Shown here one piece after another: positions 1 to 64,000 of a stretch of 64,000 nucleotides of DNA. The stretch is from Rhodospirillaceae bacterium. Its GTDB lineage: Bacteria > Pseudomonadota > Alphaproteobacteria > Dongiales > Dongiaceae. Position 1 is the stretch's first letter, and every line of letters begins with the position of its first letter. The stretch lies in NCBI GenBank assembly GCA_008012315.1, contig SSEL01000053.1, positions 1 through 64,000 of the forward strand, given 5' to 3'. The position numbers and the translations under genes are program-made. The notes under the pieces are model-generated. The model saw only the letters and a list, made by a program, of their open reading frames with translations, searched no databases and was not told where the DNA came from.

Positions 1-293
1 GAGCGGATAAGCTCCATGACCAGGCCACGGTCGAGATGGACCCGTTCGCCCCGGACATCGGCACCGGCTTTTTTCCAGTCGTCGAGCGCGATCGGGTCGC
101 GAAAGATGACGCCCACATCCTCCAAGATCGCCATTGATGCTTCGTGAATCCGCTCGATCTGGTTCGAGGTCATCGGCTCCACGACCGGCAATCCGTTTCG
201 CAGGGTGGGAAGCATGTCGAAGTTGGGCGCCGTCCGAGTGGCGCGGCGCGCATCCCGGCCGGCTCGTCTTGTCGGGTTTTCTTGCACTGTCAC
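1..293 (-). CDS. MttB-family (trimethylamine methyltransferase-like) protein, N-terminal part, cut by the window edge
   Basis: Only the first 97 or so codons are in the window, and the frame is open to base 1. The start is a GTG at 293 with GGAGG five bases upstream; no ATG fits as well. The N-terminus has the basic RR-x-GR-x-ARR-x-R stretch, followed by an IERIHEASMAILEDVGV-like segment. Both are typical of non-pyrrolysine MttB homologues in Alphaproteobacteria. Such proteins move a methyl group from betaine-type quaternary amines to a corrinoid protein. The substrate cannot be told from this fragment, and whether the Pyl codon is present lies outside the window. It diverges from the LysR gene and sits beside amine oxidation and betaine uptake genes, which supports a quaternary-amine role by inference. 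Confidence 0.8.
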   Translation of the reverse strand, partial: MTVQENPTRRAGRDARRATRTAPNFDMLPTLRNGLPVVEPMTSNQIERIHEASMAILEDVGVIFRDPIALDDWKKAGADVRGERVHLDRGLVMELIR

Positions 294-482
294 GCCAACC
301 TCCAGTCGCTTGGAAAAAGATGGGTTTCGGATATGCCGGTGAAAAGACACGTCACGGCTCTTCGCCCCTATACCGCTCAGACTATTGCTGGAGACGCGGC
401 ATGACCTACGGCAAAAGTTTCACGCGCCGGTTTACTAAAGCGCCGTCCATTCACATCTCTCTGTTTTGAAAAGCTGCCCGCC

Positions 483-1397
483 ATGGTTCGCCGGTACTAT
501 GACCTTCCATCCCTGACTGCGTTGGCGATTTTTGAAGCGGCCGCACGTCACATGTCATTCAAACTTGCGGCTGCGGAACTCAATGTTACACCGGGTGCCG
601 TCAGCAAGCAGATCAAGGCGATTGAGGATGAACTCGGCATGCCGCTGTTTACGCGGCTAGGAACCCGGGTTGCCCTCACCAATGCCGGGGAAGACTTATA
701 TGGCGTGCTTTCCAGCAGTTTTTCCAGGGCATCCGAGGTCGTCCGGACGATCAAACGCGGCGATCGGTCGAGGAATGTGACGATCGCCTGTACAGACGCA
801 TTTGCCACGTTCTGGCTCATCCCCCGGATGGGGGATTTCTGGGAGCGTTTCCCAGACATAACGGTCGATCACCTGATATCGGATAATCCGCGGGACTATC
901 GGCGCGCGGAGGTCGAGCTGCGGATCCGGTACGGGCTGGGAGCCTGGACCGATGAGACCGCCGAACTGTTATTCGATGAAACAATCTATCCCGTCTGCGG
1001 ATCGGGATTTGCAACAACGCACCGGGATGCGACGGCGGAAACCCTGCCGGATCTGCCGCTGCTGCATGTGGACTGGGTCGATCCGGAATGGTCTGATTGG
1101 GATGAAGTGTTCCGCCGCGCGAAAATTCCGCATGGACCTAACAAAGGCCGGCGCTTCGGCAAGTTCAGCGTCGCTCTCCAGGCCGCGCAGGCCGATCAGG
1201 GCGTCGCAGTCGGCTGGCACAGGTTGGTCCGCCCCCTGATGCATGACACAAGGCTCGTCAAGCTTACCGATCTGGAGATGCCGGCGCCGGGGGGTTATTA
1301 CCTCACCTGGAACGACAGGCGGGCTTTGTCTCCGGCTGCGGATACATTGCGCGCCTGGCTGCGGGAAATGGCGGAGCAGGAGCGCCAGACTTTCTGA
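483..1397 (+). CDS. LysR-type transcriptional regulator, GcvA-like
   Basis: A 304-residue protein of normal LysR length. The winged helix-turn-helix occupies about residues 8-66 (LPSLTALAIFEAAARHMSFK, then a recognition helix with GAVSKQIKAIE). A substrate-binding domain follows from about residue 95. The N-terminal LPSLxALxxFEAAARHxSF pattern is that of the GcvA branch. It lies between the MttB-type gene (minus) and the amine oxidase gene (minus, ending two bases after this stop), so it is the obvious candidate regulator of the amine-catabolic block. The ligand is unknown. The divergent 189-bp gap before the start would hold the operator; I could not pick a convincing T-N11-A site. Confidence 0.9.
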   Translation: MVRRYYDLPSLTALAIFEAAARHMSFKLAAAELNVTPGAVSKQIKAIEDELGMPLFTRLGTRVALTNAGEDLYGVLSSSFSRASEVVRTIKRGDRSRNVTIACTDAFATFWLIPRMGDFWERFPDITVDHLISDNPRDYRRAEVELRIRYGLGAWTDETAELLFDETIYPVCGSGFATTHRDATAETLPDLPLLHVDWVDPEWSDWDEVFRRAKIPHGPNKGRRFGKFSVALQAAQADQGVAVGWHRLVRPLMHDTRLVKLTDLEMPAPGGYYLTWNDRRALSPAADTLRAWLREMAEQERQTF

Positions 1398-1398
1398 G

Positions 1399-2724
1399 TC
1401 AGAGCTCCCGTCCAGCGCGTTTTTGCACCCACCAGAGCTTCGCCTTGGCTCCCCAGGTCATCAGCGGTTCCGGGTAGAGCTTTTCCGGAGCGGCCTCGGC
1501 CAGGACGTCCTCCACCAACGGTTCCCTGGTGCCGGCAGCGAGATCGGCGGCAAGCTTGCCGTATAAAGTGCCTTTCACCGTCCCTAGCCCATTGCAGCAG
1601 CAAGCGGCATAAACCCGCGTTTCAATCTCGCCGAAGGCCGGCACCGCGTTGAGCGACAGGCACAGATGACCACCCCAGCGATACTCCTGGGCCCCATTTT
1701 TCAGCGTCGGAAAACGTGCCGCGAAAGAAAGATCATGGGACTCGCCGATGCTGTCGATCTGCTGCTCCGAGGTCTGCATGTCCGGGTTATAGGTAAATGT
1801 ATTGCGGACCACGATCCGGCCCTCCGCAATCCGCCTGATCGTGGAGCCCATGGGATCGGCCGGAATCAACCCCCAGGCGTTCTCGCCACCCAAGGTTCTC
1901 ATTTCCACGGCGGAAAGCTGGCGTGTCATGCTGGCAAAGGTGAAGATGTGCATCAAACGGCGGCGAAAGAAGCCGAAGTTCTCGACATGGCCGTTATTGG
2001 CCAGGATGAGCCGCGGTGTGCGAATTTCACCTTTGGCCGTGGTGACGATGTGCTCGGTCCCGGTTTCGATCGACAGGGCAGGCGTTTCTTCAAAGATGTC
2101 CACGGCGCTTGAAAGACCCTGCGCCACCCCGCGTATATAGGCGGCGGGCTGGATCATGACGGTTCCGGGCGTGAAAGTGCCGCCGACATAGAAGGCCGTT
2201 CCCGTCAGGCGCCGCATGGCATCGGCATCCAGATGCTCGAAGGGCTCCTTCAAGTGGGCGAGATGCTTTTCGAACTGGGCTAAGGCATCGAGGCCCCGGT
2301 TCGTTGCTGCGCCGTGATATTTGCCGGCACGAACGAAATGCGCCGCGAGGCCATATTCCTCGGCAGCCCCGGCGGCAAAATCGATGCCGGCGCGGTTCAT
2401 GCGAATCTGTTTGAGATCATGCTCCAAGCCGCCGGCATAGGTTTCACTGGAAAGCTCGTGCGGCAGATCGATCATGAATCCCGAATTGCGGCCTGCGGCG
2501 CCCCATCCGATACGCTGGGCCTCCAGCACGGCAATGCGATCGCCCGGCGCGAGCTGAGATAATCTGCGCGCGGCAGAGAGACCGGCGAAGCCGGCGCCGA
2601 TGATCACCCAGTCGGCTTTTTGCCGGCCTTCCAGAATCCGGGGCGGCGCGGGGGCGGGCAGCAACCGATACCAGCCCGAGCCCCTGAGATCACCCGGTAT
2701 GCGACGAGCCGTTCGAACGCTCAT
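1399..2724 (-). CDS. FAD-dependent amine oxidoreductase (DadA/PuuB-like)
   Basis: A 441-residue flavoprotein. The dinucleotide-binding motif VIIGAGFAGLSAARRL lies near residues 40-55, followed by an acidic end to the second strand (VLEAQ). GAAGRNSGF near residue 75 is typical of the DAO family branch that includes gamma-glutamylputrescine oxidase PuuB and sarcosine oxidases. A C-terminal GLGTVKGTLYGK segment completes the FAD site. It probably oxidises a secondary or tertiary amine to an imine, releasing an aldehyde. It is followed upstream by the aldehyde dehydrogenase gene (8-bp gap), and together they would form an oxidase-dehydrogenase pair. The exact amine is not readable from sequence. 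Confidence 0.85.
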   Translation of the reverse strand: MSVRTARRIPGDLRGSGWYRLLPAPAPPRILEGRQKADWVIIGAGFAGLSAARRLSQLAPGDRIAVLEAQRIGWGAAGRNSGFMIDLPHELSSETYAGGLEHDLKQIRMNRAGIDFAAGAAEEYGLAAHFVRAGKYHGAATNRGLDALAQFEKHLAHLKEPFEHLDADAMRRLTGTAFYVGGTFTPGTVMIQPAAYIRGVAQGLSSAVDIFEETPALSIETGTEHIVTTAKGEIRTPRLILANNGHVENFGFFRRRLMHIFTFASMTRQLSAVEMRTLGGENAWGLIPADPMGSTIRRIAEGRIVVRNTFTYNPDMQTSEQQIDSIGESHDLSFAARFPTLKNGAQEYRWGGHLCLSLNAVPAFGEIETRVYAACCCNGLGTVKGTLYGKLAADLAAGTREPLVEDVLAEAAPEKLYPEPLMTWGAKAKLWWVQKRAGREL

Positions 2725-2732
2725 GTGAAATG

Positions 2733-4259
2733 TCAGTCGAGGGTCCGGGTCGGCCGCGGATCAGAGATGTCGGCCCAGATCGTCTTCAGTTCCGTATACT
2801 GGTCATGCGCATGAAGCGACTTATCCCGGCCGCCGAAACCTGAAAGCTTGAACCCGCCGAACGGCGTGGTGACATCGCCCTCGCCATAGCAGTTGATCGT
2901 CACGGTGCCGGCGCGGATATCTCGCGCCATCCTCTGGGCCCGGCCGCCATTGGCGGTGAAGATCGAGGCGGTCAAGCCGTAGGAGGTATCGTTCGCGACC
3001 CGCACGGCCTCATCAGCGCTGGCAACGGAGATGATGGACAGGACGGGGCCGAAGATCTCTTCGCGGGCGATCGTCATGTCGGCACGGACATTGTCGAAAA
3101 TCGTCGGCTCGATGAAATACCCTTGCCCCAGGGGATGCGCGTTCCCGCCGGCAATGACCTTTGCGCCTTCCGCCTTGCCCTTGCCGATATAACCCATGAC
3201 CTTGTCGAATTGCTCCTTGGACACGATCGCGCCGAGGCGGTTGGCGGGGTCGAGCGGATCGCCGAGGGGCCAATCGCGCAATTTGACCAGAATCTGTTCG
3301 ACGAGCTTATCCTTGATCTTCTCGTGGACGATCAGCTTGGAGTTCGACGAGCAATTCTCCCCCATGTTCCAGAAAACCGCCTGGGTCGCATGCCGGGCGA
3401 CAACATCCAGGCATTCCGCATCATCCAGGACGATGCAGGGATTTTTCCCGCCGCATTCGAGCATGATGCGCTTGAGGTTGCTCTTCGCCGAGTATTCAAG
3501 GAATTTTCGGCCGATCTCGGTCGAGCCGGTGAAGGCGACCATATCGACATCGGCATGCAAGCCAAGCTCGCGGCCGGTGATCTCGCCCGGCCCGGTAACG
3601 ATTTGCAGCACACCTTCAGGGATGCCGGCTTCATGGGCAAGTTCCGCAAGACGCAAGGCCGTCATGTTGGTCTGCTCGGCCGGCTTCACGATCACCGAAT
3701 TGCCAGTCGCCAATGCCGGTCCCAGCTTCCAGGCCAGCATCAGAATCGGAAAATTCCAGGGCAGAACGCAAGCGACCACGCCGAGCGGCTGACGGACGAT
3801 CATCGAGACGACGTTGTCACCGGATGGTGAGGTCTGCCCGTAGATCTTGTCGGCCGCCTCGGCATGCCATTCGAGGCAATGGATCGCCTCGGGAATGTCG
3901 ACGGTCACGACGTCATAGATCGGCTTTCCGCTTTCCAGCGTTTCGAGCACCGCGAGCTCATGGGCATATTTTTCCATCAGCCGGGCAAGGCGGCGCATCA
4001 CGCGCTTGCGGTCGGTCGGATGTGCTCGCGACCAGGCGCCGTTCTGAAACGCGCGCCGCGCCTTTTCCACGGCAAGGTCCACGTCCTGCTTCTTGCAGGA
4101 CGCGATCTTGGCCAAAATGTCACCAGTCGCCGGATTGATCGTGTCGAAGGTTCCGCCCTCAATGGCAGGCGTCGATTTTCCACCAATGACGGCATTGGCG
4201 GGAAGGGTCAGGCTTCGGGCGAGAGCCTTATATTCATCATGCGTTAAAAGCGACGACAT
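2733..4259 (-). CDS. NAD(P)-dependent aldehyde dehydrogenase (PuuC-like)
   Basis: 508 residues, normal for the ALDH superfamily. Visible are the PWNFP cofactor segment, FTGSTEIGRKF, the glutamate motif LECGGKNP, the catalytic-cysteine region MGENCSSNSK, and EEIFGPVLS. The start at 4259 is preferred over an in-frame start at 4286 because GGAAGAGA sits about ten bases upstream of it. The start overlaps the end of the DHDPS-family gene by 23 bp, implying translational coupling. It likely oxidises the aldehyde made by the neighbouring FAD oxidase; betaine aldehyde or trimethylaminobutyraldehyde type substrates are possible but unproven. Confidence 0.9.
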   Translation of the reverse strand: MSSLLTHDEYKALARSLTLPANAVIGGKSTPAIEGGTFDTINPATGDILAKIASCKKQDVDLAVEKARRAFQNGAWSRAHPTDRKRVMRRLARLMEKYAHELAVLETLESGKPIYDVVTVDIPEAIHCLEWHAEAADKIYGQTSPSGDNVVSMIVRQPLGVVACVLPWNFPILMLAWKLGPALATGNSVIVKPAEQTNMTALRLAELAHEAGIPEGVLQIVTGPGEITGRELGLHADVDMVAFTGSTEIGRKFLEYSAKSNLKRIMLECGGKNPCIVLDDAECLDVVARHATQAVFWNMGENCSSNSKLIVHEKIKDKLVEQILVKLRDWPLGDPLDPANRLGAIVSKEQFDKVMGYIGKGKAEGAKVIAGGNAHPLGQGYFIEPTIFDNVRADMTIAREEIFGPVLSIISVASADEAVRVANDTSYGLTASIFTANGGRAQRMARDIRAGTVTINCYGEGDVTTPFGGFKLSGFGGRDKSLHAHDQYTELKTIWADISDPRPTRTLD

Positions 4260-5181
4260 TCTGCGGTCTCTTCCTGCTGGAGTCATTTTCGATGGAAGCG
4301 ATGACGGATTTCAGCGTGCGGATGGTCTCTTCGAGCTCCCGCTTCTGCTCATCCTCCAGTCCGCGCATAGGCTTTCGGACTGGCCCCGCTGGCAACCCGG
4401 CGAGCTCGCATCCGAATTTGATGCTCTGAACGAACTTGCCACCTTGTTCCAGGGCACGCATGAGCGGCAGAAGCGCCGACATGATTTTCCGACCCTTCTC
4501 GAAATCCTTCTCAACCGCGCAAGCGTTGTAGAGCGCGATATGCTCTTCGGGCAGGCAGTTCCCCGCGCCGCAGACCCAACCTTTGGCACCCCAGGCGAAG
4601 AATTCGAGCGCCTGGTCATCCATGCCGCAAAAAAGATCGATATGCGGATAGTCGCGCGCCAGGGCATGAAGATGGTTGATGCTGCCGCTCGATTCCTTGA
4701 TCGCGCAGAAATTCTTGCTCCGACCGACCCGATCCAGAAATTCGGTATCCATATGCGTTCCGGTACGGCCGGGATAATTGTAAAGCATGATCGGCAGGCC
4801 GGCTTCCCGGTCGATCGCCAGCGCATGGTTGGCAAGCTCCAGCTGGGTCGGCACGGCATAATAGGGCGAGCCGATCAGGATGCCGTCGAACTTCAGGTCG
4901 CGGGCGATCAAGGCGTAATCGATGCAGTCTTCTGTCCTAATCGCGCCGACGCCGGCGATGAGCGGAATTTTGCCCTTCGCGGTGGTGGAGGCCAGCTTCA
5001 GCAATCCGATCCGCTCGTCCCGGGATTGGGCGTAATACTCGCCGGTAGTCCCGCCGATGACGATGCCGTGCACGCCGGCGCCGATCAGGTGCTCCATCAT
5101 GACGACGAAGCCTTCGCGATCGATCGAGCCATCGTCGTGAAAGGGGGTGATGACCGGTGGAATGATGCCTCTGAATGACAT
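4237..5181 (-). CDS. Dihydrodipicolinate synthase/N-acetylneuraminate lyase family aldolase
   Basis: A 314-residue TIM-barrel class I aldolase. The start MSFRGIIPPVITPF is typical. The GTTGEYY substrate carboxylate motif lies near residue 45, the tyrosine in YNYPGRTG near residue 139, and the Schiff-base lysine in FCAIKESSG near residue 167. The catalytic set is therefore intact. Being first in a minus-strand set with the aldehyde dehydrogenase and FAD oxidase suggests a catabolic role, either aldol cleavage or a dehydratase reaction, rather than lysine synthesis. The physiological substrate is not known. Confidence 0.85.
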   Translation of the reverse strand: MSFRGIIPPVITPFHDDGSIDREGFVVMMEHLIGAGVHGIVIGGTTGEYYAQSRDERIGLLKLASTTAKGKIPLIAGVGAIRTEDCIDYALIARDLKFDGILIGSPYYAVPTQLELANHALAIDREAGLPIMLYNYPGRTGTHMDTEFLDRVGRSKNFCAIKESSGSINHLHALARDYPHIDLFCGMDDQALEFFAWGAKGWVCGAGNCLPEEHIALYNACAVEKDFEKGRKIMSALLPLMRALEQGGKFVQSIKFGCELAGLPAGPVRKPMRGLEDEQKRELEETIRTLKSVIASIENDSSRKRPQNVVAFNA

Positions 5182-5364
5182 GGAAAGCCCCGCTGGAAGT
5201 CACGGAATGCAGCGACTCTAGCGAAAAGCCCGGTTCCGGACAGTCGATATAAAGTAAATCGGCAGGCTACTTTTTTGCATCGGCGATTCAACGGGAAGCC
5301 GTGCTAACCCTAGTAGAAATCAAAATCGGCCAATACCGAAAAACCAAAAAAGGGGAGACTGAAC

Positions 5365-6306
5365 ATGAGCAAATTGCACTGGGCGACGGACCACCATCTT
5401 CAGCTGGGCATGACGTCCCGGCGGACATTCCTGAAAGCGGGTGGCGCCGCTGCGCTGGCCGCGGGCGGCCTGGCACGGGGTGCCCTGGCCGACGCCTCGC
5501 GGCCTATCGTCTATGCCTATGCCAACTGGTCGGATGCGCTGGCGATCACCTATGTCGGCAAGAAGCTGATCGAGGACAATTTCGGCTACAAGGTACAGCC
5601 ACTTCAAGGTGAAGCGGCGGTGATCTATGCATCACTGCAGTCGGGCAAGGTCGATTGCTACTCGGTCGGCTATATGCAGGGCATGGGGCCCTTGAAGGGG
5701 GAATACAAGGGCGGGCAGGCCGAATATGTCGAGCGGGTCAAGGACTCGATCGAGATTGTCGGCGTCGCCGAAGGTCCGATGACCCAAGGCTTAGCCGTAC
5801 CGGAATATGTGACGATCGACAGCATCGACCAGTTGAATGACAACGCCGATAAGTTCAAGGGCGGCATCATTGGGATCGATGCCGGTTCCGGCCTGATGCA
5901 TGCCGCCGACGACACGGTGAAGGCATACGATCTGAAGCTCAAACTCGTCCCCGGCAGCGAAGCGGCGATGGAAGCTGCTTTCCAGCGTGCCTATACGCGG
6001 AAGGAGTGGATCGTCGTGACGACATGGGAGCCGCTTCCCATGTGGACCCAGTACAAAATGAGGTATCTCAAGGACCCCAAGAAGACGATGATGGAAGAGC
6101 CGTTCAACTGCTTCCACATCGTTCGAAACGATTTCAAGACGAATTTCCCGAAAGCCCATGACTTCTTCAAAAAGTTCCACATCCCGAACAATGAAGAGGC
6201 CCGGATCATGGCCTGGATCGACAAGGGAATGAAGCCCGAGGACGCGGCGGCCAAGTGGATCGACGAAAGCAAGGGCAAGGGCCTCATCGAGGAGTGGATC
6301 GCCTAG
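5365..6306 (+). CDS. Glycine betaine-type ABC transporter substrate-binding protein with Tat signal
   Basis: A 313-residue OpuAC-family periplasmic protein. A twin-arginine signal (SRRTFLKAGG near residues 18-27, then an Ala/Gly-rich core and ALADA) means folded export by Tat, which is less common for this family. Tryptophans in ANWSDA (residues 51-56) and TTWEPLPMW are candidate aromatic-cage residues for a quaternary ammonium group. The gene diverges from the aldolase gene and leads a binding protein-ATPase-permease operon. A strong intercistronic stem-loop follows it. Specificity could be glycine betaine, carnitine, choline or another betaine. Confidence 0.9.
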   Translation: MSKLHWATDHHLQLGMTSRRTFLKAGGAAALAAGGLARGALADASRPIVYAYANWSDALAITYVGKKLIEDNFGYKVQPLQGEAAVIYASLQSGKVDCYSVGYMQGMGPLKGEYKGGQAEYVERVKDSIEIVGVAEGPMTQGLAVPEYVTIDSIDQLNDNADKFKGGIIGIDAGSGLMHAADDTVKAYDLKLKLVPGSEAAMEAAFQRAYTRKEWIVVTTWEPLPMWTQYKMRYLKDPKKTMMEEPFNCFHIVRNDFKTNFPKAHDFFKKFHIPNNEEARIMAWIDKGMKPEDAAAKWIDESKGKGLIEEWIA

Positions 6307-6324
6307 TTCCGGTTGGTGTGAATC

Positions 6325-6360
6325 GAATACGGGGCGGGCGAAAGCCCTGTCCCCGTATTC
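6325..6360 (+). promoter_or_regulatory. Intercistronic stem-loop between binding protein and ATPase genes
   Basis: GAATACGGGG (6325-6334) pairs perfectly with CCCCGTATTC (6351-6360). An inner GGGC/GCCC pairing and a GAAA loop extend it. There is no following T-run, so it is not a standard intrinsic terminator. Its position just after the binding-protein gene fits a 3' mRNA-stabilising or partial-termination hairpin that raises binding-protein levels over ATPase and permease. Confidence 0.6.
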
Positions 6361-6387
6361 CATCCTGCGTAGATTGAGGAGCGCATC

Positions 6388-7638
6388 ATGGAGTCAAGCG
6401 AACTCGCCATCGAGATCAGGGATCTCTATAAGCTCTATGGGCCGAAGCCCGAAGCGGCCCTGGGCCATATACGGTCGCGGAGCATGCGCCCAGAGGATTC
6501 AGGCCATTTCGTTGCTCTGAACAATGTCAACCTGGCGATCGAACCCGGCAAGATATGCGTGATCATGGGGCTCTCCGGCAGCGGCAAGTCAACGCTTCTC
6601 CGGTGCATCAATCGCCTCATCGATCCGACCGGCGGACAGATCTTTATCCAGGGCCACGAGATCACGCATGCCAGCACAAAGGAATTGCGACGGATTCGCT
6701 CCTCGAAGATCAGCATGGTCTTTCAGCATTTCGCGCTCCTTCCGCATATGACCGTACTCGACAATGTTGCCTTCGGGCTGCGTATCGCGGGCATTTCGCG
6801 CAAGGAACGACGCGACCGCGCGGCGCACGCGCTTGAGCTGGTCGGCTTGTCGGGTTGGAACGATCGAAAGCCGTCCAATCTCAGTGGCGGCATGCGGCAA
6901 CGCGTGGGGCTGGCCCGGGCACTGGTGATGGATACGCCGGTGCTTCTTATGGACGAACCCTTCAGTGCCCTTGACCCGCTGATCCGTGAAGAGATGCAGC
7001 AGGAACTGCTCCGGCTGCAGAACACCTTGAACAAGACGATCGTCTTTGTGACCCATGACCCCAACGAAGCGGCGACGCTTGGAAATCGCATCGCCATCCT
7101 GCTGAAGGGAGAGGTCGTCCAATACGGACGCCCTTTGGATATCGTGATCTCCCCGGCGAACGACTATGTGCGCGACTTCGTTCGCGGCATCAATGTCTTC
7201 AATGTATTGAGCGCCGGCCAGATCGTGGATCCCGCGCGGCCGCCGGTCGTCTTGACCGGAACATCGGTCACCTCACTGCCGATATCGCGGTCGACTGCCG
7301 GACCTGTCGCGGTGACAGACGGGACAGGCCGGATTCTAGGCGTGGTCGAGAAGACGGCCAGCCTGGGCGCATCGGCGGCGGATTGGCAAAGCGCGCTTTC
7401 CCAAGACTATATCCGGATCGCACCCGATCAATTGGTGGCACCGTTCCTGGAGGAATTATCCCGGAACGGCCGTCCGCTGGTCGTCGTCCGGGACGACGAT
7501 TCGCTGGTTGGAGTGGTCACGGGCAGCTCCGTTCTAAAGGCGCTGGCGGCGAATTCCGGCGTCAAAAGCAAGTGTGAAGAGGCCCGGCAGCAGCCGGAAA
7601 GCAAGTCCGCCATGGCTGCCGAACAGCGGGCAGGATAA
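6388..7638 (+). CDS. Glycine betaine/proline-type ABC transporter ATP-binding protein (ProV/OpuAA-like)
   Basis: A 416-residue ATPase. Walker A GLSGSGKST is at about residues 61-69, the signature is LSGGMRQRVGLARAL, and Walker B is VLLMDEPFSALDP. A C-terminal extension from about residue 265 (after DYVRDFVRGINVFNVL) resembles the CBS-pair regulatory region of osmotic ProV proteins, with a conserved GVVTGSS segment. Length and layout match ProV. A GAGG-type ribosome site precedes the ATG. It energises the permease encoded 57 bp downstream. Confidence 0.92.
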   Translation: MESSELAIEIRDLYKLYGPKPEAALGHIRSRSMRPEDSGHFVALNNVNLAIEPGKICVIMGLSGSGKSTLLRCINRLIDPTGGQIFIQGHEITHASTKELRRIRSSKISMVFQHFALLPHMTVLDNVAFGLRIAGISRKERRDRAAHALELVGLSGWNDRKPSNLSGGMRQRVGLARALVMDTPVLLMDEPFSALDPLIREEMQQELLRLQNTLNKTIVFVTHDPNEAATLGNRIAILLKGEVVQYGRPLDIVISPANDYVRDFVRGINVFNVLSAGQIVDPARPPVVLTGTSVTSLPISRSTAGPVAVTDGTGRILGVVEKTASLGASAADWQSALSQDYIRIAPDQLVAPFLEELSRNGRPLVVVRDDDSLVGVVTGSSVLKALAANSGVKSKCEEARQQPESKSAMAAEQRAG

Positions 7639-7695
7639 CGGACGCGATCGGCAAACACGACCACACCGGTCAACGGGCAGGAGGGGATCGAGACG

Positions 7696-8541
7696 ATGGA
7701 TTTCACTGACTTCGCAATGCAGGTCGCCTCCGCGATCGATAATTTCACCAACTATGTTTCGCAGAAATTCGGTGCCGTTTTCGACTTCATTTCCGCCATC
7801 ATTCTTGGCATCAACGATCCGCTGACGGCAGCCCTGAACTTCGTGCCAGCTTGGCTTGTCATCGTGATTGCCGTGATCGGCGGATTTGCGGCCGGGCGCC
7901 TGCCACTGGCCCTTTTGGGCGGGCTTGGCCTTGCCTTCATCCTGGCGATGAACCTTTGGTCGGCGGCCATGGTCACCTTCTCGCTGGTATTGACGGCGGC
8001 TCTCATTTCGCTGGCGATCGGCATTCCCTTAGGCACCCTGATCGCCGAATCGAAGCGTATGAATGCCGTGTTCGAGCCGATACTCGATTTCATGCAGACG
8101 ATGCCCGCTTTCGTTCTGCTGGTGCCGGCGGTGTTTTTCTTCGGCGTCGGCGTCGTCCCCGGCGTCGTTGCAACGATCTTCTTTGCAATGCCGCTGCCGA
8201 TCCGTTTGACCGCCCATGGCCTGAAAATGGTGGAACCGGAGGTGATCGAAGCGGGTGAGGCTTTCGGTGCCAGCCGCATGACGATCCTGTTCTTCATCAA
8301 GCTGCCATTAGCCTTCAAATCGATCATGGCCGGCGTCAATCAATGCATCATGATGTCGCTTTCGATGGTCATCATCGCATCCATGATCGGTGCCGGTGGC
8401 CTCGGTGACGAAATCATCCGGTCGATATCGCGCCTGCAGGTCGGACGGGGTGTCGAGGCGGGTCTGGTGGTCGTGATCCTCGCGATCCTGATCGATCGCT
8501 TCACCCGCCGTATCAGCCAGAAGATCGATCCGACGGCTTAG
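7696..8541 (+). CDS. Glycine betaine/proline-type ABC transporter permease (ProW-like)
   Basis: 281 residues with five to six hydrophobic membrane segments. It has the binding-protein-dependent permease signature EAGEAFGASRMTILFFIKLP (about residues 187-206), which docks to the ATPase. The DFMQTMPAFVLLVP segment is typical of ProW/OpuAB. It completes the three-gene importer. The operon appears to end here: about 150 bp without a gene follow before the convergent SDR gene. Confidence 0.92.
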   Translation: MDFTDFAMQVASAIDNFTNYVSQKFGAVFDFISAIILGINDPLTAALNFVPAWLVIVIAVIGGFAAGRLPLALLGGLGLAFILAMNLWSAAMVTFSLVLTAALISLAIGIPLGTLIAESKRMNAVFEPILDFMQTMPAFVLLVPAVFFFGVGVVPGVVATIFFAMPLPIRLTAHGLKMVEPEVIEAGEAFGASRMTILFFIKLPLAFKSIMAGVNQCIMMSLSMVIIASMIGAGGLGDEIIRSISRLQVGRGVEAGLVVVILAILIDRFTRRISQKIDPTA

Positions 8542-8690
8542 GATAACGATGGCCGCCACCTGTTCCTCGGTTGATGAGTGGCGTGCTGCTGACGGGACAT
8601 GGTGGTTTCGATCAGAAGGATTTCCTGTCGAAACGCTACACGGGAAAATTCGTCCTGATTCCGCCGCGTTGAACCATTAAAGACGGATGT

Positions 8691-9455
8691 TCAACTGACG
8701 GGCAGCGGCAGCTTCTTGGTGCGGCCGCCGTCAACGACATAGACTTGCCCGGTGACGAAGCTGCTTTCATCCGAGGCCAGCCAGACTGCGAGATTGCCGA
8801 CATCCCGAGGTTCGCCGAGGCGCCCGGCGGGGTGCATGGCCAGCAGTTCCCGGCGGACACGGCCACTGTCTTGCATGTTCTCGATATAGGTCTCGCTGAG
8901 ATCCGAGTTGATCCAGCCGGGTGCGATGGCATTGCAGCGGACACCATCGCGCCCATGATCGACGGCTACCGCAGCCGTAAAGCCATGAATCCCCGCTTTC
9001 GAGGCGGAATAGGCAGGATGACCCGGATTGGACGCCAGACCCTCGATCGATCCGATGTTGATGATGCTTCCTCGATGGTGCCGCCTCAGGAACGGCATGG
9101 CCCTCTTCGTCAGCAGGAACGGCGCCTTCAGGTTGATCGCCATCATCTGGTCCCAATCCGCCTCGGACATCTCCTCCACGGTTTTTTCGAACATGATGCC
9201 GGCATTGTTGACCAGGATGTCCAGGCCACCGAATTGCTTGAATATCGCGTCGATGGCCTTGGCAATGTCATCCGGGCGCGCGAGATCCGCTTGGATATAG
9301 ACGGCCTCGTCCCTGACGGATCGATCCTCGGGCGGCGTCCGCTGGATGATGGCCACCCTTGCGCCTTCCTCGAGAAACCGCTGGGTGATGCCCAATCCTA
9401 TCCCGCGTCCACCGCCGGTGACGACGGCAACCTTGCCGGCAAGTCTGCGAACCAT
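8691..9455 (-). CDS. Short-chain dehydrogenase/reductase (SDR)
   Basis: 254 residues, classical SDR. The cofactor motif TGGGRGIG is near residues 12-19, the NNAG motif is in LVNNAGI, and the active site has Ser in NIGSIEG and YSASK (Tyr-x3-Lys). The start MVRRLAGKV at 9455 has GGAGG nine bases upstream. The open frame extends further upstream, but only into the neighbouring SDR read out of frame. It lies 11 bp after the next SDR gene, so the two form an operon. Substrate unknown; an alcohol from the amine-catabolic pathway is possible. Confidence 0.9.
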   Translation of the reverse strand: MVRRLAGKVAVVTGGGRGIGLGITQRFLEEGARVAIIQRTPPEDRSVRDEAVYIQADLARPDDIAKAIDAIFKQFGGLDILVNNAGIMFEKTVEEMSEADWDQMMAINLKAPFLLTKRAMPFLRRHHRGSIINIGSIEGLASNPGHPAYSASKAGIHGFTAAVAVDHGRDGVRCNAIAPGWINSDLSETYIENMQDSGRVRRELLAMHPAGRLGEPRDVGNLAVWLASDESSFVTGQVYVVDGGRTKKLPLPVS

Positions 9456-9466
9456 GATGATCCTCC

Positions 9467-10231
9467 TCAGTAAACCGGCTTGGCGCCATTGACTTCGATG
9501 GCCGTTCCTGCGACGTAGCGCGCGGCATCCGAGGCCAGGAACCGCACGACATCTGCGATGTCTTCCGGTTCGGCGATGCGACCGATGGGAACGCTCTTGT
9601 TCAGCTCCGCGATCGCGGTATCCGGATTGAAGCCGCGCCGGATGAAGCCCGTGCGGATCATCGGCGTATTGACCTCGTTCGGGCAAACGGCATTCACGCG
9701 TATGCCATCCGCTGCATGATCGCGGCCGAGGCATTTCGAAAAGGTCGCCACGGCGGCCTTGCTGGTGCAGTAGGCCGCGTGGCCGGGGCCAGGATATAAT
9801 CCCCAGCAAGAGGAAATGTTGACGATTGCGCCGCCGCCATGATCCTTCATATGCGTGACGGCCCTGCGGCAGGTATAGAAGATCGCGGTCAGGTTGATAT
9901 CGAGGGTCCGGAACCAGTCGTCATCGCTGGTTTCCACGACATTCCCACGGGTGATGATCCCGGCATTGTTGACCAGGACATCAATCCGGCCGGTCGCCTC
10001 GACCGCGTGATCGACCAGGGCTTCGCAATATTCCTTTGATCGTAGATCGCCGGGCTTCTCCCAAAGAACCTGCGTGCCGCGATTGAAGGTGTCGGACAGT
10101 CCTGTCAAGCCGGCCGCATCGGCATCGCCGGCGACGACCCGATAGCCGTTTTCAGTGAACCGCTTGACGATCGCCTTGCCGATCCCGCCGGCCGCCCCTG
10201 TGATCACTGCAGTTTTCTTGTCAGGTGCCAT
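9467..10231 (-). CDS. Short-chain dehydrogenase/reductase (SDR)
   Basis: 254 residues, classical SDR with TGAAGGIG (near residues 11-18), LVNNAGI, Ser in NISSCWG and YCTSK. It shares fold and length with the downstream SDR but is clearly divergent in sequence, so the pair is not a recent duplication. It diverges from the dimethylamine-dehydrogenase-like gene across a gap of about 300 bp (10232-10529). A plausible role is oxidation of a hydroxylated intermediate in the same pathway; this is inference from context only. Confidence 0.9.
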   Translation of the reverse strand: MAPDKKTAVITGAAGGIGKAIVKRFTENGYRVVAGDADAAGLTGLSDTFNRGTQVLWEKPGDLRSKEYCEALVDHAVEATGRIDVLVNNAGIITRGNVVETSDDDWFRTLDINLTAIFYTCRRAVTHMKDHGGGAIVNISSCWGLYPGPGHAAYCTSKAAVATFSKCLGRDHAADGIRVNAVCPNEVNTPMIRTGFIRRGFNPDTAIAELNKSVPIGRIAEPEDIADVVRFLASDAARYVAGTAIEVNGAKPVY

Positions 10232-10529
10232 CTCGCGCTTGCCGCTCCGAACCGAATGTTGATGAGATCCGCCAATATTTCATCAGCGGGCGGCCAATTG
10301 CCAGCGACCAGAACGGCAAAAGTCTCACCTCGGAGTTGACTTGGCAGACAAGAAATGCGCTTGGGTTTGCCGCCGGGCTGTCAGATGCCGAGCGCAGAGG
10401 TTCGGTGGTTCCTATTCCGTGCAGAAGAAAAATGTATTTTTAAGGCGCCGCCGAGCCTCTATGAGTAGGATCAGACGCAATGGTAGCGCGCCTTCTGTGC
10501 TCGCTCGGGGCGGCCGGAGGAGGAAGACA

Positions 10530-12599
10530 ATGCGCGACCCACGTTACGATATCCTGTTCGAGCCCATGAAGATCGGGCCGGTCACCGCAAAGAACCGGTT
10601 TTATCAGGTGCCGCATTGCAATGGCGGCGGCTATCGAGACCCCTCGGCGGCGGCGGAAATGCGCCGCATGAAATCCGAAGGCGGATGGGGCGTCATCTTC
10701 ACCGAGCAGACGGAGATGCATCATACCTCCGAGATTACGCCCTTCATCGAGCTGCGGCTGTGGGACGATGCCGATATTCCCGCTTTGGCCAAGATGGCAA
10801 AGGCGATGCACGAGCATGGTGCGCTGGCCGGCATCCAGCTTGCCTATTCCGGCATCAATGGTCCCAATCTTTATACCAAGGAAGTGCCCAGGGGGCCCTC
10901 GGCCCTGCCGATCCGGACATTCACCAACGACCCGGTACAGGCCCGGGCGATGGACAGGCAGGATATCCGCGACCTCCGCCGCTGGCACCGCAATGCCTAC
11001 AAGCGGGCCAAACAGGCCGGTTTCGACCTGGTGTGCCTGTATGGCGCACACGGCTTTGGCATTATTCAGCACTTTCTATCCACCGCCACCAACCAGCGCA
11101 CGGATGAATATGGTGGCTCTCTGGAAAACCGGTCGCGCCTCATGCGCGAGCTGATCGAGGAGGGTCGGGATGCGATCGGCGATACCTGCGGGCTGACCCT
11201 CCGCCTGTCGCTGGATGAGATGATCGGCGAATTGGGCTTTGCCAATGCCGAGGTCCGCGACATGATCGAGATGCATGCCGACCTGCCGGACCTCTGGGAT
11301 CTCGCCCATGGCGCCTGGGAGGATTGCTCCGGCCCATCGCGCTTCAAGGAAGAGTGCGCGCAGGAATCACTTGTCGCGGGCATCAAGAAACTGACATCGA
11401 AGCCGGTGGTCGGTGTCGGGCGCTTCACCTCGCCCGATGTCATGGTGCGGATGATCAAGTCCGGCACACTTGATTTCATCGGCTGCGCCCGGCCCTCGAT
11501 CGCCGATCCGTTCCTGCCGAAGAAAGTGGAAGAGGGACGGCCGGAGGATATCCGCGAATGTATCGGCTGTAATATTTGCATTACCGGCGATATGACGATG
11601 TCGATCTCCCGCTGCACGCAAAATCCCACCTTCATGGAGGAATGGCGCAAGGGGTGGCACCCTGAACGGATGCAGGCAAAGGGCGCCAGCGACAGCGTGT
11701 TAATCGTCGGCGCGGGACCCGCTGGCTTGGAGGCCGCACGGGCACTGGGCTTGCGCGGCTACCAGGTGGCGCTCGCCGAGGCAAGCAATGAACTGGGCGG
11801 TCGGGTTGCGCGGGAATGCAAGCTTCCCGGCCTTGCCGCCTGGGGGCGGGTCCGCGACTATCGGCAGTACCAGCTCAGCCAGATGTCGAATGTCGATGTC
11901 TATCTCGACAGTCGCCTGTCGGCGGATGAGATCCTGTCATTCGGCTTCCAGAATGTTGCGATTGCCACGGGATCGACCTGGCGCCGCGACGGTGTCGCAC
12001 GTGCCCATGTCGTCGCCATGCCGATCGAGTCTTCAATGCCGGTCTTCACGCCCGACGACCTGATGGCGGGGAAAATGCCGGATGGGAACGTCGTGCTGTT
12101 TGACGATGACCACTACTATATGGGCGGCGTCTTGGCGGAATTGATGGCGCAGCGCGGCGCGAAGGTAACGCTTGTCACTCCGTCTGCTTTCGTATCGGAC
12201 TGGACCCGGAATACGCTGGAGCAGGGCGCCATCCATCGCAAGCTATCGGCCTGCGGGGTCGACATCGTCCTCAACCGCTCCGTCACGCATATCGGTGCCG
12301 GCAGCGTCACGACGGCCTGCGTCTATACCGGATCGGCGCAGGAGCTTGCCGCCGATGCCGTCGTCCTGGTCACATCGCGTCTGCAAGACGACGCTGTCTG
12401 GGCGGATCTAAAATCCCGCCGGGATATGTGGGCGGATCATGGCATCAAGGCGATCAAGGTTATCGGCGATGCCGAAGCGCCGGGACCGATCGCCTGGGCG
12501 ACTTATGCCGGACATCGATTCGCGCGGGAGCTTGACGAACCCGATATCGGCGATGCCCTTCCTTTCCGACGGGAAGTGGCCGCATTGGCTGAAGACTAA
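10530..12599 (+). CDS. Dimethylamine/trimethylamine dehydrogenase family flavoprotein
   Basis: 689 residues. An N-terminal old-yellow-enzyme barrel (MRDPRYDILFEPMKIGP) is followed by a [4Fe-4S] motif and a C-terminal Rossmann pair (VLIVGAGPAGLEAARAL). The start at 10530 follows GGAGGAGGAAG and aligns with trimethylamine dehydrogenase (TMADH). Cys30 in VPHCNGGG matches the TMADH cysteine that carries 6-S-cysteinyl FMN. Tyr171 and His174 (YGAH) match its catalytic pair. Cys344, 347, 350 and 362 match the cluster ligands. Residue 60 is Gln, where TMADH has Tyr60 of its aromatic bowl; dimethylamine dehydrogenase is reported to have Gln there. It would oxidatively demethylate a secondary methylamine to formaldehyde, passing electrons to an ETF. 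Confidence 0.88.
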   Translation: MRDPRYDILFEPMKIGPVTAKNRFYQVPHCNGGGYRDPSAAAEMRRMKSEGGWGVIFTEQTEMHHTSEITPFIELRLWDDADIPALAKMAKAMHEHGALAGIQLAYSGINGPNLYTKEVPRGPSALPIRTFTNDPVQARAMDRQDIRDLRRWHRNAYKRAKQAGFDLVCLYGAHGFGIIQHFLSTATNQRTDEYGGSLENRSRLMRELIEEGRDAIGDTCGLTLRLSLDEMIGELGFANAEVRDMIEMHADLPDLWDLAHGAWEDCSGPSRFKEECAQESLVAGIKKLTSKPVVGVGRFTSPDVMVRMIKSGTLDFIGCARPSIADPFLPKKVEEGRPEDIRECIGCNICITGDMTMSISRCTQNPTFMEEWRKGWHPERMQAKGASDSVLIVGAGPAGLEAARALGLRGYQVALAEASNELGGRVARECKLPGLAAWGRVRDYRQYQLSQMSNVDVYLDSRLSADEILSFGFQNVAIATGSTWRRDGVARAHVVAMPIESSMPVFTPDDLMAGKMPDGNVVLFDDDHYYMGGVLAELMAQRGAKVTLVTPSAFVSDWTRNTLEQGAIHRKLSACGVDIVLNRSVTHIGAGSVTTACVYTGSAQELAADAVVLVTSRLQDDAVWADLKSRRDMWADHGIKAIKVIGDAEAPGPIAWATYAGHRFARELDEPDIGDALPFRREVAALAED

Positions 12600-12709
12600 A
12601 TGACGTAACAGGCAAGCCCGGCCGGTTGGGGCGGCGCAGACGGTGGTTGCAGCTATGCGCGAAGACCTCGCCGCAGGGCGATTCCTGGTCAGTTTATGCA
12701 ATGACCGGT

Positions 12710-12913
12710 TCATGCAATGGGCTGGAAGCGGCTATACGACCGCTCTCGTAACGATCCGTAGAGCAGGAGAATGCGTGGTGGGTGCGCCGATCCACCCGAG
12801 ATTCTTAGCTTCTGCATTGTTGGCAGATCGAAAACAGCGCGATCCAAATTCGGTAGATCGTTGCTTTCAGCGACTTGCTCGCTTGTCCTTACATCGTCCA
12901 CTTCAGGCTCCAA
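12710..12913 (-). pseudogene. arsH: arsH, 5' fragment (truncated NADPH-dependent FMN reductase)
   Basis: The minus strand encodes a 67-residue product. Residues about 18-62 read as the ArsH N-terminus: LPNLDRAVFDLP, then SAHPPRILLLYGSLRERSYSR. Straight after SYSR the frame runs into five unrelated residues and a stop. Full-length ArsH is over 200 residues, so the rest has been lost at about base 12725. The fragment diverges from arsR, as arsH often does in Alphaproteobacteria. It marks the left edge of the arsenic module, beyond which the amine-catabolic DNA begins. Confidence 0.75.
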
Positions 12914-12999
12914 CCAATCCCCTCGATGACTTGCATGGCATTTGTGTCCCCGATCGGCTTGGGCTTAGGCGGTGTCACCATTCTTTCATCGAATGTCCG

Positions 13000-13032
13000 T
13001 TGACAATATTCCACAATTCGATATTTATCGAA
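13000..13032 (+). promoter_or_regulatory. arsR promoter and operator
   Basis: TTGACA at 13000-13005 is a consensus -35. TATTTA near 13022-13027 fits a -10 at 16-bp spacing. The -10 lies inside a perfect palindrome, TTCGATA-TT-TATCGAA (13017-13032), the obvious ArsR-family operator. Transcription would start about 13034-13035, exactly at the arsR ATG, so the message is predicted to be leaderless. Binding of ArsR here would directly block RNA polymerase. Confidence 0.65.
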
Positions 13033-13034
13033 AT

Positions 13035-13370
13035 ATGAAAAAGAAAGAGGCGCTAGACGCTTTTGCGGCGTTGTCACAGGAGACGCGATTGGATGTGTTT
13101 CGTCTCCTAATCAAGAGATTGCCAGAGGCAATGCCAGCTGGTGACATTGCCAAAGAGATGGATGTGCCGCCGAGCACGATGTCTACCCACCTCGCTATCT
13201 TGAGTCGTGCGGGCTTGGTGAAGTCTGAACGGAATGGGCGTGTCATTAGCTATGTGGCGGACCTCAATGGGGTTCGCGACTTGCTGGCCTTTCTGGTTAA
13301 GGATTGCTGCAGCGGAAAAACTGACGCTTGCAACGATCTGATCGAGGCGGTTCTTCCTGCCTGCTGCTAG
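13035..13370 (+). CDS. arsR: ArsR/SmtB-family arsenical-responsive repressor
   Basis: 111 residues from MKKKEALDAF. The winged helix lies at about residues 10-75 (LSQETRLDVFRLL; recognition helix PPSTMSTHLAILSRAGLV). Cysteines at 91-92 and 99 (DCCSGKTDAC) and a terminal CysCys resemble the C-terminal As(III) site of the Acidithiobacillus-type ArsR, rather than the ELCVCDL site of the plasmid type. An earlier in-frame ATG at 12972 would run through the promoter and operator, so I chose 13035. No Shine-Dalgarno precedes it, in line with a leaderless start. It leads the arsR-arsC-acr3-arsC operon. Confidence 0.88.
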   Translation: MKKKEALDAFAALSQETRLDVFRLLIKRLPEAMPAGDIAKEMDVPPSTMSTHLAILSRAGLVKSERNGRVISYVADLNGVRDLLAFLVKDCCSGKTDACNDLIEAVLPACC

Positions 13371-13422
13371 TGAACAGCCAACTGAAAAAGCCCACGCAAG
13401 TAAACCCGACGGAGACTGACCA

Positions 13423-13932
13423 ATGGTCGATCACGCATACAACGTTCTGTTCCTGTGCACTGGGAATTCGGCCCGTAGTATCATCGCGGAGGCTATCATG
13501 AACCGGGAAGCGCAAGGACGATTCAGAGCTTTCAGTGCCGGCAGTCATCCAAAGGGACAGGTGCACCCCTTCGCCCTTGATCTCTTGAAAAAGATGAATC
13601 ATCCAACGGCGGACCTGCGGTCTAAAGGCTGGGATGAGTTTGCTAAGCCGGATGCGTCGCAGTTGGATTTCGTTTTTACCATTTGCGACAATGCCGCCAA
13701 CGAAGTCTGTCCGGTTTGGCCAGGCCAGCCGATGAGCGCGCATTGGGGCCTGCCAGACCCTGCCGCAGCTGAAGGAAATGAAACTGAGCAACGTCTGGCC
13801 TTCGCCGATACCTATCGAGTGCTACACAACCGCATCAGCATCTTTACCAGCCTGCCCTTGAAATCACTCGACAAGCTGAGCCTTCAAAAGCGGCTGGATG
13901 AAATTGGCCGCAACCTCTCTCAGTCAGCCTGA
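13423..13932 (+). CDS. arsC: Arsenate reductase, low-molecular-weight protein tyrosine phosphatase type
   Basis: 169 residues. The P-loop CTGNSARS near residues 12-19 holds the nucleophilic cysteine of the LMW-PTP fold. DPAAAEGN near residue 110 supplies the general-acid aspartate region. CDNAANEVCP near residues 86-95 supplies the second redox cysteines used by thioredoxin-coupled ArsC. It reduces As(V) to As(III) in the cytoplasm for export by the adjacent Acr3. It lies 52 bp after arsR and 26 bp before acr3. A second arsenate reductase of unrelated fold closes the operon. Confidence 0.9.
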   Translation: MVDHAYNVLFLCTGNSARSIIAEAIMNREAQGRFRAFSAGSHPKGQVHPFALDLLKKMNHPTADLRSKGWDEFAKPDASQLDFVFTICDNAANEVCPVWPGQPMSAHWGLPDPAAAEGNETEQRLAFADTYRVLHNRISIFTSLPLKSLDKLSLQKRLDEIGRNLSQSA

Positions 13933-13958
13933 TCATTACAAGTTCACGAGCAATCTAA

Positions 13959-15023
13959 ATGTCCAAGTTTGAACGCTACCTGACGGTCTGGGTGATTCTC
14001 TGCATCATCCTTGGCATTGCTTTTGGCAGTTTCTTTCCGCCGGTCTTCCAGGCTATCGGGGCCATGGAGATCGCCAAAGTCAACCTGCCGGTTGCGGCAT
14101 TGATTTGGCTGATGATCATTCCGATGCTGGTCAAAATCGATTTCGCCGCCCTCGGGCAGGTGAAGGAACATTGGCGCGGCATTGGCGTCACGCTTTTGAT
14201 CAATTGGGGCGTGAAGCCATTTTCAATGGCCGCCCTCGGCTGGTTCTTTATCGCCTATCTATTTCGGCAGTGGCTGCCTGCCAATCAGATCGACTCCTAC
14301 ATCGCCGGACTCATCATCTTGGCTGCAGCGCCTTGCACCGCGATGGTCTTTGTCTGGAGTAATCTGTCCGACGGCGAACCGCATTTTACGCTCAGCCAAG
14401 TCGCTCTCAACGATCTGATTATGGTGTTCGCTTTCGCACCAATTGTCGGGTTGTTGCTGGGCCTTTCCGCGATCACCGTTCCTTGGGAGACCCTGATCTT
14501 ATCGGTTGGCCTGTATATCGTCGTTCCAGTCATCCTCGCTCAGATCGTCCGCCGCGCAACGTTGAAGGCTGGCGGGTTAGCGGGGCTACAACAACTGCTC
14601 AAAGGCCTTCAGCCAATCTCCCTAATCGCTCTTCTGACAACCCTCGTTTTACTCTTTGGATTTCAGGGCGACCAGATCCTTGCTCAGCCCATGACGATCC
14701 TGCTGCTCGCGGTCCCCATTTTGATCCAGGTGTATTTCAATTCCGGCTTGGCCTATTTGCTGAATAGGGCTTGTGGAGAACAGCATTGTGTTGCTGCACC
14801 GTCGGCACTGATCGGCGCAAGCAATTTCTTCGAGCTCGCCGTGGCCGCCGCAATCAGCCTATTCGGCCTGCAATCGGGTGCGGCCCTCGCCACAGTGGTC
14901 GGTGTGCTGATCGAGGTTCCGGTCATGCTATCGGTCGTGCGAATTGTGAACTCAACCAAGGGGTGGTACGAGCGCGGTGCAGCACAGCGCAGCCGTCCAA
15001 TCCTTGGCCGCCAAAAGATTTAA
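13959..15023 (+). CDS. acr3: Arsenite efflux permease, ACR3 family
   Basis: 354 residues with ten hydrophobic spans, the normal length for ACR3. It carries the family motif AAPCTAMVFVWS at about residues 120-131, whose cysteine is needed for arsenite transport in characterised ACR3 proteins. NWGVKPF and the SNFFELAVA segment are also typical. It exports As(III) across the inner membrane using the proton motive force. It belongs to the ACR3 rather than the ArsB (12-span) family. Confidence 0.92.
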   Translation: MSKFERYLTVWVILCIILGIAFGSFFPPVFQAIGAMEIAKVNLPVAALIWLMIIPMLVKIDFAALGQVKEHWRGIGVTLLINWGVKPFSMAALGWFFIAYLFRQWLPANQIDSYIAGLIILAAAPCTAMVFVWSNLSDGEPHFTLSQVALNDLIMVFAFAPIVGLLLGLSAITVPWETLILSVGLYIVVPVILAQIVRRATLKAGGLAGLQQLLKGLQPISLIALLTTLVLLFGFQGDQILAQPMTILLLAVPILIQVYFNSGLAYLLNRACGEQHCVAAPSALIGASNFFELAVAAAISLFGLQSGAALATVVGVLIEVPVMLSVVRIVNSTKGWYERGAAQRSRPILGRQKI

Positions 15024-15039
15024 GGAGCCGGGGGGCTTA

Positions 15040-15486
15040 ATGACCACCGAACCCATAAAGGTGACCATTTTTCACAATCCTGACTGCGGTACGTCGCGCA
15101 ATACCCTGGGCCTGATTCGAAACGCAGGCATTGAGCCGGAGATCGTGGAGTATCTTAAGGCGCCACCATCCTCGGCTGAAGTCATGGACTTGGTTCGGCG
15201 AGCGGGATTGACGCTCAGGCAGGCGCTTCGGGAAAAGGGGACGCCCTACAAGGACCTCGGCTTAGATGATCTAAATCTCAGCGAAACCCAATTCCTCGAA
15301 GCTATTGCTCAACATCCTATTCTCCTGAATCGTCCGTTTGTTGTGACACCTTGGGGCGTCAAGCTTTGCCGCCCGTCGGAACTGGTGCTCGATATCCTGC
15401 CGTTAGCCCAAAGGGGCTCCTTTGCGAAGGAAGATGGAGAGGTAGTGATAGACGCAAATGGCAACAGGGTTACGTCTCGGGCGTGA
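15040..15486 (+). CDS. arsC: Arsenate reductase, glutaredoxin-coupled type
   Basis: 148 residues. The motif NPDCGTSRNTL at about residues 13-23 contains the single catalytic cysteine of the plasmid R773-type ArsC, with the arginine triad downstream (including NRPFVVTPWGVKLCRP). The start at 15040 is set by GGAG 12-16 bases upstream, just after the acr3 stop; longer open-frame starts lie within acr3. Two unrelated ArsC types in one operon would draw electrons from thioredoxin and from glutathione/glutaredoxin respectively. Confidence 0.9.
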   Translation: MTTEPIKVTIFHNPDCGTSRNTLGLIRNAGIEPEIVEYLKAPPSSAEVMDLVRRAGLTLRQALREKGTPYKDLGLDDLNLSETQFLEAIAQHPILLNRPFVVTPWGVKLCRPSELVLDILPLAQRGSFAKEDGEVVIDANGNRVTSRA

Positions 15487-15908
15487 ACTTGGATCAACGC
15501 CCGTGACTTCACGGCACTTCATAGATGCGAGATGAGGGGCTCGCCCGAAAGGGCACTGGAAGTACATTTCCGGACGCTGTTCCGCTGCTCTTGCTGGCGA
15601 GATCGAGGGCACCTCGAGGAAACTTTTATCTACTGGTCTGGACTTCGACCTCAATTTCTGGATGCCGTTGGTAAAATCCTTGCAGGCGAGGAATTAGCCA
15701 ACTGTGAGCAAAGGAGCGGTGACGCTCAAGACCAACCGCTCACCCAGGCCGCGCGCCGGTATCGGCGACCTCGCCCCGACCGCGATGATCGGCCGCCGTT
15801 GCGCGATTGTCTGACCAAGTCGCTCATTCCGCCGAAGGATACCGAACCTCAGTACGGGCGCATCGGCCGGGACTGGCGTAGGCCATATCAGTAAGTGCTA
15901 TAGACGTT
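15487..15908. other. Intergenic, no supported gene
   Basis: About 420 bp between the arsenic operon and the convergent BKACE gene. The only open frame (15532-15894) has no recognisable family and an arginine-rich composition typical of a chance frame. I see no clear terminator. This probably is a scar between two acquired segments. Confidence 0.5.
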
Positions 15909-16823
15909 TCATCCGGCCGTCTCGCGCCCGCAAACTGGGGGCTGATCCAGCCCGAGCCTTCTTCTGCTCTCGGCCGCTCCGAGTACTTTGGCACCCATCA
16001 AGGTCGCGATCGTTGCTGCGCGATCGACCAATGCACCGTTGCTGGCGGGAACCCCACGCTCCAGCCATAAATTGTCCTCGAGACCCACCCGGACATTGCC
16101 GCCCAGTAGAATCGCCTGGGCCACCATCGGCATCTCCATTCGGCCAAGCCCAAAAGCCGCCCAATTGGAGCCTGCCGGCAGGCTTTCCATCATTGCGCGC
16201 ATTGAGATGCTATCGGCTGGCGCGCCCCAGGGAATACCAAGGCAACGCTGGAACAGTGGCGTTCCGGTCAACAGGCCTTCCGCCATAAGCTGCTTCGCAA
16301 AGCGGATATGTCCAAGCTCAAAGACCTCGAGTTCTGGCTTCACGCCGAGCTCTTTGTATTTCGCTGCCATGATACGGAGGTAGTTGGGCGTACTGATATA
16401 GATGCTGTTCCCATCGCCGAAATTGAGCGTGCCACAGTCGAGACTGGCGATCTCCGGCAGGAGCTCCGTGACATGCGTCATGCGCTCTAGCGGCCCGACC
16501 ATATCGGTGCCGGGGCCGCCGCTCATCGGCGCATCGTCGGGACCAAGCACAAAATCACCACCCATGCCGCCGGTCAGGTTAAGAATCACGTCTACTCCGC
16601 TCTCCCGAACGCGAGAAACCGTTTCCCGGAAGAGCTCAGGATCTCGGCTCGGCTTGCCTGTCTCAGGGTCACGGACATGGATATGGACGATCGCCGCCCC
16701 GGCTTTTGCCGCTTCAATGGCGGAATCGGCAATCTGTTTCGGAGTGACCGGGATCGCCGGGTGCTTTCCGACTGTGTCGCCCGCACCCGTCAGTGCGCAG
16801 GTTATGATGACTTCGCTATTCAT
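15909..16823 (-). CDS. BKACE-family beta-keto acid cleavage enzyme (DUF849)
   Basis: 304 residues from [15 protein letters not shown]. His47 and His49 in VHIHVRDP match the zinc-binding pair of 3-keto-5-aminohexanoate cleavage enzyme and its relatives. GLEDNLW near the C-terminus supplies the acidic zinc ligand region. BKACEs condense a beta-keto acid with acetyl-CoA, giving acetoacetate plus a new acyl-CoA. Dehydrocarnitine is one known substrate of the family. It is the last gene of a six-gene minus-strand operon with a polyamine-type importer, so the transported compound or a product of it is probably the substrate. An upstream in-frame start at 16844 is less likely. Confidence 0.88.
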
Positions 16824-16847
16824 GGAAACCTCGTGGTCGAACAAAAA

Positions 16848-17642
16848 TCAGGAGCGGCTGCGCTTGCCGGAGAAGCCAAAAGCCTGCACAGCAAGCAGTA
16901 TCCCTCCAGTTATGATGATGAGACAGGTCGAGATCGCCGCGATGGTCGGGTCGATCTGCTCTCGAAGAGCCGTAAACATGCGGCGGGGAAGGGTCTCGCT
17001 ATCACCGCCGGAGATGAAAATCGCGACAATCACTTCGTCGAAGGAGGTAAGAAAGGCGAAGAGTGCGCCAGTAATGACTGGAACCCTGATTTGAGGGAGC
17101 GTAATGGTCAGGAACGCCTTTAGGCGGTAGGCGCCGAGGCTCCTGGCGGCGGTCTCTTGGGCGAAGTCGTAATTGGCTAGGCCCGACCCGACAGTAATAA
17201 CGACAAACGGCACCGCCAGCATGCTATGGGCCAGGACCACGCCGGTAACGGTCGTATTGAGACCGATCCGCGCGAACATGAAGAAAAGGCTGATGCCGAT
17301 CAGGATCACCGGCACAACCATTGGCATCGTATAGATGGCCTGAACAGCGCCGGAGAAACGGGTGCCGAGCATGCGGAGGCTATAGGCGGCCGCGGTGCCG
17401 GCCGGTGTCGCGATCAAGGTTGTCAGGAACGCCACCTTTAAAGAGGTAAAGGTGGCTGCGCGCCACTCGATCGAATCGGCGTAGGCATGGTACCACCGCA
17501 GTGACCAGGTCTCGGGCGGGAAAGTGAGGAACTGGGAATCCGAGAAGGACGTCACGGCGACCACAACCGACGGCGCTGCCAGGAAAACCAGGATGGCGCC
17601 GCCCAGCAGATAAAGCCAGAGTCGATCACAACGTAGTTCCAT
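16848..17642 (-). CDS. ABC transporter permease (PotC-like)
   Basis: 264 residues from MELRCDRLW with six hydrophobic spans. The binding-protein-dependent signature EETAARSLGAYRLKAFLTITLP-like region (about residues 170-190) identifies the inner-membrane permease of the spermidine/putrescine class. The start at 17642 overlaps the upstream permease stop by one base. A longer frame to 17753 lies inside that gene and lacks a ribosome site. It pairs with the next gene to form the heterodimeric channel. Confidence 0.9.
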   Translation of the reverse strand: MELRCDRLWLYLLGGAILVFLAAPSVVVAVTSFSDSQFLTFPPETWSLRWYHAYADSIEWRAATFTSLKVAFLTTLIATPAGTAAAYSLRMLGTRFSGAVQAIYTMPMVVPVILIGISLFFMFARIGLNTTVTGVVLAHSMLAVPFVVITVGSGLANYDFAQETAARSLGAYRLKAFLTITLPQIRVPVITGALFAFLTSFDEVIVAIFISGGDSETLPRRMFTALREQIDPTIAAISTCLIIITGGILLAVQAFGFSGKRSRS

Positions 17643-18529
17643 CAGCGCGATTCCCCGTAAAGGCGCTTCAAGCCGAATAGCCTGTTGACCAGCCAGAGAA
17701 CGCAGAAGGTCATAACGAGGAGCGCCACACCGAGTGCGCTGGCGGCACCCCAATTCGCATAAAGCCGGATCGAGCTATCGATCATCATTGACCACATGAT
17801 GACGCGGCCGCCACCAAGTAGGGCGGGCGTTACGTAAAAGCCGAGGCAAAGAACGAAGACCAGCAGCATGCCAGCTGTCAGGCCGGGCAGCGATTGGGGC
17901 AAGAATATCGTCCAGAAGGCTCTTGTTGGCCCGGCGCCAAGATTGGCGGCGGCCCGCACATAGTCGGGGCTGATTGACTTCATAACGCCATAGAGCGGCA
18001 AGACGAGAAAAGGAAGCATGATGTGGACCATGCCGATCACTGTTCCGGTCATGTTATTGACCATCCGGATCGGATCAGCGATGAGACCCAGAGAAATGAG
18101 CGCGCTGTTGATGATGCCCTTGCGCTGCAGCAAGAGCATCCAGGCGTAGGTGCGCACGAGGGTCGACGTCCAGAAGGGTAGCACCACGAAGATTGTGCAA
18201 AGGCCGGCCAGGCGCGGTGGCAGCTGGGAGAGCATGTAGGCGAGCGGATAGCCGAGTACGACGGAGATTACGGTAACCAGGAACCCGACCTGGAAGGTGG
18301 TCACCAAGGTGCTGGTATAGGTGCTGTCAAACAGGCGAACATAGTTCTCGGCGGAGAACGCGCCATCCGCGTTGAACAGAGACATCCAGAAAAGCCAACC
18401 GATCGGCAAGATCAGCAGGATGAAGACCAGAATGAAGGATGGGAGGCACAGTGCCGCCATGCCGTAAAATTCCCGGCGCCCATCACGTGCAAGACTGGCG
18501 GCGTTGATATCTCCTGAGAATATCATCAT
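17642..18529 (-). CDS. ABC transporter permease (PotB-like)
   Basis: 295 residues from MMIFSGDIN, six hydrophobic spans, with the EAA-like docking loop DYVRAAANLGAGPTRAFWTI. FWTSTLVRTYAWM is typical of PotB-type permeases. Two adjacent ATG codons (18529 and 18526) overlap the stop of the ATPase gene, so translation is coupled. The longer frame to 18670 reads inside the ATPase gene and is rejected. Confidence 0.9.
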   Translation of the reverse strand: MMIFSGDINAASLARDGRREFYGMAALCLPSFILVFILLILPIGWLFWMSLFNADGAFSAENYVRLFDSTYTSTLVTTFQVGFLVTVISVVLGYPLAYMLSQLPPRLAGLCTIFVVLPFWTSTLVRTYAWMLLLQRKGIINSALISLGLIADPIRMVNNMTGTVIGMVHIMLPFLVLPLYGVMKSISPDYVRAAANLGAGPTRAFWTIFLPQSLPGLTAGMLLVFVLCLGFYVTPALLGGGRVIMWSMMIDSSIRLYANWGAASALGVALLVMTFCVLWLVNRLFGLKRLYGESR

Positions 18530-19701
18530 GCGTCCGGCACGAGGACAGTATCTTCGGGATGCAAGCCCAGCCGCATCGAACCGCCAAGCTCCGGCAGGCC
18601 GGCCAGCGTGTCGCGGCGCGTGGGCCCGCGCACGACAACTGTATGGCCTTCGCCCAGGGCGATCTGGCAAAGGAAGCTTTCGCCCTGGTAAATGAGCTCG
18701 GTCAGGATGCCACTCAGAACGTTCAGCCCAGGCGCTTGCTCGGAACCAAGGATCTCGAGCTTTTCAGGCCGGAGAACCAGCAGCTGGCGGGGCGCGGTAT
18801 CCAATCTGCCACCCGTCTTTAAGACCAAGTCGCCAAATCTGGCGATGCCGGCCTCTACAATGATCGGCAAGAACGAGGACTCGCCAATGAAATCGGCGAC
18901 GAACCGACTTGCTGGCCGTTCATATAGCCGGCGCGGCTCATCAATCTGGACGATACGACCTCGGTCCATGATCGCGATGCGGTCCGACATGGTCAACGCT
19001 TCACGCTGATCATGGGTCACATAGATGGTCGTCATGCCGAGCTTTTCGTGGAGCCGCCGGATTTCGATCTGCATATGCTCGCGGAGCTTCTTATCGAGGG
19101 CCGACAACGGCTCATCCATCAGAAGGATTCGCGGCTCGAAGACAATCGCTCGGGCAAGCGCAATGCGCTGTCTTTGTCCACCAGAGAGCTGATCGATCCG
19201 GCGCTCACCAAGGTGACCAAGCTGGACAAGGTCTAGCGCTCGAGCCACCCGATCGGCAATCTCGACTCGCCCCGCGCCGCGTAAGCGCAGGGGATAGCCA
19301 ACATTTGCGGCGACATTCATATGTGGGAAGAGGGCATAACTCTGGAACACCATGCCCATGTTTCGCTTGTGAGCGGGGGTACGAACAATATCGGTGCCGC
19401 CGACCATGACGGCACCTGAATCCGGCCGCGCGAAACCCGCGATCACCATTAGGAGGGTGGTCTTGCCGGATCCAGAGGCGCCGAGCAGGGTCAGGAACTC
19501 CCCGCTTCCGACGTCGAGATTGACGTCGTCCAGCACTTTCAGTTGGCCATAGGCCTTGGCGACATTTTTGATCGTGAGCGGCTGAGATCGCATGTCACCA
19601 GTTCGCTGCGACATGGGTTTTCCGCGGTCGCCGCCCGGCGGCGGGGAAGGGACCTCCGCCAAGCTCTTGGTTTCTATTTGCATGCGAACTTGTCCTGCCA
19701 T
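18526..19701 (-). CDS. ABC transporter ATP-binding protein (PotA-like)
   Basis: 391 residues from the ATG at 19701. An ATG six codons later (19683), with AGGA about nine bases upstream, may be the real start. Walker [10 protein letters not shown], signature [15 protein letters not shown] and Walker [13 protein letters not shown] are intact. A C-terminal TOBE-type domain (about residues 300-391) contains LRPEKLEI and LHPEDTVLV. It powers the polyamine-class importer of this operon. Confidence 0.92.
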
Positions 19702-19710
19702 GGCGCGCAG

Positions 19711-20766
19711 TTATTCCTGCAGGAAGGCTTGCCAACGCTTCTGAACGTCGGGAAGGAGAGGCGCCCACCAATTAAAATCCAGGATGACCTGCTTTTTGAT
19801 GTTCTGGGGCGACGAGATGACGTCGGCGGCTTCTTCTGCCGTCAGCTTGCCGGTGTCAAAGGCCTTCAGATTGGCAGGGCCGTTGGCCGAGTATTTGGGC
19901 AGGTTTGCCTGCAATTCCGGTGAAATGAACTTGGCGATTGCCTTTTGCGCCAGCGTGACATTCTTGGCACCCTTCGGGATCACTAGGCAGTCGGCATTCA
20001 AGACTCCGCCGGAGACTGTATAGCTTATCGGGGCGCCACTCTTGACGAGCGTGTTGGCGCGGCCGTTCCAAATGCTACCCATGTCGACTTCGTCATCCTT
20101 CAGAAGGTTCATCACCTGGCCGCCGGAACTCCACCATGAAGTGACATGGGGCTTGATCTCCTCGAGCTTCTTGAAGGCCTTGTCCAGATCGATCGGATAA
20201 ACCTTATCTGGCGGGGTGCCATCTGCCATAGCGGCGAGCGTCAGGCTCTCGGTCGCGTAGTTTCCGAGGGTGCGGGCACCCGGGAATTTAGTGACATCCC
20301 AGAAGTCGGCCCAGGTCTTCGGCCCATTCTCGCCAAGCTTGCCGGATTTATTGTAAGCAAGAACGACGGCGTAGAAGGTGACGCCAATCCAGTTATCTGC
20401 GACCAGTTTCTTGTCAATGCCGCTCGGATCGATGACGGAATAGTCGAGCTTTTCGAAGAGACCCTCTTGGGTGCCTCGCACGCATTCTTCGGCGCTAAGC
20501 TCGACTACATCCCATTTCACCGCATGGCCCTGTACCTGCAGGCGGACGTCCGGCAGACCATCGGCGAGGTTGTCCTCCTTGATGGTGATGCCGAGTTCCT
20601 TGGCAGCCGGCTGAAACATCGCCTTCGATTCAGCTTCCTGGTAGGTGCCGCCATAGGACGTAACGGTGATGCTGTCTTCCGCCATTGCGGCTGTTGAAGC
20701 GAACCCTGTTACCAGACCAAGGGCCAGCAGCGAGACCAATTGGCCGTGACGTTTCCCGCTAATCAT
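19711..20766 (-). CDS. Extracellular solute-binding protein (PotD/PotF class)
   Basis: 351 residues. A Sec signal peptide (basic start, hydrophobic core, cleavage after AAMA near residue 29) is followed by ITVTSYGGTYQEAESKA, a common start of spermidine/putrescine-class binding proteins. GGGAGGAAAAAC provides a strong ribosome site. It would deliver the ligand to the PotBC-like permeases. Binding-site residues do not prove a polyamine; members of this class also take opines, phosphonates and thiamine. Confidence 0.9.
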   Translation of the reverse strand: MISGKRHGQLVSLLALGLVTGFASTAAMAEDSITVTSYGGTYQEAESKAMFQPAAKELGITIKEDNLADGLPDVRLQVQGHAVKWDVVELSAEECVRGTQEGLFEKLDYSVIDPSGIDKKLVADNWIGVTFYAVVLAYNKSGKLGENGPKTWADFWDVTKFPGARTLGNYATESLTLAAMADGTPPDKVYPIDLDKAFKKLEEIKPHVTSWWSSGGQVMNLLKDDEVDMGSIWNGRANTLVKSGAPISYTVSGGVLNADCLVIPKGAKNVTLAQKAIAKFISPELQANLPKYSANGPANLKAFDTGKLTAEEAADVISSPQNIKKQVILDFNWWAPLLPDVQKRWQAFLQE

Positions 20767-20812
20767 GTTTTTCCTCCCTAAGTTCGTAGCTTTCTTTTTG
20801 TGCTACTTGTCG

Positions 20813-21802
20813 TTATCCCGCGATTTTCTGGACCTCGTTGGTCAGGGTGCCGATCCCTTCTATCGAGACCACGACCGGCCCGCCGAGCCGGTTGAGGTCA
20901 GTCACCACCTGAGGCTTATCGCCGGTCTCACCACCCGGATCCGCGGCAGTACCGAGCGAAATGATGTCGCCCGGCAGTAGCGTCTGGTAATGCGACATGA
21001 AGGAGATCACGGCCGGCATGAGATGCTTCAGGTTCCGCGTGTTATCGGTATACCAGAGCTCACCAGCGATCCAGCATTCGACCTTCAGGCCATGCGGATC
21101 GGGTAGTTCGTCTTTGGTGACGATCCAGGGACCTTGAGGTGCAAATGTGTCGCTGCCCTTGTACCGGCCAGCATATGAAGCATGGCTCTCAACAATCTGC
21201 TTCTTGCCATCGCGCATCATGGCTTCGCGGTAATGGAAGGTGTCCGTTTCCCGCATGCTGGCTGAGGTGATGTCGTTGTGGACCGTGTAGCCGAAGACAG
21301 CATCGAGGACCTCGGCGGGAGAAATGTCCTTCACCTTCTTGCCGATGATGACGCCGACTTCCGGCTCCGGATAGGTGACGCCGTAGCTCGGGCGCAGCTC
21401 GATCGGTTGGTTGTGGCCAGTGAGTGCAGCGGCTGACTTCACGAAGAAGGCCGGGGTTTCCGGGCCCTTCATGATGGTGTCCTGGAAAGCGGTGTTGTTG
21501 TTCGCGACACACAGGATCTTCGAGGGCCGCCGGACGGGGGCGTGCCAAGTGACGTCGCCTGCCGCGTAGACCGGAAGGGAACCAGGGTTCTTGGCTGCAA
21601 AAGCCAGTGCTGACTGCGCCTTCTGCAAGAGGGCCGGGCCGGCCTCGATGAACTCAACCATGTTCCGCGGGAAGGTGTCGGCCGCCCCCGCGGCGATGCC
21701 GTCCATAGCCCGGAAGGCTTCTCTTAAGTCGATCAGGTTGCCTGAATTGGTCGCCGCACCAAAGCGGTCAGCGCCACCGGCTGCAAAGCTCGCCAATTTC
21801 AT
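20813..21802 (-). CDS. Fumarylacetoacetate hydrolase (FAH) family protein
   Basis: 329 residues. The FAH domain lies in the C-terminal two thirds. KILCVANNN is near residue 95. YPEPEVGVIIGKKVKDI near residue 150 carries the metal-binding ExE of the family, followed by GYTVHNDITSASMR. It would hydrolyse, hydrate or decarboxylate a beta-diketo or 2-oxo acid. It is first in the operon that continues into the importer and BKACE. Its promoter region carries two IclR-type palindromes. Confidence 0.88.
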   Translation of the reverse strand: MKLASFAAGGADRFGAATNSGNLIDLREAFRAMDGIAAGAADTFPRNMVEFIEAGPALLQKAQSALAFAAKNPGSLPVYAAGDVTWHAPVRRPSKILCVANNNTAFQDTIMKGPETPAFFVKSAAALTGHNQPIELRPSYGVTYPEPEVGVIIGKKVKDISPAEVLDAVFGYTVHNDITSASMRETDTFHYREAMMRDGKKQIVESHASYAGRYKGSDTFAPQGPWIVTKDELPDPHGLKVECWIAGELWYTDNTRNLKHLMPAVISFMSHYQTLLPGDIISLGTAADPGGETGDKPQVVTDLNRLGGPVVVSIEGIGTLTNEVQKIAG

Positions 21803-21828
21803 CCTAGTTCTCCTTGTTTTCGGTCTCG

Positions 21829-21847
21829 TGTATCAATATACGATACA
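21829..21847. promoter_or_regulatory. Palindromic operator, copy 1 (probable IclR site)
   Basis: TGTATC-N7-GATACA is a perfect inverted repeat in the AT-rich divergent region between the FAH-family and DUF6282 genes. It starts 27 bp from the FAH start codon. The matching copy 71 bp away argues for a specific regulator, most simply the IclR-family protein encoded at 22950. Confidence 0.6.
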
Positions 21848-21899
21848 GTGTCTTATTGTAAATGACAAAAAATTAGAATAATGTCTTAATACGTAATTC

Positions 21900-21918
21900 T
21901 GTCTCGGACAGAGATACA
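21900..21918. promoter_or_regulatory. Palindromic operator, copy 2 (probable IclR site)
   Basis: TGTCTC-N7-GATACA has the same spacer length as copy 1 and differs at one base. It lies 29 bp upstream of the DUF6282 start. Each copy is therefore close to one of the two divergent genes. Confidence 0.58.
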
Positions 21919-21946
21919 AATTTATGTTTTTATGAAGGAGAGATTG

Positions 21947-22888
21947 ATGAGTGCGAGCGTGAAATCTGCCCAAGTGCCCAGGTCAGCTCATAATGCGGAC
22001 GTGATCGACCGATTGTTGGTTGGCGCTGTCGATCTCCACTGCCATAGCGGGCCGTCGGTCATGAAACGGAGCCTCGACCACATCGAGGCGATGCGAGATG
22101 CCTCGGCCGCGGGGCTGAAGGCTGTGCTGGTCAAAGATCACTATTACAGCGCGGTCCCGGTGACCCAGATGCTGAACCGGCACTTCTCCGACCTTGGCGT
22201 CTTCATGATGGGCGGCATACCGCTCAACAACAGCACCGGCGGTATCAACCCTCACGCCGTCGATCACGGCATCAAACTGGGAGCTAAGATCGTCTGGATG
22301 CCGACCTTCCACGCCCACAACCACATCGCCCATCAAACTAAGGCAAAGCCTGGCGAGGAGTTTCCACCAAAGAACACCACGTCGCTGGCGCCTGAACCGG
22401 TTCTCTTTCTCGATTCCGCGCGCCGTCCGACGGACCAGCTGAAGCTGGTCCTCGACCTCATCGCCAAGCACGACCTGGTCCTCTCCGCCGGCCATATCCA
22501 TGTTAGCGAAATCTGGCCGCTCTTCGACGAGGCACGTGTTCGTGGCGTGAAGCGCCTGCTGGTGAACCATCCGAGCTATCTGATCGATGCCAGTCATGCC
22601 GACATCCGGCAGCTCGCCGAGATGGGGGCCTATCTTGAGCATTCGCTGTGCATGTGGTTTGGCGGCCCCGGGGACAAGCTCTACGGACCGGAAGAGCTGA
22701 AGGCCTTGATCGAGGCAGGTACGATCGACCGCACGATTTTGGGATCCGACCTCGGCCAGGCCTGGAATTGCAGCCCCGTCGACGGCTTCCGGCAGACCAT
22801 CGCGATGCTCATCGATCTCGGCTATAGCGAGCCGGAGATCCGCAGGCTCACCTCTGGAAACGCTTGCGCCTTGATGGGGCTGGAATGA
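21947..22888 (+). CDS. DUF6282 family amidohydrolase-like protein
   Basis: 313 residues. The VDLHCHSGPS motif (about residues 30-39) is the metal-binding HxH of the amidohydrolase superfamily. Further metal-site candidates are VKDHYYS, SAGHIHVSE, LVNHPSY and the aspartate in GSDLG. The start at 21947 is set by GGAGAG seven bases upstream; a start 15 bases earlier lacks one. Its reaction is not established for the family. Divergence from the FAH-BKACE-importer operon and shared operators suggest one pathway, possibly opening a cyclic amide or lactone. Confidence 0.8.
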   Translation: MSASVKSAQVPRSAHNADVIDRLLVGAVDLHCHSGPSVMKRSLDHIEAMRDASAAGLKAVLVKDHYYSAVPVTQMLNRHFSDLGVFMMGGIPLNNSTGGINPHAVDHGIKLGAKIVWMPTFHAHNHIAHQTKAKPGEEFPPKNTTSLAPEPVLFLDSARRPTDQLKLVLDLIAKHDLVLSAGHIHVSEIWPLFDEARVRGVKRLLVNHPSYLIDASHADIRQLAEMGAYLEHSLCMWFGGPGDKLYGPEELKALIEAGTIDRTILGSDLGQAWNCSPVDGFRQTIAMLIDLGYSEPEIRRLTSGNACALMGLE

Positions 22889-22949
22889 CCGGAAACGGCC
22901 TAGAAAACGGCCGGTTATTTGCTCGATCGGCCGTTCTGGGATATCTAGG

Positions 22950-23774
22950 GTGCGCAGAATCGGGCGTCTTACTGGGGTGGTTAATACGGTGATCGAGTCG
23001 GTCGAGTTGGCTTTGAGGATTTTGGAGCTCCTGATCCATTCGGAGCAGAAAAAGGGCGTGAGTGAGCTTGCACGCGAAATCGACTTGCCCAAGGCACGGA
23101 CCCATCGGCACCTGGTAACGCTGATGAATCTTGGCTACGTTGAGCAGGACCCCGAGACGGAGAAATATGCGGCGAGCCCCAAGATCTATATGCTCGGCCA
23201 GGCGCTCGCGGATCGCGTCGATTCTCTCGCCGTCGTCCGAAAGATGCTCGGTGCGCTTCGCGATGAACTCGGCATGTCAGTTGCATTGTCGGTCAGCGTT
23301 CCTAAGGGAATCCGGGTCGTCGAGAATTTTCGCGGCAACTCGATCATCGACGTTTCTGCAAAGTCCGGAGCCGAGCTTCCCTTCCATGCGACAGCTCAAG
23401 GTAAAGTGGCCTTGGCGTTTGGACCCAAAGAGCTGCTCGAACGATGCTTCGAGTCACCTCTTCAGGTCTTCACGCCGCAAACTATTGTGGCGCCGGATCA
23501 ACTGAGGTCGGAGCTTTCTCTGGTGCGCCGGCGTGGCTGGGCGGTAGCGCCGGAAGAATTCGAGCCGGCCTTCAATGCGCTGGCGGCGCCGATCTTTGGG
23601 CCCGGTGGGAAGCTCCTATATACGTTTGCCCTCCTGGATACCCTTCACGGCATTCCGGCCGAGCCGAAAGAAATCCAGTTACGTCTCCTCACCGAGGCGT
23701 CGGTGGAAATCTCCCGTAAGCTCGGCTGGAACAAGTCGACGTCGATCATACACGGATCTCCGCCAGGAAGGTGA
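22950..23774 (+). CDS. IclR-family transcriptional regulator
   Basis: 274 residues from a GTG at 22950; a second in-frame GTG about 40 bases later is possible. The winged helix is at about residues 15-75 (ALRILELLIHSEQKKGVSELARE; KARTHRHLVTLMNLGYV). The ligand-binding domain follows, with FHATAQGKVALAFGP typical of IclR. It lies 61 bp after the DUF6282 gene on the same strand. It is the natural candidate for binding the two TGTATC-N7-GATACA sites. Confidence 0.9.
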   Translation: MRRIGRLTGVVNTVIESVELALRILELLIHSEQKKGVSELAREIDLPKARTHRHLVTLMNLGYVEQDPETEKYAASPKIYMLGQALADRVDSLAVVRKMLGALRDELGMSVALSVSVPKGIRVVENFRGNSIIDVSAKSGAELPFHATAQGKVALAFGPKELLERCFESPLQVFTPQTIVAPDQLRSELSLVRRRGWAVAPEEFEPAFNALAAPIFGPGGKLLYTFALLDTLHGIPAEPKEIQLRLLTEASVEISRKLGWNKSTSIIHGSPPGR

Positions 23775-23988
23775 CACGACGGGAGGTAGAGATGAGGCCC
23801 GGCATTGTCAAGCTCGAGCGATAGGTTTCGGCCATACGCCAAGCGCGTCATTTGGATGAAGCCCGTGCCGGTCTGTGAGGTCAATTCGCTGCGCGAACGG
23901 CTGAAAGAGTTGCTCCGAGGTCAAGCTGCAAAAGGTAGCACGAGTGAAAACGACCGAAGGATTTGCCTGACACCCATAGTGCCGATTG

Positions 23989-24495
23989 TTAGTTGAGCAA
24001 CTGCTTACCGACGCGCCATCGCACTTTACTCAAGAAGATCGCTTCAAGCAGGTAAGCATGCTCGGCATCGCTGAGATCGATCTGAACATCTTTTTGCAGC
24101 TCCAGCTTCGTTGCCAAAGCACGCTTTCTCGCGTTGACCACGTCCGGATCGCAGTCATACGCCTTTGAGCCGTAGATGATGCTGATGAACTTGTCGCCGG
24201 CTTTCAACCCTTCCAGATAGTTCGGATCTTGTTCCATGCTGAAAGCCATAGTTCGCTGCAAGACTTCCACTCCCAGGTCGTCGCCGCAGGCCATTACATA
24301 CGCTCGCGGCATGTCGCTGTATTCGGCCGGCGTTTCGCCGGCACGGACCGCCACGGCATGCATGTAATAGAAGAGGAAGCCAAGGACGAAGGCGTCTTCC
24401 CAGAAGGCCGGTGGAATCTCGCCGGCCGATCGAATCATGTGCAGCAGAGCCCTGACTGCATTTGCCGCTGCATCGTAAGGTCCGGGCGTCACCAT
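23989..24495 (-). CDS. Hypothetical protein
   Basis: 168 residues from the ATG at 24495 (MVTPGPYDAAANA). I do not recognise a family. It looks soluble and helical, with no signal peptide or membrane span; FVLGFLFYYMHAVAV is hydrophobic but short and broken. An EcfG-like promoter ends only eight bases before this ATG, which suggests a leaderless message and argues against the GTG start at 24507. It diverges from the yihY gene. General-stress function is inferred from the promoter alone. Confidence 0.6.
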   Translation of the reverse strand: MVTPGPYDAAANAVRALLHMIRSAGEIPPAFWEDAFVLGFLFYYMHAVAVRAGETPAEYSDMPRAYVMACGDDLGVEVLQRTMAFSMEQDPNYLEGLKAGDKFISIIYGSKAYDCDPDVVNARKRALATKLELQKDVQIDLSDAEHAYLLEAIFLSKVRWRVGKQLLN

Positions 24496-24502
24496 GCTGA
24501 TC

Positions 24503-24527
24503 AACACGGCGCCACTTTGTAGGTTCC
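24503..24527 (-). promoter_or_regulatory. EcfG-type general stress promoter (candidate)
   Basis: On the minus strand GGAAC (24527-24523) is followed after 16 bp by TGTT (24506-24503). This is one base away from the alphaproteobacterial EcfG consensus GGAAC-N16/17-CGTT. A transcript would begin next to the ATG at 24495. Confidence 0.5.
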
Positions 24528-24703
24528 GGCATCTCGAGTGCGCTGAGTACTGCCAAGGATCTCAAAGGAAGCGAGCTAAGCGTAACTAATTCATCTGCTC
24601 CAAGTTCACTCGGCCGCATCCAACCATGACCAGCGCGCCGCGTATCGATAACCGGGAACAAAGCCCTGGGCCTCACCTTAAGGTAACTGGGTGGAGGAGA
24701 GAA

Positions 24704-25735
24704 ATGACAATAGCAGGCCAGGGACCGGACATGGAGAAACGCCGGGATGCCAAGCACGGTGTGGCGGCAGAACGATTGCCCGACAGGGAGCCGGGGCGAG
24801 GACGAGATGCCCGTGCTCCGAGTCAGATTCCGCCGCAGGGATGGCGCGACATCCTATTGAGAACCTGGGACAACATAGGTCGCCATAGGGTCCTGGCAAT
24901 TGCAGCAGGTATTACTTTTTATGGTGTACTTTCGATCTTTCCCGGCATCGCGGCAGCTCTTGCCTTTTATGGGTTTTTTGCCGACCCACAATCGGCCCAG
25001 GAATTTTTTGGTCAATTGTCCGGCGTGCTGCCCAGTGGGGGACAAGAGGTTCTGCGCGACCAGGTCACGCGTATCACCACACAGCCCGCCGGTCATTTGG
25101 GCTTCGCCTTTATACTCGGGCTACTCACCTCCCTTTGGACCGCCAGTAGCGCCACCCGTGCCCTAATCGATGCGCTCAATATTGTATATGGGGAGGAAGA
25201 AAAGCGCGGCTTCGTAAAACTATATGCCTTCAGTCTGGTTGCCACGGTCGCGATGATCATTTTTTTCCTGTTGGTCAGCCTGGTCCTCATAGCGCTTCCT
25301 CTGGCTTTGGACTATCTGGGCTTGGCCAATTTTTCCAAACTTCTGGTGAATTTGCTGAGATGGCCTTTCCTCTTTTGCATTGGAGGTTTCGCCTTGGCGG
25401 TCACTTATCGCTTCGGGCCTAGTCGTCATGACGCCCGCTGGCGCTGGATCAGTTGGGGAAGTGCCGGAGCCATCATCGTATGGATCGCGGCGTCGCTTCT
25501 GTTCTCTTGGTATGCGGAGAATTTCGGGAGTTACAATGCAACATACGGCTCCCTCGGCGCCATAATTGGCTTCATGACTTGGATGTGGATCTCTGCCATC
25601 GTGCTGTTGTTGGGCGCTGAAATCAATGCTGAGATGGAACGCCAGACCGTCCGTGATACAACCGTGGGCAGTGAGAAGCCGATAGGTCAGCGCGGCGCTT
25701 GGGTCGCCGACACCAAGGGCAAAGCTCAAAAATAA
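24704..25735 (+). CDS. YihY/BrkB-family inner membrane protein
   Basis: 343 residues from the ATG at 24704, chosen because GGAGGAGAG lies just upstream; a start at 24626 has none. A polar N-terminus of about 60 residues is followed by RHRVLAIAAGITFYGVLSIFPG, the YihY signature, and six membrane spans. The end is WMWISAIVLLLGAEINAEME. Family members are called RNase BN-like by an old misassignment; the function is unknown. It stands beside stress-type membrane genes. Confidence 0.9.
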   Translation: MTIAGQGPDMEKRRDAKHGVAAERLPDREPGRGRDARAPSQIPPQGWRDILLRTWDNIGRHRVLAIAAGITFYGVLSIFPGIAAALAFYGFFADPQSAQEFFGQLSGVLPSGGQEVLRDQVTRITTQPAGHLGFAFILGLLTSLWTASSATRALIDALNIVYGEEEKRGFVKLYAFSLVATVAMIIFFLLVSLVLIALPLALDYLGLANFSKLLVNLLRWPFLFCIGGFALAVTYRFGPSRHDARWRWISWGSAGAIIVWIAASLLFSWYAENFGSYNATYGSLGAIIGFMTWMWISAIVLLLGAEINAEMERQTVRDTTVGSEKPIGQRGAWVADTKGKAQK

Positions 25736-25893
25736 GTTTGCGTCTCGGCAGCGGCGAAAATTTTTTCACTGTGTCCCGGAACGACTCTCCGATCGCCCGC
25801 TTATTCCGCAATATGCCGATTGCGGCCAACACATTGTGATGGCGCCATTTATATCGGCCGGCACAATCCTATCGATAAAAGAAAGGGAGGCAC

Positions 25894-26412
25894 ATGGTTG
25901 ATGCCCCGCGCAGCGTCGGCGAGTCTCCTGGGGAGAATGCCACGCCAGACAAGCTCACGGATCGGGTTCGCGACGCAGGTGCCGCAGTGAAGGAAATGGG
26001 CCAAGATGCCGCTGCGCGCGGGGCCGCCTTAGGAAGTGAAGTCGCTGGCCATCTAAAGGACGACGCACTTACAGCCACCGAAAAGGGTAAGGACGAAATC
26101 GCCGGGCGCCTCGAAGACATGGCAGGCGCCGTGCACCGCTCAGGCGAGCAGTTGGAAGGCCAGCAGGATTGGCTGGCTCAACTGGTCGAGCGGGGCGCCG
26201 ACGAGCTCGAACAATTCGCCTCGACCGTACGCTCCAATGATTTGCGAGGTCTCTTGAACAAACTGCAGGACCTGGCTCACAGGCAACCAGTCCTTTTTGT
26301 CGGCGCTGCCATGGCGGCTGGTTTCGCCAGTGCACGCCTCGGCAAAGTCGCAATCTCCACCGCTTCCCGTCCCGATCCGCATGAAGAGGAGGGGGAAGAT
26401 GGAAAACAATAG
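25894..26412 (+). CDS. DUF883/ElaB-like membrane-anchored protein
   Basis: 172 residues. A long charged helix (about residues 20-120, Ala, Glu and Lys rich, apolipoprotein-like) is followed by one hydrophobic segment (VLFVGAAMAAGFASARLG, about 137-154) and an acidic tail. This is the layout of ElaB/YqjD-type inner-membrane-tethered stress proteins. It is the first gene of three that overlap; the next starts before this stop. Expression in stationary phase or stress is likely by analogy with E. coli YqjD. Confidence 0.78.
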   Translation: MVDAPRSVGESPGENATPDKLTDRVRDAGAAVKEMGQDAAARGAALGSEVAGHLKDDALTATEKGKDEIAGRLEDMAGAVHRSGEQLEGQQDWLAQLVERGADELEQFASTVRSNDLRGLLNKLQDLAHRQPVLFVGAAMAAGFASARLGKVAISTASRPDPHEEEGEDGKQ

Positions 26413-26797
26413 AGCAGCCAACACGCATACGTTAGCAGAGATCGTCGGTGGACTCGCCACAGACGTGCAGGATCTGGTGAGGGGCGAGATTGCCCTGACG
26501 CGCGCAGAAGTTGAGCAAAAGCTGCACCGACTCATGGGCGCATTCCTCTGGATTCTGGGAGGCTTCCTGCTGGGGTTTGCCGGGCTCGTCGTGCTCCTTG
26601 AGGGCGCCGCCGCCGCGCTTGCTCTTCGACTTCCTGTGTGGGCGGCGTTTCTGATTGTTGGTGGAGTGGTCATCGTGGTAGGCGCTGTCGTCGCGGGCGT
26701 CGGCCGCCGCATGCTTTCCCGCGAGACCCTGGTGCCGACCCGGACGACGACAAACCTGAAGCAGGATGCCCTCGTGGTAAAGGAGCACATGCAATGA
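26399..26797 (+). CDS. Phage holin superfamily III/YqjE-like membrane protein (DUF1469)
   Basis: 132 residues from MENNRAANTH. The first 45 residues are polar and helical (LRATDVQDLVRGEIALTRAEVEQK-like). Two strongly hydrophobic spans follow (about 50-75 and 78-102). This matches DUF1469/YqjE proteins, which are encoded beside YqjD-type proteins. The start overlaps the upstream stop by 14 bp, and its stop overlaps the next ATG (ATGA). Confidence 0.82.
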   Translation: MENNRAANTHTLAEIVGGLATDVQDLVRGEIALTRAEVEQKLHRLMGAFLWILGGFLLGFAGLVVLLEGAAAALALRLPVWAAFLIVGGVVIVVGAVVAGVGRRMLSRETLVPTRTTTNLKQDALVVKEHMQ

Positions 26798-27792
26798 CGG
26801 ACACCACGACTTCGCTCGAAGATAACCTGCGGGAGACAAGAGCGCGCATGGACTCTCGGCTCACCGAGCTCCAAGAGCATCTGACGCCGGGCCGAATTTT
26901 AGATGATGCAGTGGCTTACTTGCGGGATAGCGGTGGTGGCGACTTCGGGCGCAATCTGTTGGCCAGTATCCGCAACAACCCGTTGCCCATCACCATCACC
27001 GGTATTGGTTTGGCTTGGCTTATGGTCTCCGGATCACGAGGTGGTGTCGTCGGAAGTTTGCCTTCCGCGCCTACCGAAAGGCATCTCGACGACCTCGATA
27101 TGCGTCTCTCCAATGCCGAACGTAACGTGGTCCGGCAGGAAAACGAGACCGATGATGCGTGGCGAGCGCGGTTGGATGATGCTCGGGCGGGCGTGATGGG
27201 GATCGCGCGTGAAACCACCGAGACGGCTGAGTCATTTGCCCAGCGCATTGCCGAAGCAATTGGCAAAGCGAAACAGAGTGTCATGAGGAAGGTGCACGAC
27301 GTGCAGGATCGAGCCGCAGATGCCGGGGAGCGGGGCAGCGCCATTGCCCAGATGGCAGGCGACAAGGTGACGGCGGGAACGCAGCGCGCGAAGGAGGCCG
27401 GTAGCCACCTCGTTACGACGATGAGTGATAACCCCCTTCTCCTGGGCGCGATTGCGCTAGGGGCTGGTGCGCTGCTCGGCGCGCTCATTCCTCAATCGAA
27501 ACAGGAAGAGGCGGCGCTCGGCGGTGTGGTGGCCAAGGTCAAGCAAACTGCCAAAGAGGCCGCGCATAGCGTGGTCGGCCGCGGGACAGAGGCCGCGGAG
27601 CAGGTCGTAGCGGCCGGGCAGAGAAGTGCGCGTGCACACGGCCTCTCAGGCGAAACCACAGTGGACGACCTCGTCACAACTGCCCGAAGCGGTGAGCTTC
27701 TCGACAAAGTCGAAGGCACGGTCCGAGGGACGCTCCAATCTGCGGAAACCGCGCTACGTCAGGAGGAAGCGAAAGCACCAGGACAGCGATGA
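26794..27792 (+). CDS. DUF3618-domain protein, YqjD-like
   Basis: 332 residues from MTDTTTSLEDN. The N-terminal DUF3618 helix reads LRETRARMDSRLTELQEHLTPG. A hydrophobic segment lies near residue 67 (ITITGIGLAWLMV), a long Ala/Glu/Lys helical middle follows, and a second glycine-rich hydrophobic segment is at about 213-230. It ends the DUF883-DUF1469-DUF3618 cassette, whose members are thought to remodel or protect the inner membrane under stress. The function is inferred from layout. Confidence 0.8.
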   Translation: MTDTTTSLEDNLRETRARMDSRLTELQEHLTPGRILDDAVAYLRDSGGGDFGRNLLASIRNNPLPITITGIGLAWLMVSGSRGGVVGSLPSAPTERHLDDLDMRLSNAERNVVRQENETDDAWRARLDDARAGVMGIARETTETAESFAQRIAEAIGKAKQSVMRKVHDVQDRAADAGERGSAIAQMAGDKVTAGTQRAKEAGSHLVTTMSDNPLLLGAIALGAGALLGALIPQSKQEEAALGGVVAKVKQTAKEAAHSVVGRGTEAAEQVVAAGQRSARAHGLSGETTVDDLVTTARSGELLDKVEGTVRGTLQSAETALRQEEAKAPGQR

Positions 27793-27842
27793 AAGATGGC
27801 CCAATGCGGAGTTGAGGATCATCCCGAAGTGATGCGCGGGGC

Positions 27843-27877
27843 GCCTGATCAGCCTGGCCAAGCTAAAGTGATCAGGC
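27843..27877. terminator. Inverted repeat between convergent genes
   Basis: GCCTGATCA (27843-27851) and TGATCAGGC (27869-27877) form a perfect 9-bp stem with a 17-base loop. It lies between the stress cassette (+) and the small minus-strand gene and overlaps the latter's stop. No T-run follows on either strand, so it is at best a weak bidirectional terminator or a 3' stabiliser. Confidence 0.4.
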
Positions 27878-28159
27878 TGTCTCTTGAGTGGGAACGGCAC
27901 CTATGGACCTCAGCTCCTCATCGGAGATCCAATCGCCGGAAGTCGGTTCCAGGATCATTCTCCCGTTTTCAACAGTTATGGAGAGCCTAAGCTCCCAGCG
28001 ACTTTTGTCAGCGCCGGCGACCTTCACCCATTCACCGAGGCTAATGCTTTCCCCTTGGTTGTTTTCAAGCTCAACGAACCGCGCGCCGTGGGTAGGCGCG
28101 CCTTCAAAGACGATGGCGATATAATCGGCTCCCTCAGCTACCTTGCTTTCTTGTGACAT
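27872..28159 (-). CDS. Small hypothetical protein
   Basis: 95 residues from MSQESKVAEG, start chosen for AGAGGGG ten bases upstream. No family is recognised. The sequence alternates beta-like stretches (ADYIAIVFEG, ESISLGEWVK, RWELRLSITVENGRMILEP), suggesting a small soluble beta-rich domain. It has no signal or membrane span. Its position after stress genes gives no firm clue. Confidence 0.55.
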   Translation of the reverse strand: MSQESKVAEGADYIAIVFEGAPTHGARFVELENNQGESISLGEWVKVAGADKSRWELRLSITVENGRMILEPTSGDWISDEELRSIGAVPTQETA

Positions 28160-28670
28160 GGCTGGCCCCTCTCTCAAGTTCATCTGGGATAGAAACCGTG
28201 AGGCTCTCCAGAAGTTGCAAATCAATATGGCATGCGCAGTGAGTTTCATCGAATCCTGAAGTGGCTGATCGCCAATCGCTGCTAGTCAGTTGTTGCCATT
28301 ACTCCCAACTGTCGCGTGGTCGTTTGCCCCACATGGGATCTTCTGGCCAACGCTCCTCGAGAACATTCGCCCACCAGAAGCCCCTTGCCTCGTTGCGCAC
28401 CAGAGCACCGGCTTGGCTTAATTAATGGCGGAAACTTTCATCGTTTCGCGACAGAGCGACCATCGAGGTGCGGTACAGCCGGAAAGCGGCGCAGGTGTGA
28501 ACATTAGACTCGGCAAGAATGCTGCTCGGATCATGCGGGAATGAAATCTATGCCCGGCTGCGGAGCAGGTGTTGACTATGGCCTCGCGTTTGTCGGTCGA
28601 TTCCTTGACCGATCGGCTGGCGCCTGCTGTCACCTCTCAGAAGAAGAGATCTTAACCCTATGGTCGTCAC
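28160..28670. other. Intergenic, no supported gene
   Basis: About 510 bp with only short, unconserved open frames on both strands. I see no clear promoter, repeat or RNA structure. It separates the small minus-strand gene from the decayed hydratase. Confidence 0.45.
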
Positions 28671-29153
28671 ATGACCGGTTTTTCCGCTGAAGCTGCTGCC
28701 GACCTGCTCATCGAGCATTTCTGGATGAATACGAAAGCATCGCTGGCTATCGCCGGTCCTGACTCGCGTGCGGACGCACTATCTAGTGCAAGACCTGATA
28801 ATCGCAGCTCTCGGTGGGGCGTGTGGTTGGAAGCTGGAGCTGGGCGAGAAAGATTCTGAACCCTATTGCGCACCGATTCCGCTCACACGGCTAATATCAA
28901 GCGGAGGAATTTTGTGCGCCCCAACGGTGTCGCCCGCGTGGAAGCCGAGTTCGGTTTCGGCTGGCGCGACGTGCCACCGTCAGAAACCTTGTGGGACAAG
29001 ATGGAATGCGCGGCGTTGGTCGACGCGATTCTTCCCTGCATGGAAATAGTTGAAACGCGTCTCACAGGAGCGGCGGCACAGGATCCTCTTTGGAAGCGAG
29101 CAGATCCGCGACACTTGGCTCAGCGTTATCAACGGCTTTCTCTCTCCTCATGA
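28671..29153 (+). pseudogene. 2-keto-4-pentenoate hydratase-like gene, frameshifted and truncated
   Basis: Three conserved blocks are read in order but in different frames. MTGFSAEAAADLLIEHF starts at 28671. The frame then shifts by one so that LVQDLIIAALGGACGWKLEL is read near 28787-28846. It returns to the first frame before VARVEAEFGFGWRDVPPSE, near 28929-28985. GWK, CAPIP and VEAEF are hallmarks of the hydratase/FAH-related fold. The C-terminal half is missing after about residue 140. The two shifts compensate each other, as expected for a decaying gene. Confidence 0.65.
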
Positions 29154-29265
29154 CGGAGAGATTCGGTCGCCGGGGCGGCAATAATCAAAATCGGGGTGAG
29201 ATTATTAGAAAAGCGATATCGTTGGATATCACCCGACCTGGATATCCAACGGATTTTTATCTCTC

Positions 29266-30039
29266 TCAGTGAGGAGCCTTGCCGAAGGGCGAGACCAAGT
29301 CTCGGATCGACGGAACACTATAGCTGATTCCTGTCGGTGTTCCGATGATTTGCAGCAGACCTTGATCACACAGCTTCGCCAGCGGAACGACAAGGGAGCT
29401 CGGCACCCCGTGCCGCCTTGCATTGTTGACGAGAGCGCCACTGAGCAGGTCCATCGCGATCCGCGGCGCCGGATCTTCCTCGATGTCCTCTAAGATAAGC
29501 GCAGCGGTGAGTTCCAGGCGTTGGCCGGTCATGACTTCCACCATCGTGTGGCCGAGTGCTATGGCGCGCTCGCAAGCTTGCAGCATGAATGTGAGGAAGG
29601 CATCGATCTTGCCGTTCTCGATGGCGTCTCGCAACAAGCGCTGATAGCGATCGTACTGCCTTTCGAAAATAACTTCCCAAGGCAGTGCCGGCCAGCCCGC
29701 GCGTCGCAACCGCGCACCAAACAGCATTCGGGCAGTACGGCCATTCGCTTCCGCGAAGGGCAGAATCTCCATGAATTTTACCAGGGACAGCGTGGCGTAG
29801 ATCAGCGGATGGATGTCGACCCATCGGTGCTCGTCAAATCCATCGACATAACGCCTCATTGTATCTTCGATGGCGGATGGCGGCACCTTAGGCGGGCTGA
29901 AAGGCCTTTGCGAAGGATAAGGGAAGAAATCGCCGTCAAGCCGCCAGACCCGGTCCCACTTCGGGCTCAAATAGAGCGGGCGCGCATCTCTATTCACACT
30001 GCAGAGATGCGGCACTTCATCAAGCTTCTGCATGGGCAC
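29266..30039 (-). CDS. Fic-domain protein with degenerate catalytic motif
   Basis: 257 residues from a GTG at 30039; an ATG two codons later is equally possible. HPLIYATLSLVKFMEILPFAEANGRTARMLF near residues 77-107 (read here in pieces) aligns with the Fic core helix. The canonical HPFxxGNGR is LPFAEANGR: the catalytic histidine is Leu and the first glycine is Ala, while Asn, Gly and Arg remain. A C-terminal winged-helix-like part (LCDQGLLQIIGTPTG) is common in Fic proteins. It probably lacks AMP-transferase activity, and may bind nucleotide or act in regulation. Confidence 0.72.
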   Translation of the reverse strand: MPMQKLDEVPHLCSVNRDARPLYLSPKWDRVWRLDGDFFPYPSQRPFSPPKVPPSAIEDTMRRYVDGFDEHRWVDIHPLIYATLSLVKFMEILPFAEANGRTARMLFGARLRRAGWPALPWEVIFERQYDRYQRLLRDAIENGKIDAFLTFMLQACERAIALGHTMVEVMTGQRLELTAALILEDIEEDPAPRIAMDLLSGALVNNARRHGVPSSLVVPLAKLCDQGLLQIIGTPTGISYSVPSIRDLVSPFGKAPH

Positions 30040-30180
30040 GTCACATGGATCAAACCTGTCAAATAAGCGGATCGTTGTATCGGCCTACCGGGCTGCAGCC
30101 TCGGGGCACCGGGCTACAAATATTGATGTAACCATTTAACGTTGAATAAATAGTTGCCTTTAATCGTCGCTGCGTCAGAA

Positions 30181-30242
30181 TCATCCGCTCAGGAACAGCG
30201 GATGAAACGGTGGGACGCAATGCGTGTCGCCTTGCGTCCCAC
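30181..30242. other. Two tandem perfect hairpins in the gap before the PAS gene
   Basis: Stem 1 is TCATCCGCT (30181-30189) with AGCGGATGA (30197-30205) and a 7-base loop. Stem 2 is GTGGGACGCAA (30210-30220) with TTGCGTCCCAC (30232-30242) and an 11-base loop. They sit in a 470-bp gap without a supported gene (30040-30533). They could be part of a small RNA, a 5' leader structure or a double terminator. The strand is not decided. Confidence 0.5.
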
Positions 30243-30533
30243 GATCCAACAGGTCCTGAATATCCTGGTTTCGCCATTTTCGAGCGAGAAAGGATTTGCC
30301 GATCGGTTTTCTCGTCTACGGTCAAGGCTCCCGTCTCACTGCGGACTGGCATCACTCTGAGTTCCTCACCCGAAATTGGCTAAGTACGACTTTTGATTAT
30401 CCCATAGTTAAGCAAAATTTGTCCGCCCAACTAAGGAATTTCCTGCTAATATGGAAAAATCACATTTTGATATGCTGGCGAGACCTCCGATACCGGCGGG
30501 GTCCTAGGGACTGTGAGCTATTTAGAGACTAGG

Positions 30534-31061
30534 ATGCGAGCTTTCACGAATATTGGAGAGTACCTCTCGCCTGCGGTGCCCGAGATCTGCAAGTACTGGT
30601 TGGCGAAGATCGACGGACGATCAGCACCCACGCGCGCGGAGATCGACCCCTTGCAGATGCCAAAGGGTGTATTGCAGCACATTTTGCTAGTCGATCTGGA
30701 ACGGCAGACCCGGCAGATTAGATTTCGCCTTGTCGGTACCCACGTCGCGCGCATGTATGGCTCCGATTTTACCGGCGCGTCGATCGACGAAATCATCCTT
30801 CCCCACGGCCTGACCGACGCTTTGCGGGAGCTCTACGGAACCATCATGGATCTTGGTGAGCCTATTGTCGGACATTATGGCTATCCGATGCGCAATGGTC
30901 GCCAGGTGCTTTCTGAATTCGCGCTTTTGCCGCTGCAGTCACACGGCGCCGTCACGCAATGCTTGGCGGTCGAGCATCTAGGAGCGTTGGGAGGCGTCGA
31001 TCCTGAAGACCTGGTTTCTCTACGGCGAGTCTCTGCCTCAGCGATTGCCCGGCCGCAGTGA
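30534..31061 (+). CDS. PAS-domain protein (PAS_5 type)
   Basis: 175 residues from the ATG at 30534; a GTG at 30513 would add seven residues. The fold pattern KYWLAKIDGRSAPTRAEIDP, LVDLERQTRQIRFRLVGTHV and FALLPLQSHGAVTQCL is that of the PAS_5 (DUF) family, common and multicopy in Rhodospirillales and Hyphomicrobiales. In these proteins the PAS domain stands alone, with no kinase attached. The ligand and partner are unknown. Confidence 0.75.
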   Translation: MRAFTNIGEYLSPAVPEICKYWLAKIDGRSAPTRAEIDPLQMPKGVLQHILLVDLERQTRQIRFRLVGTHVARMYGSDFTGASIDEIILPHGLTDALRELYGTIMDLGEPIVGHYGYPMRNGRQVLSEFALLPLQSHGAVTQCLAVEHLGALGGVDPEDLVSLRRVSASAIARPQ

Positions 31062-31480
31062 CCGCGATGGAGGCTTTGACCTGGCGTGGACTGTGACAGG
31101 GTGTGACACGCTGACCCTCAAGACTGAAAATCGAAGCCTCTAAGTAGCCATATTTTCAAGAGTTTTCGGTAAACGTTGGTGAGCACCCCAGCGCCTTAGC
31201 CAGCAAATCAGATTTTCGTCATCGGTAGTCGAAACTGTCTGTAGCTTCTGGCCCGAGTTTGATCCGGCGTGGCATGCCGATTGTCGCAATGACACTGAAC
31301 TTTGGCGGCGCTTGCGGTCGTCTAATTTCACGACAGTTAAGACGGTCTCCCCCTCAACGCGATGTCTGACGGCGGGAGACAGGTGCGTTGGACCCCTGGA
31401 TCGAGGAAGCGCGGGCAAGCCGATTGGTGTCCTTTGCCAGAGGACTAACTGCTATCAGTAGACGTTATAAGGCAATCCCG
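31062..31480. other. Intergenic, holds one copy of a dispersed repeat
   Basis: About 420 bp without a convincing gene. A minus-strand open frame at 31140-31418 has no family match that I recognise. The left copy of a 33-bp dispersed repeat lies at 31230-31262. Confidence 0.45.
31230..31262 (+). repeat. Dispersed 33-bp repeat, left copy
   Basis: It reads CGAAAC-T-GTCTGT, then TTCTGGCCCG, then TTTGA. It matches the sequence at 42271-42304 except for five substitutions and one indel, in the same orientation. It lies about 11 kb from the right copy, which is next to the integrase remnant. Confidence 0.5.
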
Positions 31481-31903
31481 CTACCGATGTGACCATCGAA
31501 ATTCTCTAGGAGTTGATCCGACCATTCGACGAAAATGACGTGCCAAGTGGCTTTGGTCAGCGAAACCTGCGGCGAGTGCGATCTCGGACAGTGAAAGATT
31601 GGTGCGGGCCAACATTTCTTTGGCTCGTTGGACACGCTTCTGTAAGAGATAAAAGTGCGGTGTGACACCCGCCGTTTGCTTGAATTCTCGCGCGAAATGA
31701 AAAACCGAGAAACCTGCCACTCCAGCCAGCACCGCGAGATCCATTTTCTCGCTTAGGTGCGTCTCCACGTATTCCAAAACACGGCGGGTAACGCCGGGCG
31801 GGAGACCGCCCCGAGCTTGAGGCGCCGGCGTGGGCACTGATTCTGTGACACTTCGAATGTATATCAAGACGAGGCCTCTCAAGCAGCGCGACTCTCGTCG
31901 CAT
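31481..31903 (-). CDS. AraC-family transcriptional regulator, short form
   Basis: 140 residues. The C-terminal 100 residues are a complete AraC DNA-binding domain with two helix-turn-helix motifs (LAGVAGFSVFHFAREFKQ and SEIALAAGFADQSHLARHFRR). PREFR closes the domain. The upstream sensor domain usual for the family is missing, so it is either a naturally small AraC protein or a truncated one. No target is evident; it faces away from the response-regulator genes. Confidence 0.8.
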   Translation of the reverse strand: MRRESRCLRGLVLIYIRSVTESVPTPAPQARGGLPPGVTRRVLEYVETHLSEKMDLAVLAGVAGFSVFHFAREFKQTAGVTPHFYLLQKRVQRAKEMLARTNLSLSEIALAAGFADQSHLARHFRRMVGSTPREFRWSHR

Positions 31904-32288
31904 TTTGTTGGGCGCTAAATGGGTAGCTTCTTGAGCTCTATAGTGGGGATGCGTCGCACTGGATGATATTGTGCGTCAGCACTTCAGGTCGCCACTCTAG
32001 GGAGGGCCGCGTTGACAGAAGGGACAACTCCACTATACCGAGGTATATCGTTCAAGGGTGAGCCCCGTCACCGGCATGACATGCGTCGGGGTCGCGTTAT
32101 AGTTGGAGCGCCAGTTGGTCGCCGGCGCCGTGATGTGCACGTCAGTTGCAAGGACGTCTCATGGAGCAACGGGCGCACTCCATACAGGGGTGAAGGCACA
32201 TTAAAGGCATGGGGGGCCAAGGCATGCGCGATCTATGCGACGAACAGAAAGACCCTGTTGAGTCGACGATGAGAAGGTGAGTGTAGAC
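31904..32288. other. Intergenic, no supported gene
   Basis: About 385 bp between the AraC gene and the response-regulator gene, both on the minus strand. An open frame at 32012-32272 (+) has no recognisable domain. Confidence 0.4.
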
Positions 32289-32693
32289 TCATCGACTGCT
32301 CCGACACGCTTGCCCGTGCGCCACCGCGATGCGAAGGCAGTCGATCAGCGCGGCTTCCACCAGCGGCTTACGAAGGTAGCATTGCACCCCCCGGGTGAGC
32401 ATGCACTCTTGCGAGCGCTCATCCGGATAAGCGGTCACCAGAATCGTCGGGATGGCGTGTCCACTTTCGAGCAAATGGTTATAAAGCTCGACACCGGTCA
32501 TTTCTGGCATGTGAATATCGGCGACCAAGCAGGCCGTGGCGGTAAGTTGCGCAGACGCAAGAAATTGGGCTGCAGACGGAAACACCGCGACAGAGTAATC
32601 CAGCGCCTTCAGAAGCCTACGCATGGAGTCGCCGAAGGACTGGTCGTCATCGACGACAGAGATTAGTGGTCGTTCGGGCAATATGGCCTCCAT
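32289..32693 (-). CDS. Single-domain response regulator
   Basis: 134 residues made up of one receiver domain. The acidic pair is VVDDDQ (about 13-18), the phospho-acceptor Asp is in LVADIHMPEMTG (about 60), the Thr is in LVTAYPD, and the Lys is in YLRKPL. There is no output domain. It diverges from the FixJ-like regulator and the hybrid kinase gene, and could act as a phosphate sink or relay partner of that kinase. Confidence 0.88.
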   Translation of the reverse strand: MEAILPERPLISVVDDDQSFGDSMRRLLKALDYSVAVFPSAAQFLASAQLTATACLVADIHMPEMTGVELYNHLLESGHAIPTILVTAYPDERSQECMLTRGVQCYLRKPLVEAALIDCLRIAVAHGQACRSSR

Positions 32694-32882
32694 GAGTGTC
32701 GGCCGCGGCTACACCGCGCTTGTGAGGCGGCTAGGTGCAGCATCTGGCATCAAGCATAACGCTGTAGCGGACCTGCGACTCTAAACTTTGGTTTAGGATT
32801 TCTGCCCCTCAGGGGTGGGCGGACGGCTGTTCAAGGGTTTTCGTTAGGGCTAAGATTGGCAAATGAAATGTGGAGGGAACAG

Positions 32883-33566
32883 ATGCGCCAGTCCACGGAC
32901 CTTGGATCACGAGCGGCAGCCGCGCCAAATTCACATTCCTGCGTAGTCGTCATCGATGACGACGAGGGGTTTCGCGAATCCCTCGGACGACTTCTGCGAG
33001 CTGTGGGCGTGAATCCACGACTGTTTGCGTCGATTAACGATTTTGTCCGCTCTGACCCGCCCGATAGCCCGACCTGTCTGGTCCTCGACGTCAGGTTACC
33101 AGAGCGAAGCGGACTCGATTTTCAGCGCGATCTCGCCGCGGCCGGAGCCACGCTCCCGATCGTCTTCGTCACCGGGCACGGCGACATTCCGATGAGCGTA
33201 CAAGCAATGAAAGCGGGCGCCATCGAGTTTTTGACGAAACCGTTCCGGGAGCAGGATCTTCTGGATGCCATAAGTGCCGGGCTCGCTCGCGACCGTGTGC
33301 GCCGGCAAAATGATGAAGTCCTGAGCGGAGTCAGGGCGCGATTCCAACTGCTGACCGCGCGCGAGCGCGTTATTCTGGCTCGGGTTGCGGAGGGTCGACT
33401 AAATAAGCAGATTGCCGGCGAGTTGGGCATCACCGAAACCACGGTGAAGGTCCATCGCAGCAATATGATGAAGAAGATCGGAGCCACATCGGTGCCAGAA
33501 CTGTGTCGAATAGTGGATAAGCTGAAGCTGCTCAAGTTGCTGCCCGAGAACTCCAAGCTGGCCTAA
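32883..33566 (+). CDS. FixJ/NarL-type response regulator
   Basis: 227 residues from the ATG at 32883, chosen because GGAGGGAACAG lies immediately upstream; earlier starts at 32856 (TTG) and 32868 lack this. The receiver has VVIDDDEGF, the acceptor Asp in LVLDVRLPERSG, and Lys in FLTKPF. A LuxR-type HTH follows (LTARERVILARVAEGRLNKQ, then ITETTVKVHRSNMMKKI). The hybrid kinase gene starts three bases after this stop, so the two are a sensor-regulator pair. Confidence 0.92.
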   Translation: MRQSTDLGSRAAAAPNSHSCVVVIDDDEGFRESLGRLLRAVGVNPRLFASINDFVRSDPPDSPTCLVLDVRLPERSGLDFQRDLAAAGATLPIVFVTGHGDIPMSVQAMKAGAIEFLTKPFREQDLLDAISAGLARDRVRRQNDEVLSGVRARFQLLTARERVILARVAEGRLNKQIAGELGITETTVKVHRSNMMKKIGATSVPELCRIVDKLKLLKLLPENSKLA

Positions 33567-33568
33567 CC

Positions 33569-36500
33569 GTGGAGAGCCCAAAGGGCCACAGAACGTCACC
33601 TATCCTGGGCCTCTCGGGGTACGTGCTGGCGCCCCTGCGAGAAAGCGCGGACTTTACTCTTTACCGTGGCCGAAAGCACGACGACTCCTCGCCGGTACTG
33701 GCGATCGCACTCTTTGAACATCCATCGCCTCAGAGTGTCAGGCGGCTCTTGCATGAATACTCTCTCGCAGCCGAACTCGATCCCGCGTGGGCTGCCAAAC
33801 CACTGGCCATTACTCGTCACGAAGGGCGGACGATTCTCTTACTCAAGGACCCTGGCGGTCAGCCGCTGGATCGGATTCTTGAGCGTGACAAGGGGCGACC
33901 GCTCGACCTGACTCGCTTCCTTAGCACCGCCATTGGGTTGGCAAGAACACTCGGTCAAGTCCATCAGCAGGGCCTCATACATAAGGATATCAAGCCTGCG
34001 AATGTCCTCGTCGATGACACCGGCAACGCGTGGCTCACCGGGTTCGGGATTGCATCCCAACTTCCTCGAGAGCGACAGTCACCCGAACCTCCCGAGTTCA
34101 TCGCGGGAACGCTCGCCTATATGGCACCCGAGCAGACGGGACGAATCAACCGTTCGATCGATTCTCGGAGTGATCTTTACTCGCTTGGAATGACGTTTTA
34201 CGAAATGCTGACCGGGAGTCTTCCCTTCGCGGCCGGCGACCCGATGGAATGGGTGCACTGTCACATCGCGAAACAACCAGCCGCACCCAGCGAGCGGCTG
34301 GGAACCGTGCCAGGCTCAGTCTCCGCACTCACGATGAAGTTGCTCTCCAAGACGGCGGACGAGAGGTATCAGACAGCGGGGGGAGTTGAGAGCGATCTTC
34401 GGCGATGCCTATCCCAATGGGAGGCCCAGGGGCGGATCGATGACTTCACCCCTGGCGCTCGCGACACCCCGGACCGCCTCATGATCCCCGAGAAGCTGTA
34501 TGGAAGGGACCGCGAAGTTGATACTCTACGCACCGCTTTCGACCGCATCGTTGGTGGTGGCCGAGCGGAACTGGTGCTGCTCTCCGGATACTCCGGGATC
34601 GGGAAATCCGCCGTCGTTAATGAGCTCTGCAAGCCACTCGCGCCCCCGCGTGGCTTGTTTGCGTCGGCCAAATCCGACGAATATAGGCGCGACATTCCGC
34701 ATGCCGCACTGGCCCAGGCGTTTCAGAGCCTCATCCGGCGGCTCCTTAGCCAGAACGAGGAAGACCTGCGCAAATCGCAGGACGCGTTTCGTGACGCGCT
34801 GGGTTCGAACGGTCTACTCCTAGTCGATCTTATCCCGGAATTGAGGCACGTCATTGGCGACCAGCCGCCGGTGCCCGAACTGCCAGCGCAGGAAGCGCAG
34901 AGACGTTTTCAGATTGTCCTTCGACGGTTCATCGGCGTATTTGCGCGACCTGAACATCCGCTCGCGCTCTTCCTGGATGACATGCAATGGCTCGATGCCG
35001 CAACGCTCGATGTGCTCGAGGATCTTTTGACCCAGCCGGACATGAAGCACCTGTTGTTGATTGGTGCCTACCGGGACAATGAAGTCAGTTCGACCCATCC
35101 GCTGGCGCGCAAGCTGACAGCGATGCGTCAAGCCGGAGCGGTCGTGCAGGACATCGTTCTCTCACCACTCAGTCGCGCCGATCTAGCTAGACTGCTTGTG
35201 GATTCCCTTCGCTGCCAACTGGAGCGCGCCGCGCCGCTGGCCGACTTGATTCACGAGAAGACCAGTGGCAACCCGTTCTTTGCAATCCAGTTCATTTTTA
35301 CTCTGGCGGACGATCGCCTGCTGACATTCGATTACCGCTCGCGGCGTTGGGTATGGGACCTAGCTCGGATTCGTGCCAAAGGCTTCACGGACAACGTTGT
35401 AGAGCTGATGGTCGAGAAGTTGAAGCGCCTTCCGCCAGAAACCCAGAAGGTACTCCAGCAGTTCGCCTGCATGGGCAACAGTGCAGACTTCGAGATGCTG
35501 CGGATGGGATATCAGGGCTCAGTCGAGGACATGCACGAGCATCTTTGGGAAGCCGTGCGAGCCGGCCTCATCTTTCGTGCTGACAATTCCTACAGCTTCG
35601 TGCACGACCGCGTACAGGAAGCCGCCTACTTGCTGATCCCGCAGGAGCTGCGCGCCGAGGCTCATCTACGCATTGGAATACTCCTTGCAGAGCACATGCG
35701 CGCTGAAAAACGTGAGGAGGCGATATTTGAGATCGTCAATCAACTCAACCGAGGCTCGAGTTTTATCACCTCTGTCGAGGATCGCGAGCGCGTCGCAGAA
35801 CTGAATCTGATCGCAGGTCGGCGCGCGAAACTCGCGGCGGCATACGACTCGGCGCTCAAGTATCTCAGGGCCGGCAGAGCCCTTCTTGCAGAAGAGACTT
35901 GGGAGCGGAATCGCCAGCTCATCTTCTCGATCGAGTATCTGGCGGCGGAGTGCGAGCTGCTCAACGTCACCGTTTGCCTCGCCGCCGGAGATCCGCTCGC
36001 GGAAGTGCAAAAGGAATGCGAGAACGGTTTGGCATTTGCCAAGCGGGTGCGTTTCGGCTTGGCCATCGAGCGGTGCGGGGCACAGCTCGGTTTGATCCTC
36101 ACTTTGCGCGGCCTGACTGCGAGGTTCGGGTGCCTGGATCATGAGGGATATAGCGAACTCGATACCGAACGCCGCTTGGCCAAGAGTCCCGATCTGGTTC
36201 TCGCCGAGTTCCACTACTGGACGCGTAAGCTGCAGGCGCACTTTTTCGCCGGAGACTTCGCGTCGGCGGTCGACGCGGCGCTGCAGGCGGAACCGCTGCT
36301 TTGGACGTCGACGGCAATGTTCGAGTCAGCGGTGTATCGGTTCTATGGCGCGCTGGCGCATGCGGCGGCCTGGGATCACGCCACACCGGAGCAGAGACCG
36401 AGCCATTTCAATGCTCTGCTGGATCACCACCGGGAGCTCCAGGCGTGGGCGGAGGTCAATCCAGAGACTTTCAAAGACCGCGTCGCCTTGGTCGGCGCCG

Positions 36501-38392
36501 AGGCCGCCCGCATAGAGGGCCGGGTACCGAACGCTCAGGAGCTGTACGACAAGGCCATCCGCGAGGCTCACAAATACGGGTTCGTGCACAACCAGGCGAT
36601 CGCTAACGAACTTGCCGGCCGTTTCTACGCAGAGCGCGGCTACGAGAAGATCGCGGCTGCCTATTTGCGGGCCGCGCGGGCCTGCTACCTGCGCTGGGGA
36701 GCCGACGGAAAGGTTCGACAACTCGAGGAGCTTTATCCGCACCTCAAAGTGGACAAGTCGATCCCGGATTCCACGGCGACGATAGCGACACCCGTCGAGC
36801 AGCTCGATTTGGCTACCGTAATCAGGGTCTTGGAAACAGTCTCAGGCGAGATTGTTTTCGAGAAGCTAATCAACACGCTCATGAGTTCGGCAATCGAACA
36901 CGCGGGCGCCGATCGAGGTCTCTTAATTCTTCCGCGAGGCGACAAATACCAAATTGAAGCGGAGGCCAAAACGAGCAGCAGCAACGTGAACGTGATTCTC
37001 AAACAAGCACGCGTCACGCCCGGTGATCTACCGAAGTCTATATTTCACTATGTCCTTCGAACCAAAGAGCGCGTTCTCCTGAACGATGCGTCCAGTCAGA
37101 AGTCATTCTCAGAGGACGTCTATATTCGCAGCCACTGCTCACGGTCAGTGCTCTGCCTGCCGATACTTAAGCAGACTAGGTTGATTGGGATACTGTACTT
37201 GGAGAATAAGCTTACGACCGGCGCGTTTACTCCTGCTCGAATGGCAGTCCTCACACTGCTCGCTTCCCAGGCGGCTATCTCAATAGAGAACGCCAGCCTG
37301 TACCGCGAACTCGCTGAGCGGGAGGCCAGGATCCGCCGCCTAGTGGACGCCAACATCATCGGAATAGTCTTCTGGGATGGTCGGGATCGCATAGTCGATG
37401 CCAATGATGCGTTTCTTCGTATGGTGGGACTCGACCGCAAGAATCTCGTTTCGGGCGGCGTGCATTGGATGGATCTGACGCCGACCGCCTGGTTCGAACA
37501 TCAGCCCCAATTAAAGGTGCAGGGCAGCCTGCAACCGTTCGAAACGGAACTCTTCCGGGAGGATGGCAGCCTTGTGCCAGTGTTGATTGGTGTGTCCACC
37601 TTCGAGCAAGGTGGGTACAAAGGTGTTGCATTCGTACTTGATCTGAGCGAGCGCAAGCGGGACGCCGACATGTTACGCGCATTGCAGACAGACTTGGCGC
37701 ACGCCAACCGTGTGGCAACGATGGGACAGCTTGCCGGCTCCATCGCACATGAGATGAATCAGCCGATTGGGGCGGTGCGGAATAACGCCCATGCAGCTCT
37801 ACGCTTCCTCACGGCGAATCCGCCTAACATGCCAGAAATCAGGGAGGCGCTGGAGTGTGTGGTGGGCGAAACTTACAGGGCAGGTAACATCATTGGTCGG
37901 ATCCAGGATCAGATAAAGAAGGCTCCGCCCCGTATTGAGAGTATCAATCTGAACAAGGCGATCGAAGAGGTGCTCGCGCTGGTAAGGGGGGAGCTGTCAA
38001 AGAATGGCGTATCGGTTCACGTGCGTACTGCGGAAGGACTATCTCCTGTAAAAGGAGATCGGGTTCAGCTTCAGCAAGTCATGCTTAACCTCATTCTCAA
38101 TTCCATCGAAGCGATGACGAGTGCGGACATTTCGGAGCGGAAAGTGGAGATCACGACGGAATCGCACCACACGGATGGGCTGCTCGTGGCCATAGCCGAT
38201 TCCGGACCAGGCGTCGCAGCGAATGATCTAGAGCGTGTTTTTGAATCCTTCTACACTACAAAGGCCGGTGGATTCGGGATCGGTCTCTCGATATGTCGCT
38301 CTATCATTGATGCCCATGGGGGACGCTTGTGGGCAGAAGCACATCAACCACGTGGCGCCGTCTTCAGATTCACACTGCCGACACATAACTAA
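33569..38392 (+). CDS. Trifunctional protein: Ser/Thr pseudokinase - AAA ATPase - GAF - PAS - histidine kinase
   Basis: 1607 residues from a GTG. A kinase-like domain covers about residues 15-275: the catalytic loop HKDIKPAN is at 138-145, but DFG is GFG (158-160) and no Lys is visible in the usual VAIK strand (AIALFEHP). A large STAND-type ATPase follows (Walker A GYSGIGKSAV near 339, LFLDDMQWLD). A helical repeat region runs to about 1080, then GAF (about 1095-1245), PAS (about 1255-1370) and a histidine kinase core (H-box AHEMNQP near 1394, N-box NLILNSIEAM, G-box GFGIGLSI). This layout is a known family. It probably integrates redox or ligand signals and phosphorylates the FixJ-like regulator encoded just upstream. 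Confidence 0.9.
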   Translation: MESPKGHRTSPILGLSGYVLAPLRESADFTLYRGRKHDDSSPVLAIALFEHPSPQSVRRLLHEYSLAAELDPAWAAKPLAITRHEGRTILLLKDPGGQPLDRILERDKGRPLDLTRFLSTAIGLARTLGQVHQQGLIHKDIKPANVLVDDTGNAWLTGFGIASQLPRERQSPEPPEFIAGTLAYMAPEQTGRINRSIDSRSDLYSLGMTFYEMLTGSLPFAAGDPMEWVHCHIAKQPAAPSERLGTVPGSVSALTMKLLSKTADERYQTAGGVESDLRRCLSQWEAQGRIDDFTPGARDTPDRLMIPEKLYGRDREVDTLRTAFDRIVGGGRAELVLLSGYSGIGKSAVVNELCKPLAPPRGLFASAKSDEYRRDIPHAALAQAFQSLIRRLLSQNEEDLRKSQDAFRDALGSNGLLLVDLIPELRHVIGDQPPVPELPAQEAQRRFQIVLRRFIGVFARPEHPLALFLDDMQWLDAATLDVLEDLLTQPDMKHLLLIGAYRDNEVSSTHPLARKLTAMRQAGAVVQDIVLSPLSRADLARLLVDSLRCQLERAAPLADLIHEKTSGNPFFAIQFIFTLADDRLLTFDYRSRRWVWDLARIRAKGFTDNVVELMVEKLKRLPPETQKVLQQFACMGNSADFEMLRMGYQGSVEDMHEHLWEAVRAGLIFRADNSYSFVHDRVQEAAYLLIPQELRAEAHLRIGILLAEHMRAEKREEAIFEIVNQLNRGSSFITSVEDRERVAELNLIAGRRAKLAAAYDSALKYLRAGRALLAEETWERNRQLIFSIEYLAAECELLNVTVCLAAGDPLAEVQKECENGLAFAKRVRFGLAIERCGAQLGLILTLRGLTARFGCLDHEGYSELDTERRLAKSPDLVLAEFHYWTRKLQAHFFAGDFASAVDAALQAEPLLWTSTAMFESAVYRFYGALAHAAAWDHATPEQRPSHFNALLDHHRELQAWAEVNPETFKDRVALVGAEAARIEGRVPNAQELYDKAIREAHKYGFVHNQAIANELAGRFYAERGYEKIAAAYLRAARACYLRWGADGKVRQLEELYPHLKVDKSIPDSTATIATPVEQLDLATVIRVLETVSGEIVFEKLINTLMSSAIEHAGADRGLLILPRGDKYQIEAEAKTSSSNVNVILKQARVTPGDLPKSIFHYVLRTKERVLLNDASSQKSFSEDVYIRSHCSRSVLCLPILKQTRLIGILYLENKLTTGAFTPARMAVLTLLASQAAISIENASLYRELAEREARIRRLVDANIIGIVFWDGRDRIVDANDAFLRMVGLDRKNLVSGGVHWMDLTPTAWFEHQPQLKVQGSLQPFETELFREDGSLVPVLIGVSTFEQGGYKGVAFVLDLSERKRDADMLRALQTDLAHANRVATMGQLAGSIAHEMNQPIGAVRNNAHAALRFLTANPPNMPEIREALECVVGETYRAGNIIGRIQDQIKKAPPRIESINLNKAIEEVLALVRGELSKNGVSVHVRTAEGLSPVKGDRVQLQQVMLNLILNSIEAMTSADISERKVEITTESHHTDGLLVAIADSGPGVAANDLERVFESFYTTKAGGFGIGLSICRSIIDAHGGRLWAEAHQPRGAVFRFTLPTHN

Positions 38393-38641
38393 GCCAAAGT
38401 TCAGCCCGCCCAACAATCAGGCAATCGTTCTAGTCACCCTCGCTTCGTAGGTCGGGGTCGTGTGGGGCAATAATTGCATCGACCTAAACCTTGGTGCAAT
38501 GGAGGCCAACCTGTGATCTTACGTAGGTCGTAAGCGCATTAGGCCACGGTTCCAGTCATCAGCTCGCCGTGTAGCCCGCTTGACAAATGGGCCAGATCGG
38601 CCGGACCATCTATTAAGTCTTTGCGTAAAGGAGGTTGAAAA

Positions 38642-39193
38642 ATGGCAACCAACCTGACTGATAATGGCTTAGCGACGAGCGAGATGATTTTGGATGGCGA
38701 CTTCGACGAAATCGACTTCCGAGGAGAAATCGTCGACGGGCACCTCGTCGCAAAAGGAATTCTCGCAAACCAAGCAGAAATGGATTCTATCCCAGTAGGG
38801 ATATACGTTCTCGAAAAGGATGCCACCGTCGTCAAGTGCAACAAAGCTGCAATCGCGGGGTGGGGACGCACGCCGTCTCTGGGAACGTCGGAAAAATTTT
38901 GCGGGTCGCACCTTCTTCGTTACCCCTCGGGAGAAGTGATGCCGCACGAACTCGCACCACCTTCCGTGGTGATTAACAACGGCGCCACCGTGCGGAACGC
39001 CGATGTGATTTGCGAGCAGCCCAATGGTAATCGTCTTCTGGCGCTCGTTAATGTCTTTCCAATTCGTAACAACGAGGACGAAGTGATCGGAGCCGTCAAC
39101 ATTTTTCGTCACAATACCAGCAAGACTGTTCCTGGCTTACTCTACGAATCTGCAAGTAGTTCCAGCTCCAAGATCGGGGAGGGAGAGCAGTAA
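38642..39193 (+). CDS. PAS-domain protein
   Basis: 183 residues; AAAGGAGG six bases upstream sets the start. A single PAS domain spans about residues 45-160 (MDSIPVGIYVLEKDATVVKCNKAA and the closing strand EVIGAVNIFRH). The N-terminus is acidic and unrelated to any domain I know; the C-terminus is a Ser-rich tail. There is no output domain, so it may bind another sensor. It follows the hybrid kinase gene at 250 bp. Confidence 0.75.
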   Translation: MATNLTDNGLATSEMILDGDFDEIDFRGEIVDGHLVAKGILANQAEMDSIPVGIYVLEKDATVVKCNKAAIAGWGRTPSLGTSEKFCGSHLLRYPSGEVMPHELAPPSVVINNGATVRNADVICEQPNGNRLLALVNVFPIRNNEDEVIGAVNIFRHNTSKTVPGLLYESASSSSSKIGEGEQ

Positions 39194-39368
39194 GGCGCCG
39201 CCTCGCCGCTTCGGGCTAGACTAGCACCTTGATCGGTCGCTTCTCGGAGAGTGGATCACGAACCCAATATGTTATGTCCGCCGCAATCCGGCTGACGACG
39301 TTTAAGGCTCCGAAAATTACTACGTGCGCCAACTAGGCCGCGCTACACTTTTTGCGGTTGGGCTATTC

Positions 39369-39971
39369 ATGCAATCGAACGAGCGACGTGAACGGGAGCG
39401 TGAGATGCGTGCCGCTGGGCGGCTGCCCCCAGGACAGTCGTTGACGCTCAAGTGGCCGGTGCTCCATGTGGGCTCGGTGCCGCTCTTTAACCCCAGCACA
39501 TGGGATTTTCGCGTGTTCGGCCTAGTCGAGGAGCAACTGCGGCTTTCGTGGGAGGAGTTCTCCAATCTGCCGCAGAGCGAAGTATGTGCGGACATGCACT
39601 GCGTCGAGCGCTGGAGTCGGTTTGACAATCATTGGGGAGGATTGCTTGCCACCGAATTGATGAAGCGGGTGAAGTTGCGGCCGGAGGCGCAACATGTGAT
39701 GGTCCATGGCGAGAATAACTACACAGCAAACCTGCCAATCTCCGATTTTCTGCGCCCGACGACGATTCTCGCCCTGCGGCATGACGGCGAACCCCTCACG
39801 GCTGAGCATGGCTATCCGCTGCGCCTCGTGGTGCCAAGCCTCTATGCGTATAAGAGCGTGAAGTGGGTGCGCGCGATCCAATTGTTGGATCGCGAAACGC
39901 CGGGCTTATGGGAATACAACGGATATCACATTTACGGCGATCCGTTCAAAGAGCAACGCTCAGCGAACTGA
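39369..39971 (+). CDS. Molybdopterin-dependent oxidoreductase, sulfite oxidase fold
   Basis: 200 residues from the ATG at 39369; a GTG at 39324 in frame would add 15 residues, and neither has a good ribosome site. The Mo ligand cysteine is in ADMHCVERWS (about residue 77). WGGL, GYPLRLVVP and the tryptophan-rich end GLWEYNGYHIYGDPF match small bacterial SUOX-fold proteins. No Tat or Sec signal is visible, so unlike MsrP or SorA it would stay in the cytoplasm. The substrate is unknown. Confidence 0.8.
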   Translation: MQSNERREREREMRAAGRLPPGQSLTLKWPVLHVGSVPLFNPSTWDFRVFGLVEEQLRLSWEEFSNLPQSEVCADMHCVERWSRFDNHWGGLLATELMKRVKLRPEAQHVMVHGENNYTANLPISDFLRPTTILALRHDGEPLTAEHGYPLRLVVPSLYAYKSVKWVRAIQLLDRETPGLWEYNGYHIYGDPFKEQRSAN

Positions 39972-40401
39972 ACATCAGGACGCCGGCAGAAGCCTAAGTC
40001 AGCCGAGCCATTGGGATGAACACCTCCGAGCCTCGTGACTGGCGGCGTCGACAACGCCCTGGCTGGATCCGCTCGCCGTTGACTTCCCCCCGCAGCACGA
40101 GTCTATCCTGCTGTTCGATGGAAACGTAGAACGCGTGATGTCGACAGGGATGGCCTTCCCAAGCGGATTATGGGCGACATCCATAGCTGGGCGCTTTACT
40201 CAGAAGCGGACAACCGCCACGTGGCATTGCTAATCCTGTACCCGAGTCAACGTCCATAAGGCCGGGCCGCTTTCGAGCACGCATAGGCGCAAAACGCGGC
40301 TTTCCATAGTGACCAAGCTCTGGTCCGAAGAAAATTCTTCCCGCGCGTCTGGAAGCCGGGACATCGCAGGATTGTCGCCGACCACGGCCGTGAGGCCCCT
40401 A
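39972..40401. other. Intergenic, no supported gene
   Basis: About 430 bp between convergent genes (Mo-oxidoreductase + and CHRD -). Only short open frames are present and no structure stands out. Confidence 0.4.
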
Positions 40402-40824
40402 CTACTTTGACATCTGGCCGCGAATTTCACCGTTCGGGTTTTCGTTGGTATGGATATTGACGTAGACGTTCCCGGCCTGAAAGTCGGCGATCTGATCATC
40501 GGAAAGCTTGGCCATACCCTCAATCGGACTGTCAAGAGGCGCCATTATCGGGATGAGCACCCCCGCGTTTTTGCCCACACCAGCGGGGCCATGGAAATGC
40601 CCCGCCGTTGCCGGACCCGAAAGACCCGCGTACTCCACCTTGTAACTCAACATCTTGAGATCGGTGTCAATGGTGGCCGTTGCGCTTCCGGTGCCTGCGG
40701 TTTTGTTCGGCGGCACTTCGGCAGCACTGCTGAGGGTCGCATGATAGGTAATGGTATCAGCGCCCGCCGCGGCGGGCATCAAGCTAATGGCAAATGCAGT
40801 TAGGAGCAGAGCGGAGCGGAACAT
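40402..40824 (-). CDS. CHRD-domain secreted protein
   Basis: 140 residues from MFRSALLLTAF, with AGGGAGA eight bases upstream. A Sec signal peptide ends near residue 22 (AAAGA-DT). The rest is one CHRD domain: YHATLSSAAEVPP, then GHFHGPAGVG near residue 80, and a closing VNIHTNENPNGEIRGQ. CHRD proteins are beta-sheet extracytoplasmic proteins of unclear role. It is followed upstream by the cytochrome P460 gene on the same strand. Confidence 0.88.
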   Translation of the reverse strand: MFRSALLLTAFAISLMPAAAGADTITYHATLSSAAEVPPNKTAGTGSATATIDTDLKMLSYKVEYAGLSGPATAGHFHGPAGVGKNAGVLIPIMAPLDSPIEGMAKLSDDQIADFQAGNVYVNIHTNENPNGEIRGQMSK

Positions 40825-40972
40825 TATCACATCTCCCTGAAGTAGAGGCGGTCATTCATTATCGCCACGTCAAAAAAATCAAGGGTCCTGGGGACGTGTC
40901 GATACCAGGCGGTTGCGTTGCCCGAGGTAGCTGAGCGCGAAAATCGCCGGGATGCTCGGACGAAGACCAACC

Positions 40973-41608
40973 TCACTTGTGGTATTTCTGGGCGATTTCG
41001 TCGAGCGATGGGTAAAACTGGGTCCAGACATCGTCTTTTTTGGCGCTGGCAATGTGGCAGAAGGCACATTCCTCTTTTGGCTTGACAGATGCTGTTTTTG
41101 CTTTCGGTTCGTAGTGGTGAAAGTTGTAGTAGCCCCAGCCACCGGTGGCTGCGTAGCGCTTGGAATCCTTCACCGTCACGTCGGCGCCATTAAAGGCGCC
41201 TGGAAAATACCCGCGACCCGACGGCTCGGTCCTTGAACCGTCTGGTTCTTCGCCTTTGACCGTGAGCTGCAATTCCTTGAAGAAGATCGTTCCTTCAGGG
41301 AATTCTCCGGTCTTCTCGTAGATCGCAAATGATCCGGGCTCGATATAGACGTTGTGGAATTCCGGAAAGTTCGCCTGGCCGCCGTTAAGTCCATTAGGCG
41401 TGAGCGGCGAGCCCACATAGACCCAGTGACGCCAATTTTTTGGCAGAATTAGATCGCCGTTTGCGGTGTATTCGGGAAGATACCGCTGGGGCGCCGCGCT
41501 CTCACTGTTCGTCGACTGGGCTTGACTTGCCGTGGAGTCGATGAACGCGGCGCCCGCGAGTACGCCGCCGGTTAGTGCGAGAAAGGTAAACATCGCTTTT
41601 CTATTCAT
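40973..41608 (-). CDS. Cytochrome P460 family protein
   Basis: 211 residues. A signal peptide covers residues 1-30. The P460 fold reads LPKNWRHWVYVGSPLTPNGLNGG, then EGTIFFKELQL, whose lysine sits where family members cross-link the haem. One CxxCH (CAFCH, residues 181-185) binds a c-type haem. Characterised P460 cytochromes oxidise hydroxylamine and NO in the periplasm. GAGGACAG precedes the ATG. Together with the NsrR-linked cluster 3 kb away it adds to a reactive-nitrogen theme, though the two are separated by an integrase scar. Confidence 0.88.
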   Translation of the reverse strand: MNRKAMFTFLALTGGVLAGAAFIDSTASQAQSTNSESAAPQRYLPEYTANGDLILPKNWRHWVYVGSPLTPNGLNGGQANFPEFHNVYIEPGSFAIYEKTGEFPEGTIFFKELQLTVKGEEPDGSRTEPSGRGYFPGAFNGADVTVKDSKRYAATGGWGYYNFHHYEPKAKTASVKPKEECAFCHIASAKKDDVWTQFYPSLDEIAQKYHK

Positions 41609-42026
41609 ACTGTCCTCGGCTCGTCATTTGTGTTGGAAGGACCATGTCGATCCAATGGACACCGCGCCATCGTTAACTTTAGGGCGTGACCATATGCTGT
41701 CCCCAACAAGCGATCCGGAGCTCCGCAATTGGTGTTCAGTGCTCCGAAGATCAAATATCCATTCCCTGTGCGGGCCGCAGCGTGGTCTGCACTCATCGAT
41801 TGCTGACGTACCGGTCTGGCAGGGCCAGAATTAGGCATCCAACCGAGGAACAGCGGGGCACAGCGCGAGTGGGACGTATTAGAAGCAATAAGCGACCTGG
41901 CATGGCGGGCGTGTGAGCCTCGAAGTTGCATCGCTGCCTAATCTGCCGTAACTCGCTACCATCGAGCTCGCCCCAATCTGTGGCTGGCCTAACCCCGGCG
42001 CGCTACCTAAGATGTGACAGGCCCAG

Positions 42027-42119
42027 CAGGATTCAGGCAACTCTTGGTCCGGTAGCCCGAGCGCCAGCGAAAACGTGAGCAACCCACCAGGATTCAGGAC
42101 ACTCTTGGTCCGGCAGCCG
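42027..42119 (+). repeat. Imperfect pair of 32-bp direct repeats
   Basis: CAGGATTCAGG, then ACTCTTGGTCCGG(T/C)AGCC, occurs at 42027-42058 and again at 42088-42119 with a 61-bp period. Four or so bases differ. No gene overlaps. Origin unknown; it may be accessory integrase-arm DNA or a local duplication. Confidence 0.5.
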
Positions 42120-42270
42120 GTGCGGCACAGTTCGAATACAGCGACTTGCGGCACGAAGTGAGGCGAACTCACGCGGCGATGTGCAAGCCCGCGTGCGCTG
42201 ATCAGGTGGTTATTGGAATTCGCTTCCGCGCCATAGCCGATAACGGCCTCAGATCTCAATCCTAGGCAAG

Positions 42271-42304
42271 CGAAACCGTCTGTGGTTTCTGGCCCGTGAT
42301 TTGA
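42271..42304 (+). repeat. Dispersed repeat, right copy, with internal stem-loop
   Basis: It contains GAAACC-GTCTGT-GGTTTC, a perfect 6-bp stem. It matches 31230-31262. It lies 86 bp beyond the integrase remnant, a position that could be an attachment site. Confidence 0.5.
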
Positions 42305-42993
42305 ACTTCGAACTCGCTGGTCGTGAGGTGTTATCTCACGCAGTTCTGCGTCGCGCTTTGATCTCGAGGCGAATTCTTTGCGGTTTCGCTCATCTCTGTG
42401 GTCCAAGTATCAATTCCCGCGCCGAGGACATTCCCTTCATCAACAAGTCTACCCGGATTTGGGCAAGCTCGATCCGTCGCGGCATATACGCAGCGCGATT
42501 ATAGACGCTTTCAACTTTGTCCTTTGGTACGTGCGCAAGCATCAAGTCGATGATGCCGCGAAAAGGTCGAGCGCCAGCCGTGCGGGACCTGCCGGCCGTG
42601 ATATCCTCCAGCGCTTGACGAGAAAGCGGCACCCAAAATTCCCGTGTCTCATGTTGCTTGTGCTGCTTCTTCAATTTCATGCGTTCTGGCGGCACGCGCC
42701 AAATTGGATCAGCATTGTCGGGTAGCTCAGTCCAGGACGTGCCGCGTAGTACCCCCGGCCGTACAACGGTTAATGCGAGCAATCGCAGGGCCAGCTTTGT
42801 GACTGGGTGAGCCGGCGTGGCCTCGGCAGTCCGCAAGACAGTTCACGCAACTTTCAAGTGTGTCACGGCCGGCTGGCGAGATTTGATCAGTACCGGTGTT
42901 CTCTCCTGAGCGGGGTCGCGCTCCATTTTCAGCAGCTTGCGAGCTTTATCTCGAGCCTCGCGGGCATCAGCCAGGCCTAGGTTGAATCGACAT

Positions 42994-43763
42994 TCATTGC
43001 ATCCAGATCATTGCGGCGGCGAGTTGCAGGAAGCTGAGGAAATATGTGGCTCGTCGGTCGAAGCGAGTTGCGATGCGTCGGAAGTGCTTGAGCTTGTTGA
43101 AACACCTTTCGATGGTGTTTCGGACCTTGTAGGCCTCGAAGTCGTAGGGGATCAGCTGCTTTCGGGTGGGATTGCAGGGGATCACCGCTTCGGCGCCGAT
43201 GTCGGCGATCAAGCCTCGCAAGGCATTGGAATCATATGCCTTGTCTGCAAGCACGCGGCGCGGTGAAAGCCCCTCAAGCAAGGCGGGGGCGATTGGGGCA
43301 TCGCCGCGCTGGCCGGGCGTAAGAAGAAGCCTGAGCGGTCGGCCGAGGCCATCTACTGCCATGTGGATCTTGGTCGTCAGTCCTCCTCTGGAACGCCCCA
43401 AAGCCTGGTCCCCCCTTTTTGGCCGCTGCCCTTTCCGGTGGCTGCCTGCTGATGGGCGCGCACGAGGCTCGAATCAAGACTGACGTAGTCATTGTCGGGA
43501 TCGTCGATGAGGTGGGCGAAGACATGCTCCCATACGCCCGCCTTCGCCTACCGCGTGAAGCGCTTGTGGGCGGTCTTCCATTTACCGTAACGCTCGGGCA
43601 GGTCGTGCCAGTGCGCGCCCGAACGCAGCACCCACAGCACGCCGTTGACGAAATTGAGATTGTCGGCGCCTGAGCGGCCCGGATCATCGGGCTTGCCGGG
43701 CAACAAATCACTGATCTCGTGCCATTGGTCGGCAGTCAGTTCGTAGCGCTTCGGCTTTGCCAT
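42994..43763 (-). pseudogene. IS5/IS427-type transposase, two frames, with an amber codon
   Basis: Frame A begins MAKPKRYELTADQWHEISDLLPG at 43763. At 43550-43548 a TAG replaces the expected Trp after WKTAHKRFTR, and the conserved reading continues with AKAGVWEHVFAHLIDD. At 43420-43410 the run AAAAAGGGGGG allows a -1 shift into frame B (QALGRSRGGLTTKIH, ending AAAMIWMQ at 42994). Frame B has the DDE-family segments VLADKAYDSNALR and RNTIERCFNKLKHFRR. The -1 shift is normal for the group; the amber codon makes this copy inactive unless suppressed. Confidence 0.8.
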
Positions 43764-43801
43764 CATGGGGCTCCAGATCAGCGAATCTGGAGCCCCATGA
43801 T
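43762..43801 (-). promoter_or_regulatory. Perfect hairpin enclosing the transposase start
   Basis: Arms of 17 bp (43762-43778 and 43785-43801) with a 6-base loop. On the mRNA the 3' arm ATCTGGAGCCCCATGAT contains both GGAG and the start codon. Transcripts entering from outside the IS would fold and hide the start. Confidence 0.7.
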
Positions 43802-44189
43802 ACATACATCACGACAAAACTGAATCCTGAATGTCGATTGGTCCTAGGGCAGGGTAAGCATCCAGCGAGAACTTTCTCTTTCCCCAATCTTATAACGGGG
43901 CCGCCAATATTTGCCGCCGGTGGGAGTGACATAAACGTACAGGCCCCGCCCGTCGTTCAATTTGTAAGGTTCTCGCGCGGCTTGGCAGTTTAGATTTTCA
44001 GGTCTGTCAGCAAGGCGATTCTCTCCATACCCGCTTTTTGCCGGTAGGATACCCACTTTATACCCGCTTCTGCGCGCGCTTGCTGGGAACGGGGTGGGAC
44101 AACCTGAGAAGAGTTTTTGGCTAAATGCCTTGAAAATCAAGGATTTTGCGACTGACTGAGATCGTCTGAAACAAGTGGTTGGCGGACCG

Positions 44190-44230
44190 CGACCGATAGT
44201 GATGAGCACTATGTTTACGCCATTGCACTC
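44190..44230 (+). pseudogene. Tiny PIN-toxin-like fragment at the IS3 remnant edge
   Basis: ACCGATAG-T-GATGAGCACTATGTTT reads TDSDEHYVYAIAL. It is nearly identical to the last codons of the recombinase frame at 56832-56870. DxDDEHYVxAIAL is a segment of VapC-like PIN proteins. The IS3 remnant begins directly after it (TGAACTG). Only this short piece remains. Confidence 0.45.
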
Positions 44231-44291
44231 TGAACTGATGGGGAGGACACTTTTCCCCCGAAAAAACACCAAAATAGCAGAAGACTACCGC

Positions 44292-44666
44292 CTACTCACC
44301 GCCAGGCTGAAGCAGCAGAAGAAACAGCGCAGCCTGCGGTCCGAGGTGCTGATCTTGCGCGATCCAATATTCCTCGAGTGGATGGGCAGAGGTAGAGTCC
44401 TTCCAATATTTGGCTGCTTGTCTTGCGATCTCGGCGGGGGTGCGCCCACCCAGTTTCGAGTGTGGCCTGACCGTGTTGTAATCGTGCTGCCATTCGGCCA
44501 GTTCCGCCAGTGTATGGGCCAGTGTTGTGAACAGCGTTTCGTTCAGACATTCGTCGCGCAACTTGCCGTTGAAGCACTCGATGAACGCATACTGGGTCGG
44601 CTTGCCGGCGGCAGTATCGCCCACGGTCATGCTGGCATGGCTGTCAACGGCAGAGCTGCGCGTCAT
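44292..44666 (-). pseudogene. IS3-family transposase OrfB, C-terminal fragment
   Basis: GKPTQYAFIECFNGKLRDEC, then LAEWQHDYNTVRPHSKLGGRTPAE, is the C-terminal part of the IS3 OrfB integrase core (the last catalytic Glu lies in FIECFNG). Homology begins abruptly at about 44612, so the first two catalytic Asp residues are missing. Beyond that point the cytochrome c gene begins. It marks the left edge of the nitric-oxide module. Confidence 0.75.
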
Positions 44667-45124
44667 TGCAGCGTGTGGAGGTAGGCGATCAGATCGGCGC
44701 GATCCTGCGGATTCTTCAACCCGGCAAACGCCATCCGGTTGCCTTTGACCAGACCCTGCGGATTTTCGAGATAGGCCGACAAGGTTGCATCATCCCACGT
44801 GAGATTGGCGGACTGCATCGCCGGGGAATAGGCAAAATCAGCCAGCGATGCCGAAGCCTTGCCCGTAATTGCATGAAGCGATGGGCCAATGCCGTTCTTG
44901 CCGGGTGCGATACTGTGGCAGGACGCACATCGGGCGAAGAGGGTTTTGCCGTGGGCTACGGGATCGGTAGCCGCTGCAGCAGCCGGCTTGAGGGCTTGCG
45001 CTGGTGCAGCAGCGACAGGATCAGTCTGCGTTGTGCTTGAAGAAGTTGGCGCATCGTCGGCGCTCTTCCCGCAGGCGGCAAGCGCGAAGGTCAGTGCGAA
45101 AAGCGGGATAAATATGCGTTTCAT
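44663..45124 (-). CDS. Class I cytochrome c, lipoprotein-anchored
   Basis: 153 residues from MKRIFIPLFALT. A lipobox LAAC near residue 19 predicts a lipid anchor, and an Ala/Pro linker follows. One haem site CASCH lies near residue 71, followed by GIGPSLHAITGK and a Met-ligand region NRMAFAGL. It would carry electrons in the periplasm, most simply to the CuA subunit of the haem-copper enzyme encoded in the same operon. The start overlaps the upstream gene by ATGA. A longer frame to 45268 is rejected. Confidence 0.9.
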   Translation of the reverse strand: MKRIFIPLFALTFALAACGKSADDAPTSSSTTQTDPVAAAPAQALKPAAAAATDPVAHGKTLFARCASCHSIAPGKNGIGPSLHAITGKASASLADFAYSPAMQSANLTWDDATLSAYLENPQGLVKGNRMAFAGLKNPQDRADLIAYLHTLQ

Positions 45125-45711
45125 GCGGAAACTCCTGATTGAACGGGCGCTATGGGTTTTGCGCGGGTGCGCGGCAATGCACGTGGCCGCCCGTTGAAAA
45201 GCAGCGGGATCGTCCATGCCATGGCGAGGCCGATGGCGAGGAACAGGAAGCCGTAGCCCAGCCGCCACTGATCATCGATCAGATAATTGTTGCACAATCG
45301 AACCGGGGAATGGGTGAACAGGAAGGCCATGAATCCCGCCATCGAGATGGCCTGGGCTTTCAGGAAACCGCTCAACAAGGCGTGCGCCTGCCGCCAGCCA
45401 ATCGCGAGCAGGGCCCCTATCAACGGGACCGACAGAAACTTTGCCAGTGTCATCACCGGGAAACTCACCGCGCCATCGATCGAGCGGGGTAGCATCCAGA
45501 AGGCAATACCGGACAGGGCAGCCAGCAATGGCGCAAACCCGCCCTGCGCCCAGCGCCATTCGCGGCGCGGTGCCAGCAATGCGCCGCAGAGGCCGAGCAT
45601 GGGCAGTTGCACCAGCACGTGCAGCACAGGATCAGCTTCAAGCGCGCGGTTCCCCAATATGCAGGCGAACATGATGATGGCGGCCAAGCCCGGTCGCAGG
45701 CGACGCTTCAT
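45121..45711 (-). CDS. Integral membrane protein of the haem-copper cluster
   Basis: 196 residues with five or six hydrophobic spans and several His (HVLVQLP, HALLSGF, HSPVRL), plus NYLIDDQWRLGYGF before the last span. I do not recognise the family with confidence. It resembles CtaG-like assembly proteins in length and His content. Overlaps of 4 bp with both neighbours (cytochrome c and SCO1) show translational coupling, so assembly or copper/haem delivery for the adjacent enzyme is the best guess. Confidence 0.7.
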   Translation of the reverse strand: MKRRLRPGLAAIIMFACILGNRALEADPVLHVLVQLPMLGLCGALLAPRREWRWAQGGFAPLLAALSGIAFWMLPRSIDGAVSFPVMTLAKFLSVPLIGALLAIGWRQAHALLSGFLKAQAISMAGFMAFLFTHSPVRLCNNYLIDDQWRLGYGFLFLAIGLAMAWTIPLLFNGRPRALPRTRAKPIAPVQSGVSA

Positions 45712-46310
45712 CGCAAGGCCTTTCGCGCGGCGGCAATAATCCCTTCGAAATCACCAGTGTCGTGGATTGCTGCCAACCTGCCATCTGCCGTCACCACATG
45801 AACCGCAACATTGTGGGTATAGCCACCCATCCGGTCAGGGATGGCGATTACGCCGAAATCATTCAATATTTGCGGGAGCACTTCGGCCCGTGGGCGCGCG
45901 ATGGTCCACAGCGCGCCGTCGGCATCATGCCGCTCCCCATAAGATTCCATCCGTTCGACCGTATCGAATTCGGGATCGAAACTGACCGACATCAGCGTGA
46001 CTCGATCAGCAAGCCCGGCTTCCCTGACCCTGTTTCCCAGCCGGAACATATCTGCCCCGGCGGATTGGCACAGCGTCGGGCAGGTGGTGTAGATGAACTC
46101 AACCAGAGCCACTTTGCCGTGAGCATCAGGGATCGTGGCCGATGCGCCTGACATGGTTTCCAGCGCAAATGGCGAAACCGGCTGCGGGGCGCGCTGGACG
46201 ACAAGGCGCCGCGCGCTTTCCGCTGTCAGCGCCTGCCCGCCATCGGTTGCCTGCCACAGCAGCCCGCCCCCGGCAGCAACAACCAACAGCGATGCCAGCA
46301 GCGCCTGCAT
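45708..46310 (-). CDS. SCO1/SenC copper chaperone
   Basis: 200 residues. One N-terminal membrane anchor is followed by a thioredoxin fold with the copper-binding CPTLC (TTCPTLCQ near residue 78) and the conserved His in GYTHNVAVHVV near residue 168. SCO proteins load the CuA centre of subunit II, encoded two genes upstream. It ends overlapping the next gene by four bases and starts five bases after the subunit I stop. Confidence 0.93.
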   Translation of the reverse strand: MQALLASLLVVAAGGGLLWQATDGGQALTAESARRLVVQRAPQPVSPFALETMSGASATIPDAHGKVALVEFIYTTCPTLCQSAGADMFRLGNRVREAGLADRVTLMSVSFDPEFDTVERMESYGERHDADGALWTIARPRAEVLPQILNDFGVIAIPDRMGGYTHNVAVHVVTADGRLAAIHDTGDFEGIIAAARKALR

Positions 46311-46314
46311 CGCA

Positions 46315-47772
46315 TCACCGCCCCGCCGAGTGTTTCAGCCCCAGCAGATAGCGCAGCACAAACATCGCCGCGCCCACGATAACGAGCAAGGCAAAGCCCG
46401 TGGCGATCTGGCTTTGCAGCACCCATTCCGGCGCATGCACCGCCCAGCGGCGCGGCACCGAAAGCGCACCGGAGACCAGGAACATCAGGGTAAATCCTGT
46501 TCCGCCGAGAACATAGGCGCTGAATGCGGCCCAGTTGAAGCCGCCGGCGGCCTTGTGTTCGGGCTTACCGATGAGCCACATCATGAAGCCGAAGGCCATC
46601 GCCACTTCACCGAGGATGAGGTAAATGTGAAAATGTCCCGGAACCCACTGGGTGTTGTGCATCACCTTGTTGACCGAAATCATGCCGTCGATGATCGCCG
46701 GTACCGACCCCACCGACCAGCCCGCAACCCCCAGAACCAGCAGTGCCGAAGCCAGATCCCAGCGCATGGCATCTGCCTTGCGCAGATAGACGATCAGCGA
46801 GAAGGCCGTCACCGTGAGCAGTGGAATGCCAGACAGGTAGGAAACAATCTGGCCCATCGCCAGCGACCATGCGGGCATGACCGTGTCCTGCAACAGGTGG
46901 TGCGGATAGACCGCCATGACAAACAGCAACACCAGCGACCATGCCACGGCAAAAATGCGCGATGTTTTCCAGGGGGTGCCGGTATATTCCGGGATGATTT
47001 CGTAAACCGCGATCACCGCCATGTAGATGCTGGCGTTGATGAATACATGGCCGAAGAAATAGATCATGTTCTTGGCCAGCAAGGCATCGACCTTGAACTC
47101 AGGGAAATAGAGATTGACGAGGCTGCTGGCGAGAACCGCCGCGCCAACCACCGTGCCGATGGTGTTGAAGATCGTGGTCGCCATCGCCGCCACGACAGCG
47201 GGCGGCGGCGCATTTTCTGCCGCGCCTTTGCTCATCACCAGCGGCCAGGCCAGCGCCCCGCCGATGCCGCCATAGGCCGCGATCAGCTTGCGTCCGACTT
47301 CGAGATAGAGCAGCAGAAATGCAACGCCGATGGCGACGTAGCCGAGCAGGAACGCAGCCGCCGCATCCGTTCCCCAAACCCCGCCGCTATTTGCCGGGAG
47401 CGGGAACAGAAACGTCCACGCGCCGCCATAGCCGCCGATGAAGATTGCGCCAAGGATCAGCACCACGCCGAGCAGGAACAGGCCGAGAAAAGCCCAGAAC
47501 ACCCCGCGCGCCAGCGGCACGTAACGCCCCATGAAATACCACAGGATGGCCGCCCCGGTCAGCCCGGCGGTTCCCACCATGCCTGCGCCATGCGCGGTCA
47601 GCAATTGATAGAACATGGCCGGATCAAGATCGATCAGATTGCCTTGCGCGGCGCGCATGACAAAGCCGAAGATCATCATCAGCAGCAGCACAACCCCTGC
47701 CAGCAGCATGGTGAATTTGACTGCGCCAGCCTGTGGGCCGGGCAACCTTTGCGCAGAGTTGTTGTCCATCAT
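46315..47772 (-). CDS. Haem-copper oxidase superfamily subunit I, atypical; candidate NO reductase
   Basis: 485 residues with twelve or more spans. Low-spin haem ligands are His61 and one of His380/His382 (HNTQWVPGHFH), a B-family (ba3-like) signature. CuB-type ligands are His242, His291 and His292 (YPHH). In oxygen reductases of types A and B the first is part of HPxVY, whose Tyr at +4 is cross-linked to the His. Here it is HVFIN, with Asn246 at +4; the nearest Tyr is +8. Loss of this Tyr is a mark of NO-reducing members such as eNOR and sNOR. The NsrR gene and globin alongside support NO chemistry. AGGGGG eight bases upstream sets the start. Confidence 0.85.
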   Translation of the reverse strand: MMDNNSAQRLPGPQAGAVKFTMLLAGVVLLLMMIFGFVMRAAQGNLIDLDPAMFYQLLTAHGAGMVGTAGLTGAAILWYFMGRYVPLARGVFWAFLGLFLLGVVLILGAIFIGGYGGAWTFLFPLPANSGGVWGTDAAAAFLLGYVAIGVAFLLLYLEVGRKLIAAYGGIGGALAWPLVMSKGAAENAPPPAVVAAMATTIFNTIGTVVGAAVLASSLVNLYFPEFKVDALLAKNMIYFFGHVFINASIYMAVIAVYEIIPEYTGTPWKTSRIFAVAWSLVLLFVMAVYPHHLLQDTVMPAWSLAMGQIVSYLSGIPLLTVTAFSLIVYLRKADAMRWDLASALLVLGVAGWSVGSVPAIIDGMISVNKVMHNTQWVPGHFHIYLILGEVAMAFGFMMWLIGKPEHKAAGGFNWAAFSAYVLGGTGFTLMFLVSGALSVPRRWAVHAPEWVLQSQIATGFALLVIVGAAMFVLRYLLGLKHSAGR

Positions 47773-47785
47773 CGTGCCCCCTGTT

Positions 47786-48301
47786 TCAGTTTGCGGCCGC
47801 GACCGTGAATTCATTGGTCATCGCGTGGTGCGCGACGCCGCAATATTCCATGCAGACGACGCGATAGACACCGGGCTGGCGGAAAACATGCTCCACCTGA
47901 TTCACGTAACCCGGCATCGCCTGCGTCTGGAACAGCAGGCGATCCTGACTATCCATCACCCCGAAACCATGGGTGACGTCGGTCGTGCGGGCATTGAAGG
48001 TGACAGGCACGCCAAGCGGCACGGTTGCGCGATCTATTTCCCAATACCACATGGCCCCGGTCACATTGACGGTGGCGCTTGGCCCGTTCGCAGCGCTGAT
48101 GGCATGCGGCCATGGCCGCAATGATACGGCGGTGACGATAACCCCAACCGCCAGCAAGGCATAGATGAAGCGCGTTCGCACAGCTTCACGAGGAGCGCCG
48201 GTATCAGGTTTGCGGCTGGCGCGAACAGCGCTGATAAAGAACCCTGCAACCACTGCCATCAGCACCAGGCTGATCAACAGCACACCAGATTGGATTGGCA
48301 T
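47786..48301 (-). CDS. CuA-containing subunit II of the haem-copper enzyme
   Basis: 171 residues from MPIQSGVLL with AGGGGGCG upstream. Two hydrophobic spans lie near the N-terminus. A cupredoxin domain follows with WYWEI, the His in TTDVTHGFGV and the CuA motif CMEYCGVAHHAM near the C-terminus, with all usual ligands. It accepts electrons from cytochrome c and passes them to subunit I. It is first in the five-gene minus-strand operon, 13 bp before subunit I. No c-type haem is fused to it. Confidence 0.92.
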   Translation of the reverse strand: MPIQSGVLLISLVLMAVVAGFFISAVRASRKPDTGAPREAVRTRFIYALLAVGVIVTAVSLRPWPHAISAANGPSATVNVTGAMWYWEIDRATVPLGVPVTFNARTTDVTHGFGVMDSQDRLLFQTQAMPGYVNQVEHVFRQPGVYRVVCMEYCGVAHHAMTNEFTVAAAN

Positions 48302-48317
48302 CGCCCGCCCCCTTATC

Positions 48318-48334
48318 ACGTATGTTATATACGT
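48318..48334. promoter_or_regulatory. Palindrome upstream of the haem-copper operon
   Basis: ACGTAT-N5-ATACGT is perfect and lies 16 bp upstream of the subunit II start codon. With the NsrR-like gene next to it, it is a good candidate operator. Confidence 0.5.
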
Positions 48335-48364
48335 AAATAAGGTCAGGCGATATCGCCTGTCAAA

Positions 48365-48820
48365 TCAATTCGAGGGCGCGGGTTCAGGAGGCTTTTCTTC
48401 GAGCAAGGCCGCAAACCGCGCACGATTAGGCGTCAGGTCTGACAGTTGATACTGGTCGAGGCAGCGCAGAAAATCAGCCAGCGCGCGAGACAGCGCGCCC
48501 TGCAGGCCGCAAGCACCCACCACGGGGCAACCATTTGTTTTTGCCTGCATACATTCAACAAAACCGTCGAGACTCTCCATCTCCCGGACAACCGCGCCTA
48601 CATTGATCTCTTCGGCAGGCTTTGCCAGCCTGAGACCGCCGCCCCTGCCACGCGTCGCCTGCACGAGTTCGAGCGCCTGTAGCCGATGTGCGACTTTGGC
48701 CAGATGGTTGCGGGAGATGCCATAGCGGCGCGCGATATCGTCGACCGACATCTGCTCCCCAAACGACGACAAGGCCATCAGGATGCGCAGGGCGTAATCG
48801 GTTTGCAGGCTCAAATGCAT
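48365..48820 (-). CDS. Rrf2-family regulator, NsrR-like (NO-sensing)
   Basis: 151 residues from MHLSLQTDYALRIL. The winged helix is at about residues 2-65. Cluster ligands Cys90, Cys98 and Cys104 follow the NsrR pattern (ECMQAKTNGCPVVGAC). Asp8 is also present; it is the fourth ligand in the Streptomyces NsrR. NsrR represses NO-detoxification genes until NO destroys its [4Fe-4S] cluster. It lies between the haem-copper operon (same strand) and the divergent globin gene. Confidence 0.85.
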   Translation of the reverse strand: MHLSLQTDYALRILMALSSFGEQMSVDDIARRYGISRNHLAKVAHRLQALELVQATRGRGGGLRLAKPAEEINVGAVVREMESLDGFVECMQAKTNGCPVVGACGLQGALSRALADFLRCLDQYQLSDLTPNRARFAALLEEKPPEPAPSN

Positions 48821-48866
48821 CAATGGCGTATATGAGATATTGCTTTTCGCCTCAAGGAATGGAATA

Positions 48867-48885
48867 GATGTATTTCATATGCGTC
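48867..48885. promoter_or_regulatory. Candidate NsrR site before the globin gene
   Basis: GATGTATTTCATATGCGTC is an imperfect palindrome centred at 48876. Its left half GATGTATTT matches the NsrR half-site. It starts 34 bp upstream of the globin ATG. Confidence 0.45.
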
Positions 48886-48900
48886 TTTAAGGGATATGTC

Positions 48901-49416
48901 ATGGAACAGTCTGGTGCAGGCACGGGCACACATCCAGGCGCTGGGGCAAGGCCCCCGGTAAACGATCATGCGCGGCGCGCGCGGGAGGCCAAACGCGCCA
49001 ACGCCGAATTACTGGGCATCGACGCCGATTTCATCGCTCTTCTTGTCGAGCGTTTTTATGCGCGCATCAGAGACGACGAGCTTCTCGGCCCGATCTTCGC
49101 GCAGAGGATTACGGACTGGCCTCAGCATCTCGATAAAATGAACCGCTTCTGGCGATCAATCCTGCACAATAGCGGTGAATTTTCGGGCAATCCGATGGTC
49201 AAACACATGGCCATACCGGGGCTGGAAAGCCGCCATTTCGAACATTGGCTCGCCCTGTTCTACGCCACCCTGTCCGAAATCGAAACCTCTGCCCAGGCCA
49301 CCTGGCTGGTGGCTGACAAGGCCAGAATGATCGCCGACAGCCTGCTGACCGGCATCGAAGTCAATCGTCGCGGCATGGGCGGTGCTCGCGCTGGAAAGGG
49401 ATTGCCCCATGCTTGA
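48901..49416 (+). CDS. Group III truncated haemoglobin
   Basis: 171 residues from MEQSGAGTG; AAGGGATATG precedes it. A polar 35-residue N-terminal extension is followed by the 2-on-2 globin: FIALLVERFYARIRDDELLG, PIFAQRI, then FWRSILHNSGEFSG and the proximal His in SRHFEHWLALF. TrHb3 proteins are often found with denitrification or NO-response genes and may bind or detoxify NO. The NsrR-like site upstream supports that role. It overlaps the next gene by eight bases. Confidence 0.9.
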   Translation: MEQSGAGTGTHPGAGARPPVNDHARRAREAKRANAELLGIDADFIALLVERFYARIRDDELLGPIFAQRITDWPQHLDKMNRFWRSILHNSGEFSGNPMVKHMAIPGLESRHFEHWLALFYATLSEIETSAQATWLVADKARMIADSLLTGIEVNRRGMGGARAGKGLPHA

Positions 49417-49846
49417 CGATCACAGCCCGGCAACGGGGGACACCGAAGCGGTTGCCGACATGTCGGCTGACAAACTCCTTCCGCCCGACCATGAAACCAG
49501 CGGGGTGCAGCATGGATTCCAGTTTCCCGCCTGGATCTGGGGTGCGATGCTGGGGTGTTATGCGATATTTTTCCTGTCCGTAACGCTGGCAACCGGGAGC
49601 GGAGGCAGAGCTGTCTTCGCCATCGTCGTTTCGATGCTCTACACAGCCATGTATTTTGGCCTCGCCACCGTCCTGTCCTCGATCAAGGGTCATGAAAAGC
49701 CATCGCCGCTGGCGCAGGGCAGGCCGCTGCAAACCTGGACTGGGCCGATGAGTTCGTCAGCCGTTGCCGGGCAGGTTCTGGCCATCCCGCTCGCGCTCGT
49801 CGTGTTCGGGATTGGGATTTTGCTGATCGTCGTGATCGTAACGTAA
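49409..49846 (+). CDS. Small membrane protein of the globin operon
   Basis: 145 residues from MLDDHSPAT. A polar first third is followed by three hydrophobic spans (WIWGAMLGCYAIFFLSV; FAIVVSMLYTAMYFGLA; and the C-terminal span). No family is recognised. The start overlaps the globin stop, so it is cotranslated. A role linked to haem or NO handling is guessed from context only. Confidence 0.7.
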   Translation: MLDDHSPATGDTEAVADMSADKLLPPDHETSGVQHGFQFPAWIWGAMLGCYAIFFLSVTLATGSGGRAVFAIVVSMLYTAMYFGLATVLSSIKGHEKPSPLAQGRPLQTWTGPMSSSAVAGQVLAIPLALVVFGIGILLIVVIVT

Positions 49847-49924
49847 CGCAAGCCGGGAACCCTGACCTGCGGCGCGCCTTGCCCGTAGCTGCAACAAAGC
49901 GCCATTGACTTACCTTCGATCCAT

Positions 49925-50542
49925 ATGCATAGGACTACGATGCATAGTGATGGCGACCTTCTTGACGCGCAAATCAGCTTTGGGCTGGAACGGATCGCGG
50001 CCTATGCCCGGCAGAAGCAGTGGGCAGTTGCTGAGCAATATGGCCTGACGCCGACGCAAATCGCGATCCTCGAACTTGCCGCAGCGCGCACCGATGGTGT
50101 CCGCCTGACCAAAGCCGCAGCGCAAATCGGCGTATCCCAACCCACCGCCAGCGATGCGGCGGGGGCTCTGGTCGCCAAACAACTGCTTGAACGCGCGCCA
50201 GATCCGGATGATCGCAGGGCCCAACGTCTCACCCCGACAAAGCAAGGGGCGCAACTGGTTTCTCGCCTGTCGCGCGGCCATTCCGCTGTTGCGGTGGCCG
50301 TCCCCCAGCAAAGGCGGGCGGGCCTTTTTGCAACATTGGCGCAAACCATCGCCACCCTCCAAAGTAGCGGCGAAGTGCCGATCCAGCGCATGTGTCTGAC
50401 CTGCAGTCAGTTTGAACAGGGTCGGCATGATGATGCAAAACTGCCGAACCATTGCCGGTATCTTGATCAGCCCATCGGCCCGTTGGGCATGATGCTGGAT
50501 TGTACGGATCATATCATGTCCGCCGATTTGGAACCGGCATAA
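49925..50542 (+). CDS. MarR-like regulator with a Cys/His-rich C-terminal extension
   Basis: 205 residues from 49925, or 200 from an ATG at 49940. A winged helix at about residues 25-115 reads LTPTQIAILELAAARTDG, SQPTASDAAGALVAKQLL and DPDDRRAQRLTPT. The C-terminal 60 residues add CLTCSQF, HCRYLD and LDCTDH, six potential metal or redox ligands that MarR proteins normally lack. Two ATGCAT boxes and AGGACT surround its start. It is followed by two thioredoxin-fold genes, so thiol or metal redox sensing is likely. Confidence 0.75.
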   Translation: MHRTTMHSDGDLLDAQISFGLERIAAYARQKQWAVAEQYGLTPTQIAILELAAARTDGVRLTKAAAQIGVSQPTASDAAGALVAKQLLERAPDPDDRRAQRLTPTKQGAQLVSRLSRGHSAVAVAVPQQRRAGLFATLAQTIATLQSSGEVPIQRMCLTCSQFEQGRHDDAKLPNHCRYLDQPIGPLGMMLDCTDHIMSADLEPA

Positions 50543-50670
50543 AGCTGCGGGCGCTGGCGCGACCGTAGAAACCTGATTGAGCCATCGCTGCCTCCGCAGG
50601 GGGAGCGATGCTGATCCCCGTAGGCGGGCCGCCTGCAATTATGCGCACACAAACCTGCGCATAATATATA

Positions 50671-50681
50671 TAGGAGTCCTA
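50671..50681. promoter_or_regulatory. Short palindrome before the glutaredoxin-like gene
   Basis: TAGGA-G-TCCTA lies in an AT-rich stretch, five bases before the ATG at 50687. TAGGACTA occurs near the MarR start at about 49930, so both may bind the same regulator. It also contains the ribosome site AGGAG. Confidence 0.4.
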
Positions 50682-50686
50682 ATATA

Positions 50687-50926
50687 ATGAGCGTTGCAAC
50701 ATTCTATCACGCCGGTTGTTCGGTGTGCGTCGATGCGGAACAGAATCTCGCTTACGCGCTTGATCCTGCACGCTATACCGTTGAAATCGTTAATTTCGCC
50801 GACAGCCCGGAACGGATTGCCGAAGCCGAAACGGCTGGCGTTCAATCTGTGCCAGCCTTCGTGATCGACGGAAGCGTATTCCACGTCAATCACGGTGCCA
50901 CGATGGCGCAAGTGAAGGGCGAATAA
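50687..50926 (+). CDS. Glutaredoxin/thioredoxin-fold small protein
   Basis: 79 residues. The redox pair is CSVC (residues 11-14), the cis-Pro is in QSVPAFVIDG, and the fold is minimal thioredoxin-like (ATFYHAGCSVCVDAEQ). The start follows AGGAG within the palindromic operator. It may serve as reductant for the peroxiredoxin-like protein encoded next. Confidence 0.82.
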   Translation: MSVATFYHAGCSVCVDAEQNLAYALDPARYTVEIVNFADSPERIAEAETAGVQSVPAFVIDGSVFHVNHGATMAQVKGE

Positions 50927-50994
50927 TCCCGCACTCCAGCGGCGGCATCTGCGGGAGGGTGCCGCCGCTGACGCTCCAACAGCAAGGAAAGCAC

Positions 50995-51465
50995 ATGAAC
51001 ACGAAATCCAATCCCCCAGACTGGCAGGTCGCGCAATGGTTCAACACCGCCAAGCCACTGTCGCTTGCCACGCTCTCAGGCCGCGCCGTCATTCTGGTCG
51101 CGTTCCAGATGTTGTGCCCGGGCTGTGTCAGTCACGCGCTACCTCAACTCCAGCGCGTGCGCGCCGCGTTCAAGGAAGCGGACCTTGCCGTGGTTGGCTT
51201 GCACAGCGTGTTCGAACACCACGCAGCGCAGGGAACCAGCGAAGCGCTGACGGCCTTTCTGAAAGAATATCGCATCACCTTTCCGGTGGGGATCGATGCT
51301 CCTGCGGTAACGCGCGGATTACCAGCGACAATGCAGACATATCAGATGCGCGGCACGCCAACGACGCTCATTTACACGCGCGATGGCGGGCTTTTTACCC
51401 ACCACTTCGGCCACATCGACGATCTGAACCTGGGCGCGCTGCTGGCGCAGGCAATTGCCATTTAG
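50995..51465 (+). CDS. Thioredoxin-fold (TlpA/redoxin-like) protein
   Basis: 156 residues from MNTKSNPPDW with AAGGAAAG upstream. CPGC lies in the active-site position near residue 42 (FQMLCPGCVSHALP), with cis-Pro in GTPTTLIY. No signal peptide is seen, so it is cytoplasmic. It forms a set with the MarR-like and glutaredoxin-like genes. Confidence 0.85.
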   Translation: MNTKSNPPDWQVAQWFNTAKPLSLATLSGRAVILVAFQMLCPGCVSHALPQLQRVRAAFKEADLAVVGLHSVFEHHAAQGTSEALTAFLKEYRITFPVGIDAPAVTRGLPATMQTYQMRGTPTTLIYTRDGGLFTHHFGHIDDLNLGALLAQAIAI

Positions 51466-51562
51466 TGACCTGCGGCGTTGCTGACAGTTGACGATAATAT
51501 CGCATCATTTTTCGCCATCCCCCGCTTTGTATCTGTATCCGGCCAGAATGCTGCACGTTCCA

Positions 51563-51712
51563 GCCGTGGACCAGCTTTCCGCATGCACGGCAGGCCAATT
51601 TGGTGCGCGCGATGCGCACCACGGGCAGCTGTGCTGGCACCCCCCAGTCAAGCATATCGGACGTGCTCGCACCCATCGCACGCAGCGCGCCGCAGCAGCA
51701 CGGACAGCCCAC
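51563..51712 (-). pseudogene. IS66-family transposase (TnpC) fragment
   Basis: The 50-codon stretch GCPCCCGALRAMG, DMLDWGVPAQLPVVRI and KLACRACGKLV is the zinc-ribbon segment of IS66 TnpC (C-x2-C ... C-x2-C). It starts and stops abruptly, with the remainder of the element absent. It separates the thioredoxin genes from the relaxase region. Confidence 0.7.
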
Positions 51713-52291
51713 CCCCAGGAGAACATCCGATGGACAAGAATTGCATCCCGCAAATCAGGTGCCGAAGTCGGACGCTTACGTGTAGAAAACTGAGTGCCCC
51801 GTAATTCCGACAGCGACATGTGCCGCGAGCGCTACAGCACCGCCTCACTGCAGCGCGATGCCGGCGCCGATGAGCACGGAAGACTGCGCGGCGTATCAGA
51901 CTTGGGCCGCAACTTCGCAGACCGGCGCGCACGAGCGTCGAATAGTGTCCCGATACCTGCTATGGAGGAGAAATGGCGATGGCGAATACTTCCAGAAAAT
52001 CGAAGCCAAATAAGAGGGCAAGATAAAGCGAGATTCCTCGCTGCCGGGGTGCTGCCCCTAAGTATCTGTCTGCACATTGTTTTTGAGCGGATTTCGACCC
52101 GTTTTGCGAAGTGACCGGGTGGCGCTCCCGGCGTTTTTTCGTTTGTTATCAATGCAAAGATAGGCGGCGCTTGCCGTGTGCGGCTTCTGGCCCTCCGCCG
52201 TTTGCCGCCGCTGGCAAGCCGTTGCACGCTAGGCTGCTATGCTGTGATTTGCGGTCTTGCGCAGCTGACTCCAACTCTCAATCGTCATGCC
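51713..52291. other. Non-coding stretch upstream of the relaxase gene
   Basis: About 580 bp with no supported gene. The likely place for an oriT, but I could not identify a nic site. It contains one hairpin with a T-run (52115-52140). Confidence 0.4.
52115..52140 (+). terminator. Intrinsic terminator-like hairpin
   Basis: CCGGG (52115-52119) pairs with CCCGG (52127-52131) across a 7-base loop, followed by CG and six T. No plus-strand gene ends just upstream, so it may insulate the relaxase gene from read-through. Confidence 0.5.
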
Positions 52292-54400
52292 ATGAGTGGT
52301 GATGACGAGAGCTTTCGTATCCGTCCCGGCAGGGTCCGCGATCACGGCGCAGGCTTGGCCCGTGTGGCCCGCGCGCGCCCGGTGCGCCATCGCCCGAAGA
52401 GCTTCACGGCGCAGGTCAGTCTGGCGATCCGCCGCGCTGGCGGGAACCCCAATCAGCTGTCCGGAACGCGGAAAGCAAGCGGGCGGTGCAATGCGCGGGG
52501 CCGGGGCGCGAAGGTTGCAGCCGGATTGAAGGGCCGGAACGGGTGGAGTCGGGGCGCAAACGGGGTTCGCACCCGCGCGCGCCGGGTGGCGGTGAAGGCG
52601 CGGATCGTGAAACTCAATCCGCAGCGCGGGGGCACGCGCGGGCGGCAGTTTGTAAGCGCCAAGGCGGTGGATGCGCATCTGCGATATCTGGAGCGCGACG
52701 GCGTTACCCGCGATGGCGAGAAGGGCCAGGTCTATTCGGCTGACCATGATGTGGCGGATGGTTCTGCCTTTCTCGACCGGGGCCGCGAGGATCGCCACCA
52801 GTTCCGCTTCATCGTATCGGCAGAGGACGGCGTCGAGTTTTCCGATCTTCGCCAGACCACGCGTGACCTGATGGCGCAGATGGAAGCCGACCTTGGCACG
52901 AAGCTCGACTGGATTGCCGTAGATCATCACAACACTGGGCACCCCCACACCCATATTCTGGTGCGCGGTGTTACCGAGGACGGCAAGCGGCTCGACATTG
53001 CGGGGGACTATATCGCCCACGGCATCCGCGAACGGGCGAGCGAGATCGTCACGCTGGAACTGGGCCGCCAGACCGAGCAGGAGGTCAGCAGCCAGCTTGA
53101 ACGCGAGGTGGATGCCGAACGGTTCACCCGGCTCGATCGGATGTTGATTGCCGAGCAGGACGCAGGCAGCGAGTTTGCCGATCTTCGTCCTGACAAGGAC
53201 ATGGCCCTGACCATGCGCCAGAACCGGGCGTTGATGATCGACCGTGCCCGAAAGCTGGAGCGGATGGGGCTGGCAACCGAGCATACGCCGGGTGTGTGGA
53301 CCATTTCACCCCGCGCCGAACCCGTGTTGCGCGAGATGGGCACGCGCGGCGACATCATCAAATCGATGCATCAGGCGCTGGACCGCGAGGGGCTGGCGCA
53401 GCAGCGAGCCCTTGCAGGCTTCACAGTCCATCAAGCTGCACCGACACAACGGATCGTCGGGCGCGTTGTCACCAAAACACTGGGCAGCGACGAGCTGGGT
53501 GAACGCATGGGGATCACCATCGATGGGATGGATGGCCGCGTTCATTACCTTGAGGTTCCCGCATCCAAGGTCGAGCATATCAGTCGCGGGAGCGTCGTGG
53601 CAATCAATCCACCACCCAGCATCGCACGAACTTCAGATGAGAACATCCTCCAGCAGACCGATGCCAACGGGATTTATCGACCATCGGCCCATCTGGCATC
53701 GGTTCGCGAGACCATGCCCCGGATCGACCACGAGCGGCATGTCCAGTCACATGTCCGCAGGCTTGAAGCCTTGCGCCGCGCAGGAATTGTAGAACGCCTC
53801 GATGCCGATCGCTGGAGCATTCCCGCCGACCTGCCCGAACGCGGCCTTGCCTATGACCGGCAGCGGTTTGGGAAAGGCCAGCGTATTGAAGAACTGTCGC
53901 ACCTGCCCCTCGACCGGCAGGTGCGCCACGAGGGAGCAACCTGGCTCGACCGGACGATGCTGGAGGGCGGACGCGAGACCATGCTGCATACAGGGTTCGG
54001 CGGCGATGTCCGCAAGGAATGGGACGCACGCAAACAGGCGCTTACCGACATGGGCTATGTTCGCGATCTTGGCGGCGGGAAGTTCCGCGCACCCAGTGAC
54101 CTGATCGCGCAGCTGGAGCAGTCCGAGGTCAACCGGGCTGGCAGGAAGTTCGCCGCAGAGCGCGGGCTCACCTGGCAGCCGACCGGGACCGGAGATCGTG
54201 TGTCGGGCAAGCTCGTCGGTCAGGCACAGCTCGCCAGCGGGCGGTTCGCCATGATCGACAATGGTCTCGGGTTCCAACTTGTGCCTTGGAACGACGCGCT
54301 CGGAAAACGGCTTGGCCAACAGATCAACGGCATCGCCATGTCTGGCGGGGGCGTCGATTGGACGCTTGGGCGGAGCCGCAGCCGGGGGCTGGGATTATGA
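52292..54400 (+). CDS. MOB-type relaxase/DUF3363 (VirD2-like) protein
   Basis: 702 residues from MSGDDESFRIRPGR. A basic, DNA-binding N-terminus of about 115 residues (many Arg) precedes the relaxase core. The three-His metal motif is DHHNTGHPHTHIL near residues 211-223. DRHQFRFIVSAEDG is typical of the DUF3363 family. The long C-terminal half (about 350-702) is DUF3363. It would nick oriT and pilot the strand in conjugation. No type IV secretion genes are in the window, so the element may be only mobilisable. An upstream start at 52178 lacks support. Confidence 0.9.
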   Translation: MSGDDESFRIRPGRVRDHGAGLARVARARPVRHRPKSFTAQVSLAIRRAGGNPNQLSGTRKASGRCNARGRGAKVAAGLKGRNGWSRGANGVRTRARRVAVKARIVKLNPQRGGTRGRQFVSAKAVDAHLRYLERDGVTRDGEKGQVYSADHDVADGSAFLDRGREDRHQFRFIVSAEDGVEFSDLRQTTRDLMAQMEADLGTKLDWIAVDHHNTGHPHTHILVRGVTEDGKRLDIAGDYIAHGIRERASEIVTLELGRQTEQEVSSQLEREVDAERFTRLDRMLIAEQDAGSEFADLRPDKDMALTMRQNRALMIDRARKLERMGLATEHTPGVWTISPRAEPVLREMGTRGDIIKSMHQALDREGLAQQRALAGFTVHQAAPTQRIVGRVVTKTLGSDELGERMGITIDGMDGRVHYLEVPASKVEHISRGSVVAINPPPSIARTSDENILQQTDANGIYRPSAHLASVRETMPRIDHERHVQSHVRRLEALRRAGIVERLDADRWSIPADLPERGLAYDRQRFGKGQRIEELSHLPLDRQVRHEGATWLDRTMLEGGRETMLHTGFGGDVRKEWDARKQALTDMGYVRDLGGGKFRAPSDLIAQLEQSEVNRAGRKFAAERGLTWQPTGTGDRVSGKLVGQAQLASGRFAMIDNGLGFQLVPWNDALGKRLGQQINGIAMSGGGVDWTLGRSRSRGLGL

Positions 54401-54972
54401 TGCTGATGCAAAAACAGCCTATTACCCACTTCGATTGAGACGAGACAGGTTTCGGGATTGCGTACCTTGGCCCGAAATGACTTGAGCTGGGTGGCAAACG
54501 GAAACGCTGCCTTCAAGTTCACCAAGCCGCTTGCACCACTCCGGCGGCACTCATCCGCATCGATGACACCAATCAGGATGCTTTTGTCGGACGTCGCGAC
54601 ATGCCGAGCCGGTCAACATTCCTCGCAATTGGTTATGGTTGAGAAATGCATCTTGGCCGACCAATCACGCAAACGAATATCGTCGGCGGACGCGAGGCGC
54701 CCTTCAAGGCCATGCCCTGCGGGCGGCGCTGCACGCACAGGTCTTGACCGCCACCGCCCATCCGTCGGGATCGAGGTGTGCGCCGGGACGGAAGAACGCT
54801 TTTGCGCCGAACCAAAGAACAGGGCTGGGAAAGCGCCGCGAGCGCTGCGCTGCTACCGCCGTGGCTCGGCATTGCCCAACCATCGCCCCTATCTGCGCGC
54901 GCCGATACGAAGCGAAGTCCAGCGAAGGCATGCGTGGTTCCGCTGGCGGCTCGCATAGCCGATTCTGGCGCA
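54401..54972. other. Intergenic, no supported gene
   Basis: About 570 bp after the relaxase gene. Several open frames cross it on both strands, but they show chance-like composition and no family features. Confidence 0.4.
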
Positions 54973-55194
54973 ATGTCCCGAAAACCGCGCCAGCAAGAAC
55001 CCACCGCGTCCGAGCAGCTTGAACAGCTGCTCGGCGAGCCATGGCCGTTCCGGGGCCGTCCTCCCAAGCATGATGTCGAGCAATGGCGCGTCATCGACGA
55101 TTGGCCAACGCACGTTCCGATCACAGACGCTGAAATTGCCGTGTTTGAAGCGTGGTTCGGCGACGTCTTCGATGAGCTATTGGGCCCGATCTGA
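54973..55194 (+). CDS. Small acidic hypothetical protein
   Basis: 73 residues from MSRKPRQQEP. A short basic start is followed by an acidic, Trp-rich part (WRVIDDWPTHVPITDAEIAV and FEAWFGDVFDEL). Similar small proteins occur next to mobile-element genes in Alphaproteobacteria, but no function is known. A much longer frame upstream has no support. Confidence 0.55.
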   Translation: MSRKPRQQEPTASEQLEQLLGEPWPFRGRPPKHDVEQWRVIDDWPTHVPITDAEIAVFEAWFGDVFDELLGPI

Positions 55195-55350
55195 TCGCGC
55201 AGGCCCATACCTTTCACTTGTGGACCTGTTGCATTTAGTGCCTCAACGGAGTATGTAAAATGATCTCGAAACGTGCACCATTCGGACTTCATTGAGGCAT
55301 CCGATTTTCTGGCAGCGACATGGTGCATCATGGCCGACACGGAGCACACT

Positions 55351-55653
55351 ATGACGAGCAAGGTCACCAATAGCATCCAACGCAAACCTGGTGACGCGGA
55401 TGCCTTTGCCGAGTGCACTGCGCTGGCGACCCGCTTTAGCGTCCATATTCCGTAAGAAATCGACGTGAAAGCAATCCGGGCCAAGCTCGGCATGACCCAG
55501 CTGGAGTTCGCCAGGCGTTTCGGACTCTCGATCAAGACGCTCCGGCATTGGGAGCAAAAGCAGCGCGTGCCCGAAGGCCCTACGCGCGCCTATCTTCTAG
55601 TCATCGACCGCGACCCTGACGCGGTGCAACGCGCGTTGAGGAGCGCAGCATGA
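55351..55653 (+). pseudogene. HTH antitoxin-type gene with an in-frame stop
   Basis: MTSKVTNSI at 55351 through ATRFSVHIP is followed by TAA (55453-55455). The same frame then continues with EIDVKAIRAKLGMTQLEFAR, LSIKTLRHWEQ and PEGPTRAYLLVIDRDP, the well-known HTH antitoxin of RelE/HigB partners. A single base change would close the gap. The second part could still be made from a GTG at 55465 (62 residues) and bind DNA. No toxin gene remains upstream. The stop overlaps the recombinase ATG. Confidence 0.7.
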
Positions 55654-56876
55654 CCGCCGCGTCGTCCAGCTCCGTGCCGCTGCGCGCTGCGCTGTATCTG
55701 CGCGTTTCGACCGCGCGGCAGGCCGAGCACGACGTATCGATCCCGGATCAGCGCAAGCAGGGGGAGGCTTATTGCGCTGCGCGCGGCTATCAGCTGGTCG
55801 AGACCTTCGTCGATGCAGGCGCGTCCGCTACCAACGACCGCCGCCCTGAATTCCAAAAGCTGATCGAAGCAGGAACCGCCAAGCCCGCACCTTTCGAGGT
55901 GGTGGTGGTCCATTCGTTCAGCCGGTTTTTCCGCGATCACTTCGAGCTGGAGTTCTACGTCCGCAAGCTCGCGAAGAACGGCATTCGTCTCGTATCGATC
56001 ACCCAGGAGATGGGCGACGACCCGATGCACGTCATGATGCGGCAGATCATGGCGCTGTTCGACGAGTATCAGTCCAAGGAAAACGCCAAGCACGTCCTTC
56101 GCGCCCTGAAGGAAAACGCGCGGCAGGGGTTCTGGAATGGCTCGCTGCCACCGATCGGCTACCGCGTCGTCGCCGCCGAGCAGCGCGGGGCCAAGATCAA
56201 GAAGAAGCTGGAGATCGACCCGCTCCATGCCGATACCGTGCGGCTCGCTTTCCGGCTCGCGCTGGAGGGCGATGGCACATCGGGGCCTATGGGCGTCAAG
56301 GCCATCACCAAATACCTCAACGAACGCCGCATCTTCACCCGTGACGGCGGGCGTTGGGGGATCGGCACCGTCCACCGGATGTTGACTCGCAAGACCTATA
56401 TCGGACGGCACGAGTTCAACCGCCGCACCAAGAACGGTGACAACAAGCCCGACGAGGAAGTCATCCCTGTCTCTGTTCCGCCGATCATCGATCAGGCGAC
56501 GTTCGACGCAGTGCAGGCGCGCATGAAAGCACGCAATCCCAAGGTGACACCGCCGCAGGTCGTCGGCGGCCCCACGCTGCTTACCGGTCTGATCCACTGC
56601 GCCAAGTGCGGCGGTGCCATGACCATCCGCACCGGCAAGGGTGGGCGCTATCGCTACTACACCTGTTCAACCAAGGCACGGCAGGGGCCCACCGCTTGCA
56701 GCGGCATGACCGTGCCGATGGAAAAGCTCGACACGCTGGTGGCAAAGCATCTGGAGGAGCGCTTGCTCGATCCTGCGCGTCTGGAGGAGGTGTTGGCGGC
56801 AGTCCTCGACAGGCGGCAGGAGCGGGCCACGACCGATAGCGATGAGCACTATGTTTTCGCTATAGCCCTACGATGA
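55650..56876 (+). CDS. Large serine recombinase, C-terminally truncated
   Basis: 408 residues. The catalytic domain carries the Ser in YLRVSTARQAEHDVSIPDQ (about residue 21). The recombinase domain (about 170-280) has GYRVV and RMLTRKTYIGRHEFNRRTK. A zinc ribbon (CAKCGGAM, YYTCSTKARQG) follows. Homology runs to LDRRQER near residue 393; the usual long coiled coil after it is missing. The last 13 residues (TDSDEHYVFAIAL) belong to a PIN-toxin gene, so the 3' end was replaced by a deletion. Activity is doubtful. Confidence 0.85.
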   Translation: MTAASSSSVPLRAALYLRVSTARQAEHDVSIPDQRKQGEAYCAARGYQLVETFVDAGASATNDRRPEFQKLIEAGTAKPAPFEVVVVHSFSRFFRDHFELEFYVRKLAKNGIRLVSITQEMGDDPMHVMMRQIMALFDEYQSKENAKHVLRALKENARQGFWNGSLPPIGYRVVAAEQRGAKIKKKLEIDPLHADTVRLAFRLALEGDGTSGPMGVKAITKYLNERRIFTRDGGRWGIGTVHRMLTRKTYIGRHEFNRRTKNGDNKPDEEVIPVSVPPIIDQATFDAVQARMKARNPKVTPPQVVGGPTLLTGLIHCAKCGGAMTIRTGKGGRYRYYTCSTKARQGPTACSGMTVPMEKLDTLVAKHLEERLLDPARLEEVLAAVLDRRQERATTDSDEHYVFAIALR

Positions 56877-57115
56877 ACCTACGTGACTTCCCGGCCGCCG
56901 AGTTGCGGAAGCATGGCTTGATCGGGCGGTCGCCGGATGCCTTCCTTGCCGGTCTCTATGAGTAGGCACCAGACATGCTGATCGAGACGCTGGCGAATGC
57001 GCGGGGCAATCTCAGCCAGCCGCGCGTTTCAGCCGCAACCTCCTTCGGCATCCTGCGCGATCAGAGGCTCGTCAAGCTGGCGGCGCAGATCGAAAAGCAC
57101 CTCGACGATCTATAG
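56873..57115 (+). pseudogene. PIN-domain (VapC-like) toxin remnant
   Basis: MNLRDFPAAELRKHGL and SPDAFLAGLYE read as the C-terminal third of a PIN-domain toxin. A TAG then interrupts, and APDMLIETLANARGNLSQPR continues in the same frame to a natural end. The earlier PIN segment DSDEHYVFAIAL is fused out of frame to the recombinase end just upstream. Its antitoxin is the type encoded at 55351. Both halves of this module are thus disabled. Confidence 0.65.
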
Positions 57116-57180
57116 CGCGGCTTTCTCCGGCCACGCAGATCGGCTTCCGTTTCGGCCTGGAATTGACCGTAAAGTGTAGC

Positions 57181-57210
57181 TTGACACTATGCGATATTTT
57201 TCACTAACAT
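57181..57210 (+). promoter_or_regulatory. Promoter before the HigA gene
   Basis: TTGACA (57181-57186) and TAACAT (57205-57210) are spaced by 18 bp. It is the best sigma70-type promoter upstream of the antitoxin gene and the defence operon. HigA-type proteins usually repress such a promoter. Confidence 0.5.
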
Positions 57211-57283
57211 CGACCCGCAGATTCGGAACGTGAAACAACCGGCGTGGCTGATCCGCGTCGGCTGAACCTTGGGCGAAAGCGCA

Positions 57284-57589
57284 ATGAGTGGCAACCGCAT
57301 GAAGTCCCCCGCCCATCCTGGTGGCTTCGTGAAGGCCGAGGTTATCGGCCCTCTCGGCTTGTCGGTCACTGCCGCGGCAGATGCTCTTGGTGTCACCCGT
57401 GCCGCTTTGTCGGCGCTGTTGAATGAGCGAGCTGATTTGTCGCCAGAGATGGCGATCCGCATCGAGAAGGCGTTTGGCATTTCAATGGAGACCCTCATGC
57501 GGATGCAGAACAGCTTTGACATCGCGGAGGCGCGTAAGAAGGCCAAAGAAGTCAATGTGGCGCCTTATGCAGGAAAGGCGTCGGAATGA
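57284..57589 (+). CDS. higA: HigA-family antitoxin, apparently without toxin
   Basis: 101 residues from [14 protein letters not shown]; an earlier TTG at 57269 and a later ATG at 57299 are alternatives. The HTH reads [34 protein letters not shown] and IRIEKAFG, the standard HigA motif. HigA genes normally follow higB; here the preceding DNA has no intact higB. It lies 79 bp before the defence helicase on the same strand, so it could control that operon. Confidence 0.88.
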
Positions 57590-57668
57590 ACATTCCTATC
57601 GCGCCCCATTTGGTTGCAAAAAGCTTTTGGACGAAGGCTCCAGAACTCCAGGGAAAGCCGGCCGTCGC

Positions 57669-60600
57669 ATGAAGCTCGAAGACATAAAATCCGGCGTCAG
57701 TTTATCCGGGATCGAGCCATCCCAGGTGGTGACGGCTGTTGCTGTCGTCCCCCTTGGGGAGGGATCGGTTCAGCTCATCTATCGGACCCCTGACGGCGGC
57801 ATGAAGGAGCGGCTGCTCAACAGGGGCGACGAGCCTTCTGTCGATATTGCCACAGTGGAACGGCCGTTTTCCTTCGACGGCGATGGCGCGGCGTTCCAGC
57901 TTGCCTGCGAGGCCAAGCGGATCGACCTCGCCTTCCTGTTCGACCCGATGATGGCGGTCCATAGCTCGAATGTGGAGCCGCTGCCGCACCAGATCACCGC
58001 TGTCTATGAATCGCTGTTGCCCCGGCAACCTTTGCGGTTCGTCCTCGCCGATGACCCTGGCGCCGGCAAGACGATCATGGCGGGCCTCTATATCCGCGAA
58101 CTCATCATGCGCGCAGACTCGCATCGCATCCTGATCGTCGCGCCCGGCAGCCTGGTCGAACAATGGCGGGACGAGCTCTACGAGAAATTCGGGCTAGAGT
58201 TTCACGTCTATTCGCCGCTTCTGGAGCAGACCTCGCCGAGCGGGAACCCATTCGACGATTATCCCCGCCTTATCGTTCGGCTCGATCAGCTCTCCCGCAA
58301 CGAAGAGCTTCAAGAAAAACTCTGCGCGCCTGGCTGGGATTTGGCCGTCTTCGACGAGGCGCATAAGCTCTCCGCGCACTATTTCGGTTCCAAGCTGGAA
58401 AAGACGGGCCGCTTCCGCTTCGCGGAGAAGCTGGGCGCGCATGTCCGGCACCTGCTGTTGATGACGGCAACACCGCACAACGGCAAGGAGGAGGACTTTC
58501 AGCTTTTCCTATCGTTGCTCGATTCCGACCGCTTCTATGGCAAGTTCCGCGATGGGGTTCACAAGGTTGATGCCTCCGACCTTATGCGCCGCATGGTCAA
58601 AGAGGAGCTGGTCAAGTTCGACGGCACCCCGCTCTTCCCGGAGCGCAGGGCCTACACGGTCAACTACGAACTCTCGCCGATCGAAGCGGCCTTGTACGAG
58701 GCCGTCACCAACTATGTGCAAACCGAGATGGGCAAGGCCGACCAGCTCGAAGGCGCGCGCAAGGGTTCTGTCGGCTTCGCCTTAGCCGCATTGCAACGGC
58801 GTCTCGCCTCAAGCCCGGAAGCAATCTTCCAGTCGCTCAAGCGCCGCCGCGAGCGGCTTGAGAACCGGCTGCGCGATGAAAAGCTCGGCATCAAAGGGCG
58901 GCACGCGCTCGCCGAAACCTACGCTGGCGCTCCAGAGGATGACGACGACCTGAGCGCCGAAGAGCAGGAAACTCTGGAAGAAAACCTGATCGACGACGCT
59001 ACGGCCGCCAAAACCGTCGTCGAGCTTGAAGCCGAGATCGTCATCCTGAAGGGGCTGGAGGAGCAGGCCAAGGCTGTCGTCGCTTCCGGGAAGGATCGCA
59101 AATGGGATGAGCTGTCCAGAATCCTTCAGAACCATCCCGAAACGCGCGACGCCGCCGGCCGACAGCGCAAGATCATCATCTTTTCCGAACACCGCGACAC
59201 GCTGAACTACCTTCAGGCGCGGATTGCCGGTGTGCTCGGCAATCCCGATGCCATCGTGACCATCCACGGCGGCACGCATCGGGACGAGCGCCGCCGCCTT
59301 CAGGCGCTCTTCCGCTCCGATCCCGATGTGCGCGTGCTGGTAGCGACGGACGCCGCTGGCGAAGGCGTGAACCTTCAGAACGCGAACCTGATGGTCAACT
59401 ATGACCTTCCCTGGAACCCGAACCGGCTGGAGCAGCGGTTCGGCCGCATCCACCGCATCGGGCAGACCGAGGTTTGCCACCTGTGGAATCTCGTCTCCAA
59501 GGAAACCCGCGAGGGCGATGTCTATCACCGCCTGCTGATGAAGCTGGAGGTCGAGAGCCAGGCCCTTCATGGCCGCGTCTTCGATATTCTGGGCGAGGTG
59601 TTTGAGGGGACCAGTCTCAAGGATCTTCTGGTCGAGGCCATCCGCTATGGCGATCGCCCAGAAGTCCGTGCCCGGCTGACCCAGAAGATCGACAACGCGC
59701 TCGACCACGACCACCTGAAATCTCTCTTGAACCGCAATGCCCTTGCGCAGGAGACGATGAGTGCGGATCGGCTGTTTGCCGTGAAGGAGGAGATGGAAAA
59801 GGCGGAGGCGCGAAGGCTTCAGCCGTTCTTCGTGCGGGCCTTTTTCAACAAGGCTCTCGACGCGCTTGGTGGCACGGCGCATCCGCGTGAGGCCGGACGG
59901 TCAGAGATCACGCATATTCCGGCGGCGATCCGCGATCGCGACCGCCGCCTCACGGGTCGAAACCGTCGTGAGCATGAGCCGGTTCTACGGCGCTACAGCC
60001 GCGTTTGCTTCGAGCGCCAGGCTATCCAGCCGCTCGACAAGCCGGGGCTGGAACGCGCCGTGCTCATGCACCCCGGCCATCCGCTCATGCTTGCCATGTC
60101 GGACATGATCCTTGAGCAGCACACCAACCTTCTGCGGCAGGGGTCGATCCTGGTTGATCCATCCGATGAAGGGTTCGACCCAGGGATGCTGTTTCTGCTG
60201 ACGCACGAGATCAAATCTGGCGACGGCTCGGTGCTTTCCAAGCGGCTGCAATTCGTGCGTGTCGGCCCGGACGGGCAAGCGGCCTTTGCCGGATGGGCGC
60301 CACACCTCGACCTTGATCCTCTGCCGGAAGCCGAGCGTCCCTTGCTCAAGGACATGCTCGATGCTCCCTGGCTGTCTTCTGGTCAGGAAGCCCGCGCCTT
60401 GTCTTTGGCGGCGACGACCTTGGTGCCGGAGCATTATGGCGACGTTGCTCAGCGGCGCATCGACCATGTGGAGAAGACGCTGAACGCCGTCCATGAGCGG
60501 CTGAGCAAGGAAATCGCCTTCTGGCAGGATCGTTGGCTGAAGCTCAAGGACGACGCCGAGGTCGGCAAGGACGTGCGGCTCAACCTTCAGAATGTCGAAC

Positions 60601-61181
60601 GCACGCTTGGCGATCTTCAAGGCCGCCTCGACGGCCGCAAGAAGGAGCTTCAGGCCATGCGTCATGTCGTGAACGGCACGCCGGTCGTGCTGGGCGCGGC
60701 GCTGATCGTGCCGGCCGGCTTGATGAACAAGCTTCGTGGCGACGAGCCGGTCGATCCGGTGGCGACGACCTTCGCAGCCGATGCAGCGGCGCGTTCGCGC
60801 ATTGAACAGCTTGCCATGATGGCCGTTCGGCAGGCCGAGGAAGCGCGCGGTTGCCGTGTCGTCGATGTCTCCGCCGCAAAATGCGGCTGGGATCTAACCT
60901 CTTATCCGCCAGCCGTTGAGGGTCGGCAACCCGATCCCAGGCACATTGAAGTGAAGGGGCGGGTGAAGGGCGCGAGCACCGTCACCATCACGCGCAACGA
61001 GATGCTCTACGCCTTCAATCAGGGTGAGAAGTTCGTTCTGGCGATTGCCATCGTCGGGGACAACGACGCTATCGACGGCCCCCACTACATTCCCAGCCCA
61101 TTCGACCGTGAACCGGGCTGGGGTGTCGCGTCCATCAACTTCAATCTGGGCGACCTGCTCGCCAAGGCGGAGGCCCGATGA
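57669..61181 (+). CDS. SNF2-type helicase with DUF3883 domain (DISARM DrmD-like)
   Basis: 1170 residues from [14 protein letters not shown]. The SF2 core has GAGKT (about 128-135), the DEAH box (FDEAHKL near 228) and the SNF2 motif [13 protein letters not shown] (near 590). HPGHPLM and a long helical middle follow. A C-terminal DUF3883 domain ([11 protein letters not shown] near 1092) resembles a restriction-type fold. Such proteins are encoded in DISARM class 1 (drmD) and in DUF1156-linked anti-phage loci. The stop overlaps the next start (ATGA). A longer frame to 57423 lies inside higA. Confidence 0.82.
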
Positions 61182-62509
61182 CCGCGCTGCGCCTCGACAA
61201 GCTATCGCTGACGAATTTCCGCTGCTTCGCCCATTGCGAAGTCGCGTTCCATGATCGCCTCACCGTGCTGGTGGCGGAGAACGGCAGCGGCAAGACCGCC
61301 GTGCTGGACGCTGCCGCTGCGGCGCTGTCCGTGTTCGTCAACACGCTCGATCCGCCGGAAAAGGTACGGCGGATCGAGCGGAGCGATGTGCGCCTGGTCC
61401 TCGATCAGGAACGCAGGATGTCGCCTTGCCTGCCGACCGAATACGAAGCGCAGGCCATCGTCCAGGACGCGGCCGTGACGTGGAAGAGCGCGGTCAGAAC
61501 CTATGGCGACAAGGTGCGGCCGAGCACGCGGCACTTGGGTTCGATGAAAGCGGCCGCGCAGCCCTTCCTGTCGGACTCGGCGCTTCTGCCGCTCATCGCC
61601 TACTATGGAACAGGCCGCCTCTGGAGCGAGCAGCGACAGACCGAATATCGCCGCTCCTCCATCACCAATGTCGGGGAGCGCGTCGCCGGCTATGCCGATA
61701 GCCTCACCTCATCTTCGTCCTTCAAAGGCATTTCGGCCTGGTTCGAGCACCGCTTCAGGCAGACGGCATCGCCTTCCTTCCGCGAGAGCCTGCAAGCCAA
61801 TCTTGCGATGATCGAAGGCGTGAAGACTGCCACGGACACGGTTCTTCGGCCGACCGGCTGGTCAAGTCTTCGCTGGGATGACGAGCTTCACACCCTGACA
61901 GCCAAGCACGAGACGCGGGGCGAACTGCCCTTGTCCATGCTGAGCGATGGCGTGCGCACCATGCTGGCCCTTGTCGCCGATGTCGCGCGCCGCTGCGCCA
62001 GCCTCAATCCGCAACTGAGTGACCGGGCCGCGCTCGAGACTCCCGGCGTGCTGATCGTCGATGAAGTGGACATGCACCTGCATCCCCGCTGGCAGCAGCA
62101 GGTGCTCGGCCTACTGCAAAGCGCGTTTCCCGCGCTTCAGATCATCGTCAGCACGCACAGCCCGCATGTGCTTTCGACGGTCGATAAGTCGTCGATCCGC
62201 GTCCTTCACATCAAGGATGGCGACGTGGTGATCGAAACGCCCCTGATTCAAACCCGCGGCGTCGAGAGCGCGGATGTCCTGGCGAGCGTGATGGACGTGG
62301 ACCCGGTTCCGCAGCTTGCCGAAACGGAGGCCCTTAGCGCCTATCGCAAGCTCATCGAGGCAGGCGAAGCCGAAGGGCAGGAGGCAGCGGCCCTGCGGCA
62401 ACGCCTGATCAAACACTACGGCGAAAGCCATCCGGTCATGCTGGAGGTCGACCGTCTAGCCCGCTTCCAACGGTTCCGGCTCACCAAGAGCCGACCGGAG
62501 GGCGCATGA
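61178..62509 (+). CDS. AAA/RecF-like ATPase (PtuA-like)
   Basis: 443 residues. Walker [10 protein letters not shown] is near residues 33-41 after [12 protein letters not shown]. An ABC-type signature [16 protein letters not shown] lies near 252. Walker [16 protein letters not shown] lies near 291, and the switch His is in STHSPHVL. These match OLD/RecF-like ATPases such as PtuA of Septu and of retron Ec78. The HNH partner gene starts one base after its stop. The pair is inserted between the helicase and methyltransferase genes of the operon. Confidence 0.85.
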
Positions 62510-62510
62510 C

Positions 62511-63158
62511 ATGCGGAAACTCGATCGGACGACCTGCGCCGCGCCGCCCTGCTTGGGCGGGTATCAACATGGAGCTCATTCATGGGACGATGTGACGCCT
62601 GCCCACAAGGCGGAGATCAGGACGCATCTGGAAGCGATACAGCGCCGCCGCTGCGCCTATTGTGAAGGCGACATCGACACGCTTGGGCAGCATATAGAGC
62701 ACTTCCGTCGTAAGGGTGATCCAGCCTATCGTCACCTCACCTTCGACTGGAGCAATCTCTTCTGGTCTTGCGATCAAACGGACTCCTGCGGTCACTTCAA
62801 GGATCACGGTGCAGGTCCGTACAATGTCAACGACCTGGTTAACCCGTGTGCCGACGACCCCGACGCCTTCTTCATCTTCCAGTCGGACGGAACGATCAGC
62901 ATTCGGCATGGCCTTTCAGCAGCGGACCAGCATCGCGCCAGCGAGACGCTGCGGGTCTTCTCGCTTGATGCCGAGTGGGGTCGATTGCGCGCCATGCGCA
63001 AGATCGCAGTGTCGGGATACGTCAACGACGCCGATACGGCTTTCAACGCAGGTTGGCCGCCAGACGATATCCGCGCGTATTTTGCCGAAGAGCTTCAGAT
63101 CGCGCAGAGCCTGCCATTTTACACGGCCATCCGCCATGTGTTGACGGAAAGACAATGA
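62511..63158 (+). CDS. HNH endonuclease, PtuB-like (TIGR02646 type)
   Basis: 215 residues. The core is RRCAYCEG (Cys48, Cys51) and GQHIEHFRRKGD (His61, His64). A second structural site is CDQTDSCGHFKDH. The RCAYCEGDI and HIEHFRPK-type motifs are those of PtuB. With the ATPase it forms a likely Septu-type effector pair, in which the ATPase restrains or activates nuclease attack on phage or host nucleic acid. The stop overlaps the next start. Confidence 0.85.
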   Translation: MRKLDRTTCAAPPCLGGYQHGAHSWDDVTPAHKAEIRTHLEAIQRRRCAYCEGDIDTLGQHIEHFRRKGDPAYRHLTFDWSNLFWSCDQTDSCGHFKDHGAGPYNVNDLVNPCADDPDAFFIFQSDGTISIRHGLSAADQHRASETLRVFSLDAEWGRLRAMRKIAVSGYVNDADTAFNAGWPPDDIRAYFAEELQIAQSLPFYTAIRHVLTERQ

Positions 63159-63655
63159 GTATGGGTGGAACTATTACTGACGCCAAGGCATCGAGTGCCG
63201 AAGATAGATCGGATGCAATAATTGTGTCCTTCGACTCTCGTTGGCATGACGCCCTCAATAGCGGACGGATAAGCTGCATTATTCGGAAGCGGATTCCCAA
63301 AGACGCCTACGAATGGCTTTATGTCCATGTGAACAGCCCAATCGGAGCGATATGCGGGCGAGCAAAAATTAACAGTGCTTGCGGTATTACTCTGATCGAA
63401 GCTGTTAATTTGGCCGATGAAATCGGACTTTCAGAAAAAGAGATTTATTCCTATGTAGGAAATGGCAATTCCATAGGATGTTATAGGATTGGATCATTCG
63501 AATTGGCGATGAATCCAAAGAAGACGGGGGAAATAAATAAGCTTGTAAATTACAACCCGCCTCAAAGTTTTTTGATTTTATCAAAGCCAGCAAAACAGAT
63601 CATCGACGAGATGTCCGAATTTTGCAGCATTCCTGCGGAAGGAGCAGAATCGTGA
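63155..63655 (+). CDS. PUA/ASCH-like domain protein
   Basis: 166 residues from MSMGGTITD. After a polar leader of about 20 residues comes [20 protein letters not shown], then [24 protein letters not shown] and a late [13 protein letters not shown]. This pattern (xRKRIP, SPxGxIxG, PPQSF) is that of small PUA/ASCH-like proteins related to COG4933. Related folds recognise modified bases. The gene is visibly AT-richer than its neighbours, so it was added separately. It overlaps both neighbours by four bases (ATGA, GTGA). Confidence 0.65.
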
Positions 63656-64000
63656 CATTCGAGATTAAGTCACCCCGCAAACTGATCGAAGTCGCGCTGC
63701 CGTTGGATGCTATCAACGAGGCTGCTGCGCGCGAGAAGTCGATCCGGCACGGGCATCCGAGCACGCTGCATCTATGGTGGGCGCGGCGACCGCTGGCCGC
63801 CGCGCGCGCCGTCATCTTCGCGCAAATGGTCAACGATCCGTCGTGGAAATGGGAGCTTGAGCATCCGGGCGAGATTCCGCCGAACAACATCAAGGCGAGT
63901 TGGGCTGCCGGCCGCAACCGACTCTTCGCCATCATCAAGGATTTGGTGAAGTGGGAAAGCACCACCAACGAAGCTGTGCTGGAAAAGGCCCGCGCGGAAA
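63652..64000 (+). CDS. DUF1156 DNA methyltransferase, N-terminal part, cut by the window edge
   Basis: Starts with GTG overlapping the previous stop. The 116 visible residues ([20 protein letters not shown], then [20 protein letters not shown]) are the DUF1156 domain that opens large adenine-specific methylases of COG1743, as in DISARM DrmMI and related anti-phage loci. The catalytic motif is beyond the window. It would mark host DNA so that the helicase-led system ignores it. Confidence 0.85.

Follow-up and report, generated by a model that had tools for sequence, protein, structure and literature searches.

NO reductases set the bacterial release of N2O, a greenhouse gas. One type within the haem-copper superfamily, sNOR, is recognized by an Asn at the site where oxygen reductases have a cross-linked Tyr, by a CuA subunit and by the lack of a proton channel; at the same site eNOR has Gln, gNOR has Asp, and cNOR and qNOR have Glu (PMC8756737). 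The sNOR genes are arranged in the order norSY-senC-orf1 (PMC4940428). Since norSY was earlier named coxB2A2 (PMC6967387), norS is the gene for the CuA subunit and norY that for subunit I. Ruegeria pomeroyi DSS-3 counts among the named carriers because it was formerly a Silicibacter, a genus listed for sNOR. The literature names sNOR a proposed NO reductase, O2 reduction was argued in one paper, and indirect evidence of its activity in Nitrococcus mobilis has been quoted (PMC6967387); the literature searched contained no activity measurement on purified sNOR. This described but poorly tested type of copper-containing NO reductase was found here in a seemingly movable block together with putative NO-responsive control elements. 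The enzyme type and its Asn were known already; the Rrf2/NsrR-like gene neighbourhood and the operator-like palindromes are what this analysis adds.

The window, the whole stretch of DNA that was analysed, consists of 64,000 nucleotides of contig SSEL01000053.1 from a Rhodospirillaceae bacterium (GCA_008012315.1). The genes of the locus are the following.

47786 to 48301, minus strand: norS, CuA subunit II (Pfam COX2); ATG 48301 is preferred, the frame being open to GTG 48319
46315 to 47772, minus strand: norY, putative sNOR catalytic subunit I; 485 amino acids from ATG 47772, with Asn246 at the cross-link position
45708 to 46310, minus strand: senC/SCO1 copper chaperone (Pfam SCO1-SenC; CPTLC motif)
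45121 to 45711, minus strand: orf1, membrane protein; no Pfam match, about 4 predicted helices
44663 to 45268, minus strand: lipoprotein cytochrome c (Pfam Cytochrom_C); lipobox LAAC and one CASCH haem site
48365 to 48823, minus strand: Rrf2-family, NsrR/RirA-like regulator; candidate cluster cysteines C91, C99 and C105
48901 to 49416, plus strand: truncated (bacterial-like) globin (Pfam Bac_globin)
49382 to 49846, plus strand: small membrane protein, also in the block; no Pfam match, 3 predicted helices
49925 to 50542, plus strand: MarR-family regulator with a Cys-rich C-terminus

The minus-strand order is norS, norY, senC, orf1 and then the lipoprotein cytochrome c gene, whose open reading frame probably has its true start internally. 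A sequence-only reading of this DNA had placed a CuA subunit, SCO1, a cytochrome c, an Rrf2 regulator and a globin near subunit I, and all of them were found by Pfam, NCBIfam and motif searches; orf1 is an operon gene absent from that description. NorS has two predicted N-terminal membrane helices, and its CuA ligands (C156-x-E-x-C160-x3-H164-x2-M167 and His117, numbered from 48319) are invariant in 8 homologues. The arrangement recurs at homologous loci, Nitrosomonas halophila included, with a CuA gene at 85 of 87, SenC at 85 of 87 and orf1 at 83 of 87. In R. pomeroyi the locus holds a group III globin, Rrf2, CuA, subunit I, SCO, membrane protein and cytochrome c genes, which is nearly the neighbourhood in the window. 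The window therefore has in common with the sNOR of ammonia-oxidizing bacteria and R. pomeroyi the active-site Asn, the CuA subunit II, SenC, orf1 and the gene order; it differs from these in having, within a movable block, a linked NsrR-like gene in the direction of the operon, the lipoprotein cytochrome c and a divergent globin-MarR set. Many Rhodobacterales have a cbb3 oxidase operon next to that of sNOR (L007 1201-4586; L027, L028, L031-L033, L043-L046).

The product of norY matched Pfam COX1 over residues 18-468 with 149 bits, and none of the NCBIfam oxidase models reached its cut-off (best 39 bits versus 671 needed). A second open start at 47814 would give 499 amino acids. The earlier description of 46315-47772 as a haem-copper subunit I is true once the minus strand is specified; translation of a plus-strand frame across the same interval gave an unrelated, spurious overlapping product. 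NorY contains the complete set of six haem/CuB histidines, and the residues read from its translation are His61, His242, Asn246, Tyr250, His291, His292, His372, His380 and His382, so the ligands listed in that reading stand at the numbers it gave. A profile alignment set HVFIN of NorY on HPIVY of the Thermus thermophilus ba3 oxidase (PDB 1EHK), and therefore Asn246 takes the place of Tyr237. The two proteins have the fold, the six histidines, a CuA subunit and the helix X motif HNTxWVPGHFH in common, helix X being the part that the sequence-only reading had called B-family; the cross-linked Tyr237 and the K-channel residues Tyr244 and Ser309 of the Thermus enzyme are replaced in NorY. An AlphaFold model of NorY (mean pLDDT 82) showed similar levels of match to aa3, bo3, ba3 and cbb3 oxidases and to the NOR of Roseobacter denitrificans, a comparison of predicted structure that does not discriminate among them.

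The active site was then compared in an alignment of 99 rows, composed of 88 subunit I homologues (the window protein included), 6 B-family and 5 A-family proteins. The column four residues after His242 (His+4) contained Asn in all 88 distinct homologues and Tyr in the 6 B-family and 5 A-family proteins, in agreement with the claim that Asn246 stands where oxygen reductases have their cross-linked Tyr. The Asn at this position is not due to chance. Two other tyrosines could be considered as replacements and both were ruled out by register. Tyr250, raised as a possible occupant of the cross-link position, lies at His+8, a column that is an invariant Tyr in the homologues and Leu or Met in the oxygen reductases; it cannot form a His-Tyr bond because it is two helical turns from the histidine. 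The helix VII position six residues before the His-His pair, which is the known cross-link Tyr site of the cbb3 (C-family) enzymes, has a Tyr in the genome's own cbb3 protein; this residue is Val285 in NorY, and the column is Val in 85/88 homologues and Ala or Thr in the others. As for the B-family K-channel, the position of Tyr244 is Val in 84/88 homologues (Ile or Leu in the remainder) and Val in NorY, that of Ser309 is Leu, Val, Ile or Ala in 88/88 and Leu in NorY, and Tyr248 and Thr312 are retained in the homologues and in NorY. Judged by these residues, the K-channel of NorY is broken and a complete proton channel is lacking, as the definition of sNOR requires. NorY is probably not proton-pumping because the complete K-channel is missing.

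In a quick, unrooted tree constructed without bNOR, eNOR or gNOR references, a branch with SH-aLRT 99 set all 88 sNOR rows, R. pomeroyi and N. halophila among them, off from the B-family (99) and A-family (99) proteins. NorY was thus outside the sampled oxygen-reducing B-family enzymes, a grouping that had been named as a check. Its closest rows were two groundwater alphaproteobacterial MAGs (98 and 96% identity); subunit I identity was 66% to R. pomeroyi and 51% to N. halophila. The window accordingly combines the active-site Asn, an adjoining CuA gene, the norSY-senC-orf1 order and grouping with the named carriers. The Gln of eNOR and the His+4 Tyr of the B-family oxygen reductases are both replaced by Asn246, and the helix VII Tyr of the C family by Val285. 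The sequence-only reading had suggested a likely CuA-type NO reductase with a B-family helix X, and had named eNOR and sNOR as NO-reducing relatives. A CuA-type NO reductase with B-family kinship is the best reading, in the form of sNOR; an eNOR identity was rejected since eNOR, although likewise a B-family-related CuA NO reductase that lacks the Tyr, has Gln there (PMC8756737). With residue, operon and tree in agreement, the assignment of NorY to the described sNOR kind of CuA NO reductase is well supported, and NO reduction would be its expected activity.

A possible basis for control by NO lies next to the operon. The three cysteines C91, C99 and C105 of the Rrf2 protein are arranged like those that bind the cluster in NsrR and RirA. 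The protein scored below the NCBIfam cut-offs for NsrR (109 bits versus 182) and RirA (111 versus 193) and fits the RirA model as well as the NsrR model. Rrf2/NsrR-like genes were present beside 53/87 homologous loci. A 2005 survey, which found almost no NsrR in Alphaproteobacteria, published the NsrR operator as gATGyAT-N5-ATrCATc (PMC1274295). Two palindromes of this kind were found in the window.

48316 to 48336, minus strand: TTACGTATATAACATACGTGA, NsrR-like palindrome before norS; 11/15, the weaker site
48866 to 48886: AGATGTATTTCATATGCGTCT, NsrR-like palindrome before the globin gene; 13/15, a good site

The globin start at ATG 48901 is the likelier one because the open ATG 48868 falls inside the second palindrome. 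Regions of 170 bp around norS starts were scanned with the published operator at a threshold of at least 11.5 of 15. The threshold was reached at 38/81 loci, which are related and therefore do not represent 81 independent cases, compared with 3.0% of dinucleotide shuffles; it was reached by 0.9% of 327 other upstream regions of the same loci. The motif had been selected on the basis of what was already known, and the composition of the control regions was not exactly matched. No link between sNOR and NsrR was found in the parts of the searched literature that were available.

The primary function of sNOR is disputed, and conserved NsrR-like operators together with the missing cofactor provide a testable argument for NO reduction. 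The published suggestion to be weighed is that, in spite of lacking the cross-linked Tyr, sNOR actually serves to reduce O2 with high affinity, its genes being expressed under the low-O2 conditions in which NO builds up. Its authors favoured a high-affinity oxidase on finding that the norSY-senC transcripts of Nitrosomonas europaea increase 2.7- to 10.8-fold when O2 is limiting (PMC6967387); B-family relatives reduce O2, and every CuB histidine ligand is retained. However, the helix VI Tyr is missing in 88/88 homologues with only Val, Ala or Thr at the helix VII position, the K-channel is broken, the NsrR-like control and the neighbouring genes point to NO, and the genome already encodes five oxygen reductases. 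The NsrR-like operators and genes favour NO reduction, and we consider the O2 reductase explanation unlikely. The six COX1 proteins of the genome are four A-family proteins, one cbb3 and NorY, the only one of NOR type.

A second enzyme with which NorY could be confused is bNOR, the CuANOR of Bacillus. The type I qCuANOR of Bacillus azotoformans, which is biochemically characterized, likewise has Asn at the Tyr position, a CuA subunit, and a linked SenC and membrane protein (PMC3475470). Its subunit I is longer (gene of 1707 bp), its subunit II has one helix and there is an additional 46-amino-acid peptide; the window enzyme, with a 485-amino-acid subunit I and a two-helix subunit II, corresponds instead to the shorter type II of the same study (PMC3475470). 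On these differences, and with a tree that contained no bNOR sequence, identity with bNOR appears very improbable. An ordinary ba3-like cytochrome c oxidase in which the substitution is neutral is more improbable still, for although the fold and PDB profiles match ba3 and aa3 oxidases and the R. pomeroyi homologue is annotated as a cytochrome c oxidase, the sNOR proteins occupy a long supported branch apart from all sampled ba3-type proteins, their Asn is invariant and the operon differs by its SenC and orf1. That label had been anticipated in the sequence-only reading and is what automatic annotation assigns; sNOR is routinely annotated in this way, and therefore an NO reductase is wrongly counted as missing from such genomes.

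Identification of the operon as sNOR, a CuA-containing haem-copper NO reductase, with NO detoxification as its role, is as a whole highly probable. From the known superfamily and the gene context, electrons would pass from the membrane-anchored cytochrome c, the likely donor to CuA, through CuA in NorS and the low-spin haem to the haem/CuB centre in NorY; there, two NO would be converted to N2O. This reaction would not need the His-Tyr cofactor by which oxygen reductases split O2, and SenC would be the copper supplier. Both norSY and the divergently oriented globin operon are most likely kept silent by the NsrR-like Fe-S repressor for as long as its cluster has not been destroyed by NO; with repression lifted by NO, the block would therefore serve NO detoxification.

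The locus lies in a block that is present elsewhere and is flanked by genes of mobile elements.

44658 to 51524: block in common with another alphaproteobacterial genome (L009), 97% DNA identity, at a different genomic site
42994 to 44666, minus strand: transposase frames of the IS5 family and a transposase remnant of the IS3 family, left of the sNOR block
52178 to 54400 and 55650 to 56876, plus strand: DUF3363/MobA-VirD2-type relaxase and large serine recombinase, right of the sNOR block

The L009 copy is near genes resembling those of leucine biosynthesis. In the window, the IS3-family remnant directly borders the block on its left and the IS5-family transposase is farther out; no inverted repeats were found at this end. 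The relaxase and serine recombinase suggest a mobilizable element to the right. A megablast search of the plasmid collection gave no match to the block, and sNOR was not found in 16 other genomes of the same family. Taken together, these observations point to lateral transfer of the block. Thioredoxin-like and AhpC/TSA-type redox proteins are encoded at its right end (50687-51465, plus strand).

We propose, with somewhat better than even confidence, that across Proteobacteria sNOR is a dedicated member of an NsrR-type NO-stress regulon rather than a respiratory oxidase, and that at least here it is carried as a horizontally moving NO-detoxification cassette comprising the NsrR-like repressor, norSY-senC-orf1, cytochrome c and globin. 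This reading was not found stated in the literature searched and, if true, is relevant to the debate over the function of sNOR. Searches of the genome for NirK and NirS gave weak partial matches only, none convincing, and the NO would then come from outside or from another source. The genome encodes NnrS.

A cytochrome P460 gene (Pfam PF16694) is located at 40973-41608 on the minus strand, some 3 kb away from the sNOR block, and has at least 3 further homologues in the genome (91, 62 and 55% identical), one of these matches spanning a stop codon. P460 enzymes are tied to the chemistry of hydroxylamine and NO leading to N2O. An anti-phage defence set identified by PADLOC, an HmaA-like helicase followed by Septu PtuA and PtuB, occupies 57423-63158 on the plus strand, with 5.9 kb at 83% identity to a Rhizobium rhizogenes plasmid. 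A 1607-amino-acid protein with Ser/Thr-type kinase, AAA_16 ATPase, GAF, PAS and histidine kinase domains is encoded at 33569-38392 on the plus strand, and a LuxR-type response regulator gene at 32856-33566 adjoins it.
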